From positions 48,257-112,256 of the forward strand of contig NZ_JACIGI010000014.1 of assembly GCF_014197795.1 (NCBI RefSeq): a stretch of DNA of 64,000 nucleotides, written 5' to 3'. This document shows positions 1-64,000 of this stretch, piece after piece. How positions within the stretch are numbered: the stretch's first letter is position 1; each line of letters starts with the position of its first letter. The notes below the pieces were generated by a model. The model was not told the origin of the DNA, ran no database searches, and saw nothing but the letters and a program-made list of their open reading frames with translations. The position numbers and the translations under genes were made by a program. This DNA is from Roseospira goensis (GTDB lineage Bacteria > Pseudomonadota > Alphaproteobacteria > Rhodospirillales > Rhodospirillaceae).

Positions 1-2
1 CG

Positions 3-404
3 GGATCGGCCACGGTCGCCCTGGCGCTGGCCGTGGCGATGGGGGCGACGGGGACGGTGACCCCCGCCGCGGCCGGCGGCGATGTGGGGGCCGCCCTGGC
101 CTGGGCCGAGCGGTTCTATGCTGGCGGGCCGTTCTGCTCCACCGCCGTGGTCGCCGCGGTGACCCCGGCCCCGCCGTCGGTGCGGGTGCGGCTGGACATC
201 GACCCCCGATGGGCCCGCGACCTGGCGGGCATGGACCCGGCGCTGCGCGACGGCTGGTTCGCGCTGCACTGTCCGTTCGTGCTGGAGCCGGTGTGGACCC
301 TGCTGCCGCTGGGGGGCGATGTGATCATCGAGGGCGGCGTGCCCGGGCTGGGGACGGTGCGCTACGGCTGCCGGGCGGACGCCCGACGGTGGAGCGGCGG
401 CTAG
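3..404 (+). CDS. Secreted protein of unknown function, 5' end outside window
   Basis: The reading frame is open from the first bases and ends at a TAG at 402-404, so the start lies upstream of the window. The visible 133 residues begin with a hydrophobic stretch rich in Ala, Val and Leu ending near an Ala-rich site, which looks like the end of a signal peptide. The mature part is short and has three cysteines (FCSTA, LHCPF, YGCRA), consistent with a periplasmic or secreted protein. I do not recognise the family. It directly precedes the T6SS genes on the same strand, so a role linked to secretion is possible but is only inferred from position. The in-frame ATG at 33 lies inside the hydrophobic stretch and is unlikely to be the true start. 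Confidence 0.55.
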   Translation, partial: GSATVALALAVAMGATGTVTPAAAGGDVGAALAWAERFYAGGPFCSTAVVAAVTPAPPSVRVRLDIDPRWARDLAGMDPALRDGWFALHCPFVLEPVWTLLPLGGDVIIEGGVPGLGTVRYGCRADARRWSGG

Positions 405-803
405 CGCGGGGCCGGCCCTGGAGGGTCGTGGGAGGGTCTTGTCGGGGGAGGGTCGTGTCGTGGGAGGGTCGTGTCGGGGGAGGTCGCGCCGGAACGCCAA
501 CGATCCGGCCAAGTCACCTTGCAGTAGAGCAGTGTTCGGCAATAGTTCGTCTCGAAGTCCTGTTCGATGTGTGCGAGTATCCGACTTGTGGGCTCGGATG
601 CGAAACGTCGGTGGTGCCGGTGCGGCCGGACGGGAGGCGGCGTGGCCCCGCGGTCGGCGTCTGCAAGGGGCCGCAGGACGCCAGGCGGCACGGTACCGGC
701 GCGCCGCGAGGACCTTGGAAGGACCGGAAGAAGAACTGGACAAAGACCGGTAAAAGAAATGGAAGAAGAGCCGGAGAAATAACCGGAAAAAAGGGACCAG
801 CCC
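405..803. other. Intergenic region upstream of tssH
   Basis: About 400 bases with no convincing gene. The first part is a G-rich imperfect tandem repeat. The middle, roughly 500-600, is less GC-rich than its surroundings and is the likeliest place for a promoter, though I could not find clear -35/-10 boxes or a convincing sigma-54 site. The last 90 bases before tssH are purine-rich, with several ACCGG motifs separated by A-rich spacers, and run into the ribosome binding site. Confidence 0.5.
419..491. repeat. Imperfect G-rich tandem repeat (about 15-16 bp unit)
   Basis: The motif GGAGGGTCGTG occurs repeatedly, with small length changes between copies (for example GGAGGGTCTTGTCGGG and GGAGGGTCGTGTCGT). 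It lies just after the stop of the preceding gene. One strand is strongly G-biased. Confidence 0.7.
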
Positions 804-3566
804 ATGGCCGGCGTCGACCTCAACTCCCTTCTTGGCAAACTCGGTCCGCATGCGCGTCGCGCGCTGGAAGAGGGAGTCGCGACCGCCGTCTCCCGCTCCC
901 ACTTCAACGTTGAGATAGAACATTGGGTGCAGCGCCTGGTGGAGGACCCGTCTGGCGACGTGGCCGCCATTCTGCGCGCCCAGGAGATCGACGCCGGCGC
1001 GGTCGCGGCCGCGCTCACCCGCGCCATAGACGGGTTCAAGACCGGCAACGCCCGCACCCCGGGGCTGTCGCCGCAGGTGATCGAGGCGGCGCGCGAGGCC
1101 TGGACCCTGGCCTCGCTGCGCTACGGCGAGACCCGGGTGCGCACCGGTCACGTGCTGCTGGCGGTGCTGGAGCGCGAGACCCTGGCCGCGACGGTGTTGC
1201 AGTCTGCGCCCCCGCTGGCGGCCATTTCGGTCGAGGCTCTGGGTAACACCCTGCCGGACATCACCGCGGACTCGACCGAGGCGCAGGGCACGGCGGCCGG
1301 CGGCGGTGCGGCGGTGGCGGGGGGTGCTGCCAGCGGGCCGGCCAAGGGCGGGGCGCTGGATCAGTTCACCATCGACCTGACGCAGCGCGCCCGCGACGGC
1401 GCCATCGACCCGGTCCTGGGCCGCGACCAGGAAATCCGCCAGATCATCGACATCCTGACCCGGCGGCGCCAGAACAACCCGATCCTCACCGGCGAGGCCG
1501 GGGTCGGCAAGACGGCGGTTGTGGAGGGCTTCGCGCTGCGGCTGGCGGCCGGCGACGTGCCGCCGTCGCTGAAGGCCTGTGCCGTGCGCACCCTGGATCT
1601 GGGGCTGTTGCAGGCCGGCGCCGGGGTGCGCGGCGAGTTCGAGAACCGCCTGAAGGACGTGATCGAGGAGGTGCGGGCGTCGCCGCAGCCCATCATCCTG
1701 TTCATCGACGAAGCCCATACCCTGATTGGCGCCGGCGGTCAGGCCGGGCAGGGCGATGCCGCCAACCTGCTCAAGCCGGCGCTGGCGCGCGGCGAGTTGC
1801 GCACCATCGCCGCCACCACCTGGGCCGAGTACAAGAAGTACTTTGAACGCGACGCCGCCCTGGCGCGGCGCTTCCAGGTCATCAAGGTGGAGGAGCCGGA
1901 CGAGGCGGCGGCCGTGCGCATGATGCGCGGCCTCGTCGACACGCTGGAGCAGCACCATGGCGTGCGCATCCTCGACGAGGCGGTGGTGGAATCTGTTCGG
2001 TTGTCGCATCGCTACATCAGCGGGCGCCAGTTGCCGGACAAGTCCGTCAGCCTGCTGGACACCGCCTGCGCGCGGGTGTCGCTGAGCCAGCACGCCACGC
2101 CACCCCAGGTGGAGGACCTGCGCCGCCAGATCGACGCCCTCGACACCGCCATCGCCATCGCCGACCGCGAGGGCCAGATCGCGCCCGCCCGGCTGGAGGA
2201 TGCCGAGGCGATGCGGGCCGAGCGGGCGGACGGCGCCGCCCGGCTGGAGGCGCTGGAGGGGCGCTGGCAGGAGGAACTGACCCTGATCGGCGCCATCCGC
2301 GAGTTGCGCGGGCGGCTGGAGGCGGCGCACACCACCGACCGCGAGACCGCCGGGGCCGGCGCCGCGCCCGGCGACGCGGCCGCCGCCCCCCTGGTCCCGG
2401 CCGAGGCGGGGGCAGGGGCGACGGTTGAGGCGCCGGCGGACCGGGGGGGCGAGGCGCCGGCGGACGAGGATCTCGCCGCGCTGCGCGCCGACCTGGAGGC
2501 CAAGTCGGCCGCGCTCAAGGCGCTTCAGGGGGAGGACCCGCTGATGCAGGCGGTGGTCGATGGCCAGGCCATCGCCGCCGTCGTCGGCGCCTGGACCGGG
2601 ATCCCGGTCGGCCGCATGGTGTCCAACGAGATCAAGACCATCCTCTCGCTGCGCGACGAGATGGGCAAGCGCATCCTGGGCCAGGATCACGCCCTTCAGG
2701 TGGTGGCCGAATCGGTCATGTCCGGGCGCGCCCACCTGTCCGATCCGCGCAAGCCCCTGGCCGTGTTCCTGCTGGTCGGGACCAGCGGCGTCGGCAAGAC
2801 CGAGACCGCGCTGACCCTCGCCGAGATCCTGTACGGCGGCGAACAGAACATGACCGTCATCAACATGTCGGAGTTCAAGGAGGAGCATAAGGTCTCGCTC
2901 CTCATGGGCTCGCCGCCCGGCTACGTGGGCTACGGCGAGGGCGGCGTGCTGACCGAGGCGGTGCGGCGCAAGCCGTACTCCGTGGTGCTGCTGGACGAGA
3001 TGGAAAAGGCCCATCCCGGGGTGCAGGACATCTTCTATCAGGTGTTCGACAAGGGCATGCTGCGCGACGGCGAGGGCCGCGACATCGACTTCAAGAACAC
3101 CGTCATCATGATGACGTCGAACGCCGGCACCGACACCATCCACGCCCTGTGCGCGGACCCGGACACCATGCCCGACGCCGACGGCCTCTACGATGCGTTG
3201 CGGCCCGACCTGTTGCAGGTGTTCAAGCCGGCGTTCCTGGGCCGCCTGACGGTGGTGCCGTACTTCCCCCTGCCCACCGACATCATCAAGGGGATCGTGC
3301 ACCTGCAACTGGGCCGCGTGAAGACCCGCCTGGCGGACGCCTACAAGGCGTCGCTGGACGTGGACGACGCCGTGGTCGACCTCATCGCCACCCGGGCGAC
3401 GGAGGTCGAGTCCGGCGCCCGCGTCATCGACCGCATCCTGACCCGCACCGTGCTGCCCGACCTGTCGGCGCAGATCCTGACGCGCATGGCGGCCGGCGAG
3501 CCGGTGACGCGGGCCAGCCTGCGGGTCGGCGACGGGGAGCGCATCCTGTGCGCCGTCGAGGCCTGA
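804..3566 (+). CDS. tssH: T6SS sheath-disassembly ATPase TssH (ClpV)
   Basis: A 920-residue Clp/Hsp100 ATPase. In T6SS the ClpV hexamer extracts TssB/TssC from the contracted sheath in the cytoplasm so it can be reused. Two AAA+ modules are visible: Walker A GEAGVGKT at residues 230-237 followed by Walker B FIDEAH near 300, and a second Walker A GTSGVGKT at about 659-666. The N-terminal domain (residues 1-150) has the Clp-N repeat form with ClpV-type sequence (LNSLLGKL near residue 7). The middle domain carries an Ala/Gly/Pro-rich insertion at about residues 515-560, longer than in ClpB. The neighbours hcp and vgrG separate it from ClpB. The ATG at 804 follows an A-rich AAAAAGGGA ribosome binding site. 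Confidence 0.95.
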   Translation: MAGVDLNSLLGKLGPHARRALEEGVATAVSRSHFNVEIEHWVQRLVEDPSGDVAAILRAQEIDAGAVAAALTRAIDGFKTGNARTPGLSPQVIEAAREAWTLASLRYGETRVRTGHVLLAVLERETLAATVLQSAPPLAAISVEALGNTLPDITADSTEAQGTAAGGGAAVAGGAASGPAKGGALDQFTIDLTQRARDGAIDPVLGRDQEIRQIIDILTRRRQNNPILTGEAGVGKTAVVEGFALRLAAGDVPPSLKACAVRTLDLGLLQAGAGVRGEFENRLKDVIEEVRASPQPIILFIDEAHTLIGAGGQAGQGDAANLLKPALARGELRTIAATTWAEYKKYFERDAALARRFQVIKVEEPDEAAAVRMMRGLVDTLEQHHGVRILDEAVVESVRLSHRYISGRQLPDKSVSLLDTACARVSLSQHATPPQVEDLRRQIDALDTAIAIADREGQIAPARLEDAEAMRAERADGAARLEALEGRWQEELTLIGAIRELRGRLEAAHTTDRETAGAGAAPGDAAAAPLVPAEAGAGATVEAPADRGGEAPADEDLAALRADLEAKSAALKALQGEDPLMQAVVDGQAIAAVVGAWTGIPVGRMVSNEIKTILSLRDEMGKRILGQDHALQVVAESVMSGRAHLSDPRKPLAVFLLVGTSGVGKTETALTLAEILYGGEQNMTVINMSEFKEEHKVSLLMGSPPGYVGYGEGGVLTEAVRRKPYSVVLLDEMEKAHPGVQDIFYQVFDKGMLRDGEGRDIDFKNTVIMMTSNAGTDTIHALCADPDTMPDADGLYDALRPDLLQVFKPAFLGRLTVVPYFPLPTDIIKGIVHLQLGRVKTRLADAYKASLDVDDAVVDLIATRATEVESGARVIDRILTRTVLPDLSAQILTRMAAGEPVTRASLRVGDGERILCAVEA

Positions 3567-3597
3567 GCCCGGCGCAGCGGTCGAGGCGGGACGGGCG

Positions 3598-3649
3598 GTC
3601 GGGCTGTTATGTCGGGCTGTTATGTCGGGCTGTTGTGTCGGGCTGTTAT
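3598..3649. repeat. Four tandem copies of a 13-bp unit
   Basis: GTCGGGCTGTTAT is repeated four times without gaps (3598, 3611, 3624, 3637); the third copy ends in GT instead of AT. It lies between tssH and hcp, about 30 bases after the tssH stop. Copy-number change would alter the tssH-hcp spacing. Confidence 0.9.
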
Positions 3650-3745
3650 GGGGGCCACCGGCGGGACAGCGCGGGGCTCGGTCCGCTGAGGGGGTGTTGA
3701 GGGTGCTTTCGTGACAACAACTGGGAACTGGCAGGGAGCTGGGTC

Positions 3746-4219
3746 ATGGCCATTTTCGTCAAGTACGGCAATATCAAGGGCAACGGGACGCACGAGGAAC
3801 ACAAGGACTGGCTGGACGTCGAGAGCGTCCAGTGGGGCGTCGGGCGCGCCATCAGCACGCCGGTCGGCTCGGCCCGCAACCGCGAGGCCTCCGAGCCGCA
3901 GGTCTCCGAGGTCACCATCACCCAGACCATGGACGAGGGCTCGGTCTCGCTGTTCCAGGAGGCCTGCACCGGGCACGACGGCAAGGATTGTCTGATCCAT
4001 CTGGTCTCGACCGGCAAGCCGGGGCGCACCTATGCCGAGTACAAGCTGTATAATACGCTGGTGAGCGGCTACAGCATGTCGTCCGGCGGTGATCGGCCGC
4101 AGGAATCGATCTCTTTCAACTTCACGAAGATCGAGTTCAAGCACATCGCCTACGACGAGAAGGGCAAGGGTACGCCGTCCAGCGCCCACTACGATCTGGC
4201 CACCACCAAGGGCGGCTGA
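3746..4219 (+). CDS. hcp: T6SS inner-tube protein Hcp (TssD)
   Basis: A 157-residue Hcp-family protein, the usual length for a plain tube subunit without a fused effector domain. Hcp hexamers stack to form the tube that is fired through the sheath. Family features are the start FVKYGNIKGN, the central SEVTITQTMDEGS strand region and the C-terminal ISFNFTKIEFKH strand followed by a short polar tail. A CAGGGA ribosome binding site lies a few bases before the ATG. It is separated from tssH by about 180 bases holding a 13-bp tandem repeat, and is followed by vgrG, the spike gene it works with. Confidence 0.95.
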   Translation: MAIFVKYGNIKGNGTHEEHKDWLDVESVQWGVGRAISTPVGSARNREASEPQVSEVTITQTMDEGSVSLFQEACTGHDGKDCLIHLVSTGKPGRTYAEYKLYNTLVSGYSMSSGGDRPQESISFNFTKIEFKHIAYDEKGKGTPSSAHYDLATTKGG

Positions 4220-4344
4220 TCCGCGGGGCCATCGGGGGGCGGCGGGATCGGCCGTCGCCCGCCCTGTGCGTCCCGTGATCGCCGGGTCGGGGCGCCGGGC
4301 ACACGCGCCGGGCGCAGGAGCAGGGGTGCCGGTCGGATGAGGCG

Positions 4345-6225
4345 ATGAGCGAGAGTTTCCGGATCGAGGAAGGCAAGCGCTATCTGCGCCTGCGCACGCC
4401 GCTGGGCAAGGATGCCATGATCCTGACCCGGCTGGACGGAGAGGAGGCCGTCTCCGACCTCTTCAGCGTCCAGTTCGAGATGATCTCGCCGTTGCGCGAT
4501 CTCACCGGCAAGGACCTGCTGGGCAAGCGCATCACCGGCATCGTGCAGCGTCCGACCTCGGAGACGCCGCGCTACTTCTCGGGGCTGGTCACGCGCTTCG
4601 GCGCCGGGCCGATGTACTCCCGCAATTACCGCTACTACAACTGCGAGATCCGGCCGTGGCTGTGGTTCCTGACGCTGACGAGCGACTGCCGCATCTTTCA
4701 GGATAAGACGGCGATCGAAATTGTCGAGTCGATCTTTCAGGATTACGGCTTCACCGATTATGACTTCGGTGGAGTCAAGACCCAGCCACCCGCGCGCAAG
4801 TACTGTGTCCAGTACCGTGAGACCGACTATGATTTTGTCACCCGCCTCCTGGCCGAGGAGGGGTTCTACTTCTATTTCAAGCACGAAGAGCAGGGCAACA
4901 TGATGGTCGTCGCCGACAGCCCCTCCGGCTATGGCGACACCTTCGACGACCGGGTGCCGTTCCGCGCCCAACGCACCATGGTCGACATCATCACGCGCTG
5001 GGAGCCGATCGAGAGCGTCATCACCGGCCAATGGACCCAGCGGGACTACGATTTCCTGCGCCCGTCCGCCGACCTGACGACCACCACGCGCACGGTCAAG
5101 ACCATCAGCGGGCTCGACAAGTGGGAGATCTACGATTACCCGGGCCGCTACTACGACAAGGGCCGCGGCGATCCGCTGACGCGCAAGCGCATGGAGTTGA
5201 CCGAACGCGACTTCGACGTGGTCGAGGGCGACAGCTTCTGCCCGGGCTTCTACGCCGGCGCCAAGTTCACGCTGACCACCCACGAGGTGGACGGCGAGCA
5301 GAACAGCCCGCACGCCATCACCCGGGTGATCCACCGCGGGCGGGATTACACCCACATCTCCGGCCAGGCCGACCCGCCGGAGTACGAGAACGTCTTCACC
5401 TGCATCCCGGCCGACGTGGTGTTCCGGCCCGACCGGCCGCGCCACAAGCCGGTGGTGATCGGCCCCCAGACCGCCGAGGTGGTCGGGCCGGCGGGCGAGG
5501 AGATCTACACCGACGAGCACGGCCGGGTGAAGGTGCAGTTCCACTGGGACCGCGAGGGCCAGCGGAACGAGCGCAGCTCCTGCTGGGTGCGGGTCTCGCA
5601 GCTCTGGGCCGGGCGCCGCTGGGGCGGGATCTTCATCCCGCGTATCGGCATGGAGGTGATCGTCGACTTCTTCGAGGGCGACGCCGACCGGCCCATCATC
5701 ACCGGCTACGTCTACAACGGCGAGAACCCGGTGCCCTACGAACTGCCCGCGAACAAGACGCAGAGCGGCGTCAAGACCCGCAGCTCCAAGGGCGGCGGCG
5801 AGGCCAACTTCAACGAACTGCGCTTCGAGGACAAGAAGGGCGAGGAGCAGGTCTACGTCCACGCCGAGAAGAACATGGACCGGGTGGTGGAGAACGACGA
5901 CACCCTCAATGTGGGGCGCGACCAGACCCTGACCATCCACCGCCACCGCACCGAGACGGTGGAGACCGGCAACGAGTACGTCGAGATCAGCCAGGGCAAC
6001 CACCGCACCCACGTCAAGCTCGGCAAGTCCGAGCACGAGGCGATGCAGTCGATCGAGCTGCGGGTGGGGCAGACCTACATCAAGCTCGATCAGATGAGCA
6101 TCACGCTGAAGTCCATGACCATCAACATCGACGCCGGCATGTCGCTGAACCTGCAGGCGCCGATGACCACCGTGAAGGGCACCGCCATCCTGACCCTCCA
6201 GGGCGGGCTGGTGAAGATCAACTGA
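4345..6225 (+). CDS. vgrG: T6SS spike protein VgrG (TssI)
   Basis: A 626-residue VgrG. The trimer caps the Hcp tube and pierces the target envelope. The N-terminal half matches the gp27-like base (from FRIEEGKRYLRLRTPLGKD to about residue 370). The gp5-like OB region carries the hallmark EIYTDEHGRVKVQFHWD near residues 390-410 and a WGGIFIPRIGMEVIVDFFEGD segment. The C-terminal part is the repetitive beta-helix. The protein ends about when the helix ends (LTLQGGLVKIN), so there is no fused effector domain; cargo would have to bind through adaptors or a PAAR protein encoded elsewhere. Together with hcp it forms the secreted part of the machine. Confidence 0.95.
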   Translation: MSESFRIEEGKRYLRLRTPLGKDAMILTRLDGEEAVSDLFSVQFEMISPLRDLTGKDLLGKRITGIVQRPTSETPRYFSGLVTRFGAGPMYSRNYRYYNCEIRPWLWFLTLTSDCRIFQDKTAIEIVESIFQDYGFTDYDFGGVKTQPPARKYCVQYRETDYDFVTRLLAEEGFYFYFKHEEQGNMMVVADSPSGYGDTFDDRVPFRAQRTMVDIITRWEPIESVITGQWTQRDYDFLRPSADLTTTTRTVKTISGLDKWEIYDYPGRYYDKGRGDPLTRKRMELTERDFDVVEGDSFCPGFYAGAKFTLTTHEVDGEQNSPHAITRVIHRGRDYTHISGQADPPEYENVFTCIPADVVFRPDRPRHKPVVIGPQTAEVVGPAGEEIYTDEHGRVKVQFHWDREGQRNERSSCWVRVSQLWAGRRWGGIFIPRIGMEVIVDFFEGDADRPIITGYVYNGENPVPYELPANKTQSGVKTRSSKGGGEANFNELRFEDKKGEEQVYVHAEKNMDRVVENDDTLNVGRDQTLTIHRHRTETVETGNEYVEISQGNHRTHVKLGKSEHEAMQSIELRVGQTYIKLDQMSITLKSMTINIDAGMSLNLQAPMTTVKGTAILTLQGGLVKIN

Positions 6226-6290
6226 CGCCGTCCGTCGCGGCATCTGCGGCGGGGCACGATCGGGCGGACAGGCAGGCAGGGGCGCGCGCG

Positions 6291-6935
6291 ATGGCGGCTT
6301 CGGCGCGGGGAGAGGGGGCTCCGGCCCCGGCTCGCTGGAAGAAGATCAAGGCGGCGCGGGCGGCCGACCTGGCGGTGCCGGGCGACGACGACGACACGCC
6401 GTTGCCGGAGGCCGCGGGCGACGACCCGCCGGAGGCCGTCGTGCTGCGGCTGGCGGGCGGCGGGCGCTTCCCGGATGCCGTCAAGGTGCTGGCCTATGCC
6501 CTGCCCAAGCGCGAGGCGGTGTGGTGGGCCTGCCTGGCGGCCCGTCACAGTCAGCAGACGGTGGGTGCCAGCGCGGCGGCGGTGGCCTGCGTCGAGGCCG
6601 CCGAGGCGTGGGTCTACAAGCCGGTCGAGGAGCGCCGGCAGGCCTGCTACCGCATCGTCGAGAGCAAGCGGCCCGATAATCCGGCGGCGCTGACCGCGCT
6701 GGCGGCGGCCTGGAGCGGCGGCAGCCTGGTGCCGCCGGACGCGCCCGACGAGGTGCCGGCGGTGCCGCCGGACGAATCCCTGACCGCCCGCACCGTCGCC
6801 AACGCGATCATCATGGCCGCCGTGATGCACGACCCGGCCCAGGCACCGGCGCGGTTCCGGCGCTTCCTGGCGCAGGGCCGCGACATCGCCGAGGGCGGGA
6901 CCGGTGCCATCGACGCCGCCGCCGCCCCGCCCTGA
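6291..6935 (+). CDS. T6SS-associated DUF6931-like protein
   Basis: A 214-residue soluble protein with no signal peptide or membrane segment. The N-terminus (about 55 residues) is basic then acidic and low complexity. The core is alpha-helical with the segment LPKREAVWWACLAARH near residues 75-90, which I associate with DUF6931, a small family found beside vgrG and fha in T6SS loci. The assignment is from memory and not checked. It sits 65 bases after vgrG and 40 bases before fha on the same strand, so an adaptor or assembly role is plausible but inferred. The ATG at 6291 was chosen because the longer frame upstream only overlaps vgrG. The C-terminus is Ala-rich. Confidence 0.65.
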   Translation: MAASARGEGAPAPARWKKIKAARAADLAVPGDDDDTPLPEAAGDDPPEAVVLRLAGGGRFPDAVKVLAYALPKREAVWWACLAARHSQQTVGASAAAVACVEAAEAWVYKPVEERRQACYRIVESKRPDNPAALTALAAAWSGGSLVPPDAPDEVPAVPPDESLTARTVANAIIMAAVMHDPAQAPARFRRFLAQGRDIAEGGTGAIDAAAAPP

Positions 6936-6975
6936 CCCGGTCGCCGTGCCCCCCGCGCCGCACAAAGAGGCTCCC

Positions 6976-8748
6976 ATGTCCGCGATGCTCTCCCTGGAAC
7001 TGGTCAGCAGCCCGCCCGGCGGCACCCCGCCGGGCCAGACCCGCGGGCTGGAAAGCGGCAGCCTGACCATCGGCCGCGGCCCCGACAACGACTGGATCCT
7101 GGCCGACCCGCAACGCCACCTGTCCAAGCAGCATTGCGAGATCGCCTTTACCGGGTCGGATTTCGTGCTCACCGACACCAGCACCAACGGTGTGTTCATC
7201 AACGGTGCGGTCGCCCCGGTCGGGCGCGGCAGCAGCGTGGTGCTGGCGCAAGGCGACGTGATGCGCCTCGGCGAGTACGAACTCCGGGCCGCCATCCAGG
7301 ACGACGTCGAGCGGGTCGACGTGGTGGACTATGCCCGCGACGCCTCGCCGTGGCCGGAGTTCGAGGACCGCACCTACTACGGCGCCGGGTCGGGGCCGCA
7401 GGCCGGCGGCGCGCCCGGCGATCCGGCGGCCGGTCCGGGCGGCGGCGCCGGTGGCGGTCTGGGCGGCGGGGCGCCCGGCAGCCTGTCGCCGTTCGACGAC
7501 GGCCCCGCCGACTGGAACGCCGAGCCGATCCGCCCGGCGAAGCGGGCGCAGCCCCCCGCGACGCCCTCGGATCACATCCCGGCCGAACACGACAGCATGC
7601 CCATGCAGCGGGTGATGCACCAGCCGGCGCCCAAGGTGCTGGACGAGAGCTGGGACGACGACCTGGACGCCCTGCTGGGCGACGCGCCCTTGCAGCCGGG
7701 GCGGGCCGCGCCCGCGCCATCGGGTCCCCAGTCGCGTGTCGCCTCCGATGCCGCGACGGTGCCGCCGGCGGCCCCCGACGACCTCGATGCGCTGTTGGGC
7801 AGCGACCCCTTGGAAACGGGCGCGCCGGACGCTGCGGCGGACGCGCCGCCGGAGGGCGCGGGGGCACCGCGCGAAGGCACCGGAGAGGTGGGCGAGATCG
7901 ACGACGACCTGGACGCCTTCCTGGGGGCCGCCCCGCTGGAGCCGCGCGGGCAGGCGCCGGGGGGGGGCGCCGCACCGCCGCCCGACGCGGCGCCGCCGGC
8001 CACGCCGCCCGGACCGGCGGACCGGCCCGATCCGTTCGCGGCGCCTGAAGAGCCGGCCCCCGCCCCGGCTGCGCCCGCCCCGGCCGCGCCCATGTCGAGC
8101 CCGCCCCGATCCGCGCCCACCCCGGCTGGGGAGACGGCCGGCGATGTGGCCGGCCATGTGGCCGGCCATGCGGGGGCGCTGGTGGCGGCGTTCCTGAAGG
8201 GCGCCGGATTGTCGCGGCTGCCCGAGGGGACGTCTCCGGACGCGGTGTTCGAGACCGCCGGGGCGCTGCTGGCCGTCATGACCGACGGCGTGCGCGACCT
8301 GCTGGCGGCCCGCGCCACCCTGAAGAGCGAGATGCGCGCCGAACAGACCATGATCCGGGCCAAGGGCAACAACGCGCTCAAGTTCTCGGTCGACGGCCGC
8401 GAGGCGCTGGAGCGCCTGCTGGCGCCGCCGGGACCGGCCTACCTGGACGGAAAGGCCGCCGCCGAGGAGGCGTTCCGCGACCTGCGCGGCCACGAGATGG
8501 CGACCATGGCCGGCTCCAGCGCGGCGATCCGCGCCGTGCTGTCCGCCTTCGATCCGACCGCCCTGGAGGCCAAGCTGGAGGACCGCCACGGGCTCGGGCG
8601 GCTGCTGGCGGGCGGGCGCAAGGCCCGACTCTGGGAGCTGTACGAGACGCACTACCGGGATCTGGCCGACGAGGCCGCGGACGACTTCGACAGCCGGTTC
8701 AATCGCGAGTTCAGGAAAGCCTATGAGACGCTCGTCAAAGACCTGTAG
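6976..8748 (+). CDS. tagH: T6SS FHA-domain protein (TagH/Fha type)
   Basis: A 590-residue protein with an N-terminal FHA domain at about residues 5-95 (GRGPDNDWIL, then SKQHCEI and TSTNGVFING), which binds phosphothreonine. A long Pro/Ala/Gly-rich, acidic linker follows to about residue 390 and contains repeats of the type DDLDALLGxxPL (three copies). The C-terminal 190 residues form the conserved domain typical of T6SS FHA proteins. In the known Pseudomonas system Fha1 is switched by the kinase PpkA and phosphatase PppA; neither gene is in this window, although tagF is. The ATG at 6976 is preceded by AAAGAGG and matches the start of the FHA fold; an upstream in-frame start at 6904 overlaps the preceding gene. 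Confidence 0.85.
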   Translation: MSAMLSLELVSSPPGGTPPGQTRGLESGSLTIGRGPDNDWILADPQRHLSKQHCEIAFTGSDFVLTDTSTNGVFINGAVAPVGRGSSVVLAQGDVMRLGEYELRAAIQDDVERVDVVDYARDASPWPEFEDRTYYGAGSGPQAGGAPGDPAAGPGGGAGGGLGGGAPGSLSPFDDGPADWNAEPIRPAKRAQPPATPSDHIPAEHDSMPMQRVMHQPAPKVLDESWDDDLDALLGDAPLQPGRAAPAPSGPQSRVASDAATVPPAAPDDLDALLGSDPLETGAPDAAADAPPEGAGAPREGTGEVGEIDDDLDAFLGAAPLEPRGQAPGGGAAPPPDAAPPATPPGPADRPDPFAAPEEPAPAPAAPAPAAPMSSPPRSAPTPAGETAGDVAGHVAGHAGALVAAFLKGAGLSRLPEGTSPDAVFETAGALLAVMTDGVRDLLAARATLKSEMRAEQTMIRAKGNNALKFSVDGREALERLLAPPGPAYLDGKAAAEEAFRDLRGHEMATMAGSSAAIRAVLSAFDPTALEAKLEDRHGLGRLLAGGRKARLWELYETHYRDLADEAADDFDSRFNREFRKAYETLVKDL

Positions 8749-8866
8749 CTCGCTCCGGATCCGCCGTGTACAGTTTGGAACCATGGGCGGAACGACCCGT
8801 GCCGCGACGGATTGGGCCAGCAGGGGGACCGAGGCGGCGCTCGGCGGACGAACCGGGGTCCCGGAT

Positions 8867-8914
8867 GCCGGACCCCCAACGCCGAACCCCCAACGCCGGA
8901 CCCCCAACGCCGGA
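8867..8914. repeat. Three tandem copies of a 14-bp unit
   Basis: GCCGGACCCCCAAC occurs at 8867, 8881 (with one G to A change) and 8895, followed by a partial fourth copy. It lies in the 260-base gap between the fha gene and tssJ, which shows no other clear feature. Confidence 0.9.
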
Positions 8915-9011
8915 TCGGGACGCCCGGGTCAGCCTTGAATAATGGGTGGCCCCTCGACCGGGGCACACCGGATCAGGACCACCCTCCCGGGTCAACCTCA
9001 GGGGACGTGCC

Positions 9012-9572
9012 ATGACCCACGCACCGTCACACATCCCGCGCTCCGGCATCACGCGCCGGGCCGTCGTCGCCGGTGGCGTCGGCCTGCTGGTCGCCGGCCT
9101 GGGGGCCTGCGTCAGCACCCCGGCCCCGCGCGGACCGGCGCCGATCTCCGTAAACTTGGCGCTGGTGGCCGACGATCAGGTCAACCCGAACCCGGCCGGG
9201 CGCGCGTCGCCGGTGCGGGTGACGGTGTTCTGGTTGCGCCAGGCGGCCGCCTTCCAGAACGCCGACTTCTTCGCGCTGGCCGACGATCCGGCGGCCGTGC
9301 TCGGCGACGACCTGGCCGGCAGCGAGACGCTGTTCGTGCGGCCGCAGAGCCAGCAGAGCCTGTCCGGCGGTACCCGGCCGGGGGTGGCCTATGTCGGCGT
9401 GGTGGCGGCCTACCGCGACCTCGACGGCGTGTCCTGGCGGGCGCTGGCCAGCCTGGCCCCGGGCCAGCGCAATGACCTGGTGGTGCAGCTCGGACGGTTC
9501 GGGGTCACCATCGCGCAGCGCGCCGTCACGGCGCGACGGCCGGACGCGGCGGACGGACAGGGGGCGCGATGA
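9012..9572 (+). CDS. tssJ: T6SS outer-membrane lipoprotein TssJ
   Basis: A 186-residue lipoprotein. TssJ anchors the TssL-TssM complex to the outer membrane. The signal region has a twin-arginine-like start (ITRRAVVAGG), a hydrophobic core and a lipobox LGAC with Cys33 as the lipidation site. The remainder has the TssJ beta-sandwich pattern: ISVNLALVADDQVNPNP, then PVRVTVFWLR and later GVAYVGVVAAYRDLDG. It is followed by tssK, tssL and tssM in the usual order. The ATG at 9012 is chosen because it puts the signal peptide at the N-terminus; an upstream in-frame start at 8946 would bury it. Confidence 0.9.
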   Translation: MTHAPSHIPRSGITRRAVVAGGVGLLVAGLGACVSTPAPRGPAPISVNLALVADDQVNPNPAGRASPVRVTVFWLRQAAAFQNADFFALADDPAAVLGDDLAGSETLFVRPQSQQSLSGGTRPGVAYVGVVAAYRDLDGVSWRALASLAPGQRNDLVVQLGRFGVTIAQRAVTARRPDAADGQGAR

Positions 9573-9644
9573 CGGCGCGGCATCGGGGGGGCGGCGCCGG
9601 CACGGCGGCACCGGTGGGGATCGAGAGCAGGGGCGGGGGCGAAC

Positions 9645-10979
9645 ATGGGTTGGCGCAATAGGGTCGTCTGGTCGGAGGGCATGTTCCTGCGGGCGCAGCA
9701 CTTCCAGCAGGCCGACCGGGCGCTGGAAGGGCTGATCCAGGACCGCACCGCCGACATGACGCCCTATCCCTGGGGCATCAGCGCGCTTGGCGTGGACGCC
9801 GAACTCCTGGAGACCGGCCGCTTCGCGGTGACCGAATGCCGCGGCGTGCTGCCCGACGGGACCCCCTTCGCGATCCCCGACGAGGCCGATCCGCCGCCGC
9901 CGCTGGAGGTGACCGACAAGGCGCGCGGCGCCGAGGTGTTCCTGACCCTGCCGCTGCGCCGGCCGGGCCTGTCCGAGATGGCCATGGACAGCCGGGGCGA
10001 GGCCACGGCCCGCTTCATGGCGGCGGACTTCGAGGCCCTGGATACCATCGCCGGGTCCGACGTCACCGCCGACGTGCAGGTGGCCCGCCAGCGCCTGCGC
10101 TACCGGCTGGAGGGGGAGGATCGCGCCGGCTACGCCTGTCTGGGGCTGGCGCGCATCGTGGAGGTGGACGCCAACGGCCGCGTCAAGCTGGATCCGGCCT
10201 ACATCCCGCCCGCCCTGGTGTGCCGGGCCGCGCGGCCGCTGTTCGCGGTGCTGACCGAAATCCAGGGCCTGTTGCATCACCGCGGCGAGGCGCTGGCGGC
10301 GCGGCTGGCCCATTCCGGCACCAAGGGGGTGGCGGAGATCGCCGACTTCCTGCTGTTGCAGGCCACCAACCGCTACGAGCCGCTGCTGGCGCACTGGGCG
10401 ACCAGCGGCGAGGTGCATCCGGAACGCTTCTACGTCCTGTGCCTGGAGATGGCCGGCGAACTGGCCACCTTTGCCGCCCAGTCGCGGCGGCCGGCGCGCT
10501 TCCCGCCCTATCGGCACGAGGACCTGCAAGGCTCCTTCGATCCCGTCATCGCCGATCTGCGCCAGTCCCTGAGCGCGGTGCTGGAACAGACCGCGATCCA
10601 GCTCGACCTGCGCGCCACCAAGTCGGGCGTGCTGGTGTCGCCGATCTCCGACCGCAGCCTGCTCAACCAGGCGGTGTTCGTGCTGGCGGTGCGCGCCGAG
10701 GTCTCCACCGAGGTGCTGCGCCGGCATTTCCCGCATCAGGTCAAGATCGGCCCGGTGGAGGACATCCGCCAGCTCGTGAACTCGGCGCTGCCCGGGATCG
10801 ACGCCCGCCCGCTGGCCGTGGCGCCGCGCCAGATCCCGTACCACGCCGATTTCGTCTACTTCGAGCTGGACAAGTCCGGCGAGTTCTGGCGCCGGCTGGC
10901 CACCTCGGGCGGCATCGGCATCCACATCGGGGGCGACTATCCGGGGGTCGAGATGGAGCTGTGGGCGATCCGGCAGTGA
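9645..10979 (+). CDS. tssK: T6SS baseplate protein TssK
   Basis: A 444-residue TssK, which connects the baseplate to the membrane complex through TssL and TssM. The N-terminus has the family signature (RVVWSEGMFLRAQHFQQADR), and the C-terminal part has the receptor-binding head typical of the family, with PYHADFVYFELDKSGEFW near residues 400-418. The length matches the usual 440-450. It lies between tssJ and tssL on the same strand. The 72-base gap before it is G-rich and carries a GGGGCGGGGG stretch just upstream of the ATG. Confidence 0.95.
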   Translation: MGWRNRVVWSEGMFLRAQHFQQADRALEGLIQDRTADMTPYPWGISALGVDAELLETGRFAVTECRGVLPDGTPFAIPDEADPPPPLEVTDKARGAEVFLTLPLRRPGLSEMAMDSRGEATARFMAADFEALDTIAGSDVTADVQVARQRLRYRLEGEDRAGYACLGLARIVEVDANGRVKLDPAYIPPALVCRAARPLFAVLTEIQGLLHHRGEALAARLAHSGTKGVAEIADFLLLQATNRYEPLLAHWATSGEVHPERFYVLCLEMAGELATFAAQSRRPARFPPYRHEDLQGSFDPVIADLRQSLSAVLEQTAIQLDLRATKSGVLVSPISDRSLLNQAVFVLAVRAEVSTEVLRRHFPHQVKIGPVEDIRQLVNSALPGIDARPLAVAPRQIPYHADFVYFELDKSGEFWRRLATSGGIGIHIGGDYPGVEMELWAIRQ

Positions 10980-11038
10980 CGGGGTCATGACGGGCCGGCC
11001 GCCGCGCGGCGGTGCAGGCAGGGGGAGGGCGGACGGCG

Positions 11039-12583
11039 ATGGCCGACGACGACAACAACGATCCGTTCAGCGAGCCGGGCGACATTGATCGCACCGTGAT
11101 CCGGCCGACGCCGGGCCGGCGCCCCCCCGGGGGTGGCGGACCTGGCGGCGGACCTGGCGGCGGGCAGGGGCGCGCCGCGCCGCCGCCGCGCCAGCCCGCC
11201 CCGCCACCCCCACCGCCCGCCGCGGCGCGGGGGCCGTCGCCGTTCGAGGAACCGGAGCCCGCCGACGCCCCGGCGCGGCCGTCCCCGGGCGGCGCCCGGG
11301 CCGAACCGGGGCGCGGCGAGGGCGGACGCGCCACCGCCGGCGGCGGGGCGACCGCGGCGCCGGTCGGCGACATCGCCGAATCCCTCGCCGAACGCTCGCG
11401 CCACAACCCGATCGTGGCCGCCGCCGCGCCGCTGCTGAGCCTGATCGCCCGCCTGCGTCTGGGCGGCACCCACCGCGATCCGGACGCGCTGCGCGACCGC
11501 GTCATGGACGAGTTCGAGAGCTTCAACCGGCGCCTGAAGACCACCGACGTGCCCGAGGATCAGCATCGCACCGCCCATTACGTGCTGTCCGCCACCATGG
11601 ACGACGTGGTGCTCAACACCCCCTGGGGGTCGGGCTCGATCTGGGCGCGCGAGGGCATGACCGTCTGCTTCCACGGCGAGGCCTACGGCGGCAAGCGGTT
11701 CTTCAACCTGCTCAAGCGCATGAGCGACAACCCGGGCCGCAACGGCCGGGTGCTGGAACTGATCTATCTGTGCCTGTCGCTGGGCTTCGAGGGCGAGATG
11801 CGGGTGCTGGACCGCGGCCGCAGCGAGCACCGCCGCACCCGCGACGGCCTGTACCGGTTGCTGGCCGACATCCGCGGCGAACTGCCGGAGGACCTGTCGC
11901 CGCACTGGCGCGGCGTGACGGCGGGTCACCGGCCGGTCTCCTCGCTGATCCCGGTGTGGGTGATCGTCAGCGCCACCGCTGTTGCCCTGGTGTTGCTCTA
12001 CCTGGGGTTCGCCTGGTGGCTGAACTCCGACAGCGATGATCTCTACGCCGCCTTCGCCGGGCTGCCGCCGACCGGGGCCATCGTCATCGAACAGGTCACC
12101 CCGCCGCCGCCGCCACCGCCGGAGCCGCCGCCCGAGGTGGAAACCCAGGTCGAGCGGGTGCGCGGCTTCCTGGAGCCGGAAATCGCGGAGGGCTTGGTCA
12201 ACGTGCTGGAGAACGCCCAGGCGATCACCATCCGCCTGCGCGCGCGCGGCATGTTCGAGTCCGCCTCGGCCACCGTCAGCGAGCGGTTCAGCGAGGTCAT
12301 CCGGCGCGTCGGGCTGGCGCTCAACGACGAGCCGGGCACGGTGGTGGTCGAGGGCCACACCGACTCGCTGCCCATCCGCACCGTGCGCTTCCCGTCCAAC
12401 TTCGACCTGTCGCTGGCCCGCGCCGAGGCGGTGCGCGACCAGCTCAAGCCGCTGCTGACCGATCCGTCGCGCCTGACGGTGGAGGGCAAGGCGGCGACCG
12501 AGCCCATCGCCGACAACGGCACGCCGGAGGGCCGTGAGGCCAACCGCCGCACCGACATCATCCTCATCAAGCAGGGCACCTGA
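11039..12583 (+). CDS. tssL: T6SS inner-membrane protein TssL with OmpA domain
   Basis: A 514-residue extended TssL (IcmH/DotU). Residues 1-105 are a disordered, Pro/Gly/Ala-rich acidic start. The cytoplasmic DotU domain spans about 110-290 (ARHNPIVAAAAPLLSLIARL, then YVLSATMDDVVLNTPWG). One membrane segment is at about 303-327. A proline-rich periplasmic linker leads to an OmpA/MotB-type peptidoglycan-binding domain in the last 130 residues (VVEGHTDSLPI, SLARAEAV, NRRTDIILI). The OmpA domain lets the complex grip the cell wall without a separate TagL. The ATG at 11039 follows GGGGGAGGG; an in-frame GTG at 11012 is a less likely start. Confidence 0.93.
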   Translation: MADDDNNDPFSEPGDIDRTVIRPTPGRRPPGGGGPGGGPGGGQGRAAPPPRQPAPPPPPPAAARGPSPFEEPEPADAPARPSPGGARAEPGRGEGGRATAGGGATAAPVGDIAESLAERSRHNPIVAAAAPLLSLIARLRLGGTHRDPDALRDRVMDEFESFNRRLKTTDVPEDQHRTAHYVLSATMDDVVLNTPWGSGSIWAREGMTVCFHGEAYGGKRFFNLLKRMSDNPGRNGRVLELIYLCLSLGFEGEMRVLDRGRSEHRRTRDGLYRLLADIRGELPEDLSPHWRGVTAGHRPVSSLIPVWVIVSATAVALVLLYLGFAWWLNSDSDDLYAAFAGLPPTGAIVIEQVTPPPPPPPEPPPEVETQVERVRGFLEPEIAEGLVNVLENAQAITIRLRARGMFESASATVSERFSEVIRRVGLALNDEPGTVVVEGHTDSLPIRTVRFPSNFDLSLARAEAVRDQLKPLLTDPSRLTVEGKAATEPIADNGTPEGREANRRTDIILIKQGT

Positions 12584-12609
12584 CCGGCCCTGCACCCCGA
12601 CAGCGACGG

Positions 12610-15600
12610 ATGCCGACCGTGAGCAAGATCGCCTCCATCCTCAAGAGCGGCTGGTTCATCGGCCTGATCGGAACCCTGTTCCTCATCCTGCTGGTGTGGC
12701 TGCTCGGCCCCCTGATCGGCTTCGGCAGCGCCCGGCCGCTGGAAGGCATCGCCGCGCGCCTGCTGGTGTCCCTGATCCTGCTGGTGATCTGGGCCGGGTT
12801 CGTGGTCTGGGGCGTGCTGCGCCGACGCAAGCGCCAGGCGGCGCTGGTCGAGGGGGTGGCCGCGAACGCTGCCGCGGGGGGCGACGCCGGCCCGGAGGTG
12901 GAGGCGCTGCGCAAGGGGCTGGAGCGCGCCCTGGGCGAGTTGCAGCGCATGCGCCGCAAGGACGGCAAGAGCGGCCGTCAGTACCTGTACGAGCTGCCCT
13001 GGTACATGATCATCGGCCCGCCGGGGTCGGGCAAGACGACGGCGCTCTTGAACTCCGGCCTCGGCTTTCCGCTCGGCACCGACCCGCAACAGGCCAAGGT
13101 CTCGGGCGCCGGCGGCACCCGCAACTGCGACTGGTGGTTCACCGACGAGGCCGTGCTGCTGGATACCGCCGGGCGCTACACCACCCAGGACTCCGACGCC
13201 GCCGTGGACGCGGCGGCTTGGGGCGGCTTTCTGGGCATCCTGCGCAAGGCGCGCCCGCGCCAGCCGGTCAACGGCCTGATCGTGGCGATCAGCGTGTCCG
13301 ACATCCTGACCGCCTCGGAACAGGAGCGCCGCGCCCACGCCCTGTCGATCCGCAAGCGCATCGCCGAGCTGTACGACCAGCTCGGCCTCAGGCTGCCGGT
13401 CTACGTGCTGCTGACCAAGGTCGACCTGGTGGCCGGCTTCGTCGAGTTCTTCGCCGACATGCGGCGCGACGACCGCGCCCAGGTGTGGGGCATGACCTTC
13501 CCGTTCCGCGACCCCAAGCGCGATGAGGGGGCGGACCCGCTGGACCTGTTCCCGGGCGAGTTCGACCTGCTGCTGGAGCGGCTGGAACAGCGGCGCGTCG
13601 ACCGCTTGCACCAGGAGGACGACTACGCCCGCGCCGGCCTGATCGCCGGCTTCCCGCTCCAGGTGGCCTCGCTGCGCGAGCCGGTCATGCAGGTGCTGGA
13701 GGAGGCGTTCCGCGCCGGCCGCTACGAGGAGCCGGTGCTGCTGCGCGGTGTGTACTTCACCAGCGGCACCCAGGAAGGCACCCCCATCGACCGCGTCATG
13801 GCCGGGCTGGCCGGTCGCTTCGGCGTGCCGCCGGCGCGCTTCGGCGCCTTCCGGGGCCAGGGCCGCAGCTACTTCATCACCCGGCTGCTGCGCGAGGTGC
13901 TGTTCCAGGAGGCCGGCATGGTCGGCCGCAACCGCGCCGTGGAACGCCGCCAGCGCCTGATCCGCGGCGGCGCCATCGCCGCCGCCGCCGTGGTGCTGCT
14001 GACGGCTGTCGGGCTGTGGACCTGGAGCACCATCGTCAACCTGGACCTGATGGCGCGGGTGACGGACGGGCTGGCCCAGTACCGCACCCAGGTGGCGCAG
14101 ATTATTCCAGGCGACGGCGAGACCATGGTCGTGGAGTCCTCCGACCTGCTGCCGGTGCTGCCGCCGCTGGAGACGCTGCGCACCCTGCCGACCGGCTATG
14201 CGGAGAAGGACGCGCCGCGCCCGACCGGCTCCGGCTTCGGGCTCTACCAGGGCGACAAGCTGGCCCAGCAGACCCGCACCGCCTACCGCGAGGCCCTCAA
14301 CAGCCTGCTGCTGCCGCGCCTGACCTACCGCCTGCGCGAGATGCTGGTGCAGGCCCAGGAGACCGAGGCGCTGTACGGCCTGCTCAAGATGTATCTGATG
14401 GTCGGCGGACAGGGACCGGTGAACCCCGCGCTGCTGCGCCAGTGGGCGCATTTCGATGCGACCCGGCGCTACCCGGGCGCGCGCAACGAGCCGGCGCGGA
14501 CCGCCATCGACGGCCATGTCGCCGCGCTGACCGAGGCCACGCTGCGCACCATGCCGGTGGACGGCCCCCTGGTGCAGCGCACCCGCGAGATCCTGCAACG
14601 TCAGCCGCTGGCCGAACGGGCCTATGCCCTGATCCGCAACAGCCGCGCCGCCAAGGCGCTGCCCGAGTGGCGGGTGATCGACGCCGCCGGTCCGGCGGGC
14701 CGGCGCGTGTTCGTGCGCCGCTCCGGGGCCGGCCTCGACGAGGGCATCGACGGCTTCTACACCTACGACGGCTTCCACACGGTCTTCCTGCCGTCCCTGG
14801 TCGACGTGGCGCGCGAGGTGGCGTCCGAGAGCTGGGTTCTGGGCGCGGCCGCCACCCTGGACGACGCCCAGATCCGCCTGCTGGAGCGCGACCTCGCCGC
14901 GCTGTATATGGACGACTACGTGGCCGAGTGGGACGGCCTGCTGGGCGACATCGCTATCAAGCCGTTCGAGACCGCGAACGAGGCCACCGAGGTGCTGGCG
15001 ATCCTGTCGGGCGCCAACTCGCCCCTGCGCAACGTCCTGTATGAGGCGGCGCAGCAGACCCGGCTCGCCCGGCCGGAGGCGGACGGCGGCATCAGCGGCG
15101 CCATTGCCGGCCTGACCGCCGGCGGCAGCGCCACCCAACAGGCCGAGACGGTGGAACAGGCCGCCAGCGAGGCCCGCCAGGTGACCCAGACCCTGGGCCT
15201 GGGCACCGGGGCGCTCTCGACCATCGAGCGGTTGGCCGGCATCTTCTCCGACACCAGCTTCACCGGTGGCGGGGGCGGCATCGGCGGCGGCCTGGGCTCC
15301 GGCGCCGCCAGCGAACGGGCGCTGCCGGGCCAGTTCGTCAACGACCGCTTCCGTGCGCTGCACGAGTATGTGCTGGCGATGGATGGCGGCGCGCCACCTC
15401 TGGACGGAACCATCCGCCAGCTCGAGCAGGCCTACAACGAGCTGCGCCGGGTCGCCGACGGTGGCGGTAGCCTGGCCGCCATGACCGGCGTGGCCGGCGG
15501 CGGTGGCGGCGGTGGCGGCGTGGACGCCGTCCGGCGCCTGGAAGACGAGGCCGCGCAGGTGCCGGCGCCGCTGGCCGGCTGGCTGGAGCACATCGCCTCG

Positions 15601-16332
15601 GGCGGTCAGTCGGTCGCGGTCAGCAGCACCCAGGAGACCCTCAACGACGCCTGGACCGCCGATGTGCTGCCGCTGTGCCGTCAGGCCCTCCACAACCGCT
15701 ATCCGTTCGCGTCCGGCAGCGGCAGCGACGTGGCCCTGGCCGACTTCCAGCGGCTGTTCGCGCCCAACGGCCTGATCGACGGCTTTTTCCGGCAGAACCT
15801 GATGCGCTACGTCGACATGGGCCGCAAGCCGTGGCGCAGCCGGCGCCACAACGGCATCGACATCGGCCTGTCGCGCGCCACCCTGGCCCAGTTCGAACGC
15901 GCCGCCGCCATCCGCGACGCCTTCTTCCCCACCGGCGGGCTCCAGCTCAGCGTCCCGTTCGAGGTCACGCCGGTGTCGCTCGACGCCGGCGCCGACAGCG
16001 TGGTGATGGAGATCGACGGCCAGACCGTCCGTTATGCCCACGGGCCGGTGCAGGCGGCGCGGCTGAGCTGGCCCGGATCGGGCGGACGCACCCGCCTGAC
16101 GTTCCAAAGCGCGGCGACGGGACAGCCATCCATGGCGGCGTTCGCGGGACCATGGGCGTTCTTCCGCCTGCTGGACCAGGGCCGGCGCATGGGCGGCGGC
16201 ACCGGCGATCGCTTCCGGGTCCAGTTCAGCGCCGGCGGTCATGCGGCGGTGTTCGAGATCCGGGCCGGCAGCGTGATGAACCCGTTTAACCTGCCGGCGC
16301 TGAAGGCGTTCCGCTGCCCCGGGTCGCTGTGA
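12610..16332 (+). CDS. tssM: T6SS inner-membrane protein TssM (IcmF)
   Basis: A 1240-residue IcmF-type protein that spans the inner membrane and periplasm and binds TssL, TssK and TssJ. Two membrane helices lie at about residues 13-33 and 45-68 and a third at about 455-478. The cytoplasmic GTPase-like domain between them has an intact Walker A GPPGSGKT at 137-144 and a DTAGRY motif near 185. The long periplasmic part ends in the TssJ-binding region. Two Gly-rich stretches (about residues 885-900 and 960-975) are low complexity. The gap to tssL is 26 bases, and the stop is 8 bases before the tagF ATG, so the genes are almost certainly one operon. Confidence 0.95.
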   Translation: MPTVSKIASILKSGWFIGLIGTLFLILLVWLLGPLIGFGSARPLEGIAARLLVSLILLVIWAGFVVWGVLRRRKRQAALVEGVAANAAAGGDAGPEVEALRKGLERALGELQRMRRKDGKSGRQYLYELPWYMIIGPPGSGKTTALLNSGLGFPLGTDPQQAKVSGAGGTRNCDWWFTDEAVLLDTAGRYTTQDSDAAVDAAAWGGFLGILRKARPRQPVNGLIVAISVSDILTASEQERRAHALSIRKRIAELYDQLGLRLPVYVLLTKVDLVAGFVEFFADMRRDDRAQVWGMTFPFRDPKRDEGADPLDLFPGEFDLLLERLEQRRVDRLHQEDDYARAGLIAGFPLQVASLREPVMQVLEEAFRAGRYEEPVLLRGVYFTSGTQEGTPIDRVMAGLAGRFGVPPARFGAFRGQGRSYFITRLLREVLFQEAGMVGRNRAVERRQRLIRGGAIAAAAVVLLTAVGLWTWSTIVNLDLMARVTDGLAQYRTQVAQIIPGDGETMVVESSDLLPVLPPLETLRTLPTGYAEKDAPRPTGSGFGLYQGDKLAQQTRTAYREALNSLLLPRLTYRLREMLVQAQETEALYGLLKMYLMVGGQGPVNPALLRQWAHFDATRRYPGARNEPARTAIDGHVAALTEATLRTMPVDGPLVQRTREILQRQPLAERAYALIRNSRAAKALPEWRVIDAAGPAGRRVFVRRSGAGLDEGIDGFYTYDGFHTVFLPSLVDVAREVASESWVLGAAATLDDAQIRLLERDLAALYMDDYVAEWDGLLGDIAIKPFETANEATEVLAILSGANSPLRNVLYEAAQQTRLARPEADGGISGAIAGLTAGGSATQQAETVEQAASEARQVTQTLGLGTGALSTIERLAGIFSDTSFTGGGGGIGGGLGSGAASERALPGQFVNDRFRALHEYVLAMDGGAPPLDGTIRQLEQAYNELRRVADGGGSLAAMTGVAGGGGGGGGVDAVRRLEDEAAQVPAPLAGWLEHIASGGQSVAVSSTQETLNDAWTADVLPLCRQALHNRYPFASGSGSDVALADFQRLFAPNGLIDGFFRQNLMRYVDMGRKPWRSRRHNGIDIGLSRATLAQFERAAAIRDAFFPTGGLQLSVPFEVTPVSLDAGADSVVMEIDGQTVRYAHGPVQAARLSWPGSGGRTRLTFQSAATGQPSMAAFAGPWAFFRLLDQGRRMGGGTGDRFRVQFSAGGHAAVFEIRAGSVMNPFNLPALKAFRCPGSL

Positions 16333-16340
16333 GGGGGGCG

Positions 16341-17078
16341 ATGATGGCCGAGACGGGGGGTGGGATTGGCTTCTTCGGCAAGCTGCCGGCGCATGGCGAC
16401 TTCGTGCGCCGTGGCCTCGACCACGCCGTGGCGGCGGCGTGGGACGGCTGGCTGGGCGCGCTCATGATGGCCCTGCGCGAGGACCTGGGCGAGGACGACT
16501 GGCTGGACGCCTACCTGACCGGGCCGGTGTGGCGCTTCGCCACCGGCGGTGGGCTGGCGGGCCTCGACGGGGTGGCGCGCACCGGCGTGCTGGTGCCGAG
16601 CGTGGACCGGGTCGGGCGCTACTTCCCGCTGGTGATCGCCGCCGCCGCCGAGGGGTGCGAATCCCTGGCCGCCGCGGCGCGCGACGGCACCGCCTTGCTC
16701 GACGCCCTGGAGGCGCTGGCCCTGCGCGCGCTGGACGAGGACGACGAGTTGGAGGCCGACGCGCTCCAGGCGGCACTGGACGATCTGGCGTGGGACTGGC
16801 CGACGTCGGGCCGGGGGGCCGACGCCGCCGGGGTGTGGGTGCCGCTCGGCGGCGCGCAGCCGGGCGACGCGGTCGGCGCGGTGTGCCACCTGCTCGATGG
16901 GGCCGGGCGGCTGTCCCCAGGTGGGGCCGACGGCCTGTGGTGGACGGACGGCTCGGAGCGGGTCGAACCCGGCGTGCTGCGGGTGCACGGCTGGCCGCGC
17001 CCCACCGCCGCGGTGGCGCTGTTCGATGGGGCCTGGGGGGCGCGCGGCTGGCTCGGGCCGGACCCGGACCGGGGATAG
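16341..17078 (+). CDS. tagF: T6SS-associated protein TagF (ImpM)
   Basis: A 245-residue TagF-family protein. The N-terminal signature is GFFGKLPAHGDFVRRGL (from about residue 9) and the conserved GRYFPLVIAAA segment is near residue 95. In Pseudomonas TagF is a post-translational repressor of T6SS that acts by sequestering Fha; here it stands alone and is not fused to a PppA phosphatase. The presence of tagF together with the FHA protein suggests the same kind of control. The start overlaps the end of tssM in a GAGGGGGG-rich stretch; ATGs at 16341 and 16344 are both possible, and a GTG at 16329 is less likely. Confidence 0.88.
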   Translation: MMAETGGGIGFFGKLPAHGDFVRRGLDHAVAAAWDGWLGALMMALREDLGEDDWLDAYLTGPVWRFATGGGLAGLDGVARTGVLVPSVDRVGRYFPLVIAAAAEGCESLAAAARDGTALLDALEALALRALDEDDELEADALQAALDDLAWDWPTSGRGADAAGVWVPLGGAQPGDAVGAVCHLLDGAGRLSPGGADGLWWTDGSERVEPGVLRVHGWPRPTAAVALFDGAWGARGWLGPDPDRG

Positions 17079-17093
17079 CACCCGGGCCAGCCC

Positions 17094-17147
17094 AAGACCA
17101 ACAAGACCAACAAGACCAAGAAGGCCAAGAAGACCAAGAAGGGACAG
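17094..17147. repeat. 9-bp tandem repeat in the leader of the methyltransferase gene
   Basis: AAGACCAAC is repeated with drift to AAGACCAAG: copies start at 17094, 17103, 17112, 17121 (one A to G change) and 17130, and a degenerate sixth copy AAGGGACAG overlaps the probable ribosome binding site. The ATG of the next gene follows 3 bases later. The tract is A-rich in an otherwise GC-rich area, and 9 bp keeps any reading frame. Changes in copy number could alter translation or spacing. Confidence 0.9.
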
Positions 17148-17150
17148 GGC

Positions 17151-18713
17151 ATGCAGACCCAGACGGACGGCTACGTCACCGATATTCCGTACACGTCGCA
17201 GGCCTATCCGGCGCTGGCCCCCGTCAATCTGCTGATGGCCGCCACCCTGGCCGGGGTGCACCCGCCGGTGCTGGAGCCGGGCGCGGTGGTCTGGGAGCTG
17301 GGCTGCGGTCACGCGGGTGGTCTGATCGCGGCGGCCGTGGCGCATCCCGCCTGCCACTTCTTCGGCGTCGACTTCAACCCGGCCCATATCGCCGGGGCGC
17401 GCCGGCGCGCCGCCGACCTGGGGGTGACCAACGTCACCCTGCTGGACGCCGACTTCGTCGACCTGGCGCGCGAACCGGGTGCCCTGCCGGGCTGCGACCT
17501 GGCCGTCATCCACGGCGTCTACGGCTGGATCGGCGCGCCCGAGCGGGCGGCGGTGCGGGCGCTGCTGCGCCACGGCGTGCGGGCCGGGGGGCTGGTCTAC
17601 CTGAGCTACAACGCGATGCCCGGCTCGGCCGCCATGGGCATCGTGCAGCGGGCATTGCGGGAGGCCGCGTCGCTGGTGACCGGACGCAGCGACCACCGCC
17701 TGCGCCACGGGATCGAGCGCATCAAGGCGCTGCGGGCCGCCGGCGCCCTGCACCTGAGCGGCGGCGGCCTGATGGAAGGGCTGTTCGAGAAGCTGGACCA
17801 GGCCGATCCGGCCTATCTGGTGCACGAGTACATGAACGCCTCCTGGTCGGCGCTGTATCACAGCGACGTGGCGCGCGACATGGCGGAGGCCCGGCTGGAG
17901 TACGCCGGTAGCGCCGTCCCCTATGAGAACTTCCCCGAACTGATGCTGACGCCGGCCCAGGCCGAGGCCCTGGGCGAGGTGTCGGTGCCGCACGTGCGCG
18001 AGACCCTGCGCGACCTCTTCATCAGCCGGATCCTGCGCAAGGACCTGTTCATGCGTGGCGTGCGTCGAATGACGGAGGGGGAGCGGCACCACAGGTTGCG
18101 CGAGACCCTGATGTGCGCGGCCGTCAATCCGGCCGAGGCGGCGGACACCCTGTCGGTTCCGGCCGGGGAGATCACGCTGTCGCCGAAGTTCCGCGCCGCC
18201 GCCGAGGCGCTGTGGGAGGGCGGACCGCAGACGCTGGGTGCCCTGGTGGACGGCCCGCTGGCCGGGGCCACGGACACCACCCTGGAGTCGGCCGCGCTGC
18301 TGGTGTCCGCCGGCTTCGCCTGGCCGTGCCTGGCGCCGCCGCCCGAGTCGGCCGTGGCCACCAGCCGGCGGGCGTTGGCGCGGGGGGCGGCGGCGGTGCG
18401 GGCCGGCGGGCTGGGGACCCGGGTGACCGCCCTGGCGCCGCGGCTCGGCAGCGCGTTCGAGCTGTCGGGGCTGGAGTGCCTGGTGCTGGACGGCCTGTGG
18501 CAGGGCGTCCCGGATCAGACCGACGCCTTGGTGGAGCACGTCTGGGGGCCGTTCGAGGCCGTCGGCGAGACCCTGTTGAACAAGGGCGAGCGCATCGACG
18601 ACCCCACCCGCTGCCGGGCGCTGCTGGCCGACATGGTCGGCCGCATGCGGCCCGACCGGCTGCCGATCTGGCGCGGCCTGGGCATGCTGCCGGAGACGGT
18701 CGTGCGCGCCTGA
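17151..18713 (+). CDS. Class I SAM methyltransferase with regulatory domain
   Basis: A 520-residue protein. The N-terminal half is a class I methyltransferase with the SAM-binding motif I VWELGCGHAGG near residues 46-56 and the motif II-like acidic residue in FFGVDFNPAHI. The middle part (about 215-300), with helices after LMEGLFEKLDQADPAYLVHEYMN, matches the methyltransferase regulatory domain family (PF10119). The C-terminal part looks like a winged-helix region (AAAEALWEGGPQTLGALVDG). The substrate is unknown. It follows tagF by 72 bases on the same strand, so it may be transcribed with the T6SS genes, and either modifies a machine component or is passenger cargo. It ends exactly where the convergent GDT1 gene ends. 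Confidence 0.8.
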   Translation: MQTQTDGYVTDIPYTSQAYPALAPVNLLMAATLAGVHPPVLEPGAVVWELGCGHAGGLIAAAVAHPACHFFGVDFNPAHIAGARRRAADLGVTNVTLLDADFVDLAREPGALPGCDLAVIHGVYGWIGAPERAAVRALLRHGVRAGGLVYLSYNAMPGSAAMGIVQRALREAASLVTGRSDHRLRHGIERIKALRAAGALHLSGGGLMEGLFEKLDQADPAYLVHEYMNASWSALYHSDVARDMAEARLEYAGSAVPYENFPELMLTPAQAEALGEVSVPHVRETLRDLFISRILRKDLFMRGVRRMTEGERHHRLRETLMCAAVNPAEAADTLSVPAGEITLSPKFRAAAEALWEGGPQTLGALVDGPLAGATDTTLESAALLVSAGFAWPCLAPPPESAVATSRRALARGAAAVRAGGLGTRVTALAPRLGSAFELSGLECLVLDGLWQGVPDQTDALVEHVWGPFEAVGETLLNKGERIDDPTRCRALLADMVGRMRPDRLPIWRGLGMLPETVVRA

Positions 18714-18992
18714 TCAGGCCCTGAAGTGGGCGATGATGGTCAGGGTGCCGATGATGATGAACCCGATCCCCGCGATCAGCTTGAGCGGCACCATGGTGAG
18801 CGTGCGTTCGGCCATCGTGCCCAGCGCCACCGCCGCCGCGGTGGAGGCGACCAGCGCGCCGGCGGCGGCCAGGAACACGAGCAGCGGGTTGAGCTTGCCG
18901 TCGGTGGCGAACAGCAGGGTGGCAATCTGGGTCTTGTCGCCCAGTTCGGCCAGGAACACGGTCACGAAGATGGCGAGCAGGGACTGGACCAC
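18714..18992 (-). CDS. GDT1/TMEM165-family transporter, single-repeat form
   Basis: A 92-residue membrane protein with three hydrophobic segments. The family signature ELGDKT is at residues 16-21. GDT1/UPF0016 proteins move Mn2+ or Ca2+ across membranes, and most full-length members have two such repeats in about 190 residues. Only one repeat is present here, with no second copy nearby, so it would have to dimerise or pair with another gene product. The stop codon abuts the end of the convergent methyltransferase gene with no gap. No regulator or Mn riboswitch was recognised in the 93 bases upstream. Confidence 0.85.
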   Translation of the reverse strand: MVQSLLAIFVTVFLAELGDKTQIATLLFATDGKLNPLLVFLAAAGALVASTAAAVALGTMAERTLTMVPLKLIAGIGFIIIGTLTIIAHFRA

Positions 18993-19085
18993 GGGGGCGG
19001 GCTCCCTTGGTGAAGGTGGCGGGATGCCCGGTCCATAGCATCGGCGGCGTGGAAAGACGAGAGCTTGCGGCGTCCCGGGCGCGGC

Positions 19086-20264
19086 TCACGGGGCGGCGGC
19101 CGAGGGGTCCTCGGTCGCGGTGGGGGCGCGCGACAGCGGCGCGTCGGCGGCAAGGTTCGCCGTCCCGCTTGCCTCGCCGCTCGGGTCGGTCTCCTGCAAC
19201 ACGTCGAGTTCGACCGCCAGCGGTTCCTCGATCACGCCCGGCGCCGGCACCGGGGCGGTGGGGAGTGGCGGGACCCCGGGGGCCGGCCTGACCAGATCGG
19301 GCGCGAGCCGCCAGCGTTTCGGGGCCTGGCCGAAGAAGGCGCGATAGCACTTGGTGAAATGGGAGGCCGACGTGAATCCGCTCGCCACCGCCACCTGAAG
19401 GACGGTCAGCGAGGTCTGGGCCAGCAAGGCGCGCGCCCGCCACAGCCTAAGGTTGAGGTAGTAGCGCGACGGCGACACCGATAGATGCTTCTGGAACAGC
19501 CGTTCGAGCTGGCGTTCCGACACCCCCACGTCCCGGGCCAGGTCGTCGACCGGGATCGGCGTCTCCAGGTGCGCCTCCATGCGGGCGATGGCCGCCAGCA
19601 CCTTGGGGTGGCTGATGCCGGTGCGCTCGCGCAGGGCCAGGCGTTGCGGATCGTCGGGCCGGCGCACCCCGGTGTGGATCAGCGCCTCGGCCACCTTCAT
19701 GCCCAGCGACTCGCCGTGCTCCGACCGGATCAGCGCGATCATCATGTCGAGCGCCGCCGCGCCGCCGGCGCAGGTGAAGCGCTCGCCGTCGACCTCGAAC
19801 AGCGTGGCGGTGATCTCCAGGCGGGGAAACTCCTCGGCGAAGCCCTCCATGTTCTCCCAATGGATGGTGCAGCGCACGCCGTCGAGCAACCCGGCCCGCG
19901 CCAGCGCCAGCGCGCCGGTGCACAGCCCGCCGAGCGAGATCCCCTTGCGCGCCGCCTGGCGCAGCCATCCGGTCACGGCGCCGTTGCGGAAGCCCTCCAT
20001 GCCCAGGCCGGCGCACACGGCGATGGCGTCCGGCTGGTGCGGCGAGGCGCCCATGCGCCCGTCGGGGAGGATGTGGATGCCGGTGCTGGCCACCGCCGGG
20101 CCGCCGTCGACCGTCAGCATCTCCCAGGTGTACAGGGTCCGGCCGGCCAGCCGGTTGGCGGTGCGCAGCGGCTCGACGCTGGACGTGAACGCCAGCATGG
20201 AAAAGCCCTGGAGCAGAAGGAACTGGAAATGGCGGGCGTCGCCGTCCCGTCTGGCCTTGAACAT
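19086..20264 (-). CDS. GlxA-family AraC-type regulator, probable dimethylglycine/sarcosine regulator
   Basis: A 392-residue transcription factor. Residues about 12-190 are a DJ-1/PfpI-like sensor domain (FQFLLLQGFSMLAFTSSVEP; GGLCTGALALARAGLLDG). Residues about 225-330 are an AraC-type double helix-turn-helix (VGVSERQLERLFQKHL; ASGFTSASHFTKCYRAFFG). The last 60 residues are Pro/Ala-rich and unlike the family. GlxA-type regulators such as GbdR and CdhR control betaine, dimethylglycine or carnitine breakdown. Its position next to soxBDAG and the dimethylglycine dehydrogenase gene supports a GbdR-like role, but the inducer is inferred. The 127-base gap to the second regulator contains AACAC-N5-GTGTT at about 20368, a possible but weak operator. 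Confidence 0.85.
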   Translation of the reverse strand: MFKARRDGDARHFQFLLLQGFSMLAFTSSVEPLRTANRLAGRTLYTWEMLTVDGGPAVASTGIHILPDGRMGASPHQPDAIAVCAGLGMEGFRNGAVTGWLRQAARKGISLGGLCTGALALARAGLLDGVRCTIHWENMEGFAEEFPRLEITATLFEVDGERFTCAGGAAALDMMIALIRSEHGESLGMKVAEALIHTGVRRPDDPQRLALRERTGISHPKVLAAIARMEAHLETPIPVDDLARDVGVSERQLERLFQKHLSVSPSRYYLNLRLWRARALLAQTSLTVLQVAVASGFTSASHFTKCYRAFFGQAPKRWRLAPDLVRPAPGVPPLPTAPVPAPGVIEEPLAVELDVLQETDPSGEASGTANLAADAPLSRAPTATEDPSAAAP

Positions 20265-20391
20265 GTCCGCCTCTCAGGCCGCGATCCTTTCGCCTGTCGG
20301 CACCGGCCCCGAACGCGGGCGCCGGGCGGAGTTCCTCTATCACAGCGCAAAAAGGGCGGGGGCGTAAACACGGAAAGTGTTCGGCCGCGTA

Positions 20392-21444
20392 TCAATCGGC
20401 AGCGGGTGGCACGGCGAGGGGGCTCTCCCGCCGGGCGGCGGCGCGCAGCACCTGCGGCGTGGCGCCGTAGGCGGCCTTGAGGTGGCGCGAGAAGTGGGAC
20501 GCGTCGGCGAACCCGCACTCCTGGGCGATCTCGGTGAAGCTGCGCTGCGAGCGGGTGACCAGCCAGTGGCCGTGCTGGAGCCGCAGCCCGCGCGCGTAGG
20601 CCGAGGGCGTGGTGTTCAACTCGTCGCGGAACAGGCGTTCGAGCTGGCGCCGCGACAGCCCGATGCGCCGCGCCAGATCGCCGGCCCGCGGTGGCGTCGC
20701 CAGCGTGTGTTCGAGAATGCGCAACGCCCGGCGCAGGCGGGGGTCGCGCACCGGAACCCCGCCGGTGGCGATGTCCATCGGCTGCGGGGTGTCCGGCGGC
20801 CGGGCCCCGTCGCTGACCAGGATGTGCAGCGCCTTGCGCGCGGCGGCGGTGCCGAGGTGGCGGTCCACCAGCCACGCCGCCAGGTCGACGGCCCCGGTGC
20901 CGCCGGCGCAGGTGATGCGCGGCCCGTCGACCACGAACAGGCGGTCGGCCACCGGGGTGACCTCGGGGAACGCCTTGACCAGATCCCAGTAGTGATACCA
21001 GGACACGCAGCACTGCCGCTCGCGCATCAGGCCGGCGTCGATGAGGGTGAACACGGCGGTGCACAGGCCCACCAGGGGCACCCCGGCGGCGGCGGCCTCG
21101 CGCAGATAGCTCAGCACCCCCGGGGCCTGGACCGGCCCCTGATGGATCAGGCCGCCGACCACCACGATATAGTCGAAGCCGCGCGGCGCACGCAGGCCAT
21201 CGTCGGGCGTCACCCGGGTGCCGCAACTGGCGCGCACCGGGCGGCCGTCGGCGGTCATGATGGTCCAGCGCGCGGCGATCGGGCGGCTGCGGTCGCCCTC
21301 GTCCGCGGCCAGGCGCAGCACGTCGACGAACCCGGCGAACGGCAGCAGGGTGAAGTCCCGCAGCAGCAGGAATCCCACCTTGAGGCGGGCCTCGGTCGCG
21401 GCCGGTGGGGACATGGGGCGACACGGCTCCCAGCTTGTGCGCAT
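20392..21444 (-). CDS. GlxA-family AraC-type regulator, second copy
   Basis: A 350-residue protein with the same architecture as its neighbour: a DJ-1/PfpI-like domain (LKVGFLLLRDFTLLPFAGF; VGLCTAVFTLIDAGL) and a C-terminal AraC-type DNA-binding domain (IGLSRRQLERLFRDEL; CGFADASHFSRHLKAAYG). The two are clearly diverged in sequence, so this is not a recent duplication. It is divergent from soxB, with a 240-base intergenic region between them that probably holds both promoters. It may respond to a different intermediate from the first regulator. An internal ATG ten codons downstream (MSPPAATEARLKVGF) is an equally good start. Confidence 0.83.
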   Translation of the reverse strand: MRTSWEPCRPMSPPAATEARLKVGFLLLRDFTLLPFAGFVDVLRLAADEGDRSRPIAARWTIMTADGRPVRASCGTRVTPDDGLRAPRGFDYIVVVGGLIHQGPVQAPGVLSYLREAAAAGVPLVGLCTAVFTLIDAGLMRERQCCVSWYHYWDLVKAFPEVTPVADRLFVVDGPRITCAGGTGAVDLAAWLVDRHLGTAAARKALHILVSDGARPPDTPQPMDIATGGVPVRDPRLRRALRILEHTLATPPRAGDLARRIGLSRRQLERLFRDELNTTPSAYARGLRLQHGHWLVTRSQRSFTEIAQECGFADASHFSRHLKAAYGATPQVLRAAARRESPLAVPPAAD

Positions 21445-21559
21445 GCGTCATGGCGATGGGGCAAGCGGTGCCCCGGCCGCGCCCGCACGCCCGCGGCACA
21501 ATGAAGTGATTTCAAAGGGTCACCGGGCGCGGGCCGGGAGTCAACACGGCCCCGTCCGC

Positions 21560-21609
21560 CATGTCGCAAATATGCAAGAGGGCTGTCCCACCTGTTCTAG
21601 TCATGTCGC
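21560..21609. promoter_or_regulatory. Candidate AraC-type operator: two direct CATGTCGC half-sites
   Basis: CATGTCGC occurs at 21560-21567 and again at 21602-21609, in the same orientation and 42 bp apart (about four helical turns). The pair lies in the intergenic region between the second GlxA-type regulator and soxB, upstream of the soxB start. Direct repeats on the same DNA face suit AraC-family binding. The match is short and the function is inferred. Confidence 0.3.
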
Positions 21610-21684
21610 GTTGGTTCACGCTCTGCTGGCGTTCGGATGTGCGGCCTCGGGCCGGACCGCCGACCCACCGGAGGGGAGGGCGTC

Positions 21685-22938
21685 GTGACGCGGTATTCGA
21701 TCTGGTCGCTGGCGCGCAACGCGCTGTCCCATCACGCCGATTGGCCGCGCCAGTGGCGCAGCCCGGCGCCGCGTCCGGCCTACGATGTGGTCATCGTCGG
21801 CGGCGGTGGCCATGGCCTCGCCACCGCCTACTACCTCGCCAAGGAACACGGCATCGCCAACGTGGCGGTGCTGGAGAAGGGGTGGCTGGGCGGCGGCAAC
21901 ACCGGGCGCAACACCACCATCGTGCGCTCCAACTACTTGTGGGACGAGAGTGCGGCGCTCTACGAGCTGTCGTTGAAGCTCTGGGAAGGGCTGTCCAAGG
22001 ACCTGAACTACAACGTCATGCTCAGCCAGCGCGGGGTCCTGAACCTGGCGCACAGCCTGGGCGACGTGCGCGCCGGGCGCCGCCGCGCCGAGGCCAACCG
22101 TCTGAACGGCATCGACTCGGTGTGGCTGGAGCCGGAGGGGGTCAAGAAGGTCTGCCCACCCCTCAACACGTCGGCGTCGCTGCGCTACCCGGTGCTGGGC
22201 TCGACCTGGCAGCCGCGCGGCGGGACCGCGCGGCACGACGCCGTGGCCTGGGGCTATGCCCGCGCTGCCGACGCGCGCGGGGTCGACATCATCCAGACCT
22301 GCGAGGTCACCGGCATCCGCCGCGATCCCGACGGCCGTGTCGCGGGCGTGGAGACCACACAGGGCTTCATCGGCGCCGGCAAGGTGGGGATCGTCGCCGC
22401 CGGGCACACCTCGGTGCTGGCGGCGATGGCGGACATCCGGCTGCCGATCCAGTCGCACCCGTTGCAGGCGCTGGTCTCGGAGCCGATCAAGCCGGTGCTG
22501 GATTGCGTCGTCATGTCGGGCGCGATCCACGTCTACGTCAGCCAGTCCGACAAGGGCGAACTGGTCATCGGCGCCGGCATCGACGGCTACAACTCCTACG
22601 CCCAGCGCGGCAGTGTCCACGTGCTGGAGCATCAGACCGCGGCCTTGTGCGAGCTGTTCCCGGTGTTTGCGCGGCTGCGGATGATGCGCACGTGGGCCGG
22701 CATCGTCGACGTCTGCCCCGACGCCTCGCCGATCCTGGGCAAGACGCCGGTGCCGGGGCTGTTCATCAACGGCGGCTGGGGCACCGGCGGGTTCAAGGCA
22801 ACGCCGGGCTCCGGCTACGTGTTCGCCCACACCATCGCCCGCGACGAGCCCCATCCGGTGGCGGCGCCGTTCGCCCTGGAGCGGTTCACCACCGGCGCGC
22901 TGATCGACGAGCACGGCGCCGCCGCCGTGGCGCATTAG
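21685..22938 (+). CDS. soxB: Heterotetrameric sarcosine oxidase subunit beta
   Basis: A 417-residue FAD/FMN flavoprotein, the catalytic subunit of four-subunit sarcosine oxidase, which converts sarcosine to glycine and passes the methyl carbon to tetrahydrofolate. The dinucleotide-binding motif [17 protein letters not shown] is near residue 34. The segment [15 protein letters not shown] carries the histidine (His184 here) that corresponds to the covalent FMN site of characterised enzymes. The GTG start at 21685 is preceded by GAGGGGAGGG at the right spacing and gives the usual family length. It is the first gene of soxBDAG. Confidence 0.95.
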
Positions 22939-22981
22939 GCAGGACCGCCACCCGTCGACCGCCCACCGAAAGGGTCCATCC

Positions 22982-23284
22982 ATGCTGCTGATCGAGTGCC
23001 CCTGGTGCGGGCCGCGCGAGGAACCCGAGTTCCACTACGGCGGCCAGGCCCACGTGGTCCGGCCCGCCGATCCGGCGGCGCTGTCGGATGCGGACTGGGC
23101 CGCCTACGTATTCCTGCGCGATAACCCCAAGGGAGTGTTCGCCGAACGATGGTGCCACACCGCCGGCTGTCGGCGTTGGTTCAACGTGCTGCGCGATACC
23201 GTCAGCCACCGGGTGCTGGCGGTCTACCGCATGGGCGAGACGGCTCCGGCGGTCGACCCGGCGCTGGTGGAGGGCGCGCGATGA
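22982..23284 (+). CDS. soxD: Sarcosine oxidase subunit delta
   Basis: A 100-residue subunit with the cysteine/histidine pattern of the delta family: CPWCGPREEPEFHYGG at the start and WCHTAGCRRWF near residue 60, which bind zinc in known structures. It is structural rather than catalytic. The gap to soxB is 43 bases, and its stop overlaps the soxA start by four bases (ATGA), indicating translational coupling. Confidence 0.95.
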   Translation: MLLIECPWCGPREEPEFHYGGQAHVVRPADPAALSDADWAAYVFLRDNPKGVFAERWCHTAGCRRWFNVLRDTVSHRVLAVYRMGETAPAVDPALVEGAR

Positions 23285-26200
23285 CCGAGCATACCCAGGA
23301 CGGCCGCCGGCCCGACGGCGGCCTGATCGACCGCAGCAAGCGGCTGCGCTTCCGCTTCAACGGCCACTGGATGGACGGCCACCCGGGCGACACCCTGGCC
23401 AGCGCGTTGCTCGCCAACGGGGTCCATCTGGTGGGCCGCTCCATGAAGTATCACCGGCCGCGTGGCCTCCTGGCCGCCGGGCCTGAGGACCCGGGCGGCC
23501 TGGTCCAGCTTCACGGCCAGGACCCGGCGCGCACCGACCCCAACTGCCGGGCCACCCAGGTTCCGCTGGTGGACGGCCTGGAGGCGGACAGCGTCAACGT
23601 CTGGCCGTCGGTCGAGCGCGACCTGGGCGCCGGCCTGGGGGCGGCCGAGCGCATCATGGGGGCCGGGTTCTACTACAAGGTGATGCACGGCTCCCAATGG
23701 ATGTGGCAGCACGGCTTCGAACCGCTGATCCGCCGCGCCGCCGGCTTCGGCAAGGCGCCGACGCAGCCGGACCCGGACCGCTACGACCACCGCCATGTGC
23801 ACTGCGACGTGCTGATCGTCGGCGCCGGCCCGGCCGGGCTGGCGGCGGCCCAATCAGCGATATGCTCCGGCGCGCGCGTCATCCTGGCCGAGCAGGACGA
23901 GCGCCTGGGCGGCAGCCTGCTGGCCCGCGACCGCCGCATCGACGGCTGGTCCGGCCCGGACTGGGTCGCCGCCGTCGAGGCCCGTCTGCGCGCCTGCCCG
24001 GCGGTGCGCCTGCTGCCGCGCACCACCGTGACCGGCTACTACGACCGCAACTACCTGGTGGCGCTGGAGCGGGTCACCGATCACCTGCCGCTGGACCAGG
24101 CCCCGGCCGGGCGGCCGCGCCAGCGCCTGTGGCACATCCGTGCCGCCCGGGTGGTGCTGGCGACCGGCGCGCACGAGCGGCCGCTGGTGTTCGGCGACAA
24201 CGACCGCCCCGGCATCATGCTGGCGGGCGCCGCGCAGGCCTACCTGCACCGCTGGGCGGTGCTGCCGGGGCGCGACGTGGTGCTGTTCACCAACAACGAT
24301 GCCGCCTACGAGGCGGCGCTGGACCTGCACGCCGCCGGGGCTTCGGTGCGGGCGATCGTGGATTCCCGACTGGAGCCCGGGCCGGGGCTGCCGGCGCGGG
24401 CGCGGGCGGCGGGCCTGCGCATCATGACCGGCTACGTCATCGGGGGCACCACCGGTACCGCGCGCGTCACCGGGGCGAGCGTGACCAAGCGGGACGGCGC
24501 CGGCCGTGCGCTGCCGCATGCCCTCGACACCGTGGCCTGCGACCTGCTGCTGGTCTCCGGCGGGTGGTCGCCGGTGGTGCATCTGTTCAGTCAGTCCGGC
24601 GGCCGGCTGCGCTACGACGACGACCGGGTGGCCTTCGTGCCCGACCGGGCCGTGCAGGATCAGGCGTGCGTGGGGGCCTGCGCCGGCACCGTCGCCCTCG
24701 CCGAGTGTCTGGCCGAGGGCGCGGCCGCCGGGGCCGAGGCCGTCCGCCGGGCCGGCTTCGATCCCGGACCGGCCCGGCCGGCGCCGGCGGTGGTGGCACC
24801 CGAGCCCGGCACCATCGCACCGCTGTGGTGGGCACGGCCGGCCGCGGGCCAGGAGCACGCCTGGGGCAAGCCGTTCGTCGACTTCCAGACCGACACCACC
24901 GCCCACGACATCCGCCAGGCCGCGCGCGAGGGCTTCGAGAGCGTCGAGCACGTCAAGCGCTACACCCTGACCGGCTTCGGCACCGACCAGGGCAAGACCG
25001 CCAACATCAATGCCTTGGGCATCCTGTCGGAAACCCTGAACCGGCCGATCCCGCAGGTCGGCACCACCACCTTCCGTCCGCCCTACACCCCGGTGACGTT
25101 TGCCGCCATGGCCGGACGCGACCGCGGCGACCACCTGGACCCGGCGCGGCTGACCGCGATCCATGACCGCCACGTGGCGCTGGGCGCGGAGTTCGAGGAC
25201 GTCGGCCAGTGGAAGCGGCCGTGGTACTACCCCCACGCCGGCGAGGACATGGCCGCCGCCGTGGCCCGCGAGTGCCGGGCGGTGCGCGAGGCGGTCGGCG
25301 TGCTGGACGCGTCCACCCTGGGCAAGATCGACATCCAGGGACCGGACGCCGCCGAATTCCTGAACCGGGTCTACACCAACGCCTGGAAAAAGCTGGCGAT
25401 CGGCCGGGTGCGCTACGGCGTCATGTGCCGCGAGGACGGCATGGTGTTCGACGACGGCACCACCGCGCGGATCGACCAGGACCGCTACCTGATGACCACC
25501 ACGACCGGCAACGCGGCGGCCGTGATGGATCACCTGGAGGCGTATCTCCAGACCGAATGGCCGGACCTGCGGGTGCGCCTGACCTCGGTCACCGAGCAGT
25601 GGGCCACCGTGGGCCTCGCCGGGCCGCGGGCGGGGGTCCTGATGGCGCGCCTCGCGTCGGGTCAGGACCTGTCGCCGGCCGCCTTCCCCTTCCTGAGCTG
25701 GCGCCTGGCGGTGGTCGCGGGGCTGCACGCCCGCGTCTTCCGGATCAGCTTCACCGGCGAGTTGCAGTACGAGATCAACGTCCCCTGGCACCAGGGCGGG
25801 GCGTTGTGGGACGCCATCCTGCGGGTCGGGGTTGACCTGGGGGTCACACCCTACGGCACCGAGACCATGCACGTGCTGCGCGCCGAGAAGGGCTTCATCA
25901 TCGTCGGCCAGGAGACCGACGGCACCCAGACCCCGGGCGACCTGGGGCTGGACTGGCTGGTCTCGAAGACCAAGCCGGACTTCATCGGCAAACGCTCGCT
26001 GAGCCGGCCGGACATGCTGCGGCCCGACCGCAGGCAATTGGTCGGCCTGCGGCCCAAGGACCGGCGCCCCAAGGACAGTCGTCAGGTGTTCCCGGAGGGC
26101 AGTCAGATCGTGGAGCCGGGGGCGGCGCGGCGGCCGCCGCCGGTCCCCATGCTGGGGTTCATCACCTCCAGCTACTGGAGTCCGGCGCTGGACAGCGGCT

Positions 26201-26364
26201 TTGCGCTGGCGCTGGTGGCCGGCGGGCGGGCGCGGATCGGCGACACCGTGTCGGTGGCGCTGCCCGACGGCGAGCGCCCGGCCGTGATTTGCGATCCCGT
26301 GATGTACGACAAGGAAGGAGCGCGCCGTGATGGACACCCCGACGCTGCCCGCCGCGCTGCTTGA
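23281..26364 (+). CDS. soxA: Sarcosine oxidase subunit alpha
   Basis: A 1027-residue subunit, the normal size. The N-terminus has the 2Fe-2S-ferredoxin-like fold region seen in the family (LRFRFNGHWMDGHPGDTLA, GRSMKYHRPRG). An NAD+-binding Rossmann motif VLIVGAGPAGLAAAQ is near residue 180. The C-terminal 380 residues are a GcvT-like aminomethyltransferase domain that binds tetrahydrofolate (ending FITSSYWSPALDSGFALALV). It overlaps soxD by four bases and soxG by about 38 bases. The start at 23281 is fixed by this coupling and by the family N-terminus. Confidence 0.95.
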   Translation: MTEHTQDGRRPDGGLIDRSKRLRFRFNGHWMDGHPGDTLASALLANGVHLVGRSMKYHRPRGLLAAGPEDPGGLVQLHGQDPARTDPNCRATQVPLVDGLEADSVNVWPSVERDLGAGLGAAERIMGAGFYYKVMHGSQWMWQHGFEPLIRRAAGFGKAPTQPDPDRYDHRHVHCDVLIVGAGPAGLAAAQSAICSGARVILAEQDERLGGSLLARDRRIDGWSGPDWVAAVEARLRACPAVRLLPRTTVTGYYDRNYLVALERVTDHLPLDQAPAGRPRQRLWHIRAARVVLATGAHERPLVFGDNDRPGIMLAGAAQAYLHRWAVLPGRDVVLFTNNDAAYEAALDLHAAGASVRAIVDSRLEPGPGLPARARAAGLRIMTGYVIGGTTGTARVTGASVTKRDGAGRALPHALDTVACDLLLVSGGWSPVVHLFSQSGGRLRYDDDRVAFVPDRAVQDQACVGACAGTVALAECLAEGAAAGAEAVRRAGFDPGPARPAPAVVAPEPGTIAPLWWARPAAGQEHAWGKPFVDFQTDTTAHDIRQAAREGFESVEHVKRYTLTGFGTDQGKTANINALGILSETLNRPIPQVGTTTFRPPYTPVTFAAMAGRDRGDHLDPARLTAIHDRHVALGAEFEDVGQWKRPWYYPHAGEDMAAAVARECRAVREAVGVLDASTLGKIDIQGPDAAEFLNRVYTNAWKKLAIGRVRYGVMCREDGMVFDDGTTARIDQDRYLMTTTTGNAAAVMDHLEAYLQTEWPDLRVRLTSVTEQWATVGLAGPRAGVLMARLASGQDLSPAAFPFLSWRLAVVAGLHARVFRISFTGELQYEINVPWHQGGALWDAILRVGVDLGVTPYGTETMHVLRAEKGFIIVGQETDGTQTPGDLGLDWLVSKTKPDFIGKRSLSRPDMLRPDRRQLVGLRPKDRRPKDSRQVFPEGSQIVEPGAARRPPPVPMLGFITSSYWSPALDSGFALALVAGGRARIGDTVSVALPDGERPAVICDPVMYDKEGARRDGHPDAARRAA

Positions 26365-27025
26365 ACCGTCGGATCCGGCGGCCGGTCCGACCGCCGGATT
26401 CGGCGCCCCCGGTGGACCGGGCGGGCGCTGGGAAAGCCCGCTCTACCCGTTGGAACGGGCGATGGCGGCGGCCAGCGGCCCCTTGGTCACGCTGTCCTCG
26501 ACGCTGCCGCGCACGGCCCTGACCCTGCGCGCGACCGAGGGCCTGCTGCCGGAGATCGGGCGCCTGTACGGGGTCACCCCGCCGACCACGCCCAACACCT
26601 GGACCGCCAGCGCCGACGGTCGCCGGCTGGCGCTGTGGCTGGGGCCGGACGAGTGGCTGCTGGTGGCCCCCGACGGCACCGCCCCGGCGCTCGAAGCGGC
26701 GATCCGCGAGACCCGCGCCAACGATGGCTGGCTCGGGGTCACCGACACCTCGCACACCTACACGACGCTGGTGCTGACGGGGCCGCGGGCGCGGCTGGTG
26801 CTGTCCAAGGGCTGCACGCTGGACCTGCATCCGCGCGCGATCGGCGCCGGCGCCTGCGTCCAGACCCTGCTTGCGCGCACCCGGGTGCTGTTGCGCTTCA
26901 CCGACGACGGACCGGACCGGGCCGACGCCATCGAGGTCTGGGTGCGCAACTCGTTCGCTCGCTACACGGTGGCGTGGCTGCTCGACGCCATGACCGGCAT
27001 CGCCGCCGAGCCGGGGGATTTCTGA
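26327..27025 (+). CDS. soxG: Sarcosine oxidase subunit gamma
   Basis: A 232-residue gamma subunit, related to the folate-binding T-protein fold. The recognisable segments are LALWLGPDEWLLVAPDG near residue 105, DTSHTYTTLVLTGPRAR near 145 and SFARYTVAWLLDAM close to the end. It completes the soxBDAG set. Its start lies inside the soxA coding end, after an AAGGAAGGAG ribosome binding site; GTG at 26327 and ATG at 26330 are adjacent in frame, and ATG is the more likely start. The genes glyA and purU, which often accompany this operon, are not here. Confidence 0.93.
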   Translation: MMDTPTLPAALLEPSDPAAGPTAGFGAPGGPGGRWESPLYPLERAMAAASGPLVTLSSTLPRTALTLRATEGLLPEIGRLYGVTPPTTPNTWTASADGRRLALWLGPDEWLLVAPDGTAPALEAAIRETRANDGWLGVTDTSHTYTTLVLTGPRARLVLSKGCTLDLHPRAIGAGACVQTLLARTRVLLRFTDDGPDRADAIEVWVRNSFARYTVAWLLDAMTGIAAEPGDF

Positions 27026-27172
27026 GCCGGGAGCCTGCGGGCGCGCGCGGCGACGGGCCCGCGCCCCGCATCCCGGACCGCGCACCCCCGATGATGACCC
27101 AAGACCAAAAACCAGAACCGGACGACACACCGACACGCCACCGATAGGGGGCGCCGCACCAGGGAGGGTCGG

Positions 27173-29620
27173 ATGAAGGATCAAGCGCGCGTTGTGGTCA
27201 TCGGCGGCGGCGTCGTCGGCGTGTCCACGCTGTATCACCTGGCCGCCAAGGGCTGGTCGGACGTCGTGCTGCTGGAGCGCCGGGAGCTGACATCGGGCTC
27301 CACTTGGCACGCCGCCGGGCTGCTACCCCTGTTCAACATGAGCTATTCGGTGGGTCAGATCCACAAGTACTCGGTCAAGTTCTATCAGGCGCTTGAGGCG
27401 GAGACCGGGCAGGACGTCGGCTTCCGCAACGTCTCCAACATCCGCCTGGCCCAGACCCGCGACCGCATGGACGAGTACCGCCAGTACGCCGGCGTGGCCG
27501 AGACCATCGGCGTCGAGGTCAGGTTCCTGACCCCTGAGCAGGTCCAGGACATCTGGCCCCTGTGCACCATCGAGGGGCTCATCGGCGCCATCCAGCACCC
27601 GGCCGACGGCTACATCCAGCCGGCCGACCTGACCCAGGCGCTGGCCAAGGGCGCGCGCGCCCGCGGGGCGACCATCCACCGCAACACGACCGTCACCGGG
27701 CTGTCCCAGAAGCCGAACGGCGAATGGGTGGTGGAGACCGACAAGGGGACCATCACCTGCGAACACGTGGTCGCCTGCACCGGCAACTTCGCCCGCCAGA
27801 CCGGCCGCATGGTGGGGCTGGACGTGCCGGTGATCCCGGTCGAACACCAGTTCATCGTCACCGAGCCGCACCCGGAGATCGTCGCCCGACGCAACCAGGG
27901 CCTGCCTGAGATGGGCGTTTTGCGCGATTCCGATAACGCCTGGTACATGCGCGAGGAGAACGGCGGCCTGCTGCTGGGGCCGTACGAGACGGGCGCGCCC
28001 TGCTGCTATGTCGACGACCCGCGTCCCGACACCGAATGGGAGCTGTTCCAGGGCGACCTGGAGCGCCTGGAACCGCATATCGAGGGCGCCATCTTCCGCG
28101 TGCCGGCGTTCGGCGAGGTCGGCGTCAAGCAGGTCTACAACGGCGCCATCGCCTACACCCCGGACGGCAGCCCGATCATCGGCCCGGCCTGGGGCCTCAG
28201 GAACTTCTGGCTCAACGAGGGTCACAGCTTCGGCATCACCGCGGCCGGTGGGGCGGGCTGGCAGATCGCGGAATGGATCGTCGAGGGCGAACCGAGCATC
28301 GACATGCTGGGCGTCGATCCGCGCCGCTTCGGCGACTACGCCACCAAGGGATACCTGCGGCGCAAGAACGAGGAGGCCTACGCCAACGTCTTCACGGTGC
28401 ACTTCCCGGACGAGGAACGCCCGGCCGGCCGGCCCCTGCGCACCGCGCCGTGTTACGAGCGCATGCGGGACCTGGGTGCGGTGTTCGGCCAGAAGTTCGG
28501 CTGGGAGCGCCCGAACTGGTTCGCGCCCGAGGGCGTGCCGCGCGAGGACCACTGGTCGTTCCGCCGTTCGCGCTGGTTCGACCACGTCGGCGCCGAGGCC
28601 CGCAACGTCGCGGAGAATGCGGGCCTGCTGGACATGACGGCGTTCGCCAAGGCGCGGATTTCGGGCCCAGGGGCGGAGGCGTTCCTGGACCGGCTGGTGG
28701 CCAACCGGCTGCCGCAGAAGACCGGCCGGGTCGGGCTGTGCCATGCCCTGACGCCGCGCGGGGGTGTGCATTCCGAGTTCACCATCCAGCGCGAGGGGCC
28801 GGACCTGTTCTATCTGGTGTCCGCCGGCGCCTGGCAGCGGCTCGACCATGACTGGCTGCGCCGGCACATGCCGGACGACGGCTCGGTGCAGATGCAGAAC
28901 CTGACCGGGGCCATGGGCGTGCTGGTCCTGGCCGGGCCGAAGGCGCGCACGGTGCTGGAGCGGGTCAGCGACGCGGACTTCTCCAATGCGGCCTTCCCGT
29001 GGCTGTCGGGCCAGGAGATCGTCCTCGGCATGGCGCCGGTGAAGGCCCTGCGCGTCAACTTCGTCGGCGAGCTGGGCTGGGAGTTGCACCATCCCATCGA
29101 ATATCAGAACCACATCTTCGACACCCTGATGGCGGCCGGCGCCGACCTGGGCCTGAAGCCGTTCGGCATCCGCGCCATGGACACGCTGCGGCTGGAGAAG
29201 TCCTACCGCATGGTGGGCACCGAAATGTCGATCGAGTACGCCGCCTACGATTCCGGGCTGGATCGCTTCCTGAGGCCGGACAAGGGCGACTTCATCGGCC
29301 GCGACGGCCTGCTGCGCTGGCGCGACGCCGGGTTCCGGAACCGCTTCGTGACCCTGGCCGTGCACGACGTCACCGACGCCGATGCGCTGGGCAACAACCC
29401 GATCTACGACGGCGCGGCGCTGGTCGGGCGGGCCACCGGCGGCAACTACGGCTTCCGCGTCGAGCAGTCGCTGGCCCTGGGCATGGTCCACCCGGATCTG
29501 GCGGCGGAGGGCACCGAGCTGTCCATGGACATCCTCGGCACCCGGCACCGCGTCACCGTGATCCCGGAGAGCCCGTACGACCCGGGCAACCTGCGCCTGC
29601 GCGGGGTGGCGCCGAACTGA
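27173..29620 (+). CDS. Dimethylglycine dehydrogenase (FAD/GcvT-type)
   Basis: An 815-residue flavoprotein with an N-terminal DAO-type FAD domain (VVVIGGGVVGVSTLYHLA at about 7-24) and a C-terminal GcvT-like folate-binding domain (from about residue 425). The segment SGSTWHAAGL contains His46, matching the histidine that binds FAD covalently in mammalian dimethylglycine dehydrogenase. It would convert dimethylglycine to sarcosine, feeding soxBDAG just upstream. The related sarcosine dehydrogenase has the same layout, so the substrate is inferred mainly from context. AGGGAGGG precedes the ATG. The 147 bases after soxG show no terminator that I could identify, so it may be part of the same transcript. 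Confidence 0.82.
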   Translation: MKDQARVVVIGGGVVGVSTLYHLAAKGWSDVVLLERRELTSGSTWHAAGLLPLFNMSYSVGQIHKYSVKFYQALEAETGQDVGFRNVSNIRLAQTRDRMDEYRQYAGVAETIGVEVRFLTPEQVQDIWPLCTIEGLIGAIQHPADGYIQPADLTQALAKGARARGATIHRNTTVTGLSQKPNGEWVVETDKGTITCEHVVACTGNFARQTGRMVGLDVPVIPVEHQFIVTEPHPEIVARRNQGLPEMGVLRDSDNAWYMREENGGLLLGPYETGAPCCYVDDPRPDTEWELFQGDLERLEPHIEGAIFRVPAFGEVGVKQVYNGAIAYTPDGSPIIGPAWGLRNFWLNEGHSFGITAAGGAGWQIAEWIVEGEPSIDMLGVDPRRFGDYATKGYLRRKNEEAYANVFTVHFPDEERPAGRPLRTAPCYERMRDLGAVFGQKFGWERPNWFAPEGVPREDHWSFRRSRWFDHVGAEARNVAENAGLLDMTAFAKARISGPGAEAFLDRLVANRLPQKTGRVGLCHALTPRGGVHSEFTIQREGPDLFYLVSAGAWQRLDHDWLRRHMPDDGSVQMQNLTGAMGVLVLAGPKARTVLERVSDADFSNAAFPWLSGQEIVLGMAPVKALRVNFVGELGWELHHPIEYQNHIFDTLMAAGADLGLKPFGIRAMDTLRLEKSYRMVGTEMSIEYAAYDSGLDRFLRPDKGDFIGRDGLLRWRDAGFRNRFVTLAVHDVTDADALGNNPIYDGAALVGRATGGNYGFRVEQSLALGMVHPDLAAEGTELSMDILGTRHRVTVIPESPYDPGNLRLRGVAPN

Positions 29621-29631
29621 TCGTGTCTTGG

Positions 29632-29667
29632 CCGGCCCTTGTCCTGACCAGTCAGGACAAGGGCCGG
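29632..29667. terminator. Perfect 16-bp hairpin between convergent genes
   Basis: The arm CCGGCCCTTGTCCTGA at 29632-29647 is followed by a CCAG loop and its exact complement at 29652-29667. It lies between the stop of the dimethylglycine dehydrogenase gene and the stop of the convergent DUF4159 gene. There is no T-run on either side, so it may act as a transcript-end stabiliser or bidirectional block rather than a classical terminator. Confidence 0.65.
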
Positions 29668-29691
29668 GCGCCGCCGCGTGGCGCCGGCTCA

Positions 29692-32460
29692 TCAGTTGGT
29701 CAGCCGCTCCATGATGGCCGGCAGGTGCACCTGGTCGCCCTTGTAGTTCCCGGTCAGGGCGTACAGCACCACGTTGATGCCGAACCGATAGGCCATCTCG
29801 CGCTGGCGGTTGCCCCCGGGCACGGTGGCGAACAGCGCCTGCCCGGTGGCGTCGGTGGCCCAGGCGCCGGCCCAGTCGTGGCCCCCGACGATCACCGACG
29901 CCACCCCGTCGTGGGTGCTGGGGTCGGCCTCCACCCACACCGTCTGGCCGTCGGTCCGGCCCGGGAAACGGTCCAGCAGGTAGAAGCTGCGGGTCAGAAC
30001 GTGGTCCTCGGGCAGCGCCGCCAGCGGCGGGATATCGACCCCGGCCAGCGTGGTCGCCGGGTCGCCGCCCGGGTGCACGTCGAGCAGGATCATGCCGCCC
30101 GTGCGCAGATAGTCGTTGACCCGCCCCCGGGCGCGCCTGTCCACCGGCGCCTGACCCGGGGTGACCGGCCAGTACAGCAGCGGGAACACCGCCAGCGGAT
30201 CGCGCGCCACGTCCACCGCGACCGGCTCCGCCAGTTCGGCGGAGGTGCGCCGCGCCAGCACCGTGGTCAGCGTGCGCAGGCCGGCCGCGGAGACGCGGTC
30301 GGTCTCGCCGTTGCCGGTCTCCACCCAGGCCAGCCGGGTCTCCAGCGCGCCGGCCAGGGCGAGCGGGTCCATGCTCGTCTCGCCGCCCGCGCCCGTCCCC
30401 GTTCCGGTCTGGGTCTGGGCCAGGCCCGGGATGGGGGCCGCCAGCGCCAGCGCGAGCAGCACCGCCCCCGACGCGGCCGCCGTCCGCGCCGCCCGGGGCG
30501 TGCCGGTCCCCGGCGGCCGGCCCAGCAGGCCGCGCAGGACCAGGGCCACCACCAGATCGACCAGCGCCAGCACCAGTGCCGCCGTCAGCAGCACGGGCTT
30601 GAGGTCGCGTTCGGCCACCGCGGTGTCCAGGCGGGCGTCCACCACCCCCGACGGCAGCCGGCCGAGCAGGCGCGGCGTCTCCAGGGCGGCACCGAGATTA
30701 TGGGCGTGGCGCTGCCCGGCCGGTCCGTAGAGGCCCGGGGGATGCGCCGGGTCGACGCGCGGGTCCGCCACCAGCGCCGCCGGCAGCGGGCGCGTGCCCG
30801 GCGGCGGGTCGGCGAGCCGCCCGACACCGTCCAGCACCCGGTGGGGCGCCAGCGCGCCGCCCTCGGCGGTCGCGGCTGCGGCGCCATCGACGCCGCGGCT
30901 GGTCTCGATCAGGCGCCGCAGCATGTCGACGAACAGGCCCGACATCGCCAGCGACGACCAGCGCGGGTCGGCGGTGACATGGACCAGCACCACCCGCCCG
31001 CGCTCCAGCGGCGCCCCCGTCACCAGCGGCGTGCCGTCCGCCAGCCGCGCCCAGGTGCGCGCCGCCAGGTCGGGTGACGGTTCCGCGAGCACCTGGCGCG
31101 CCACCGCCACGTCGGCCGGCGGAGCGAGACCGGCGAACGGGCCGTCGGCCGGGAACGGCGCCAGGGTCCCCGGGGCGGTCCAGGACAGCGCCCCGCCCAT
31201 GGCGCGCTCGCCCGGGCGCAGGCGGACCGGCAGAAGGGCGGGGTCCAGCGGCTCCAGGCGCGGTCCCGCGAACCGCACCAGGGTGCCGCCGCGCCGCACC
31301 CAGTCCACCAGCGCGGCCACGGCGTCGGCGTCCGGGCGGGCGCCGTCGGTCATCAGCAGCACCGACAGCTCGCGTTGCAGCAGGGCGCCCGGGGGGCCCT
31401 CGCGCAGGTCCGCGACCGGGGCCAGGGCCTGGCGGATGTAGTGGGCCTCATCGAGCAGCGGCACCGGCGCGCGCCCGGCCGGCGCCTCGCTGACCAGCCC
31501 GACCGGGCGCCGGCGCCAGCCATCCCCCAGCAGGGCCACCGCGCCCGCGCCGGCGTGGTCGGCGATATCGAGCCGGCGCAGGTCGGCCGCCAGTTCCGCC
31601 GGCACCTCCAGGGGCACCTCGGTGGCGGCCGCGCCGGCCGGCAGCGCGGCGGCGACCGCCAGGGCGACGCGGCCCTCGGCGTCCAGCGCCCGCACGGTCA
31701 GTGCCCGTTCGGGCAGCGGGTCGCCGGCCGGCCGCTCCACCGTCACCGTTGGCGTCGCCGCGCCGGGGGCGGGCGGGCGCAGGATCAGGGGGCTCCGGCC
31801 CGGCCCGGCGCGCCGCACCTCCAGCCGGCCCAGGGCCTGCAACCGCTCCGTCAGCGCCCGGGTGCCGGGGGCATCGAGGCCGTCGTGCATCCACAGGGCG
31901 CCGCCGCGCTCCGGCAGCGCGGGCTCCAGGCGGGCCAGCGCGGCCGTCAGGTCCTTGCCCCAGGGCTTGGGCCCGAGCGCCCGCAACGCGGTGGCGGCCT
32001 CCGTCGCCACCATCGGCTCGGGTGCGCGCGCGACCGCATCGGGCGCCGGCGCCGCCGTCGGCAGCAGCAGCACCGGCCGACCCTCGCGCTCCAGGCGGTC
32101 GGCGAGGTCGAGCAGGACGGCGCGGCGATCGTCCCAGGTGGGCGCCGCCGCCCAGGTGTCGTCCACCACCAGCACCAGCGGTCCCTCGCCCCGGCCGGTG
32201 GCGTCGGGGTAGAGCAGCGGGCCGGCCAGCCCCAGGATCACGAGCGCGGCGATCACCAGCCGCAGCAGGATCAGCCACCAGGGGGTGTGCACCGAGGCGT
32301 GCTGTTCGGCACGCAGCCCGAACAGGAGCTGGATCGCGGGGAAGCCGAGCCGGCGCGGGGCCGGCGGCGTCGCCCGCATCAGCCACCACAGCACCGGCAG
32401 CGCGGCGGCGGCCAGCAGCACCCAGGGCGCGGTCAGCGCCAGCGGACCCAGACTCAGCAT
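29692..32460 (-). CDS. BatA-type membrane protein with C-terminal DUF4159 domain
   Basis: A 922-residue protein. The N-terminus is the BatA/aerotolerance-regulator type: two membrane helices at about residues 9-26 and 62-83 separated by RRLGFPAIQLLFGL. The large middle part is periplasmic or cytoplasmic and includes von Willebrand-like segments (LVLVVDDTWAAAPTWDDR) and a glutamine-amidotransferase-like domain. Two more helices occur near 625-650 and 665-685. The last 220 residues are DUF4159 (FPLLYWPVTPG, TGGMILLDVHPGGD). Such proteins are usually encoded with a MoxR ATPase and a DUF58 protein. The DUF58 gene is 61 bases upstream; no moxR is in the window. The function is thought to be assembly or envelope related but is not established. 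Confidence 0.85.
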   Translation of the reverse strand: MLSLGPLALTAPWVLLAAAALPVLWWLMRATPPAPRRLGFPAIQLLFGLRAEQHASVHTPWWLILLRLVIAALVILGLAGPLLYPDATGRGEGPLVLVVDDTWAAAPTWDDRRAVLLDLADRLEREGRPVLLLPTAAPAPDAVARAPEPMVATEAATALRALGPKPWGKDLTAALARLEPALPERGGALWMHDGLDAPGTRALTERLQALGRLEVRRAGPGRSPLILRPPAPGAATPTVTVERPAGDPLPERALTVRALDAEGRVALAVAAALPAGAAATEVPLEVPAELAADLRRLDIADHAGAGAVALLGDGWRRRPVGLVSEAPAGRAPVPLLDEAHYIRQALAPVADLREGPPGALLQRELSVLLMTDGARPDADAVAALVDWVRRGGTLVRFAGPRLEPLDPALLPVRLRPGERAMGGALSWTAPGTLAPFPADGPFAGLAPPADVAVARQVLAEPSPDLAARTWARLADGTPLVTGAPLERGRVVLVHVTADPRWSSLAMSGLFVDMLRRLIETSRGVDGAAAATAEGGALAPHRVLDGVGRLADPPPGTRPLPAALVADPRVDPAHPPGLYGPAGQRHAHNLGAALETPRLLGRLPSGVVDARLDTAVAERDLKPVLLTAALVLALVDLVVALVLRGLLGRPPGTGTPRAARTAAASGAVLLALALAAPIPGLAQTQTGTGTGAGGETSMDPLALAGALETRLAWVETGNGETDRVSAAGLRTLTTVLARRTSAELAEPVAVDVARDPLAVFPLLYWPVTPGQAPVDRRARGRVNDYLRTGGMILLDVHPGGDPATTLAGVDIPPLAALPEDHVLTRSFYLLDRFPGRTDGQTVWVEADPSTHDGVASVIVGGHDWAGAWATDATGQALFATVPGGNRQREMAYRFGINVVLYALTGNYKGDQVHLPAIMERLTN

Positions 32461-32521
32461 GCGGCGGCTCTCCCGTTCGGTCCCGTCACGGCGTCCTTCG
32501 GTCTCGACGGCCCCACGGCGC

Positions 32522-33463
32522 CTACCACGCCCGGGGCACGCGCCCGCCCGACAGCACCTGATAGAGGGCCATCAGGGTCGGGGTCGGCGGCTGGTCGGTG
32601 TGATGCGTCAGCAGCCGCCAGTCGGCGGAGCGGGCCAGGGCCTCCAGCCCGGCGCGGTGATCGTGCAGGCGCTGCCGGTAGGCGTCGCGCAGGTCCTCGG
32701 CCCGGTCGAGCAGCAGGGTGCCCTCGGCCTCCAGGCCCTCGAAGCGGACACGGCCCTGGAACGGGAACGCCTCCTCGACCGGATCCATGACCTGCACCAG
32801 GGCCCCCGTCGCGGCCCGTCCCACCAGGCCGCGCACCACCGCCGCGGTCTCGTCGAGCGGCGCCAGGAAGTCGCCGATCAGCACCACATGACCATAGCGC
32901 GGCATCGAGGCACCCGGCGGATAGCCGGTGGCGGCCGGCGGGCGCTCCAAGGCGTCGGCCAGCCGGCGCAGCGCCAGCCGGCCACCGCCGGGCGGCTGCG
33001 CCCGGTGCGGGTCGGCGTCCAGCAGGGCCACGCGTTCGCCGCCGCGGTCCAGGATCACCGCCAGCGCCATCGCCAGCAGGGCGGCGCGGTCGGCCTTGCG
33101 GGGCAGGGCGCGGTCGCTGGCGTAGTCCATGGAGCCGGAGGCATCCGACCAGATCCACACCGTCTGCGCCGCCTCCCACTCCAGTTCGCGCACGAACACC
33201 GGATCGGCGCGGGCGCTGCGGCGCCAGTCGATGGCCTGCGGCCGGTCGCCGGGTTCGTAGCGGCGGTACTGCCAGAAGGTCTCGCCGGTGCCGGCGCGGC
33301 GGCGGCCGTGCAGGCCCTGGGCCACCGTGGCCGCCACCCGCTCGGCCTCCACCAGCAGCGGCGGCAGCGCGCCGGCCACGCGTTCGCTCCGGTGCGCCAA
33401 CACCCCCGCGGCGTCGTCGGGGGGTCCGGCCCGGCGCGACCGGCCCCGCCTCAACAGCCCCAT
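32522..33463 (-). CDS. DUF58-domain protein
   Basis: A 313-residue protein with the DUF58 signature WQYRRYEPGDRPQAIDWRRSAR near residue 60 and the following VWIWSDASGSMDY, which resembles the metal-binding start of a von Willebrand A domain (DASGS). It pairs with the downstream DUF4159/BatA gene. In other genomes a MoxR ATPase gene lies directly upstream, but here the upstream neighbour is the divergent ribF. The frame extends further upstream to 33781, but that extension is a translated 12-bp tandem repeat, so the ATG at 33463 was chosen. Confidence 0.85.
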   Translation of the reverse strand: MGLLRRGRSRRAGPPDDAAGVLAHRSERVAGALPPLLVEAERVAATVAQGLHGRRRAGTGETFWQYRRYEPGDRPQAIDWRRSARADPVFVRELEWEAAQTVWIWSDASGSMDYASDRALPRKADRAALLAMALAVILDRGGERVALLDADPHRAQPPGGGRLALRRLADALERPPAATGYPPGASMPRYGHVVLIGDFLAPLDETAAVVRGLVGRAATGALVQVMDPVEEAFPFQGRVRFEGLEAEGTLLLDRAEDLRDAYRQRLHDHRAGLEALARSADWRLLTHHTDQPPTPTLMALYQVLSGGRVPRAW

Positions 33464-33773
33464 GCCACCTGACCCATCGTGTGACCTATCGTGTGACCTA
33501 TCGTCAGACCCATCGTGTGACCCATCGTGCGACCTCCCGTCCGGACGGCGCGTCCATGCTGGCCCAGGCCCCTGAATGGCCGACGCCCCATTGTTCTTGA
33601 CGATGTAGGGCCGTACCGGGGCCGTGACGAGCCCCACCCGGGCGTCGCGCCGGTCCGGGAGCGGCCCGGTGCCGGCGCGACTGTGCCCTTGCGCGCCCGC
33701 GCGGGATCGCCTACGCATGGGCTCCATTCCGTCCGCCCCCCACAGCCGGCCCCCGAGGGAGCCCCGACGCATC
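33464..33773. other. Divergent intergenic region between the DUF58 gene and ribF
   Basis: About 310 bases. The side nearest the DUF58 gene holds a 12-bp tandem repeat. The rest should contain promoters for both directions; the least GC-rich stretch is around 33585-33610 (CCCATTGTTCTTGACGATG), but no clear boxes were found. I looked for an FMN riboswitch in front of ribF and did not see its conserved core. Confidence 0.5.
33471..33530. repeat. Five tandem copies of a 12-bp unit
   Basis: GACCCATCGTGT and close variants (GACCTATCGTGT, GACCTATCGTCA, GACCCATCGTGC) start at 33471, 33483, 33495, 33507 and 33519. The array begins 8 bases before the DUF58 start codon (reading on -), so it occupies the leader of that gene and includes its ribosome binding region. 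Confidence 0.92.
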
Positions 33774-34742
33774 ATGCGCATCGTGCGCCACTACGAGGAA
33801 CTTCCGCCCGCGTGTCGCGGCGGCGCGGTGGCGCTGGGCAACTTCGACGGCGTGCACCGCGGCCATCAGGCGGTGATCGAGACCGCCGCCCGGGCCGCCA
33901 CGGCCCTGGGGCCGGAGGCCCCGTTCGGCGTGATGACCTTCGATCCCCACCCCCGCCGCCTGTTCCAGGCCGAGGCGCCGCCGTTCGCACTGTCCAGTCT
34001 GCGCACCAAGGCCCATCGAATCGAGGCCCTGGGGGCCGATTTCCTGTACGTGCAGCACTTCGACCGGGATTTCTCGTCGCATGCGCCGGAATGGTTCGTC
34101 GAGACCGTGCTGATCGCCGGCCTGGGCGTGCGCCACGTGGTGATCGGCGAGGACTACGCCTTCGGGCACAAACGGCGCGGCAACGCCGCCCTGATGCGGG
34201 CCATGGCCGCCGACCTGGGGTTCGCGGTGACCACGGTGCCGCCGGTGCTGGACGGTGACGGCCGGCTCTTGTCCTCCACCCGGGCGCGCGAGGCCATCAG
34301 GGCCGGGCGCATGGACGAGGCGGCGGCCGTGCTCGGCCATCTGTGGGAGGTGGAAGGCCGGGTGGAGCACGGCGACGCGCGCGGGCGCACCATCGGCTTC
34401 CCGACCGCGAACCTGCGCCTGCACGATTACGTCGCGCCGGCGGTCGGTGTCTATGCCGTGCAGGCCGGCGTCGACTGCGGTCCCGACACCGTGTGGCACG
34501 ACGGGGTGGCGAACTACGGGCGCCGCCCCACCTTCGACAACAGCGCGCCGCTGCTGGAGGTTCACCTGTTCGAGTTCGACGGGGACCTGTACCACCAGCA
34601 TCTGCGGGTGCGCATGGTCGCCCACCTGCGACCGGAACGCAAATTCGACGGCCTTGATGCCCTCAAGGCCCAGATCGCGGCCGACGCCGACGCGGCGCGC
34701 CGCCTGCTCGTGCAGCGACGCATTCAAGGGGCTCCCCCTTGA
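33774..34742 (+). CDS. ribF: Bifunctional riboflavin kinase / FAD synthetase
   Basis: A 322-residue RibF. The N-terminal FAD synthetase domain has the nucleotidyltransferase motif VALGNFDGVHRGHQ near residues 18-32 and a later LLSSTRAREAI. The C-terminal flavokinase domain has GRTIGFPTANLRLHDY near residue 203. It makes FMN and FAD, cofactors for the many flavoproteins in this window. The ATG at 33774 gives the normal N-terminus. The last ten residues (VQRRIQGAPP) are encoded by one arm of a long inverted repeat, so the native C-terminus may have been changed by an insertion. It precedes ileS, as in many Proteobacteria. Confidence 0.95.
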   Translation: MRIVRHYEELPPACRGGAVALGNFDGVHRGHQAVIETAARAATALGPEAPFGVMTFDPHPRRLFQAEAPPFALSSLRTKAHRIEALGADFLYVQHFDRDFSSHAPEWFVETVLIAGLGVRHVVIGEDYAFGHKRRGNAALMRAMAADLGFAVTTVPPVLDGDGRLLSSTRAREAIRAGRMDEAAAVLGHLWEVEGRVEHGDARGRTIGFPTANLRLHDYVAPAVGVYAVQAGVDCGPDTVWHDGVANYGRRPTFDNSAPLLEVHLFEFDGDLYHQHLRVRMVAHLRPERKFDGLDALKAQIAADADAARRLLVQRRIQGAPP

Positions 34743-34774
34743 ATGTAAGCGTCGCTGCACAGAATATTGTTTTT
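34710..34774 (+). terminator. Long stem-loop overlapping the 3' end of ribF
   Basis: An inner arm CATTCAAGGGG (34721-34731) pairs exactly with CCCCTTGAATG (34735-34745), and an outer arm GTGCAGCGACG (34710-34720) pairs with CGTCGCTGCAC (34750-34760). Only a four-base TAAG bulge breaks the 22-bp stem. The ribF stop codon is inside the right inner arm. The stem is followed by AGAATATTGTTTTT, so it could end ribF transcription. Confidence 0.6.
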
Positions 34775-34776
34775 GG

Positions 34777-34833
34777 TGCACTTTCGATCCAGACAAAAGA
34801 ATAGCGAATGAATCTCTTGTCTGGATCAGTGCA
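34777..34833. repeat. Second inverted repeat in the AT-rich ribF-ileS gap
   Basis: GATCCAGACAA at 34786-34796 pairs exactly with TTGTCTGGATC at 34817-34827; TGCAC at 34777 and GTGCA at 34829 extend the stem. The loop is 20 bases and AT-rich. With the preceding stem-loop it forms a compact, compositionally foreign block of about 120 bases, reminiscent of a small non-autonomous element. It ends about 20 bases before the ileS start and could also affect ileS expression. Confidence 0.7.
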
Positions 34834-34854
34834 TAAGCAGCCAAGGCCTGAGCC

Positions 34855-37680
34855 ATGAGCGTGGACTACAAATCGACCGTCTTCCTGCCCCGCACCGACT
34901 TTCCGATGAAGGCCGGCCTGGCGAAGAAGGAGCCGGAGATTCTGGCGCGCTGGCAGCGCATGGACCTGTACCGCCGTCTGCGGGAGCAGTCCAAGGGGCG
35001 CGAGAAGTTCGTGCTGCATGACGGTCCGCCCTATGCCAATGGTCACCTGCACATGGGGCACGCGCTCAACAAGATCCTCAAGGACGTCATCGTGCGCGCC
35101 CACCAGATGCTGGGCAAGGACGCCAACTACGTGCCCGGCTGGGACTGCCACGGCCTGCCGATCGAATGGAAGATCGAGGAGGGCTACCGCAAGCGCGGCC
35201 AGGACAAGGACAGCGTCGATCCCATCGCGTTCCGCAAGGAATGTCGTGAATTCGCGGAAAAGTGGATCGACGTCCAGCGCGAGGAGTTCAAGCGTCTCGG
35301 CGTCATCGGCGACTGGGACCACCCCTACACCACCATGGCCTTCGCCGCCGAGGCCCAGATCGCCCGCGAATTGGGCACGTTCCTGATGAACGGCAGCCTG
35401 TATCGCGGCGCCAAGCCGGTGATGTGGTCGGTGGTGGAGAAAACCGCGCTGGCCGACGCCGAGGTGGAATACGCCGACCACACCTCCACCACGATCTGGG
35501 TGCGCTTTCCGGTGCACCGCACGACGGTGCCGGCGCTGGAGAATGCCGCCGTCGTCATCTGGACCACCACGCCCTGGACCATGCCGGGCAACCGCGCCAT
35601 CGCCTATGGCGACGACGTCACCTATGCCGTGGTGCGGGTGACCGAGGTCGCGGAGGGCAGCCTTGCGGTGCCGGGCGAGCGGTTCGCGGTGGCGCGCGAT
35701 CTGGTGGAGCAGGTGTGCGCCGACGCCGGCATCACCGGGCACGAGGTCGCCGCCACGGTCTCGGGCGCCGATCTGGCCGGCACGGTGTGTCATCACCCCT
35801 GGCATGACCGCGGCTACGACTTCCCGGTGCCGCTGCTGCCGGGTGATTTCGTCACCACCGACCAGGGCACCGGCTTCGTCCATATCGCGCCGGGTCACGG
35901 CGAGGACGATTACTGGCTCGGCATGGCCCACGGCATCGCGGTGCCGGCCACCGTCGATGGCGACGGCACCTATTTCGAACACGTGCCGCTGTTCGCCGGG
36001 CAGCACGTGTTCAAGGTGGCCCCGGCGGTACTGGACGCCATGAGGGACGTCGGCGCCCTGCTGGCCCACGGCACGCTGGTGCACAGCTATCCGCACTCCT
36101 GGCGCTCCAAGGCGCCGCTGATCTTCCGCAACACGCCGCAGTGGTTCATCTCCATGGAGACGAACGACCTGCGCAAGAAGGCGCTGGCGGGCATCGACGC
36201 CACCCGCTGGGTGCCCGCCTCGGGCCGCAACCGCATCCGCTCGATGATCGAGAGCCGGCCGGACTGGTGCGTCTCGCGCCAGCGCGCGTGGGGCGTGCCG
36301 ATGCCCATCTTCGTGCACAGGCAGTCGGGCGAGCCGCTGCGCGACCAGACGGTTCTGGACCGGATCGCCGACGCCTTCGAGGTCGAGGGCTCCGACTGCT
36401 GGTTCCGCGACGACGCCAAGGCGCGCTTCCTGGGCAACGACCACAATCCGGAGGAGTACGACCAGATCACCGACATCGTCGAAGTCTGGTTCGACAGCGG
36501 CGCCACCCATACCTTCGTGCTGGAAAAGCGCGACGATCTCAAATGGCCGGCGTCGCTGTACCTGGAAGGGTCGGACCAGCATCGTGGCTGGTTCCATTCC
36601 TCGCTGCTGGTGAGCTGCGGCACGCGCGGCCGCCCGCCGTACGAGGCCGTGTTGACCCATGGCTTCATCCTGGACGAGAAGGGCGAGGACAAAATGTCCA
36701 AGTCCAAGGGCAACGTGATCTCGCCCAAGGACGTCTGGGAGGACATGGGTGCCGATATCCTGCGCCTGTGGGTGGTTTCGGCCGACTATTCCAACGACCT
36801 GCGCTTCGGCCGCTCGATCCTCAAGCAGGTGGGCGACAGCTACCGCCGGCTGCGCAACACGCTGCGCTACATGCTCGGCAACCTGCACGGGTTCGACGCG
36901 GCCGAGCGGCTGCCGGTCGCGGAGATGCCGGAGCTGGAGCGCTGGGTGCTGCACCGCTTGACCGAGCTGGACGCGCTGGCGCGGCGCTGTATCCACGATT
37001 TCGACTTCCACACCCTGTTCCAGGAGCTGCACCACTTCTGCGCCAACGACCTGTCGGCCTTCTACTTCGACATCCGCAAGGACAGCCTGTACTGCGATGC
37101 CCCCGACGATGCGCGCCGCCGCGCCGCGCGGACCGTGCTGGACCTGCTGTTCGATCACCTGGTGCGGTGGCTGGCGCCGTTCATCTGCTTCACCGCCGAC
37201 GAGGCGTGGCTGGCCCGTCATCCCGGGGACGACGCGACCGTCCATGACCGGCTGTTCCCGGACGTCCCGGCCGCCTGGCGCGACGACGTCCTGGCGGAGA
37301 AGTGGGCCAAGGTGCGGCGCCTGCGCCGGGCCGTGACCGGCGCGCTGGAGCAGGCCCGCGCCGCCAAGCGCATCGGCGCCAGCCTGCAGGCGCATCCGGT
37401 GGTCTATGCGCCGGCCGACGTGGTGGCCGCGTGCGAAGGGCTGGACCTCGCCGCCTTGTGCATCACCTCGGACATCACGCTGACCGCGACCGAGCCGGCG
37501 CCGGCCGACGCCTTCCGGCTGGAGGGCGAGGCGGAGGTCGCGGTGGTGGTCGATCGGGCCGACGGCGAGAAGTGCCAACGCTGCTGGAAGGTCCGGCCCG
37601 ACGTGGGCAGCCACGCTCACCCCGGCCTGTGTGACCGCTGCGACGCCGTGGTGGCGGCGCTGCCCGTGGCCGCGGACTGA
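34855..37680 (+). CDS. ileS: Isoleucyl-tRNA synthetase
   Basis: A 941-residue class I synthetase that charges tRNA-Ile and edits valine. The HIGH-type motif is HMGH at residues 66-69, and KMSKS is at about 613-617. The editing (CP1) domain lies between them, with the TTTPWTMPGNRAIAYG segment near 240. The C-terminus has the zinc-binding pattern CQRCWKVRPDVGSH...CDRCD near 906-930. All features are of the bacterial type. It precedes lspA by 6 bases and they are surely co-transcribed. Confidence 0.97.
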   Translation: MSVDYKSTVFLPRTDFPMKAGLAKKEPEILARWQRMDLYRRLREQSKGREKFVLHDGPPYANGHLHMGHALNKILKDVIVRAHQMLGKDANYVPGWDCHGLPIEWKIEEGYRKRGQDKDSVDPIAFRKECREFAEKWIDVQREEFKRLGVIGDWDHPYTTMAFAAEAQIARELGTFLMNGSLYRGAKPVMWSVVEKTALADAEVEYADHTSTTIWVRFPVHRTTVPALENAAVVIWTTTPWTMPGNRAIAYGDDVTYAVVRVTEVAEGSLAVPGERFAVARDLVEQVCADAGITGHEVAATVSGADLAGTVCHHPWHDRGYDFPVPLLPGDFVTTDQGTGFVHIAPGHGEDDYWLGMAHGIAVPATVDGDGTYFEHVPLFAGQHVFKVAPAVLDAMRDVGALLAHGTLVHSYPHSWRSKAPLIFRNTPQWFISMETNDLRKKALAGIDATRWVPASGRNRIRSMIESRPDWCVSRQRAWGVPMPIFVHRQSGEPLRDQTVLDRIADAFEVEGSDCWFRDDAKARFLGNDHNPEEYDQITDIVEVWFDSGATHTFVLEKRDDLKWPASLYLEGSDQHRGWFHSSLLVSCGTRGRPPYEAVLTHGFILDEKGEDKMSKSKGNVISPKDVWEDMGADILRLWVVSADYSNDLRFGRSILKQVGDSYRRLRNTLRYMLGNLHGFDAAERLPVAEMPELERWVLHRLTELDALARRCIHDFDFHTLFQELHHFCANDLSAFYFDIRKDSLYCDAPDDARRRAARTVLDLLFDHLVRWLAPFICFTADEAWLARHPGDDATVHDRLFPDVPAAWRDDVLAEKWAKVRRLRRAVTGALEQARAAKRIGASLQAHPVVYAPADVVAACEGLDLAALCITSDITLTATEPAPADAFRLEGEAEVAVVVDRADGEKCQRCWKVRPDVGSHAHPGLCDRCDAVVAALPVAAD

Positions 37681-37686
37681 GCCGCG

Positions 37687-38220
37687 ATGGCCCGATCCGA
37701 CACCGACACCGACACCGACACCGGCGCGCCCCGACACCCCTTGCGCAACGGGCTGGGGCTGGCCGTGGTGGTGCTGGTGCTCGACCAGATCACCAAGTAC
37801 GCGGTGTTCGTCGGGCTGCAACCGCCGTTCGGCGGTCTGCCGGTGACGGGGTTCTTCAACATCGTCACGGTGTGGAACCGGGGGGTGAGCTTCGGCCTGT
37901 TCGCCTCCGGCTCGCCCTGGACGCCGGTGCTGCTGACCGGCCTTGCGCTGGCGGTGTCGGCGCTGCTGGCCTGGTGGCTGCGCCGCGCCGACAGCCGGCT
38001 CCTGGTGGTGGCCCTCGGGCTGGTGATCGGCGGCGCGCTGGGCAACGCCATCGACCGCGCGCTGTATGGTGCGGTGATGGACTTCCTGGATGTGCACTGG
38101 GCCGGCTACCACTGGCCCGCCTTCAACGTCGCGGACGCGGCCATCTCCGTGGGCGCCGCGTTGCTGGTGTGGGACGCCTTGTTCGGCGGTCGGAAATCGC
38201 CTAAGACTTTCAAGAGCTGA
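37687..38220 (+). CDS. lspA: Lipoprotein signal peptidase (signal peptidase II)
   Basis: A 177-residue inner-membrane aspartyl protease that removes signal peptides from prolipoproteins such as the TssJ and DUF3035 proteins here. Four hydrophobic segments are visible. The catalytic aspartates lie in GNAIDR (Asp123) and FNVADAAI (Asp150). The N-terminus contains an unusual Asp-Thr repeat encoded by four perfect copies of GACACC (37699-37722); this may vary in length or may lie upstream of a later true start. It directly follows ileS. Confidence 0.95.
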   Translation: MARSDTDTDTDTGAPRHPLRNGLGLAVVVLVLDQITKYAVFVGLQPPFGGLPVTGFFNIVTVWNRGVSFGLFASGSPWTPVLLTGLALAVSALLAWWLRRADSRLLVVALGLVIGGALGNAIDRALYGAVMDFLDVHWAGYHWPAFNVADAAISVGAALLVWDALFGGRKSPKTFKS

Positions 38221-38241
38221 CGAAATCGCTGGAGCGCCGAC

Positions 38242-38808
38242 ATGCGAGCCTGGATCGCCGGTGTGGTTGCGGCGGGCCTGCTGGCCGGCTTGACCGGCTG
38301 CGAGAACCCGAAGCGCGCGCTGGGGCTGGAGAAGGAGCCCCCCGACGAGTTCGCGGTGGTGACGCGCGCCCCCCTCAGCCTGCCCCCGGAATACAACCTG
38401 CGCCCGCCGCGCCCCGGCGCGCCGCGCCCGCAGGAGGGGACGGTGCGCGACCAGGCCCGGCGGGTCATCACCGGCGCGCCGGCCGAGTCCACCGCGCGCC
38501 GCCGGCCGCTGCCCGAGGGGGTGAGCGCGGGCGAGCGTGCGCTGCTGGAGAAGGCGCGCACCGACGAGGCGATCCCGGATATCCGCACGGTGGTGGACGA
38601 GGAGACCAGCGCGCTGGCGGCGGAGAGCGAGGGCTTCGCCGACGTTCTGCTGTTCTGGCGCGAGCCGGAGAGCTTCGGCACCGAGGTCGACGCCGCCGCC
38701 GAGAGCCGCCGCCTGCGCGAGAACCGGGCGCTGGGCCGCCCGCCCACCACCGGCGCCTCGCCGTCGATCGAGCGCCGCGAGCGCGGGATTCTGGAGGGGC
38801 TTTTCTGA
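38242..38808 (+). CDS. DUF3035-type lipoprotein
   Basis: A 188-residue lipoprotein with a signal peptide ending in the lipobox LTGC (Cys21). Next comes the conserved segment PPDEFAVVTRAPLSLPPEYNLRPPRPG, which identifies the DUF3035 family common in Alphaproteobacteria right after lspA. The rest is charged and probably extended. A role in outer-membrane assembly has been suggested for related proteins, but I cannot confirm it here. It lies 21 bases after lspA, so it is probably in the ileS-lspA transcript. Confidence 0.82.
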   Translation: MRAWIAGVVAAGLLAGLTGCENPKRALGLEKEPPDEFAVVTRAPLSLPPEYNLRPPRPGAPRPQEGTVRDQARRVITGAPAESTARRRPLPEGVSAGERALLEKARTDEAIPDIRTVVDEETSALAAESEGFADVLLFWREPESFGTEVDAAAESRRLRENRALGRPPTTGASPSIERRERGILEGLF

Positions 38809-38817
38809 GCCTCGCAA

Positions 38818-38842
38818 CGGACGGCGGTGCACCCGCCGTCCG
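38818..38842. terminator. Hairpin between convergent genes
   Basis: CGGACGGCGG at 38818-38827 pairs exactly with CCGCCGTCCG at 38833-38842 around a 5-base loop. It sits between the stops of the DUF3035 gene and meaB and can serve both directions. No T-run follows. Confidence 0.6.
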
Positions 38843-38857
38843 GCTGCGCGGTCGGCC

Positions 38858-39853
38858 CTACTCCGCCTTCACCCCGAAGCTCTCCAGGATCTCCGTCGCC
38901 GCCAGGGTGACGGTCAGTGAACCGTCGTCGACGCCCTTGAGCAGGTCGGGCAGCCGCTCGCGCACCTCGGGATGGGCGCGCACCGCGTCCAGCAGCCGGT
39001 CCTCGACCATCGACCACATCCAGTTCACGCGCTGGCGGCGGCGCTTCTCCTCGATCTCGCCGTGGGCGGACAGGGTTTCCCAGTGCGCCTCCACCTTCTC
39101 CCACAGCGTGTCCAGCCCCTTGCCGGACAGGCCCGAGCAGGTGATGACCGGCACCGCCCAGTGCGGGCTGGGCGGCTGGAGGATGTGGACCGCGTTCTTG
39201 TACTGGTGCACGGCCTGGTGGGCGGCCTGGACGCCCAGGTTGTCCACCTTGTTGACGGCGATGAGGTCGGCCAGTTCCAGCACGCCCTTCTTGATGCCCT
39301 GCAACTCGTCGCCGGCGCCGGCCAGCATCAGCACCAGGAAGAAGTCCACCATGTCGGCGACCACGGTCTCGTTCTGGCCGGCGCCCACGGTTTCCACCAG
39401 GATGACGTCGAAGCCGGCGGCCTCGCACACCACCATGGTCTCGCGCGTGGCCCGGTTGACGCCGCCCAGCCGCCCGCCCGAGGGTGACGGCCGGATGAAG
39501 GCGTTGGGATCGGTCGCCAGCGTCTCCATGCGGGTCTTGTCGCCCAGGATGGAGCCGCCGGAGCGGGTCGAGGACGGATCCACCGCCAGCACCGCCACCC
39601 GGTGGCCCTTGGCGGTCAGCATGCGGCCCAGGGATTCGATGAACGTGGACTTGCCGACGCCGGGCACGCCGGTGATGCCGACCCGGTGCGCCTTGCCGGC
39701 GTGCGGGATCAGCTCCAGCAGCATCGCCTGGGCCATGTCCTGATGGCGGCGGTTGCGACTCTCCACCAGCGTGATGGCGCGGCCCAGGGCGGCGCGGTCG
39801 CCGGAGCGCACGCCGGTGACGTAGTCCTCGACGGTCAGGTCGGAGCGGGGCAT
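38858..39853 (-). CDS. meaB: MeaB/ArgK-type GTPase, methylmalonyl-CoA mutase chaperone
   Basis: A 331-residue G3E-family GTPase. MeaB loads and protects the B12 cofactor of methylmalonyl-CoA mutase. The Walker A motif GVPGVGKS is at residues 62-69. Family segments such as VLAVDPSSTRSGGSILGDKTRM and VETVGAGQNE are intact, and NKVD gives guanine specificity near residue 200. The mutase genes are not in this window, so the gene stands alone here. It is convergent with the DUF3035 gene and downstream of the FHA-GGDEF gene on the same strand, with 193 bases between. Confidence 0.93.
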   Translation of the reverse strand: MPRSDLTVEDYVTGVRSGDRAALGRAITLVESRNRRHQDMAQAMLLELIPHAGKAHRVGITGVPGVGKSTFIESLGRMLTAKGHRVAVLAVDPSSTRSGGSILGDKTRMETLATDPNAFIRPSPSGGRLGGVNRATRETMVVCEAAGFDVILVETVGAGQNETVVADMVDFFLVLMLAGAGDELQGIKKGVLELADLIAVNKVDNLGVQAAHQAVHQYKNAVHILQPPSPHWAVPVITCSGLSGKGLDTLWEKVEAHWETLSAHGEIEEKRRRQRVNWMWSMVEDRLLDAVRAHPEVRERLPDLLKGVDDGSLTVTLAATEILESFGVKAE

Positions 39854-40046
39854 GAGGCGGGAACCCTGCGGGAATGGAGGATGGCGGTCGGGAAACGGCC
39901 GGGGCCGGGGCCGACGCGGAGCGCCCTACTCAATACACTTCGCCGCCGGGGTGCAAGTCCCACAGGGCGCAGACACCGGGGGCTGCGTCGCGCCCGAAAC
40001 CGGGTCCCCGCGCACACACAGAGTCCGGTTCCGGTGATGGGCCGCC

Positions 40047-41003
40047 CTACGACTGCATGGTCAGGCGGGGATCGGTGTCGGCGCCGGAGCAGACCTGGTT
40101 GCGGCCGTTCCTCTTGGCCGTGTACAGACGCTCGTCGGCGAGGGCGATGAAACGTTCGGCCACCCCGTTCACCTCGGACGCCAGCGCCAGACCGATCGAC
40201 ACCGTCAGCGGCACGGGCTCGCCCTTGGATGTCAGCGGGTTGCTCTCGATCGCCTGTCGTACCCGTTCCGCGATCCGCACCGCGCCCTCCGCATCCACGT
40301 CGGTCACCACCATGACGAACTCCTCGCCGCCATAGCGGCCGGCGATGTCCTTGTCCCGGATCTCGTGGCGCAACAGGGTGGAGACGTGGCACAGGGCCTC
40401 GTCGCCGAAGGGGTGGCCGTGGGTGTCGTTGATGACCTTGAAGTGATCGAGATCGACCATCAGCAGCGCCAGACGGTCGAGTCGCTTGCGGGCCGCGGCC
40501 AGGCGTTGCTCCAGTACGCCAAGAAAGTATCTTTTGTTGTAGAGGCGGGTGAGCGGATCGTGTGCGGCGTTGTCGAACAGGCGGTTCTGGTAGTGCTGCT
40601 CCGATTCGGTGACGTAGGCGAACTTGAACGAGACGCTGCCGCCAAGGCCGATCACGTCCTGGTCGTGGAGGACGCGCCGGTCGACACGGTCGCCGTTGAC
40701 GGTCAGGCCGTTGCTGGAGCGCAGGTCAAAGGCCTCGACGCCGTCCGCGGTGGAGATGAGGCGCGCGTGCCGGCGGCTGACCGTGGCCTCCAGGACCTGG
40801 ATATCGCACTCATCAGCGCGCCCGAGCAGCGTTTCGTAGCTGTCGAGCACGTAGATGCGCCCGGCATCGTGCCCGGTCAACGCCACGAGGGACGGCAGCA
40901 CGCCGCCCTTGGTGACCGGACCTGACTTGTCGTATTCAAGGTGAACCGTCAGGTCGCTGGTTGTATCGTCGTCCGAGGAGACCACGCGAGAGGCCCAACC
41001 CAT
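40047..41003 (-). CDS. FHA-GGDEF diguanylate cyclase
   Basis: A 318-residue soluble protein. Residues about 40-130 are an FHA domain (LLGRADECDIQV, SRRHARLIS, SSNGLTVNG), which binds phosphothreonine. The C-terminal half is a GGDEF domain with an active-type GGEEF near residue 222. An RxxD sequence (RDKD) lies exactly five residues before it, the position of the product-inhibition site. It should therefore make cyclic di-GMP under phosphorylation-dependent control and be feedback inhibited. The Ser/Thr kinase encoded at 45134-48892 is a possible partner. It is divergent from the ycaO-tfuA operon across a 165-base AT-richer region. Confidence 0.9.
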   Translation of the reverse strand: MGWASRVVSSDDDTTSDLTVHLEYDKSGPVTKGGVLPSLVALTGHDAGRIYVLDSYETLLGRADECDIQVLEATVSRRHARLISTADGVEAFDLRSSNGLTVNGDRVDRRVLHDQDVIGLGGSVSFKFAYVTESEQHYQNRLFDNAAHDPLTRLYNKRYFLGVLEQRLAAARKRLDRLALLMVDLDHFKVINDTHGHPFGDEALCHVSTLLRHEIRDKDIAGRYGGEEFVMVVTDVDAEGAVRIAERVRQAIESNPLTSKGEPVPLTVSIGLALASEVNGVAERFIALADERLYTAKRNGRNQVCSGADTDPRLTMQS

Positions 41004-41050
41004 TGTACGGTCATGAAATCGTCTCTGGCTGACGAACGAACGAGGCTATC

Positions 41051-41176
41051 ATGCCATGCCTGCATTTTGAAGAAAATCGTCCCATGGTTTTAAGGGAAAA
41101 TTCTTCACGGTTCAGTCGGGCGTCTGATAAGCTGTTGGCTCCATTTACTGCGGACCGGGGATTGATTCATGAGTAA
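41051..41176 (+). CDS. Possible small peptide gene upstream of the ycaO-tfuA operon
   Basis: A 41-codon open frame (MPCLHFEENRPMV... ending GLIHE) that overlaps the start of the next small gene by 8 bases. The ATG has a modest ACGAGG six bases upstream. The base composition is AT-rich like the rest of this intergenic region, so a chance open frame is quite possible. If real, it would be coupled to the 74-residue gene. No family was recognised. Confidence 0.22.
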   Translation: MPCLHFEENRPMVLRENSSRFSRASDKLLAPFTADRGLIHE

Positions 41177-41393
41177 GAAGTACGAGCATGGGATCACCAT
41201 CAAATGGGGCGCGGAGTTGTACTATGTCCCCATGGAAACGTGGCAAAAACAAACGGTTCCGGATGACCTGCGCGCCGAAGTCACGCAGTTGATCGACCGC
41301 GGCGCGATTCTCGCCTCGATTTCCCAGACCGGGGAAGGCATTGGGTCGGCCTGCTACCTGATCGACCTGAGTGCCATCCGCTCCGACGAATAA
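41169..41393 (+). CDS. Small protein at the head of ycaO-tfuA, candidate modification substrate
   Basis: A 74-residue protein with no signal peptide or membrane segment, containing a single cysteine in GIGSACYLIDL near residue 62. Its coding sequence is visibly less GC-rich than the flanking ycaO and tfuA genes and uses A/T-ending codons such as AAA and GTT. It is preceded by a weak GGGGAT ribosome binding site. The ycaO frame starts within or just after its stop, so the three genes look translationally coupled. I do not recognise the family. As the only small gene in a YcaO-TfuA operon, it is the natural candidate for the peptide or protein that is modified, but an accessory role such as substrate recognition is equally compatible. 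Confidence 0.65.
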   Translation: MSKKYEHGITIKWGAELYYVPMETWQKQTVPDDLRAEVTQLIDRGAILASISQTGEGIGSACYLIDLSAIRSDE

Positions 41394-42726
41394 GGGCGTG
41401 GACGGATCGTCCCGCCACGGGCCGGACCGTGCGGAAGGCGCGCCGTCCGGCCCGACTCCGGCGGATGCCGGCAAGGGCTACCGCACCGGCACCCATCGCC
41501 TGCGGGCGCCGGCCGAGACGCTGGCCTGCGTGACACCCCACCTGGCGGCGATGGGCATCACCCGGATCGCCACCATCACCGGCCTGGACCGGGTCGGGCT
41601 GCCGGTGGTGGCGGTCTATCGGCCCAATGCCCGCTCGGTCGCGGTCTCCCAGGGCAAGGGCATCGACCTCGCGGCCGCCAAGGCGTCCGGCGTCATGGAG
41701 GCGATCGAGAGCCACCATGCCGAACACCCGGATCTGGCGCTGCGGCTGACGTCGGAGCACGACCTGCGGGCCGCCGGCCACGCCGTCGTGGCGACGCAGC
41801 GGCTGCCGCGCCTGTCGGTGAGCCGCTTCGACGCCCGCACGCCGATCCTGTGGTGCGCGGCCCGGGATCTGATGGCGGCCCCCGGGCGCACCGCGGTGCC
41901 GCTGTGGGTGCCGTTCGAGATGGTGCATACCAACTACACCCGCCCGCTGCCGGCCGGGAGCGGGCATTTCCAGATGAGTTCGAACGGGCTCGCCTCCGGC
42001 AACCATCCCCTGGAGGCGATCGGCCACGGCCTGTGCGAGGTGATCGAGCGCGACGCCCTGGCGCTGTGGGCGCTGCGCGGCGGCACCGACAGCGACCGCG
42101 GACGGCTGGATCTGGACACCGTCGACGACCCCACGGCCCGTGATCTTCTGGCGCGGCTGGCGGCGGCGGACTTGGCGGTCGGCGTCTGGGACATCACCAC
42201 CGACGTCGGCGTGCCGGTGTTCGTCTGTGCCCTGGCCGATCGCACCACCAACCACCTGGGGCAGGTGTATTCCAGCCACGGCTCCGGCTGCCATCCGGCG
42301 CGCGCGATCGCGCTGTGCCGGGCGCTGACCGAGGCCGCCCAGACCCGCCTGACCTACATTGCCGGCACGCGCGACGATGCCCACCGCACCCTGTTCGAGA
42401 CCGCGCGCAACCCCGACCGGGTGGCGGCGGTGCGGGCGCGCCTGGAGACGCCGCCGCAGGGGGCGGGGCGGGCCTTCGCGGCGGTGCCCAGCCATGAGAC
42501 CCTCCGCTTCGACGACGATGTGACCTGGATCCTGGCGCGGCTGGCGGCGGTCGGCATCACCCAGGCGGCCGTGGTGACGGTCCCCGCCCGCATCCCCGGG
42601 ATCGCGGTGGTGCGGGTGATCGTGCCGGGGCTGGAGGGCCTGCACGACGCGCCCGGGTATGTGCGCGGGGAGCGGGCGATGGCCCTCGCCCGGGACCGGG
42701 CCGACGGCGGAGCACCGGCGGCATGA
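41371..42726 (+). CDS. YcaO-family cyclodehydratase/thioamide synthetase (TfuA-associated)
   Basis: A 451-residue YcaO protein; these enzymes use ATP to activate backbone amides. The family core is seen from GKGYRTGTHRLRAPAETL (about residue 35) through SQGKGIDLAAAKASGVMEAIE near 94 and LCEVIERDALALWAL near 222. The C-terminus (RDRADGGAPAA) lacks the PxPxP ending found in azoline-forming YcaOs. Paired with TfuA, the expected reaction is backbone thioamide formation. The GTG at 41371 overlaps the small upstream gene by 23 bases; another in-frame GTG at 41398 lies just after its stop. The conserved region starts well downstream of both. Its stop overlaps tfuA by four bases (ATGA). Confidence 0.88.
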   Translation: MPSAPTNKGVDGSSRHGPDRAEGAPSGPTPADAGKGYRTGTHRLRAPAETLACVTPHLAAMGITRIATITGLDRVGLPVVAVYRPNARSVAVSQGKGIDLAAAKASGVMEAIESHHAEHPDLALRLTSEHDLRAAGHAVVATQRLPRLSVSRFDARTPILWCAARDLMAAPGRTAVPLWVPFEMVHTNYTRPLPAGSGHFQMSSNGLASGNHPLEAIGHGLCEVIERDALALWALRGGTDSDRGRLDLDTVDDPTARDLLARLAAADLAVGVWDITTDVGVPVFVCALADRTTNHLGQVYSSHGSGCHPARAIALCRALTEAAQTRLTYIAGTRDDAHRTLFETARNPDRVAAVRARLETPPQGAGRAFAAVPSHETLRFDDDVTWILARLAAVGITQAAVVTVPARIPGIAVVRVIVPGLEGLHDAPGYVRGERAMALARDRADGGAPAA

Positions 42727-44141
42727 GCCTCGTGGTCTTTCTCGGTCCCACGCTGCCGGCGCGCGAGGTCGCCGCCCGGCTGCCCGAGGCCGACCTGCGC
42801 CCGCCGGTGTCGCAGGGCGACGTCCTGCGGGCCGTGCAGGCGGGGGCGCGCGCCATCGGCATCGTGGACGGCTATTTCGAGCGCGTGCCGGCGGTCTGGC
42901 ACAAGGAGATCCTGTGGGCGCTGAGCCGGGGCGTGGTGGTGTACGGGGCCGCCAGCATGGGCGCGCTCAGGGCGGCAGAACTGCATCCCTTCGGCATGGT
43001 CGGGGTTGGCGCGGTGTTCGCGGCCTTTCGGGACGGGGTGCTGGAGGACGACGACGAGGTGACGGTCGCGCACGGGCCGGCCGAGATCGGCTATCCCCTG
43101 ACCTCCGTGGCGCTGGTGGATATGCGCGCCACCCTGGAGGCGGCCCGGGCCGCCGGGGTGGTGTCGCCCGCCACCCATGAGGCCCTGATCGCCCTGGCCA
43201 AGCGGACCTACTACCCCAACCGATCCTACGAGGCCCTGCTCGCGGACGCCGCCGCCGCAGGTCTGCCGGCCGACGAGACCGCCGCCCTGGCGGCGTGGCT
43301 GTCGGGCGGCCGGGTCGAGCGCAAGGCCGCCGACGCCCGCGCCCTGCTGGACGCCCTGGCCGACCTGAGGGACGGGGCCGCGCCGCCGCCCCCGCCGCCC
43401 GCCTTCCATTTCGAGCGCACCGACGCCTGGGAGCAGGTCGCCCGCCGGGACGGCCACCAGGTCGCCGCCGCCGTGCCGGACGCCGTGCCGCTGGAGGCGC
43501 TGCTGGACGAGCTGCGCCTGCGCGGCACCGACTATCACCGTACCCTGTCGGTCTGCTTCGCCCGCGCCCTGGCCCTGCAGGAGGCCGAGCGGCATCCGGC
43601 GCCGCTCGACCGCGCCGTGTTCCGCGAGGTGCTGCACGGCTTCTTCCAGGAGCGCGGTCTGCGCACACCGGCGGAGATCGCGGACTGGCTGGCGGTGCAG
43701 CGCCTGGACGCCGACGACCTCACCGCCTTCATCGCGCGCGAGGCCCGGATCGCCCGCGTCGAGACCCTGGCCCGCGACGCCATCCGCGCCCAGGTGCCCG
43801 ATGCGTTGCGCGGCGCCGGGCTCTACGGGCCGCTGGCCACGCGCGCCGAGGCCAAGCGGCGCTGGCTGGCCGAGGCCGGGCTGGAGGCCGTCGGGGCGGC
43901 CGACCGCGGCCAGGACGCGGACGGCCTGCTGCGCTGGCACTTCACGGAGCGGCGCGGCGAGCCGGTGCCCGCCGACCTGGAGGCGCACGCCCGCGCCCTC
44001 GGCCTCGCCAATCGCCACGCGCTCCTTCAAATGCTGGTGCGTGAGTTCCTGTACGTCCGCCATGTCGAGGGCGACCCGGCCCCCGCGTCCGCCGCCCCGG
44101 ACGGGGCGGACACGGCGGACGATCCGGCGGCGCCGGCGTGA
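42723..44141 (+). CDS. tfuA: TfuA-domain protein, YcaO partner
   Basis: A 472-residue protein with an N-terminal TfuA core in residues 1-230. Recognisable parts are VVFLGPTLPAREV at the start, then IGIVDGYFERVPAVWHKEILWAL near 40-65, GAASMGALRAAEL near 80 and the TYYPNRSYEALL segment near 160. TfuA stimulates YcaO thioamidation and is named after the trifolitoxin locus. The remaining 240 residues are helical and unlike the core; they may bind substrate or YcaO. It is four-base coupled to ycaO, and its convergent neighbour starts 13 bases after its stop. Confidence 0.88.
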   Translation: MSLVVFLGPTLPAREVAARLPEADLRPPVSQGDVLRAVQAGARAIGIVDGYFERVPAVWHKEILWALSRGVVVYGAASMGALRAAELHPFGMVGVGAVFAAFRDGVLEDDDEVTVAHGPAEIGYPLTSVALVDMRATLEAARAAGVVSPATHEALIALAKRTYYPNRSYEALLADAAAAGLPADETAALAAWLSGGRVERKAADARALLDALADLRDGAAPPPPPPAFHFERTDAWEQVARRDGHQVAAAVPDAVPLEALLDELRLRGTDYHRTLSVCFARALALQEAERHPAPLDRAVFREVLHGFFQERGLRTPAEIADWLAVQRLDADDLTAFIAREARIARVETLARDAIRAQVPDALRGAGLYGPLATRAEAKRRWLAEAGLEAVGAADRGQDADGLLRWHFTERRGEPVPADLEAHARALGLANRHALLQMLVREFLYVRHVEGDPAPASAAPDGADTADDPAAPA

Positions 44142-44154
44142 TCCGCGCGCGGCC

Positions 44155-45033
44155 TCAGCCCGCCAGGCATGCGGCGATGTAGGCGTCGAGCGGGCTCGGG
44201 TCGTGGCCCAGCACCTCCCGGGCCTCGGTGTTGTCGATGGCGCAGCCATGGCGGGCACAGATCATCATCAGCGCCCCGAACGACCGCGCCAGGGGGTCGT
44301 CGCCGGCCATCATCGCGTCCAGGTCCGCCTCCGGCACCACCTCGCGCTCGAACGACCGTCCCGCGGCGCGCTCGAAGCGGGCGATGACCTCGGTCTGCGG
44401 CAGCGCCTCCGGTCCACCGAGCCGCAGGGTGCGGTTGAGCGCCTGCGGGGTGTCCAGGGCGGCGGCCGCCGCCTTGGCGACGTCGGCCATGGCGATCCAG
44501 CTGATCGGGCCGGCGCCCTCGCCAAACACCCGCGCCTTGGCGTTGGCGGGGTCCAGGCCCAGCGCCGGGCTCAGCCACACCTCGCGGAAGTGCGTGGGCT
44601 GCAGGATGGTGTAGGGCACGCCGCTGTCCCGGATCGCCGCCTCGACGGCCCGCTTGGCGTCCTGCAACGGGAACGACGACCGATCGGGCGGGAACGAGAC
44701 GAACACGATCTGGCGCACGCCCGCCGCCCGCGCCGCCGCCACCAGCGCGAGCTGTCCCTGGTGGTCTACGGCCTCGATGGTGTCGCCCTCGGCCCGGGAC
44801 AGGGTGGCGGAGGCGGTGGAGATGACGGTGTCGGCCCCGGCGCAGGCCGCCGTCAGCGAGGCCGGATCCTTGATGTCCCCGACCACCGTCTGGACGCCGG
44901 CGGCGCCCAGGGCGGCCACCGTGTCCGGGGCGCTGCCGGCCCGCACCAGCGCCCGCACCGGCCGGTCCGCCGCCGCCAGCCGCTGGCAGATGTCCCGTCC
45001 CAGAATGCCCGTCGCTCCGACGACCAGATCCAT
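44155..45033 (-). CDS. NAD(P)-binding NmrA-like oxidoreductase
   Basis: A 292-residue atypical short-chain dehydrogenase. The nucleotide-binding motif VVGATGILGRDICQRL is at the N-terminus, followed by RALVRAGS and VVGDIKDPASL, typical of NmrA/HSCARG-type NAD(P)H-binding proteins. The catalytic YxxxK is not evident, so a redox-sensing or isomerase role is as likely as dehydrogenase activity. The substrate is unknown. It is convergent with tfuA and 100 bases downstream of the large kinase gene on the same strand; the relation to either is unclear. Confidence 0.8.
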   Translation of the reverse strand: MDLVVGATGILGRDICQRLAAADRPVRALVRAGSAPDTVAALGAAGVQTVVGDIKDPASLTAACAGADTVISTASATLSRAEGDTIEAVDHQGQLALVAAARAAGVRQIVFVSFPPDRSSFPLQDAKRAVEAAIRDSGVPYTILQPTHFREVWLSPALGLDPANAKARVFGEGAGPISWIAMADVAKAAAAALDTPQALNRTLRLGGPEALPQTEVIARFERAAGRSFEREVVPEADLDAMMAGDDPLARSFGALMMICARHGCAIDNTEAREVLGHDPSPLDAYIAACLAG

Positions 45034-45133
45034 GGATCACGCCTCCCCGTTTCGTGTCATCCCGACCCGCGTCAGGGGTCGGCGCCTCCGGCACGCGCGC
45101 CGCGCGGACCCCAGTCTCCCACACCCGGCCCGA

Positions 45134-48100
45134 TCACAGGAACCCCAACTCCCGCGCCGCGTCCACGGCCGCCGCCAGGGCCTCGCGCGCCGATGCCGCG
45201 TCGTCCGCCGCCAGGGCGCGGCCGAGCGCGTCGTGGATCGGGTCGGGCAGGTGGCATTGCGGCGGCTCGTGCAGCCGGCGCGCCAGCGCCAGGATCTCCG
45301 CGTCCGGGGCCCGGTCGCGCGCCAGGGCCAGGGCCACCAGGCCGGCGGTCCACTGGAACGGATAAGCGAACGACAGGCCGGCCCAGGTCTCCAGCGCCGA
45401 TGCGCACAGGCGGTCGGCGGCCGCCGCCTCGCCGCGCCGCCAAGCCGCCCAGCCCAGCGCGGCCAGGGCAACGCCCTGGTAGTCCCGCATGCGTCGGGCC
45501 TTGGCGATCGCCAGCAGGGTTTCGGCGACCGCGGCGGTCTGCTCCACCCGGCCCCGGCGCCGGTGCAGGACCGCCAGATAGGCCACGGCACGGGTCTCGC
45601 CGGCGGCGTCGCCGATGCGGCGGCAGCCCTGGGCGGCCTCGAACAGCACCGCCTCGGCCTCCTCCAGCTCGCCCGCGAACAACAGGGCGAAGCCCAGGAT
45701 GAAGTGGGCGAAGGCGATCTCCGCCGCGCCCGCCGACTCCTGCGCCGCCTCCAGCATGCGGCGGGCGAAGACCAGCGTCTCCCCGGGCACGCGGTAGCGG
45801 TATCGGCGGTGGTTCCGGTTCACCAGCGCCATGAAGTAGTGATAGCGCTGGGTCGGGACGGGGTCGCCTTCGACGAACGGCCGGACGGACTCCAGCGCGG
45901 TGTCGATGTCCCCGGGGCGGTCCAGCCAGTAGTAGACCCAGACACGGTTGAGGACGATCTGGATCCACTCCTGACGCCCCGCGGCGTCGAGCGCGTCCTG
46001 GTCACCCAGCGCGATCTCGCCGTCGCGGTAGGTGCGCAGGGCGGCGTCGTGGTCGTGTTCGATCTCGTAGGTCTTGCCGGCCTTCCGGTGCAGCCGCGCC
46101 AGGGTCACCCGGTCATCGGTGGCGTCGGTCGCGGTGCGCGCGAACGCCGCCCGGGCGTCGGCATGGCGGTTCTGGAGGGCCAGGGCATCGCCGAGCCGCT
46201 CGTTCAGGGTCACGGCTTCGCGACGCCAGCGGCCGTCGTCATCGCCGCGCGCCCGCAGCCCGGCCACCGCGTCAAGGGCCGCCTGGTACAGCCCGATGGC
46301 GTCGGCCACCGACTGGAACCGCTCGGCCCGCTCGGCGGCGGCGCGCAGGTGCGGCACCGCCAGGGCCGGCTCGCCGGCCAGCGCCCAGTGACGTCCAAGG
46401 TCGGCGCGGTGGTCGTCGCGCGCCTCGCCCGCCGGGTAGACGGCCTCGATCGCCTGGGCCAACTGCCGGTGCAGGGCGCGGCGGGTGTCGGCCGGGATGC
46501 CGGCGTCGGCGATCTCCCGGATCTTGTCGTGGACGAAGCGGTAGCCCTCGCCCTCCGCCGGCTCGACGATCTGGCGCGAGACCAGCTCGTCCGCGACCTC
46601 CGTCATGGCGGCGTCCGACAGTCCGGCGGCCCGGCCCAGCACGGTGCTGTCGAGGTGGCGGCCCATCAGCGCGGCGAGGTCCACCACCCGCCGGTCCGCC
46701 GCCGTCAGCTTGCCGAGACGCAGGTCGATCAACTGGCGCAGGGACCCGGGCAGCGGCAGCGACTCGTAGTCCGGGGCGCCCCCGACGTCCTGTCCCGAGA
46801 GTGTCCAGCGTCCGCTGCGGTCGCGCGCCAACACCCGCTCGGACACCGCGCTGCGCAGGTACTCGGCGATGAAGAACGGATTGCCGTTGCTGCGCTCGGC
46901 CAGGAAGCGCACGAAGCCGGCGGGCGGGCTGCGCATGGCCAGCATGCCGCCCGCCATGGCACCGATGTCCGCGGCCGTCAGGCGGTGCAGGGTGTGGGCG
47001 TCGACGGCGGGGTCGCGGGCCAGGGCATCCAGGGCCGGGGTGCGCTCTTCGGCCCGGAACGCGCCCACGACCAGCAACGGGAGGCCGGGCAGGACCTCGT
47101 CCAGCAGGTGGCGCAGGACCCCGAGGGTCAGTTCGTCGGCCCATTGCAGATCATCCAGCACCAGCAGCAGGGCGCGGTCCACCAGGTAGGCCGCCAGGCT
47201 GTCGGCCAGGGCGCGGAACAGGCGGTCGCGCGCGGCGGCGCTCGGCAGCGGGGGCGCGGCGGGCAGGGCGGCGACGCCGGGCACCGTCTTCAGCACCGGG
47301 AAGTAGGGGGCCAGCACGGCCGCGCGATCGCCCAGAAGACGGGCCTGCTCGGCCGGCCCGCCGGCGATACACCGGTCCGCCAGCGCCTCCACGAAGGGGC
47401 GCAGCGGCTGCAACGGCGCGCCGCGGCCGTAGCGGGCCGCGCCGTCGCCGTCGCCCGCCGCCGGGCAGTCCCCGGTGATCACCTCCAGGCTCCGCCGGCG
47501 CGCCAGGATACCGGTCTCCAGGGCGAGCCGGGTCTTGCCGGCCCCGCTCTCCCCGGCCACCAGGGCGAGGGCGCCCGTTCCGGCGCGGGCCCGCGCGAGA
47601 TGCTCGTCCAGGGCCGCGAGCACATCCTGGCGGCCGACGAAGGACGACCGGTACAGATACGGCTTGGCGGCGGGCGCGGGTACCGACCAGACGGGCGGAT
47701 GCGTCCCCAGATCGGCCAGCGCACAGGCCACGGTTTCCGCGAAGCCCAGGCGGTCGGCCCGGTCCTTGGCCAGCAGCGCGTCGACGAGCCGGTCGAGCGT
47801 CGGCGGAACGCCGGTCACCCGGGCCGAGGGCGGCCCGGCGTGGCGCTCAAGGTGCCCCGAGAGGATCTGGGTCTGGCTGCCGACGAACGGCGCCTCGCCG
47901 GTGAGGACCTGGTAGAGGATGCAGCCGAGGGCGTACAGATCGCTGCGGGCGTCCAGCGCATCGCCGCGGAGCTGCTCCGGCGACATGTAGGCGGGCGAGC
48001 CGCTAATCTGATGCGTCTCGCCGATCTGTTCCCGCCCGGTGGCCCCGCCGGCCTCCTCGGCCAGGCCGAAGTCGGCCAGGATCGGTTCCCCCGAGTGGCG

Positions 48101-48892
48101 GATGAAGATGTTCCCGGGTTTCAGGTCCCGGTGCACGATGCCCTCGCCGTGCAGGAACGCCAGGGTCTCGCACACCCGCTGGAGCAGCGAGAGGCCCTCG
48201 CCCAGGTGCCCGGCGGCGGCCGGGCCACCGGCGCGGCGGGTCCGGGGCCGGACCGGTGTGTCGGCGGCCGGCGCGTCGGCGTCTCCGCCTCCGAACGCGT
48301 GCGGCGGGGCGCCCGGGTCCTGGACCGTGATGGCGCCGTCATCGCTGGCGGGGCCGCCGTCCGGGAAGATCACCTGCGTGGCGTCGGTGGCGTCGGTGGC
48401 GTCGGCGACCAGGGTGGCGTCGGCGCCCTGGGTGGCGTCTGCGGCGTCGGTGGCGTCGGTGACCTGGGTGGCCCCGGTCGCCACGCCTGCGGCGTCGGTG
48501 ACGTCCTGGGTCAGGTCCTCGGTGGTGTCGCCGACCGGGGCCGGCCTCGGCGGCGCGGCGGGGTCGCGCCAGTGGCGGCGCAGCAGATCCTTGAGGCTGG
48601 TGCCGTCCAGGTGCTCCATCGCGTACCAGGGCAGGCCGTCGGCCACGCCATGGTCGAGGATGCGGACCACGCCGGGGTGGTGCAGGCGGGCCAGCGCCCG
48701 AATCTCGCGGCGAATCTGGCGCAGCCGCGAGACCTCCTTGCGGTTGACGGTCTTGATGGCCGCCGCGGTACCCGTGCGGGCGTCGATCCCGGCGTAGACG
48801 ATCCCCATCGCACCCTGGCCGAGCACGCCGACCACCCGGTAGGGGCCGATCGTCTCCGGCGCGTGGGTCGTGGTCCTGGACGTCTGCTGCAT
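45134..48892 (-). CDS. Ser/Thr protein kinase fused to AAA ATPase and TPR regions
   Basis: A 1252-residue multidomain protein. The kinase domain (about 15-380) has the glycine loop GQGAMG at 25-30, the ATP lysine at Lys47, and HRDLKPGN from His254 with the later ADFGLA. About 105 residues of low-complexity sequence (DATDATDATQ type) are inserted between its two lobes at roughly 115-222. A second ATPase domain starts near residue 440, with Walker A GESGAGKT near 446-453 and the LVLDDLQWAD Walker B. The C-terminal half is TPR-like helices. This layout is typical of bacterial signalling kinases that sense through the ATPase/TPR part. The ATG at 48892 puts the kinase fold at the right distance; an upstream extension is in repeats. 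Possible targets are the FHA proteins in this window. Confidence 0.88.
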   Translation of the reverse strand: MQQTSRTTTHAPETIGPYRVVGVLGQGAMGIVYAGIDARTGTAAAIKTVNRKEVSRLRQIRREIRALARLHHPGVVRILDHGVADGLPWYAMEHLDGTSLKDLLRRHWRDPAAPPRPAPVGDTTEDLTQDVTDAAGVATGATQVTDATDAADATQGADATLVADATDATDATQVIFPDGGPASDDGAITVQDPGAPPHAFGGGDADAPAADTPVRPRTRRAGGPAAAGHLGEGLSLLQRVCETLAFLHGEGIVHRDLKPGNIFIRHSGEPILADFGLAEEAGGATGREQIGETHQISGSPAYMSPEQLRGDALDARSDLYALGCILYQVLTGEAPFVGSQTQILSGHLERHAGPPSARVTGVPPTLDRLVDALLAKDRADRLGFAETVACALADLGTHPPVWSVPAPAAKPYLYRSSFVGRQDVLAALDEHLARARAGTGALALVAGESGAGKTRLALETGILARRRSLEVITGDCPAAGDGDGAARYGRGAPLQPLRPFVEALADRCIAGGPAEQARLLGDRAAVLAPYFPVLKTVPGVAALPAAPPLPSAAARDRLFRALADSLAAYLVDRALLLVLDDLQWADELTLGVLRHLLDEVLPGLPLLVVGAFRAEERTPALDALARDPAVDAHTLHRLTAADIGAMAGGMLAMRSPPAGFVRFLAERSNGNPFFIAEYLRSAVSERVLARDRSGRWTLSGQDVGGAPDYESLPLPGSLRQLIDLRLGKLTAADRRVVDLAALMGRHLDSTVLGRAAGLSDAAMTEVADELVSRQIVEPAEGEGYRFVHDKIREIADAGIPADTRRALHRQLAQAIEAVYPAGEARDDHRADLGRHWALAGEPALAVPHLRAAAERAERFQSVADAIGLYQAALDAVAGLRARGDDDGRWRREAVTLNERLGDALALQNRHADARAAFARTATDATDDRVTLARLHRKAGKTYEIEHDHDAALRTYRDGEIALGDQDALDAAGRQEWIQIVLNRVWVYYWLDRPGDIDTALESVRPFVEGDPVPTQRYHYFMALVNRNHRRYRYRVPGETLVFARRMLEAAQESAGAAEIAFAHFILGFALLFAGELEEAEAVLFEAAQGCRRIGDAAGETRAVAYLAVLHRRRGRVEQTAAVAETLLAIAKARRMRDYQGVALAALGWAAWRRGEAAAADRLCASALETWAGLSFAYPFQWTAGLVALALARDRAPDAEILALARRLHEPPQCHLPDPIHDALGRALAADDAASAREALAAAVDAARELGFL
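48377..48464. repeat. Degenerate Ala-Thr-Asp-encoding repeat within the kinase gene
   Basis: GTGGCGTCG units of 9 bases, some altered to GCGACCAGG or similar, encode repeated ATD and AT residues in the inserted region of the kinase. The array keeps the frame and is likely to vary in length. Confidence 0.75.
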
Positions 48893-48930
48893 GACTTGCC
48901 ACCGCAAGGCTGTCGCACGGCTGTGGCGCC

Positions 48931-48967
48931 ACCGTCGCCCACCGTCGCCCACCGTCGCCCACCGTCG
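48931..48967. repeat. 10-bp tandem repeat at the kinase 5' side
   Basis: ACCGTCGCCC at 48931, 48941 and 48951, with a partial copy at 48961. It lies about 40 bases upstream of the kinase ATG (reading on -) and just after the end of the next gene, so it is in the leader between the two. Confidence 0.9.
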
Positions 48968-48997
48968 CGACCGACGCGTCTCGGTCGCGCCCGGGCG

Positions 48998-49729
48998 TCA
49001 GGGCGTGTCGGCGCCGGCTTCGTAGTCGATCGGCTGCCAGAGCGCCCATTGCGGATTATCACCTGCCGGGGCGGCCGTCATGGCCTTTTTCACCGCCGGC
49101 TGGCCCGCCAGCCACGCCACCGCCTCCTCGGCCGGCGGCAGTCCGGCCGGCGTCGCCCACACATGGACGTACCGCCGCAGCCGGCCGGTCTGGGCGTAGC
49201 TTCCCAGCACGAACGTGAAGCCGTAGTCGCGCACCATGGGGCTTTGGGGGTCGGCGATGGTGTCGATCATGAAGGTCTCGAACTGCGAGAGCGGCTCGGG
49301 ATCGGCCACGACATCGAAGGTGATATGCAGGTAATAGCGGGTGTTGGACGGGAACTGAAAGCCAGGGTCGGTCGACAGCGGATTGTACTGGAGCGCACCG
49401 AAGAAATCCTGGACTTCGCGCAACACCATCCCGTCGAGCTGCCGGTACACCTCGTCGTCGTCGAAGTACTCCATGATGTAGGGTAGGGAATTGTAGTCCC
49501 GCACCCGCCACACATGCAGGTACTGCTGCACGTCGGGTGTCGTCCCTGCGCTCGACGGCTCCTCGCCCGGCTTTCGGGTTGCCGACAGGACCAGCCGCCA
49601 GCCCGGCCACGGCGTTTCCTGAAAGGTCGGCAGCAGCTCGCGCATGTACTGCGCGAACATCTGGTTGAGCTGTGCCCCGCTCGGCAGATCGAGTGTGACC
49701 TGGAGATAGCGGACGGGCGCCTGGGTCAT
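48998..49729 (-). CDS. Protein of unknown function with two related halves
   Basis: A 243-residue soluble protein that seems to consist of two similar repeats, each a beta strand start (YLQVTLDL; YYLHITFDV), a helix, and a second strand followed by YLHVWRV or YVHVWAT. This pattern suggests a ferredoxin-like dimeric alpha-beta barrel arranged as an intramolecular pair, as in NIPSNAP or ABM-type proteins, but I could not place the family. The ATG at 49729 follows GGGAGGC. It is upstream of the kinase gene on the same strand and could share its transcript. No catalytic motif was found. Confidence 0.7.
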   Translation of the reverse strand: MTQAPVRYLQVTLDLPSGAQLNQMFAQYMRELLPTFQETPWPGWRLVLSATRKPGEEPSSAGTTPDVQQYLHVWRVRDYNSLPYIMEYFDDDEVYRQLDGMVLREVQDFFGALQYNPLSTDPGFQFPSNTRYYLHITFDVVADPEPLSQFETFMIDTIADPQSPMVRDYGFTFVLGSYAQTGRLRRYVHVWATPAGLPPAEEAVAWLAGQPAVKKAMTAAPAGDNPQWALWQPIDYEAGADTP

Positions 49730-50096
49730 GGTCGCGGTGCCTCCCGGATGGGAAGAGCGTCGGCGCGTCCCTTCCCGGTGTGCGATGACGGGCCGCGCGA
49801 CCGCACCCGCCCTGGGCGGCCTCCGGTCCCCGAGCCCCACGATCCGGTTGTAGCCGCTTTCGGGACCATAATCAATGCGGGAACCCGATCGCGCCATGGG
49901 TGTGGCGCGGGGCGCCGACGGGTCCGACGCGCCCGACCGAGATGGTCCCGGGACCTTGGGGGCCGGCCGCGCGGGACGATGGGGCGCCCCAATCCCGCCC
50001 GGGGCGGTCAGAAAAAGTGTTGACAGTTTGGTGGGGCCGGGTGAGTGTTGTTCCGGTATCGGGTTGCTGCGCGACGTTCTTCCGGGAGGCCCTGTC
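49730..50096. other. Divergent intergenic region upstream of the isocitrate-lyase-family gene
   Basis: About 370 bases. It should hold promoters for the two-repeat protein (-) and for the catabolic cluster (+). A consensus-like TTGACA occurs at 50020-50025, but the bases 17-18 further on are a poor -10 match. The stretch around 49850-49880 is the least GC-rich. No gene or repeat was found. Confidence 0.4.
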
Positions 50097-51026
50097 TTGA
50101 CGAAAGCCCAACGATATCGGGAGCTGCTGAACTCCGGCGAGTTCATCGTTTCCCCTGGTGTTTACGATGGTTACAGCGCCCGCCTGGTGGCGGCGGCCGG
50201 CTTCAGGACGGCCGCGACCAGCGGGGCGGCGATCGCCAACGCGCTGCTCGGCCTGGAGGACATCGGTGTCATGGGGTTGAGCGAGAACGTCACCCATTGC
50301 CGCAACTTGGCCCGATCTGTCGACATTCCGCTGACCTGTGACGCCGACACCGGGTACGGCAACCCGGTCAACGTCTTCCACACCGTGCGCCAGTTCGAGG
50401 AAGCCGGCGTCGCCGGGGTGAACATCGAGGACCAGGTGTCGCCGAAGCGCTGCGGCCACATGCCGGGCAAGGAAGTGGTCCCGCTGGCCGAGATGGCGAA
50501 AAAGATCGAGGCCGCCTGCCTGGCCCGGCGCGACGATGCCTTCGTCATCGTGGCCCGCACCGACGCGCTGGCGACCGAAGGGCTGGAGGCCGCGCTGGCG
50601 CGGGTCCGCGCCTACGCCGCCGCCGGGGCGGACATGATCTTCCCCGACGCGGTGCGGACCGAGGACGACATCGCCCGCATCGTCGACGCCGCCGGCGTGC
50701 CGGTCAGCATCAACATGGGCTTCGGCATCCGCGAGCGGCCCACGACGCCCCTGATTCCGCTGCCACGGCTGCGGGCGCTGGGCGTGCGCCGCATCAGCCT
50801 GCCGCGCATGTTGCCGGCGGCGGCGATCAAGGGCATGTCGCAGGCCCTGTCGGTCATGCAGGAGGTCGTGGCCAGCGGCGAGACGGTGAATCGCACCGAC
50901 CTGCTGGTCGGGATCGAGGACATCTGGGAGTTGATGGGATTGCAGGAGGCCCGCGCGCTGGAGCGGCGGCTTCTCACCACCGACTCCTACGACGCCAAGT
51001 ACGGCGCGCCGGCGGCGTCCGCGTGA
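50097..51026 (+). CDS. Isocitrate lyase / PEP mutase family enzyme
   Basis: A 309-residue TIM-barrel enzyme. The catalytic-loop signature SPKRCGHMPGK near residues 120-130 has the cysteine expected of lyases such as 2-methylisocitrate lyase; IVARTDAL near 150 is also conserved. Related enzymes cleave 2-methylisocitrate or dimethylmalate or decarboxylate oxaloacetate; the exact substrate is unknown. The start is taken as the TTG at 50097, because GGGAGG lies at the correct distance upstream and the conserved N-terminus (KAQRYRELLNSGEFIVSPGVYDGYSA) begins there. It precedes a transporter, flavoprotein and PrpD-like gene on the same strand, which points to organic-acid breakdown. Confidence 0.85.
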   Translation: MTKAQRYRELLNSGEFIVSPGVYDGYSARLVAAAGFRTAATSGAAIANALLGLEDIGVMGLSENVTHCRNLARSVDIPLTCDADTGYGNPVNVFHTVRQFEEAGVAGVNIEDQVSPKRCGHMPGKEVVPLAEMAKKIEAACLARRDDAFVIVARTDALATEGLEAALARVRAYAAAGADMIFPDAVRTEDDIARIVDAAGVPVSINMGFGIRERPTTPLIPLPRLRALGVRRISLPRMLPAAAIKGMSQALSVMQEVVASGETVNRTDLLVGIEDIWELMGLQEARALERRLLTTDSYDAKYGAPAASA

Positions 51027-51073
51027 CGCGTCCCGGGCCCGCCGGTGGCGCCCACGACATCAGGGAGGTGAGT

Positions 51074-51915
<842 letters not shown>

Positions 51916-51916
<1 letters not shown>

Positions 51917-52824
51917 TGGTTGATACGGCCACCACGCACCCCGCCACCGCGACCAGGCCGCCCGGGCGTCCGGGCAAGGCCGCCGGGCCGCAGGGCGGAC
52001 GCCTCGAAATTCCTCTGCTGGGTCTCCTGCGGGAGCGGCCCGAGTACGTGCTCTCGCCGCTGCTGTTCGTCGTGCTGATCGCGATCTGGCACGCCGCGGC
52101 CGTCATCTTCGAGCCGCCGGAGTTCATCCTGCCGCCGCCGGGCATGGTCTGGTCCGCGCTGGTCTCGGGCCTGAGCGCATCGCCGTTCGACCCCAGCGGC
52201 TTCTGGTACCATGCCGGCGTCACCGCCTTCGAGGCGCTGTCCGGGTTCCTGATCGGCTCCGGGGCCGGCATCACCATCGGGATGGCGGTGGCGCATTCGC
52301 GCCTCGTGGAGCGCGTGCTCTACCCCTACATCATCGCCATTCAGTCGCTGCCGAAGATCGCGGTGGCGCCGCTGTTCGTGATCTGGTTCGGCTTCGGGAT
52401 CGAGCCCAAGATCCTCATCACCACCATCATCACCTTCTTCCCGCTGCTGGTGAACTCGATCGCCGGTGCCAACTCTGTCGATCCGGCGCGCATCGACCTG
52501 GCGCGGTCGTGCAACGCCACGCCGATGCAGATCTTCTTCAAGATCACCCTGCCCAGCGCCCTGCCGTTCATTTTCGCGGGCCTGAACATGGCGGCGGTGC
52601 TGTCGATCCTGGGCGCCATCGTGGGCGAGTTCGTCGGCGCCCAGGCCGGGATCGGCATGCTCATTCTGCAACGCAACGAACTGCTCGACATCGCCTCGGT
52701 CTACGCCCTGTTCGTCGTGCTCGCGGCGATGGGCCTGAGCCTGCACCTGACCATGCGGGCGCTGGAGCGGCACTTCTGCTTCTGGTCCCACCGGGGGCGC
52801 AAGGCCGACCTGGACTCCGTGTGA
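51916..52824 (+). CDS. ABC transporter permease, TauC/SsuC type
   Basis: A 302-residue inner-membrane protein with about six hydrophobic segments. The cytoplasmic coupling loop near residues 200-220 (NSVDPARIDLARSCNATPMQIFFKITLPSALPFI) has the binding-protein-dependent permease form. The first 40 residues are Pro/Gly-rich and soluble. TGATG overlap with the ATPase gene couples translation. Confidence 0.93.
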
Positions 52825-52900
52825 GGCCGGCGGCGGACATCCCCGGCGGCCGCACGGGCCGCCGGGGCGATAACAAACGGGAGACACTGGGAGACTCATA

Positions 52901-53980
52901 ATGTTCAAGACAGTCAGGCATGTCGCCGGGGCCACGCTGGTCGGTCTGGCGGCGATCGGGTCCCTGGCCGCGGTCCCCCCCGCGCTGGCCCAGGAGCCCA
53001 CCGAGGTCACCCTGGTCCAGGGCCACGCCAAGGTCGGCGTGGGCGAGGACATCTTCCTCTACGTCGTGCCCCAGGTGATGGGCTGGTTCGCGGAGGAGGG
53101 CCTCAAGGTCAATATCGAGGGCGTGCGCGGCAGCACCCTGGCGGCGCAGATCCTCCAGAGCGGCGACGCCGCGTTCGCCACCACCGCGCCCGAGGTCATC
53201 ATGTCGGTGCGCGAGAAGGGGGGCTCGATCACGGGCATCATGGCCGTGCGCCGCCAGGGCGGCTATCAGCTCGCGGTCAAGGACGGGTCCGACATCGGCG
53301 GCATCGAGGACCTGGGCGGTGCGACCTTCGGCGCCGCCAGCCTGGCGTCGGGCGCGGTGCCGATCGTCAAGGGCATGATGGCCGATCTCGGCTTTGCGGA
53401 GACCGATTACAGCATCGTGGCCACCGGCACCGGCGGCCAGGCGGCCTCCGCCCTGGCGGCCGACCAGGTGGACGTGCTGGCGCTGTGGGACATCATGTAC
53501 GCCGCGATCGAGAACCGCGGCGTGCCGCTGCGCACGATGGAGATCCCGATCATCCCCAAGCTGGCGGGCTTCTCCCTGGCCACCTCCGACGCCTTCATGG
53601 ACGAGAACCCCGACGCCGTTCGCGGCATGTGCCGCGCCGTCGCCAAGGGCCTGGTGTTCACCCGGGAGAACCCGGAGGCCGCGGTGCGCATGCTCTATGA
53701 GCTGCTGCCCGAGACCGCGCCCGACCCGATGACGGAGGCGGCGGTGCAGGCCGACGTCAACATCATGACCACCTACCTGCGCAATGCCACCGGCAGCGAT
53801 GACTCCGTGCCGGTCGGCTGGAACTATCCGGAGAAGTGGTCCTTCTCCTATCAGTACTATCAGGACAACGGGCGGCTCACCGACCCGGAGCCGCTGGAGA
53901 CGCACTACACCAACGCCTTCATCGAGGACTGCAACGCCTTCGATGCCGAGGCCATCCGGGCGCTGGCGCGCTCCAAATAG
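52901..53980 (+). CDS. ABC transporter substrate-binding protein, NMT1/TauA-like
   Basis: A 359-residue periplasmic protein with a signal peptide cleaved after an ALA-Q site near residue 29. The body has the NMT1/SsuA fold pattern: EVTLVQGHAKVGVGEDIFLYVVPQVMGWFAEEGL, then GDAAFATTAPEVIMSVREKGG. The ligand cannot be deduced. It is followed by a strong terminator-like hairpin, so the transporter part may be transcribed separately from the downstream genes. Confidence 0.9.
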   Translation: MFKTVRHVAGATLVGLAAIGSLAAVPPALAQEPTEVTLVQGHAKVGVGEDIFLYVVPQVMGWFAEEGLKVNIEGVRGSTLAAQILQSGDAAFATTAPEVIMSVREKGGSITGIMAVRRQGGYQLAVKDGSDIGGIEDLGGATFGAASLASGAVPIVKGMMADLGFAETDYSIVATGTGGQAASALAADQVDVLALWDIMYAAIENRGVPLRTMEIPIIPKLAGFSLATSDAFMDENPDAVRGMCRAVAKGLVFTRENPEAAVRMLYELLPETAPDPMTEAAVQADVNIMTTYLRNATGSDDSVPVGWNYPEKWSFSYQYYQDNGRLTDPEPLETHYTNAFIEDCNAFDAEAIRALARSK

Positions 53981-53991
53981 TCCTCCCTGTC

Positions 53992-54029
53992 CCGGGGGCG
54001 GTCCCGGCGGCCGCCCCCGGTCTTTTTTC
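53992..54029 (+). terminator. Rho-independent terminator after the binding-protein gene
   Basis: CCGGGGGCG at 53992-54000 pairs with CGCCCCCGG at 54012-54020, extended by one G-C pair, and is followed by a T-run TCTTTTTTC at 54021-54029. It lies 12 bases after the stop of the binding-protein gene and inside the gene cluster, so it would limit read-through into the flavoprotein operon. Confidence 0.85.
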
Positions 54030-54120
54030 GGGTCCCCGGGTTCCGTCCGTGCGGTCGCCGCCGGCCGTCGCGCCGGTGCGGCGTGCGCGCAGGGGACGCG
54101 CCCCAGGAGGGAGAAGATCG

Positions 54121-55509
54121 GTGCAATTCGATGTTGAGACCGACGTGGTGGTCGTCGGGGGTGGTGGCGGCGGCCTGGTGGCGGCCCTGACCGCGCGCGA
54201 GGCCGGGGCCGAGGTCGCGATTCTGGAGAAGTCCGAGCGGCTCGGCGGCAACACCGCGCTGTCTTCCGGGTCGATCCCGGGGGCGGGCACGCGGTTCCAG
54301 GTCGCGGCCGGGATCGCCGATGGCTGGGAGCGGCTGGCCGAGGACATTCACCGGCGCACCCGCGGCACCGCGCCCCGCGATCTGGTCGAGGTCCTGGCCC
54401 GCGAGAGCGCGCCGCTGGTCGAATGGCTGGTCGACGCGGTGGGGCTGCCGCTCGATCTGATGGCCGACCTGAAGAAGGTCGGGCATTCGGTCCCGCGCCT
54501 GCATGCGCCCGTGGGACGCCAGGGCCAGACCCTGGTCACCGGGCTGGAGCGCGCGGCGCAGGCCGCGGGCGTGCTGATCTCGCCCGGCAACCCCGTCAGC
54601 GGGCTGCTCACGGTGCCGGGGGACGACGGACCGCGTGTCGTCGGCGTGTCCGTAGGCGCCGGCGACGACGCCGAGGGCTACACCGTGGGCGCCCGGTGCG
54701 TGATCCTGGCGGCCAACGGCTTTGGCGCCAATCGTGCCCTGCTGCGCCGCTATATCCCAGAAATCGCCGAGGCGCCGTACTTCGGGCACCTTGGCAACGC
54801 GGGCGAGGCCATCGGCTGGGCGGCGGACCTGGGGGCGCATCTGGTCAACATGGGTGCGTACCAGGGCCACGCCTCGATCGCGCAGCCCCATGGCGCCCTG
54901 CTGAGCTGGGCGGCGGTGGAGCGCGGCGGCCTGCTGGTCAACCGCGAGGGCCGCCGGTTCGTGGACGAGACCCTGGGCTACAGCGGTTGCGCCAGCGCGG
55001 TGCTGGCCCAGCCCGGCGGACAGGGCTTCGTCGTGTACGATGGCGAAACCCACGACTACCTGGCCGAGAAGGCCGAGGACTACCGCGATCTGATGCACTT
55101 CGGTGGGGTGATGCGGGCCGACGATGCCGCGACCCTGGCGGTGCGCGCCGGCCTCGATCCGGCGGCCCTGGAGGAGACCCTGGCGGACTACGCCGAGGCC
55201 GCCAGCGGCGCCCGGCCGGACCCGTTCGGCCGCAGCGCGTTCGGCCAGGCCCCGCTCCGGCCGCCGCTGTGCCTGGTGCGGGTCACGGCCGGCCTGTTCC
55301 ACACCCAGGGTGGGGTGGACGTCGACGCCGCCGGCCGGGTGCGATGCGCGAACGGCGCCGTGATCCCCAATCTGTATGCCGTCGGTGGGGTCGCCGTGGG
55401 GGTGTCCGGCGCCCACGGCGGGGCCGGCTACTGCTCCGCCAACGGCCTGCTGGCCGCGCTCGGCCTGGGGCGCCTGGCCGGACGCGATGCCGCACGGAGA
55501 CTGTCATGA
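54121..55509 (+). CDS. FAD-dependent oxidoreductase, fumarate reductase/TcuA type
   Basis: A 462-residue flavoprotein. The FAD-binding start TDVVVVGGGGGGLVAALTAREAG is at residues 7-29, followed by LGGNTALSSGSIPGAGTRFQ, the pattern of the FRD/SDH flavoprotein superfamily. The C-terminus has the second FAD-contact region (AVGGVAVGVSGAHGGAGYCSANGLLAAL). Related soluble members oxidise tricarballylate, succinate-like acids or 3-ketosteroids; the substrate here is unknown. The GTG at 54121 is preceded by AGGAGGGAG. It overlaps the next gene by four bases. Confidence 0.85.
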   Translation: MQFDVETDVVVVGGGGGGLVAALTAREAGAEVAILEKSERLGGNTALSSGSIPGAGTRFQVAAGIADGWERLAEDIHRRTRGTAPRDLVEVLARESAPLVEWLVDAVGLPLDLMADLKKVGHSVPRLHAPVGRQGQTLVTGLERAAQAAGVLISPGNPVSGLLTVPGDDGPRVVGVSVGAGDDAEGYTVGARCVILAANGFGANRALLRRYIPEIAEAPYFGHLGNAGEAIGWAADLGAHLVNMGAYQGHASIAQPHGALLSWAAVERGGLLVNREGRRFVDETLGYSGCASAVLAQPGGQGFVVYDGETHDYLAEKAEDYRDLMHFGGVMRADDAATLAVRAGLDPAALEETLADYAEAASGARPDPFGRSAFGQAPLRPPLCLVRVTAGLFHTQGGVDVDAAGRVRCANGAVIPNLYAVGGVAVGVSGAHGGAGYCSANGLLAALGLGRLAGRDAARRLS

Positions 55510-56849
55510 CCCATCCCGAGAGACTGGCCCCGCCCGAGGGGTCCGACCTGACGGCCCTGGCGGCCTTCGCCAGCGCGTTGTTCGACGGCGAGACGGCGGT
55601 GCCGGACGCGGTGCGCGACCAGGCCCGGGCGGTCATCACCGACACCGTGGCGGCCGTGCTGGCCGGGCGCACCCTGCCGGAGGTGGCGGCGCTGCGCGAC
55701 CGGCTGGGCGCGGATGGCGCGCTGGCACCGGTGCTGGTCGACGGCACGGCGGGTGTCGCGCTGGAGCTGGACGAGGGCTGCGCGCCCAGCCGGGGCCACC
55801 CGGGCGTGCATGTGGTGCCGGCCGCGCTGCGTGCGGCGGCGCGGCGCGGCTCGTCCGGCGAGGCCGTGCTGCGCGCGGTGATCGCTGGCTACGAAGTGGC
55901 GGCGCGGCTGGGCCATGCCACCACCTTCCGCCCGCTGGTGCATCCGCATGGCACCTGGGGGGTGTGCGGCGCGGCCGCCGCCGTCGGGCTGCTGTCCGGC
56001 CTGCGCGGGGACCGCCTCGCCAACGCGCTGGGGATCGCCGGGGCGCTGGCGATGGCCACGCATTACCGCACCGTCTACGCCGGCGCGACCGCCCGCAACC
56101 TGTGGAGCGGCCTGGGCAACATGGCCGGCGTGCTGGCGGTGGAGGCGGCGGCGGCCGGCTTCACCGGCGCCCTGGACAGCCCGGCCGGGACCCTGGGCGA
56201 CAGCCTGGGCACGGCCTACGATCCGGCCCGTGCGACCGCCGATCTGGGGACGCGCTGGTTCCTGCTGGAGAACTATTTCAAGCAGTATCCCTGCTGCCGC
56301 CATGCCCATGTCGCCATCGACGCCTATCGCGCCGCGCTGGCGGAGGCGGCGGTGCCGGCCGACCGGCTGCGGACCGTCACGGTGCACACCTACCAGCGCG
56401 CGGCCGACGCCGTGGGGCGCATCGTCCGCCCCGAGACGCCGTTGCAGGCCAAGTTCTCGCTGCCCTTCATGCTGGCGGCGGTGACCGAAGACGGGGGCTT
56501 GGTGCGTGAAAGCTTCGAGCCGCCGCACCTGGAGCGCTTGGCGCGGCTGCCGCTGGCCGCGCGCGTGCGGGTGGTGGCCGACGAGGCCCTGACCGCCCGG
56601 CTGCCGGAACGCGGCGCCACGGTGGTGCTGGAGCGGGACGACGGGGTCGCGGTCCGGATCACCCGCATCGGCAGCCACGGCGACCCGGGCGACCCCCTGA
56701 CCGCGGCCGAGCGGACCGAGAAGTTCAACGGTCTGGTCGCGCCGGTGCTGGGCGCTGCGGCGGCGGAGCGTCTGCATGCCACGCTTCAGGATCTCGACCG
56801 GCTGGACCGGGTGCCGCCGGTCCTGGATTCGGTCGCCGGGGACGCGTGA
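55506..56849 (+). CDS. MmgE/PrpD family protein
   Basis: A 447-residue member of the family that contains 2-methylcitrate dehydratase and cis-aconitate decarboxylase. Typical segments are VIAGYEVAARLGHATTFRPLVHPHGTWG near residues 125-155 and KQYPCCRHAHVAIDA near 262. The combination with a TcuA-like flavoprotein and an isocitrate-lyase-family enzyme suggests a route through a tricarboxylic acid, but the reaction is inferred. The ATG overlaps the flavoprotein stop (ATGA), and its own stop overlaps the next start (GTGA), so the three genes are tightly coupled. Confidence 0.85.
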   Translation: MTHPERLAPPEGSDLTALAAFASALFDGETAVPDAVRDQARAVITDTVAAVLAGRTLPEVAALRDRLGADGALAPVLVDGTAGVALELDEGCAPSRGHPGVHVVPAALRAAARRGSSGEAVLRAVIAGYEVAARLGHATTFRPLVHPHGTWGVCGAAAAVGLLSGLRGDRLANALGIAGALAMATHYRTVYAGATARNLWSGLGNMAGVLAVEAAAAGFTGALDSPAGTLGDSLGTAYDPARATADLGTRWFLLENYFKQYPCCRHAHVAIDAYRAALAEAAVPADRLRTVTVHTYQRAADAVGRIVRPETPLQAKFSLPFMLAAVTEDGGLVRESFEPPHLERLARLPLAARVRVVADEALTARLPERGATVVLERDDGVAVRITRIGSHGDPGDPLTAAERTEKFNGLVAPVLGAAAAERLHATLQDLDRLDRVPPVLDSVAGDA

Positions 56850-57961
56850 CCGCGCGGCCGGGGTGCGGCGCCGCCGACGCCGGGGCGGTGCGCCGGCGGA
56901 CCCGCACCGCGGCGGTGGGCCGGGGCCTGCTGGCGCTGGCGCTGGGCGCGCTGGGTGGCCTGCTGTTCCGCTGGTTGGGGACGCCGCTGCCGTGGATGCT
57001 CGGATCCATGACGGCGGCGACCCTGGCGGCGCTGCTGGCGGCGCCGATCCGCTCGCCGGCCCTGGTGCGGCCGCCGATGAGCGCCGTCCTCGGCGTGCTG
57101 CTGGGGGCCGCGTTCACCCCCGACCTGGTGGCGCAGATGCCGCAGTGGTGGCCGACCATCCTCGGTCTGGTCGCCTTCGTGGCGACCGCGGGGGCGGCGG
57201 CGACGGTGTACTTCCGCGTCGTCGCCCGCATGGACTGGGTCACGGCGTATTTCGCGGGCATGCCGGGCGGGCTGGTCGAGATGACGCTGGCGGGGGAGGA
57301 GCGCGGCGGCGATACCCGCAGCATCGCCCTGATCCATGCCGCGCGCATCTTCCTGACGGTGTTCACCATCCCGTTCGTGGTCGGGCTGCTGGAGGGCGGG
57401 CTGGCGCCCCCGACGCCCGCGCCCGCCGCCGCGCAGCCCTTTGACGCGGTCACGGTGCTGTGGCTGGTGGGCTGCGCCGGGGCCGGGCTGTGGCTGGGCG
57501 GGCGCCTGCGGCTGCCGGCGCGCTACCTGATGGGACCGATGCTGCTGAGCGCGGTCGTGCATGCCGCCGGCTGGACCGACTTCGTGCCGCCCGATGTCCT
57601 GGTGGCGCTGGCCCAGGTGGTGGTGGGCACCACCATCGGCTGCCGCTTCCTCGGCACGCCGGCCCGCCGCATCCTCCAGGTCCTGGGCTATGCGCTCGGA
57701 TCCACGGCGATCTTCGCCGTGTTCACGGTGGCCTTCGGCGTGCTGCTGAGCACCGTCACGGCGCTGCGGCCGGCGCCGGTCGTGCTGGCCTATGCGCCCG
57801 GTGGCGTGGCCGAGATGGGCCTGATCGCGCTGGCCTTGCAGGTAGAGACGGCGTTCGTGACCGTCCACCACGTGCTCCGCCTGCTGTTGGTGATGACCGG
57901 GGCGGCGCCGCTGTTCGCGCTGCTCGCCCGCCTCCGGCCCCGGCGCGATGACCGGCCCTAA
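56846..57961 (+). CDS. AbrB-type (PF05145) membrane protein
   Basis: A 371-residue integral membrane protein with about ten hydrophobic segments in two similar halves, each containing a GTPLPWMLGSM- or ARYLMGPMLLSA-type motif and a YFAGMPGGLVEM- or AYAPGGVAEMGL-type motif. This is the family once called ammonia monooxygenase/AbrB; it is probably a transporter, and despite the name there is no DNA-binding region. In this cluster it may move the organic acid or its product. It starts with GTG, overlaps the PrpD gene by four bases and its end overlaps the convergent DUF3553 gene by four bases. Confidence 0.85.
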   Translation: MTARPGCGAADAGAVRRRTRTAAVGRGLLALALGALGGLLFRWLGTPLPWMLGSMTAATLAALLAAPIRSPALVRPPMSAVLGVLLGAAFTPDLVAQMPQWWPTILGLVAFVATAGAAATVYFRVVARMDWVTAYFAGMPGGLVEMTLAGEERGGDTRSIALIHAARIFLTVFTIPFVVGLLEGGLAPPTPAPAAAQPFDAVTVLWLVGCAGAGLWLGGRLRLPARYLMGPMLLSAVVHAAGWTDFVPPDVLVALAQVVVGTTIGCRFLGTPARRILQVLGYALGSTAIFAVFTVAFGVLLSTVTALRPAPVVLAYAPGGVAEMGLIALALQVETAFVTVHHVLRLLLVMTGAAPLFALLARLRPRRDDRP

Positions 57962-58170
57962 CCGCGCGGCGGGCGGGCCTCTTCCAGCACGTCGAGATTG
58001 ACCGCGCCGGTGTTGATGACCTGCTTGCCCCGGTTCTCGAAGTTGACGGTGACGCGCGTGCCCACCACCGACTGCACCTGGCCGCGACCCCACTCGGGAT
58101 GTGTCGGCAACTGGACCCAAGCCCCGGGCGCAACGAATCCCGACCCGGTGAACATCAACCCTGCTGACAT
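57958..58170 (-). CDS. Small DUF3553 protein
   Basis: A 70-residue protein with the segments GAWVQLPTHPEWGRGQVQSV and VTVNFENRGKQVIN, which match the DUF3553 fold, an SH3-like barrel also seen at the end of some DNA helicases. It may bind nucleic acid or RNA polymerase. The ATG at 58170 gives the conserved N-terminal Phe/Val segment; a longer frame upstream to 58245 is unlikely. It is convergent with, and overlaps by four bases, the AbrB-type gene. Confidence 0.75.
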   Translation of the reverse strand: MSAGLMFTGSGFVAPGAWVQLPTHPEWGRGQVQSVVGTRVTVNFENRGKQVINTGAVNLDVLEEARPPRG

Positions 58171-58404
58171 GGCGCGGCCTCCATGGGCGTGGCGGTAGAG
58201 CGATTCCCGAGACCCTGGCGCGCCTCCGCGGGCCGGGGCGCTCACGGCGGGGTGCGCCGTTGGCGTCGGACCGGGGGAGTCTGGTATAAGGGCGCACGGG
58301 GTCCCCGTGTCTTCCGCTTGTCACATGGGGGTGACGGGAGGCCTTTACCAGTCGGGTCCCGCCGCCGGCGGCCCGGGCCGGCGGGCCGGAAGGAGGACGC
58401 CCAT

Positions 58405-59049
58405 ATGGCCGATCGCGACGCCCTGACCCTGGCGCAAAGCCTGTGCACCCGGCTGTGTCACGACCTGGCGGGACCGCTGGGGGCCGTCGGGTCCGGGGCC
58501 GAGCTGTTGCAGGACGAAGGTGCCGAGGCCGATCCACAAATCATCGGGCTGCTGACCGATAGCGCGGCGTCGGCGGCGTCGCGGCTGCGCTTCCTGCGCG
58601 CGCTGATGGGGGTTCCGAGTGGACGCGGGCTCGACGCGGAGGCGGCCCGCGCCATGCTGGCCGACCATCTGGCGGCCTCCAGTTCCCGGGCCGTGCCGGC
58701 CCTGACCTGGGACGTGACGCCGCCGGCCGATCCGGGCCAGGCGCGGGCCCTGGTCCAGCTTCTGCTGAACCTGTGCCTGCTGGGCCTGGAGGCGCTGCCG
58801 CGGCACGAGCGCATCGCGGTGACCGCCAGCGCCGACCGTCGCGCCTCGGTCGTGCTGTCCGGGCGCGGCACGCCGCGTGACGAACCGGTGGCGGCGCTGA
58901 CGGCCGGGCTGTCCGGGCACGGCGCGCCGCTGGATCCGCGGGCCGTGCAAGGTGGGTATGCGGGCCTGCTGGCGCGTGTCGCCGGCCTGACCGTCACGAT
59001 CGAGGCCGAGGAGGGGGAGCTGCGTATGGGGGTCGCGCCCGCGGCGTGA
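58405..59049 (+). CDS. ChpT-like histidine phosphotransferase
   Basis: A 214-residue protein with the phosphoacceptor segment LCHDLAGPLGAVGSGAELL at the N-terminus, His19 being the expected site, and a degenerate C-terminal ATPase-like domain. In Caulobacter ChpT passes phosphate from CckA to CtrA and CpdR. AAGGAGGA precedes the ATG. Here it lies directly before a hybrid CheA gene (147 bases apart), so it may serve that kinase instead of, or as well as, the cell-cycle relay. The tail is Ala-rich with no other domains. Confidence 0.82.
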   Translation: MADRDALTLAQSLCTRLCHDLAGPLGAVGSGAELLQDEGAEADPQIIGLLTDSAASAASRLRFLRALMGVPSGRGLDAEAARAMLADHLAASSSRAVPALTWDVTPPADPGQARALVQLLLNLCLLGLEALPRHERIAVTASADRRASVVLSGRGTPRDEPVAALTAGLSGHGAPLDPRAVQGGYAGLLARVAGLTVTIEAEEGELRMGVAPAA

Positions 59050-59195
59050 GCGCGACGCGCGCGTGTGGTGGCGGCCGCGAACCCGTCACGGACCGCCTGT
59101 CCGTATACGAAATAGGAAGGAAACGAGCCGTAGGATGCGGAGCGGGGCCGACGCCGAGGATCGGCGCCCGACCGGGAAACCCAGGAGAAACCGTT

Positions 59196-62024
59196 ATGGA
59201 TGACCTGCTCAGCGAGTTCCTGACCGAGACATCCGAAAGCCTCGCGACTCTGGACGTGGAGCTGGTCCATCTGGAGCAGAATCCGAACGATCGCGACATC
59301 CTTTCGAACATCTTCCGACTCGTGCACACGATCAAGGGGACCTGCGGGTTCCTCGGGCTGCCCCGCCTGGAAAGCCTGGCCCACGCCGGCGAAAACGTGC
59401 TCGGGAAGTTCCGCGACGGCGAACTGGAGGTGACCCCCCAGGCGGTCACGGTCATCCTGCACACCATCGACCGCATCAAGGACATCCTGACCCACCTGGA
59501 GCAGACAGAGGCCGAACCGGCCGGGGACGACGCCGATCTGAAGTCGGCGTTGACCAGCCTGGCGTCCGGCGAGGCACCGGCCGTCGAGCCACCGGCACCG
59601 GCCGCCGCCGCGCCGGCGGCGGACGCGGAGGGCCGGCCCATGGTGGGCGATGGCGGCTTCCCCGTGGCCGCCGAGTTGCTGGCGGAGGTCCAGGAGGCCC
59701 TCAGTGAGGGCAAGCGCGCCGCCACCGATGAGGAGATCGCGGCCGAGGCGGCCGCAGAGGCGGCGCGCAAGGCCGCGGCGGCCGCTGCCGCCGAGACCGC
59801 CGCAGCGGCCCCCGGCCCGGCGGCCGACCATCCCGGCGCGGGCACCGAGCCGCCGAAGCCGGCGGCGGGCGTGCCGGCCCGCAGCGGCAACGCGGACGCC
59901 GGCGCCGGTGCCGGTGCCGGTGACGGGGCGCGCAAGGACTCGGTCGCGGCCCAGAGCATCCGCGTCAGCGTCGACCTGCTCGAGAAGCTGATGACCCTGG
60001 TCTCGGAACTGGTCCTGACCCGCAACCAGTTGCTCCAGATGGTGCGCGGCAGCGACGACTCGGAATTCGCCGCGCCCCTGCAGCGGCTGTCCCACATCAC
60101 CTCCGACCTCCAGGAGGGGGTGATGAAGACCCGCATGCAGCCCATCGGCAACGCCTGGGCCAAGCTGCCGCGCATCGTGCGCGACCTGGCCACGGAAATG
60201 GGCAAGAAGATCGACCTCCAGATGTACGGGGCCGATACGGAACTCGACCGTCAGGTTCTCGAACTCATCAAGGACCCGCTGACCCACATGGTGCGCAACT
60301 CCGGCGATCACGGCCTGGAGTACCCCGAGGAGCGCCTGGCGGCCGGCAAGCCCGAGGTCGGCGTCGTCAAGCTGAACGCCTACCATGAGGGCGGTCACAT
60401 CATCATCGAGATCTCGGATGACGGCCGCGGCCTGAACCTGAAGCGGATCAAGGAGAAGGCGATCGCCAACGGTCTGGCCAGCGAAGCCGAGATCGAGGGT
60501 ATGACCGATCAACAGGTGGCGCAGTTCATCTTCCGCGCCGGCCTGTCCACCGCCGAGAAGGTGACCAGCGTCTCCGGCCGCGGCGTCGGCATGGACGTGG
60601 TGCGCACCAACATCGAGCAGATCGGCGGCACGGTCGAGTTGAAGACGTGGCCCGGCAAGGGCTCCACCTTCATCATCAAGATCCCCCTGACCTTGGCGAT
60701 CGTCTCCGGGCTGATCGTCGAGAGCGCCGGTGAGCGGTTCGCCATCCCGCAGATCTCGGTCCTGGAGCTGGTCCGGGTGACCGGCAAGTCGGACACCCGC
60801 ATCGAGCGCATCAACCGCGCCCCGGTGCTGCGCCTGCGCGACCGCCTGCTGCCGCTGATCTCGCTGGCGGTGCTGCTGCGCCTGGACGAGGACCGCGACA
60901 ACATCGAGGACGAGGTGAGCGGCCAGGAAGAGACCTTCATCGTCGTGACCCAGGTCGGGACCTACAGCTTCGGCATCATCGTCGATCGCGTCTTCGACAC
61001 CGAGGAGATCGTGGTCAAGCCGGTGGCGCCGATCCTGCGTCACATCAGCATGTTCTCCGGCAATACCATCCTGGGCGACGGCAGCGTCATCATGATCCTG
61101 GATCCGAACGGCATCGCAGGCGCCACCGGCGAGGCCGCCATGGGCAGTGGCGGAGCGGCCGAGACCATGGCCGCGCGCGAGGGGCGCCGCGACGACACCA
61201 CGTCGCTGCTCATCTTCCGCGCCGGCTCCAAGGAACTCAAGGCGGTGCCGCTGGCGCTGGTGGCGCGCCTGGAAGAGATCGAGGTGGAGAAGGTCGAGCA
61301 CAGCTACGGCCAGCCGGTGGTGCAGTACCGTGGCCAGCTCATGCCATTGATCGGGGTCGACGGCATGACCGGCATGCGCACCGAGGGGCGCCAGCCGGTG
61401 CTGGTGTTCTCCGACCGCGACCGCTCCATGGGCCTGATGGTCGACGAGATCGTGGATATCGTCGAGGACAACCTGAAAGTCGAGTTGAAGGCCGAACAGA
61501 TGGGCGTGATCGGTACGGCGGTCGTGAACGGCAAGGCCACCGACATCATCGATACCGGCCACTACCTGACCCAGGCGTTCGGCGACTGGTTCGGCAATGT
61601 CGAGGCCGGGACCGAGACCGGGGCCAGCGGCAAGCGCGTGCTGCTGGTCGACGACAGCCCGTTCTTCCGGAACCTGCTGCAACCGCTGCTGTCGGCGGCC
61701 GGGTTCAGTGTCACGGCGGTGGCCTCCGCGCCCGATGCGCTCGACATGCGCGAGCGGGGGCTGCGGTACGACGCCATCATCAGCGACATCGAGATGCCGG
61801 AGATGGATGGCTTCCAGTTCGCCGAGGCGGTGCGCGAGACCGCCGTCTGGGGCGAGACGCCGCTGATCGCGCTGTCGTCGCACGCGACGGAGCGTGACGT
61901 GGAGCGCGGCCGCGAGGCCGGGTTCGACGACTATGTGGCGAAGTTCGATCGGGACGCGCTGCTGGTATCGCTGCGCCAACTCATCACCGAGACCTCCCAG
62001 ATCCACGACTCGGCGGGAGTGTAG
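59196..62024 (+). CDS. Hybrid CheA-type histidine kinase with C-terminal receiver
   Basis: A 942-residue chemosensory kinase. The HPt domain at the N-terminus has RLVHTIKGTCGFLG with phosphoacceptor His44. An Ala/Pro/Glu-rich linker follows at about 105-245, including a Gly-Ala repeat encoded by GCCGGT units. The dimerisation and ATPase domains (about 250-500) carry VRNSGDHGLE and DDGRGLN. Two CheW-like domains lie at about 505-645 and 668-790. A receiver domain at about 810-942 has VLLVDDS and the phosphorylatable Asp864 in SDIEMPEMDG. No cheW, cheR, cheB or receptor gene is in the window. The ATG at 59196 follows CCAGGAGAAA and matches the start of the HPt fold. Confidence 0.93.
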   Translation: MDDLLSEFLTETSESLATLDVELVHLEQNPNDRDILSNIFRLVHTIKGTCGFLGLPRLESLAHAGENVLGKFRDGELEVTPQAVTVILHTIDRIKDILTHLEQTEAEPAGDDADLKSALTSLASGEAPAVEPPAPAAAAPAADAEGRPMVGDGGFPVAAELLAEVQEALSEGKRAATDEEIAAEAAAEAARKAAAAAAAETAAAAPGPAADHPGAGTEPPKPAAGVPARSGNADAGAGAGAGDGARKDSVAAQSIRVSVDLLEKLMTLVSELVLTRNQLLQMVRGSDDSEFAAPLQRLSHITSDLQEGVMKTRMQPIGNAWAKLPRIVRDLATEMGKKIDLQMYGADTELDRQVLELIKDPLTHMVRNSGDHGLEYPEERLAAGKPEVGVVKLNAYHEGGHIIIEISDDGRGLNLKRIKEKAIANGLASEAEIEGMTDQQVAQFIFRAGLSTAEKVTSVSGRGVGMDVVRTNIEQIGGTVELKTWPGKGSTFIIKIPLTLAIVSGLIVESAGERFAIPQISVLELVRVTGKSDTRIERINRAPVLRLRDRLLPLISLAVLLRLDEDRDNIEDEVSGQEETFIVVTQVGTYSFGIIVDRVFDTEEIVVKPVAPILRHISMFSGNTILGDGSVIMILDPNGIAGATGEAAMGSGGAAETMAAREGRRDDTTSLLIFRAGSKELKAVPLALVARLEEIEVEKVEHSYGQPVVQYRGQLMPLIGVDGMTGMRTEGRQPVLVFSDRDRSMGLMVDEIVDIVEDNLKVELKAEQMGVIGTAVVNGKATDIIDTGHYLTQAFGDWFGNVEAGTETGASGKRVLLVDDSPFFRNLLQPLLSAAGFSVTAVASAPDALDMRERGLRYDAIISDIEMPEMDGFQFAEAVRETAVWGETPLIALSSHATERDVERGREAGFDDYVAKFDRDALLVSLRQLITETSQIHDSAGV

Positions 62025-62050
62025 CCCCGCGCGCCCGGGATCGCGGTCCC

Positions 62051-63013
62051 CACGGCTCAGCTCTTGCGCCCACGCTCCTGCTTGGGCGCGGACGGCCCGT
62101 GGGTCCCACGCGGGAGCGTGGGACCGAGACGACAAGGGAAGACGGCTCAGCTCTTGCGCCCACGCTCCTGCGTGGGCGCGGCGGGACGGCTCATGGGTCC
62201 CACGCGGGAGCGTGGGACCGAGGCGACAAGGCAAGACGGCTCAGCTCTTGCGCCCAAGCGCCGGCGGGGGCGCGGCGGACGGCCCGTGGGTCCCACGCGG
62301 AGGCGTGGGACCGAGACGACAAGGCAAGACGGCTCAGCTCTCGCGCCCATGCTCCTGCGTGGGCGCGGCGGACGGCCCATGGGTCCCGCGCGGGAGCGTG
62401 GGACCGAGACGGCAAGGGAAGACGGCTCAGCTCTCGCGCCCATGCTCCTGCGTGGGCGCGGCGGACGGCCCGTGGGTCCCACGCGGGAGCGTGGGACCGA
62501 GACGACAAGGCAAGACGGCTCAGCTCTTGCGCCCACGCTCCTGCGTGGGCGCGGCGGACGGCCCGTGGGTCCCGCGCGGGAGCGTGGGACCGAGACGACA
62601 AGGGAAGACGGGTCAACTCTCGCGCCCATGCTCCTGCGTGGGCGCGGCGGGACGGCCCATGGGTCCCACGCGGGAGCGTGGGACCGAGACGACAAGGCAA
62701 GACGGCTCAACTCTTGCGCCCATGCTCCTGCGTGGGCGCGGCGGACGGCCCGTGGGTCCCACGCGGGAGCGTGGGACCGAGACGACAAGGGAAGACGGCT
62801 CAACTCTCGCGCCCATGCTTCTGCGTGGGCGCGGCGGACGGCCCGTGGGTCCCACGCGGGAGCGTGGGACCGAGACGACAGGGGAAGACGGCTCAGCTCT
62901 CGCGCCCATGCTCCTGCGTGGGCGCGGACGGCCCATGGGTCCCACGCGGGAGCGTGGGACCGAGGCGACAAGGCAAGACGGCTCTTTCGCCCCCGCGCCG
63001 GCGTAGGTGCCCC
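62051..63013. repeat. Array of ten 93-bp double-hairpin units plus a partial unit
   Basis: Units start at 62051, 62141, 62235, 62328, 62421, 62514, 62607, 62701, 62794 and 62887, and an eroded eleventh at 62977 runs into the stress-protein stop. Lengths are 90, 94, 93, 93, 93, 93, 94, 93, 93 and 90 bases. Each unit contains two inverted repeats: one with arms GCGCCCACGC and GCGTGGGCGC, one with arms GGTCCCACGC and GCGTGGGACC, both with four-base loops. A spacer GACGACAAGGCAA ends each unit. Because 93 is a multiple of three, long open frames appear in several frames and both strands, but these look like by-products (GSHAGAWDR-type peptides) and are not annotated as genes. It occupies the convergent gap between the cheA-like gene and the stress-protein gene. 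Confidence 0.95.
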
Positions 63014-63538
63014 CTACGCCAGCAGGTCGATGGCGGCGTCGGACAGGTGACCCGGCACAAGCGTGAGCGGGACCCGCAGCCGCTGGGCGTGCTTGCCCGT
63101 CAGCGCCGTCACCAGCGGCCCCGGACCCTCGGGCCCGGCGCCCGTCGCCAGCACGATGACCGAAATGTTCGGCTCCTCGTCGAGCAGGTCGAGCAGTTCA
63201 TCCGTCGGATCGCCCTCGCGCACGAACAGGGCCGGCATGCGGCCGGTCAGGCGGCCGACCAGCGAGGCCTTGCGCTGCAAGACCTCCTCGGCGCTCTCGC
63301 GGGCTTCGTCGCGCATGCGCTTGCCGACGAACATCCAGTGCTCGAACTCCGCGGGATGGGTGACGTGGAGCAACGCCACGTGGCCACCGGTGGCGACCGC
63401 GCGCCGGCACGCGTACCGTAACGCGGCCTTCAACTCCTTGGAGTCGTCAACGACCACCAGGAACGTCCGGTGATCGGGGCTGACACGGGACGAGGCGTGG
63501 GTTTCCTCCGTCCGCCGCAGGGTGCTGCTGAACAGCAT
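63014..63538 (-). CDS. Universal stress protein (UspA family)
   Basis: A 174-residue protein. The Usp fold is seen from TFLVVVDDSKELKAALRYACRRA (about 24-46) through HVALLHVTHP to VIVLATGAGPEGPGPLVTALTG near 133. The final segment resembles the ATP-binding loop GxxGxxG(S/N) but departs from it, so nucleotide binding is uncertain. The ATG at 63538 has GGGAGGAGG upstream. It ends at the border of the 93-bp repeat array and is convergent with the CheA-like gene. Confidence 0.9.
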   Translation of the reverse strand: MLFSSTLRRTEETHASSRVSPDHRTFLVVVDDSKELKAALRYACRRAVATGGHVALLHVTHPAEFEHWMFVGKRMRDEARESAEEVLQRKASLVGRLTGRMPALFVREGDPTDELLDLLDEEPNISVIVLATGAGPEGPGPLVTALTGKHAQRLRVPLTLVPGHLSDAAIDLLA

Positions 63539-63865
63539 GGATGGTCCTCCCTCCCGTCCGCCCCGCGACATCCGCCGGGATGGGCCATGGACCTCCCGGC
63601 GGTGGCCGTCGGATGCGGGGCGGAGCGCCGCCCCCCGTTCTTGCCCCGTTCCTGCCATCGACGGCGTGACGGGGTCGGTGAGGGGGCTGAGCGCGTCGAC
63701 CGGCCGACCGGGGATCATCCCCCCTGTGACCGGCCGGGGCAAACGGATCCGGACCGTGGCCAGGGCTCCGAACTCGGATTACAGAAAGTTCATGGTGAGG
63801 TGGTCCACATCACGGAGCTTTCATGATTCGCTGTGCCATCCGATTGCGGCGGCGGAGGATGGCGC
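63539..63865. other. Gap between the stress-protein gene and the transposase
   Basis: About 330 bases. The first two thirds are GC-rich, like the chromosome, and should hold the stress-protein promoter. From about 63765 the sequence becomes markedly richer in A/T, which suggests that the insertion element begins near there. No other gene was found. Confidence 0.45.
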
Positions 63866-64000
63866 ATGGACGAAATTGAAGCGTTTCTGGGGGGTAAGTC
63901 GCGGTTTGCGGTTCTCCTGAAGCATTTTTCCGAGATCGAAGATGATCGAGAGGCGTGGCGTGTCGACCACCCACTGCCTGAGGTATTGTTCCTGGTGGTA
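63761..64000 (+). mobile_element. Left part of an ISAs1-type insertion sequence (right end outside window)
   Basis: The composition change at about 63765 and the transposase start at 63866 indicate an insertion element entering here. The left terminus could be the CAGGGCTCCGAACTC at 63761, but the right end is missing, so neither the inverted repeats nor a target duplication can be checked. Confidence 0.45.
63866..64000 (+). CDS. ISAs1-family transposase, N-terminal fragment cut by window end
   Basis: Forty-five codons are visible, beginning MDEIEAFLGGKSRF, then LLKHFSEIEDDREAWRVDHPLPEVLFLVV. The segment with FSEIEDDR and HPLPEVLFLVV matches the N-terminal helper domain of ISAs1-type DDE transposases (where HPLAEILFLVL-like sequence is typical). 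A GGAGGAT site lies just before the ATG. Whether the gene is intact cannot be judged because it runs past position 64000. Confidence 0.75.
   Translation, partial: MDEIEAFLGGKSRFAVLLKHFSEIEDDREAWRVDHPLPEVLFLVV

Follow-up and report, generated by a model that had tools for sequence, protein, structure and literature searches.

The 64,000-nucleotide stretch of Roseospira goensis DNA that we analyzed (the window) carries a ycaO-tfuA pair directly preceded by a gene for a 74-residue protein, here called P74, and the question is what this pair modifies. The passages on TfuA-associated YcaO proteins in a 2015 survey leave them aside, their substrates being unknown (PMC4603692), and those of a 2021 survey read the numerous proteobacterial TfuA-associated YcaO loci as RiPP clusters (PMC8120280). 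A sequence-only reading of the locus had proposed a three-gene system. The coordinates and reading frames of this row of genes hold, but the trio does not stand alone: it belongs to a larger module that also comprises a kinase-AAA protein, an NmrA-like protein, an FHA-GGDEF protein, and a protein called X. The features are the following:

40047 to 41003, minus strand: FHA-GGDEF, predicted phosphothreonine reader and diguanylate cyclase, divergent from P74; in 7 of 8 P74 loci
41004 to 41168, no strand: intergenic region common to the divergent FHA-GGDEF and P74 genes (sequence and upstream comparison)
41169 to 41393, plus strand: P74, 74 aa, proposed thioamidation substrate (open reading frame and 69-96% identity in 7 relatives)
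41398 to 42726, plus strand: YcaO, predicted ATP-dependent backbone-activating enzyme (Pfam PF02624, E 1.4e-73)
42723 to 44141, plus strand: TfuA, extended at the C-terminus by about 250 aa (PF07812, E 3.1e-47)
44155 to 45033, minus strand: NmrA-like NAD(P)-binding protein; in 7 of 8 P74 loci
45134 to 48889, minus strand: Ser/Thr protein kinase, AAA_16 ATPase, and TPR-like tail, proposed receptor (domain matches)
48998 to 49729, minus strand: X, 243-aa protein of no known family; in 6 of the 6 P74 loci whose DNA reaches it

The module joins a predicted thioamidation pair to a signalling neighbourhood that had been missed and to a new family, X. The adjacent ycaO and tfuA overlap by 4 bases (42723-42726), as described earlier, whereas an overlap of the small gene with ycaO (start at GTG 41371) is unlikely. 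Relatives start ycaO just past the P74 stop codon, so its likely start is GTG 41398, which leaves a 4-base gap. A G-rich stretch 5' of the P74 start, within the intergenic region, is a possible ribosome-binding site; comparison of the upstream DNA among relatives revealed no common operator and little else alike.

Whether the small gene always lies beside ycaO-tfuA, a point raised by the sequence-only reading, can be answered for the loci found. There are 8 with close P74 relatives, and P74 is directly 5' of ycaO-tfuA in all of them, which is more than chance. Of the order's 318 genomes, 3 contain P74, each of them together with tfuA, and 10 have a TfuA match; for X, 3 of 316 are positive, the same three as for P74. 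The sole P74 in a phylum-wide sample of 398 genomes was that of the window's own genome, and neither plasmids nor viral contigs gave relatives of P74 or X. The kinase-AAA, NmrA, and FHA-GGDEF genes adjoin P74 in 7 of the 8 loci. In two Telmatospirillum genomes all seven module genes have the same direction, in an order that differs from the window. The G615 genome keeps P74-ycaO-tfuA-X, lacks the kinase, NmrA, and FHA-GGDEF genes in the neighbourhood, and has a class III cyclase-TPR-like gene next to X. A kinase search of this genome gave no match, and the kinase is hence not indispensable. FHA-GGDEF also occurs on its own in a relative without the module. A known anti-phage defence system was considered and set aside: the kinase matches 34 PADLOC models, the best 25 of which all peak in the kinase domain, and the other 6 module proteins have no match at E 0.01.

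The small protein matches no known family; such a match, like absence of the gene beside ycaO-tfuA, would have spoken against the sequence-only reading, and neither was seen. It has no match above the cut-off in Pfam (best DUF3218, 12.8 of 25 bits) and none in NCBIfam, no match to a known RiPP recognition domain in either collection, and chance-level matches only among solved structures. The P74 alignment has 41 of 74 columns invariant across 8 sequences, with conservation spanning the whole length. Identity to the window proteins is 69-96% for P74, 57-76% for YcaO, and 47-71% for TfuA, i.e., P74 is better kept than either enzyme. Alignment of the C-terminal end, to which the sequence-only reading had drawn attention, revealed the most conserved part of the protein: residues 53-70 are near-invariant in the 8 sequences (QTGEGIG[SA]ACYL[IV]DLS[AS]I) and hardly vary over four families of bacteria, and there is no layout of conserved leader and variable core. 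The gene is under purifying selection (dN 0.03 and dS 1.27 between the window and L013), and between the same two genes 6 codons of residues 53-70 changed without changing a residue. Its G+C content is 0.577, versus 0.721 for the whole window. A recent import from a low G+C source was considered and dropped: all 8 members have values of 0.49-0.59, each lower than its own locus, making low G+C a family property and no evidence of foreign origin. The structure model of P74 is weak (mean pLDDT 66.3) and predicts, with low confidence, a compact beta-beta-alpha-beta-beta fold with a hairpin at residues 9-20 and a helix at 32-43. Its least certain loop sits in the C-terminal region, the most conserved stretch, and a fold search with the model gave nothing at E 0.001.

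The two enzymes resemble those of known thioamide-making systems. As in the thioviridamide, thiovarsolin, and McrA thioglycine systems, YcaO and TfuA are encoded by adjacent genes; unlike in those, TfuA has a long extension and the pair comes with a dedicated, conserved 74-aa protein. The nearest NCBIfam models are both from the McrA thioglycine system, but the two proteins score under their cut-offs (YcaO, TIGR03266, 200 of 365 bits; TfuA, NF033432, 205.6 of 235.2 bits). All 8 relatives keep YcaO stretches such as SQGKG, MEAIE, NGLASGN, ERDA, and RALTEAAQ unchanged, and in a sequence comparison several of these line up with MJ1094, the closest solved YcaO by sequence. The nearest solved TfuA, 6xp8, spans the N-terminal part of TfuA only, and residues 259-348 match TIGR04500 weakly (E 1.7e-7, below cut-off). 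ThiS-like matches are present in the genome.

The largest protein of the module combines a Pkinase domain (E 2.2e-44) with AAA_16 (E 3e-21) and a tail whose TPR assignment is weak (TPR_12, E 0.012, 16.2 of 30.1 bits); no cyclase domain matched it at E 0.1. PknK and MalT are STAND regulators with a TPR-like sensor. Like them, the protein joins a kinase or output domain to an AAA ATPase and a TPR-like tail, a likeness that implies no sugar or DNA-binding role. RRNPP receptors, whose TPR domains bind signal peptides, are an analogy only, as their enzymes differ and they have neither thioamide nor AAA domain. The AAA part aligns with TIGR03903, the TOMM system kinase/cyclase fusion (E 5.7e-65, best stretch residues 416-903), but the protein here has the kinase only and scores 219.9 bits, under the cut-off of 705.75. 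We take the large Ser/Thr kinase beside Burkholderia precursors to be TIGR03903. Such a kinase appears in a 2010 BMC Biology paper, whose passages on these clusters make no mention of TfuA and describe a cyclodehydratase-docking fusion, unlike here (PMC2887384). The name of the NCBIfam family ties such proteins to YcaO-type peptide-modifying clusters, and the family is a precedent for the proposed sensing by an AAA kinase.

In a sample of the class, an AAA gene of this kind lies at most about 8 kb from 9 of 18 TfuA places, where 0.12 are expected by a Poisson test that ignores relatedness. The 18 places come from 14 of 240 genomes and include one on a 4.6-kb contig, some others with one flank shorter than 8 kb, and L076, which has no YcaO with the two queries used; the set of 25 AAA genes is a manual merge of the search rows of one AAA query. 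Three of the nine adjacent places are P74 modules, and without these the count is 6 of 15. Many cyclase-type AAA loci have a neighbouring Crp protein.

P74 also has a distant relative, next to such an AAA protein. In Sinorhizobium, a weakly similar ORF of 98/99 aa lies 5' of ycaO. In a set of 17,073 ORFs, it and P74 are each the other's best hit (pairwise E 8e-4), with a weak similarity by HMM (E 1.4, barely better than 2.2 for the next ORF) and phmmer (E 0.019 with the best-scoring P74). Gly59 is the one loop glycine of P74 also aligned in this homologue. The AAA partners of the two small proteins form one clade (support 100/99) in a tree that omits two long-branched rows (L096 and L100), and the group keeps an SH-aLRT of 100 with all 28 rows; the Sinorhizobium protein is fused to a cyclase, that of the P74 module to a kinase. 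The YcaO tree, in which 13 of 34 inner branches are open, neither joins the Sinorhizobium pair to the P74 loci nor splits it from them reliably. At other AAA-linked ycaO-tfuA loci, precursor-like ORFs with repeated cores stand ahead of ycaO, at distances counted to the aligned part of ycaO rather than to a proven start codon. There are five core copies in the L069 ORF and about twenty in L071, with similar enzymes and AAA-cyclase neighbours. A strict leader pattern of these ORFs occurs in 12 of 32 loci (six of them Azospirillum) versus 20 of 1514 control windows; it was written after several of the ORFs were known, and its P value is therefore too small. The pattern has no match in the 4 P74 loci and 2 Sinorhizobium loci tested, and inspection by eye of small ORFs near ycaO-tfuA in L024 and L025 gave no convincing candidate.

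The sequence-only reading had left open whether the small protein is substrate or partner. The Sinorhizobium homologue in the same place and the repeat-core ORFs at AAA-linked loci favour the substrate. The analysis shows that the genes are inherited together, that their sequences are conserved, and that the P74 type goes with the AAA type. We tentatively prefer, as a reading that may well be wrong, that P74 is thioamidated by YcaO-TfuA and that the product is sensed by the AAA kinase within a signalling module. The thioamide, its site, the binding of P74, and the signal flow are what we infer beyond the results shown. P74 would be the dedicated substrate of the adjoining pair, its N-terminal part serving as recognition element. 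In the C-terminal region, YcaO would activate an amide of the backbone and TfuA would supply the sulfur, giving a thioamide for which the best guess is the Gly-rich loop, above all Gly59, near the invariant Cys62. Modified P74, or a fragment of it, would stay within the signalling system encoded alongside, where the large protein would bind it through its AAA and TPR-like part and so switch the fused kinase; FHA-GGDEF would read the phosphorylation and change c-di-GMP. The company of the two enzymes and, in most relatives, of a signalling kinase suggests a modified small protein acting as a signal rather than an antibiotic. The earlier proposal that the system may act on a cellular protein found no direct support, and a role of P74 itself in signalling is the better fit.

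Regulators often adjoin biosynthetic genes and do not have to sense what these make. The locus might be an ordinary thioamidated RiPP cluster in which P74 is the precursor and a protease encoded elsewhere cuts off a C-terminal peptide; the roles of the kinase, FHA-GGDEF, and NmrA proteins would then be regulatory only. The L069 and L071 repeat-core loci would fit, as would the regulator-like TIGR03903 protein of peptide-modifying clusters (passages in PMC2887384). Yet no exporter or protease was recognised among the genes common to P74 loci, and the tail of P74 is nearly the same in four families, so that we find such a cluster doubtful. Antibiotic precursors usually have variable cores. Conserved precursor ends are the source of PQQ and mycofactocin, and the near-invariant tail, with one invariant Cys beside the Gly-rich loop, could likewise give rise to a small cofactor or metal ligand with a thioamide, which X and NmrA would use. 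These two could be tailoring or user enzymes; X is predicted, with low confidence (model mean 64.3), as two alpha-beta halves, and solved structures gave chance-level matches only. However, domain-family searches identified no enzyme family for X, and NmrA is absent beside P74 in G615, which makes a cofactor very unlikely.

The conservation of P74 over its whole length also fits a folded protein partner over a leader-core precursor. P74 might then remain unmodified and recruit another protein to YcaO-TfuA, be it X, the kinase, or one of the cell's own proteins, in agreement with its compact predicted fold and the co-inheritance of X. We consider such an adaptor unlikely: precursor-like ORFs hold the same place at other AAA-linked loci, P74 matches no known recognition domain in Pfam or NCBIfam, and its conservation, not confined to the predicted core, peaks around the loop of which the model is least certain.

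If P74 is instead the thioamidated substrate that we prefer, the module offers a concrete, testable one: a fixed, highly conserved small protein encoded with a kinase and c-di-GMP signalling. The match between P74 type and AAA type leads to a clear binding hypothesis, and the repeat-core ORFs are further candidates for thioamide products. A broader and rather improbable extension is that thioamidated small proteins are intracellular ligands or self-produced pheromones of AAA receptors with TPR-like tails, co-evolving with them while the output swaps between kinase (c-di-GMP via FHA-GGDEF) and cyclase (cAMP), in a widespread alphaproteobacterial class of thioamide signalling. For the P74 module itself, these results suggest that backbone thioamides can serve signalling.

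A small gene had been proposed, in the sequence-only reading, to head the ycaO-tfuA pair of the window as a thioamidation substrate or recognition partner. Its product (P74) is encoded in the following neighborhood.

40047-41003, divergent from the P74 gene: FHA-GGDEF protein
41169-41393, + strand: P74 gene (74 aa), without family match in Pfam or NCBIfam
41398-42726, + strand: ycaO (Pfam match 1.4e-73)
42723-44141, + strand: tfuA (Pfam match 3.1e-47)
44155-45033, opposite strand, behind tfuA: NmrA
45134-48889, opposite strand to tfuA: Ser/Thr kinase-AAA_16 protein with a TPR-like tail (weak TPR match, E 0.012)
48998-49729, opposite strand to tfuA: X, a 243-aa protein that belongs to no known family

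The position of the small gene proved constant: P74 lies directly 5' of ycaO-tfuA in all eight distinct loci left after merging duplicates (the window and the compared loci L012, L013/G464, L014, L015/G155, L016/G152, L017/G526, and L034/G615, G-numbers being searched genomes). In the window, P74 and ycaO are separated by four bases, because relatives start ycaO directly after the P74 stop, and ycaO overlaps tfuA by four bases. A scan of genome contigs gave six P74 relatives. P74 is present in 3 of the 318 genomes of the order and 4 of the 385 genomes of a class sample, and in a phylum sample of 398 genomes it was found nowhere except in the window's own genome. TfuA matches occur in 10 of the 318 genomes of the order (9 above cut-off) and are absent from the six further genomes listed of the window's genus. 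Two other species of this genus have meaB, the gene adjoining the module in the window, and no other module gene within the surrounding 16 kb. The record of L014 (JANQQD010000078.1) is titled Anaerolineae bacterium, while its YcaO is nested among alphaproteobacterial ones in the tree; it is probably a misbinned contig.

Identity to the window protein is 69-96% for the P74 relatives, 57-76% for YcaO, 47-71% for TfuA, and 50-75% for X (five relatives). The C-terminus of P74, which the sequence-only reading had proposed to align for conservation, is conserved among the relatives: the tail QTGEGIG[SA]ACYL[IV]DLS[AS]I is nearly invariant; 41 of the 74 columns of the protein are invariant. Between pairs of P74 genes, dS exceeds 0.7 in all but one pair with a value, and the tail differs by 0-2 residues. 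Its structure model is of low confidence (mean pLDDT 66.3, lowest certainty at residues 55-59 and 72-74), with strands at 9-13, 16-20, 47-51, and 62-66 and a helix at 32-43, and a fold search with it gave no similar solved fold at E 0.001.

The arrangement of the window is repeated in L012, L013, L014, and L017, with longer stretches bringing X within the fetched DNA for L013/G464 and L017/G526. In two Telmatospirillum genomes the seven genes are co-directional, in the order P74, ycaO, tfuA, X, kinase, NmrA, FHA-GGDEF. The last three are present in 7 of the 8 P74 loci, and X in all six whose DNA extends far enough; in the order, X is found in 3 of 316 genomes, which are exactly the P74 carriers. 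The exception is G615 (L034), which has only P74-ycaO-tfuA and X from the module and whose genome gave no match in the kinase search. In this locus, a class III cyclase-like gene and, by eye, apparent siderophore transport and synthesis genes flank the four genes (4651-6393 and 10305-16526). FHA-GGDEF also occurs outside the module, in L089, from a species of the window's genus (G205:C7, 8441-9376, 63% identical), where the other module genes were not found in the 15 kb fetched.

Small ORFs also precede ycaO elsewhere (distances count to the aligned part of ycaO). The N-terminal motif D-G-x-L-[YF]-x-[VIL] recurs in such ORFs of several AAA-linked loci (L069, L071, L073, L075, L041, and six from Azospirillum). 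In L069 (G402:C3), a 138-aa ORF ending 493 bases before ycaO starts with DGHLYRI, continues with five DDSQRHAANFIGT core copies, and is likely a repeat-core peptide precursor. In L071 (G394:C24), a precursor-like ORF ending 120 bases before ycaO has a DGVLYEV start and about twenty AGRWA[IV][TS]P core copies, and its neighbors are ycaO-tfuA, a Crp gene, and a cyclase-AAA gene. The 133-aa ORF of L079 (G447), 76 bases before ycaO, has three GKQRFA core copies after a start, LLRARDDTLFFVPLSELVERYRLPDD, that resembles both the P74 N-terminus and the starts of the motif-bearing ORFs; no AAA gene was found nearby. Repeated cores occur in some known precursors, including that of thiovarsolin (PMC6511847, consulted in part). 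P74 itself departs from the strict motif, which its IKWGAELYYV only recalls. Two very similar tandem 116-aa ORFs upstream of ycaO-tfuA in L023 (G113:C92, 8662-9009 and 9179-9526, - strand) are possible precursors of another kind.

The link of P74 to ORFs of Sinorhizobium is stronger than that to the repeat-core ORFs. In L047 and L046, 98/99-aa ORFs lie about 30-40 bases before ycaO, and their alignment spans nearly all of P74 (pairwise E 8e-4). Among 17,073 ORFs, P74 and the Sinorhizobium ORFs are mutual best hits outside their own groups, in one direction by a narrow margin (the best P74 has a phmmer E of 0.019; by HMM, L047 has E 1.4 and the next ORF 2.2). The two groups share L[IL]-x-x-G-x-x-LA and G-[ST]-(A)-C-[YW]-L-[IV]-[DN], Cys included, P74 and L047 (not L046) share P-x-E-x-W, and Gly59 is the sole loop glycine retained. 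The associated AAA proteins carry a cyclase in Sinorhizobium and a kinase beside P74, yet their AAA and tail parts form one group (support 100/99, 26 rows; SH-aLRT 100 in a 28-row AAA tree). The remaining AAA proteins linked to ycaO fall outside this group, as do those encoded at other places in some of these genomes. The type of small protein and the type of AAA protein were thus co-inherited while the output domain was exchanged. Such a pattern would be expected of a ligand and its receptor, and would equally arise if the cluster had been co-inherited and a domain exchanged later.

The association with AAA genes extends beyond P74. An unselected TfuA search of 240 genomes of the class gave 18 places in 14 genomes, and an AAA gene lies within about 8 kb in nine of the 18, three of them P74 modules, against a chance expectation of 0.12 (relatedness ignored) given the about 25 such genes in these 14 genomes. 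On Azospirillum plasmids, a 64-65-aa ORF precedes ycaO, and the ycaO-tfuA pair comes with a Crp regulator and a cyclase-AAA protein; Rhizobium sp. CIAT894 has an AAA protein by ycaO-tfuA with a sub-threshold cyclase match. A Crp/Fnr-type gene lies closely 3' of tfuA in L068, L069, L071, L073, L075, L038, and L040-L045, all but L068 with a cyclase-AAA or AAA gene near ycaO-tfuA; a cAMP circuit is possible.

According to the sources consulted, each in part (PMC5589413, PMC13063428, PMC8939145), YcaO activates a backbone amide, forming an O-phosphorylated intermediate in which sulfide takes the place of the oxygen, while thiocarboxylated ThiS is the source from which TfuA draws the sulfur. The window's genome has a single YcaO match and two ThiS-like matches, which could be the sulfur carrier source. 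The extension of TfuA may bind the substrate; within it, residues 259-348 weakly match the model of a putative peptide maturation protein, TIGR04500 (E 1.7e-7, below cut-off). P74 would be modified by YcaO-TfuA in its Gly-rich loop near Cys62, the product would be read by the AAA kinase, and FHA-GGDEF would convert the signal to c-di-GMP; the kinase retains HRDLKPGN and DFG, and the diguanylate cyclase GGEEF, on reading their sequences. NmrA and X would have tailoring or accessory roles; the low-confidence model of X consists of two alpha-beta halves that resemble each other.

In the literature searched, with most subscription papers and preprints outside its scope, we found none joining TfuA with diguanylate cyclase and none on thioamidation with YcaO and Alphaproteobacteria, and no TfuA was among the matches listed for quorum sensing or tetratricopeptide. 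A word search of the main text of a genome-mining paper on thioamidated RiPPs (PMC8120280) gave no kinase, adenylate, AAA, ATPase, Crp, or signal. Two papers came up for TfuA and YcaO together with adenylate cyclase. One of them, the partially consulted PMC8939145, offers a partial precedent, adenylate cyclases among the genes of complex ATP-grasp clusters, one branch also with YcaO and TfuA. The nearest NCBIfam model to the AAA part is TIGR03903, the TOMM system kinase/cyclase fusion protein; E is 5.7e-65 in the window and 8.7e-165 in L025, and none of five proteins scanned reaches the cut-off. A large Ser/Thr kinase adjoins Burkholderia precursors in a 2010 paper (PMC2887384, seen in part). 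The combination of YcaO-type peptide modification with adjacent signalling AAA proteins is thus of an already known kind. Comparison supports P74 as the putative substrate, and we hypothesize a signalling function for the P74 system, which, given these precedents and the literature searched, is therefore a variation on a known theme and itself new.
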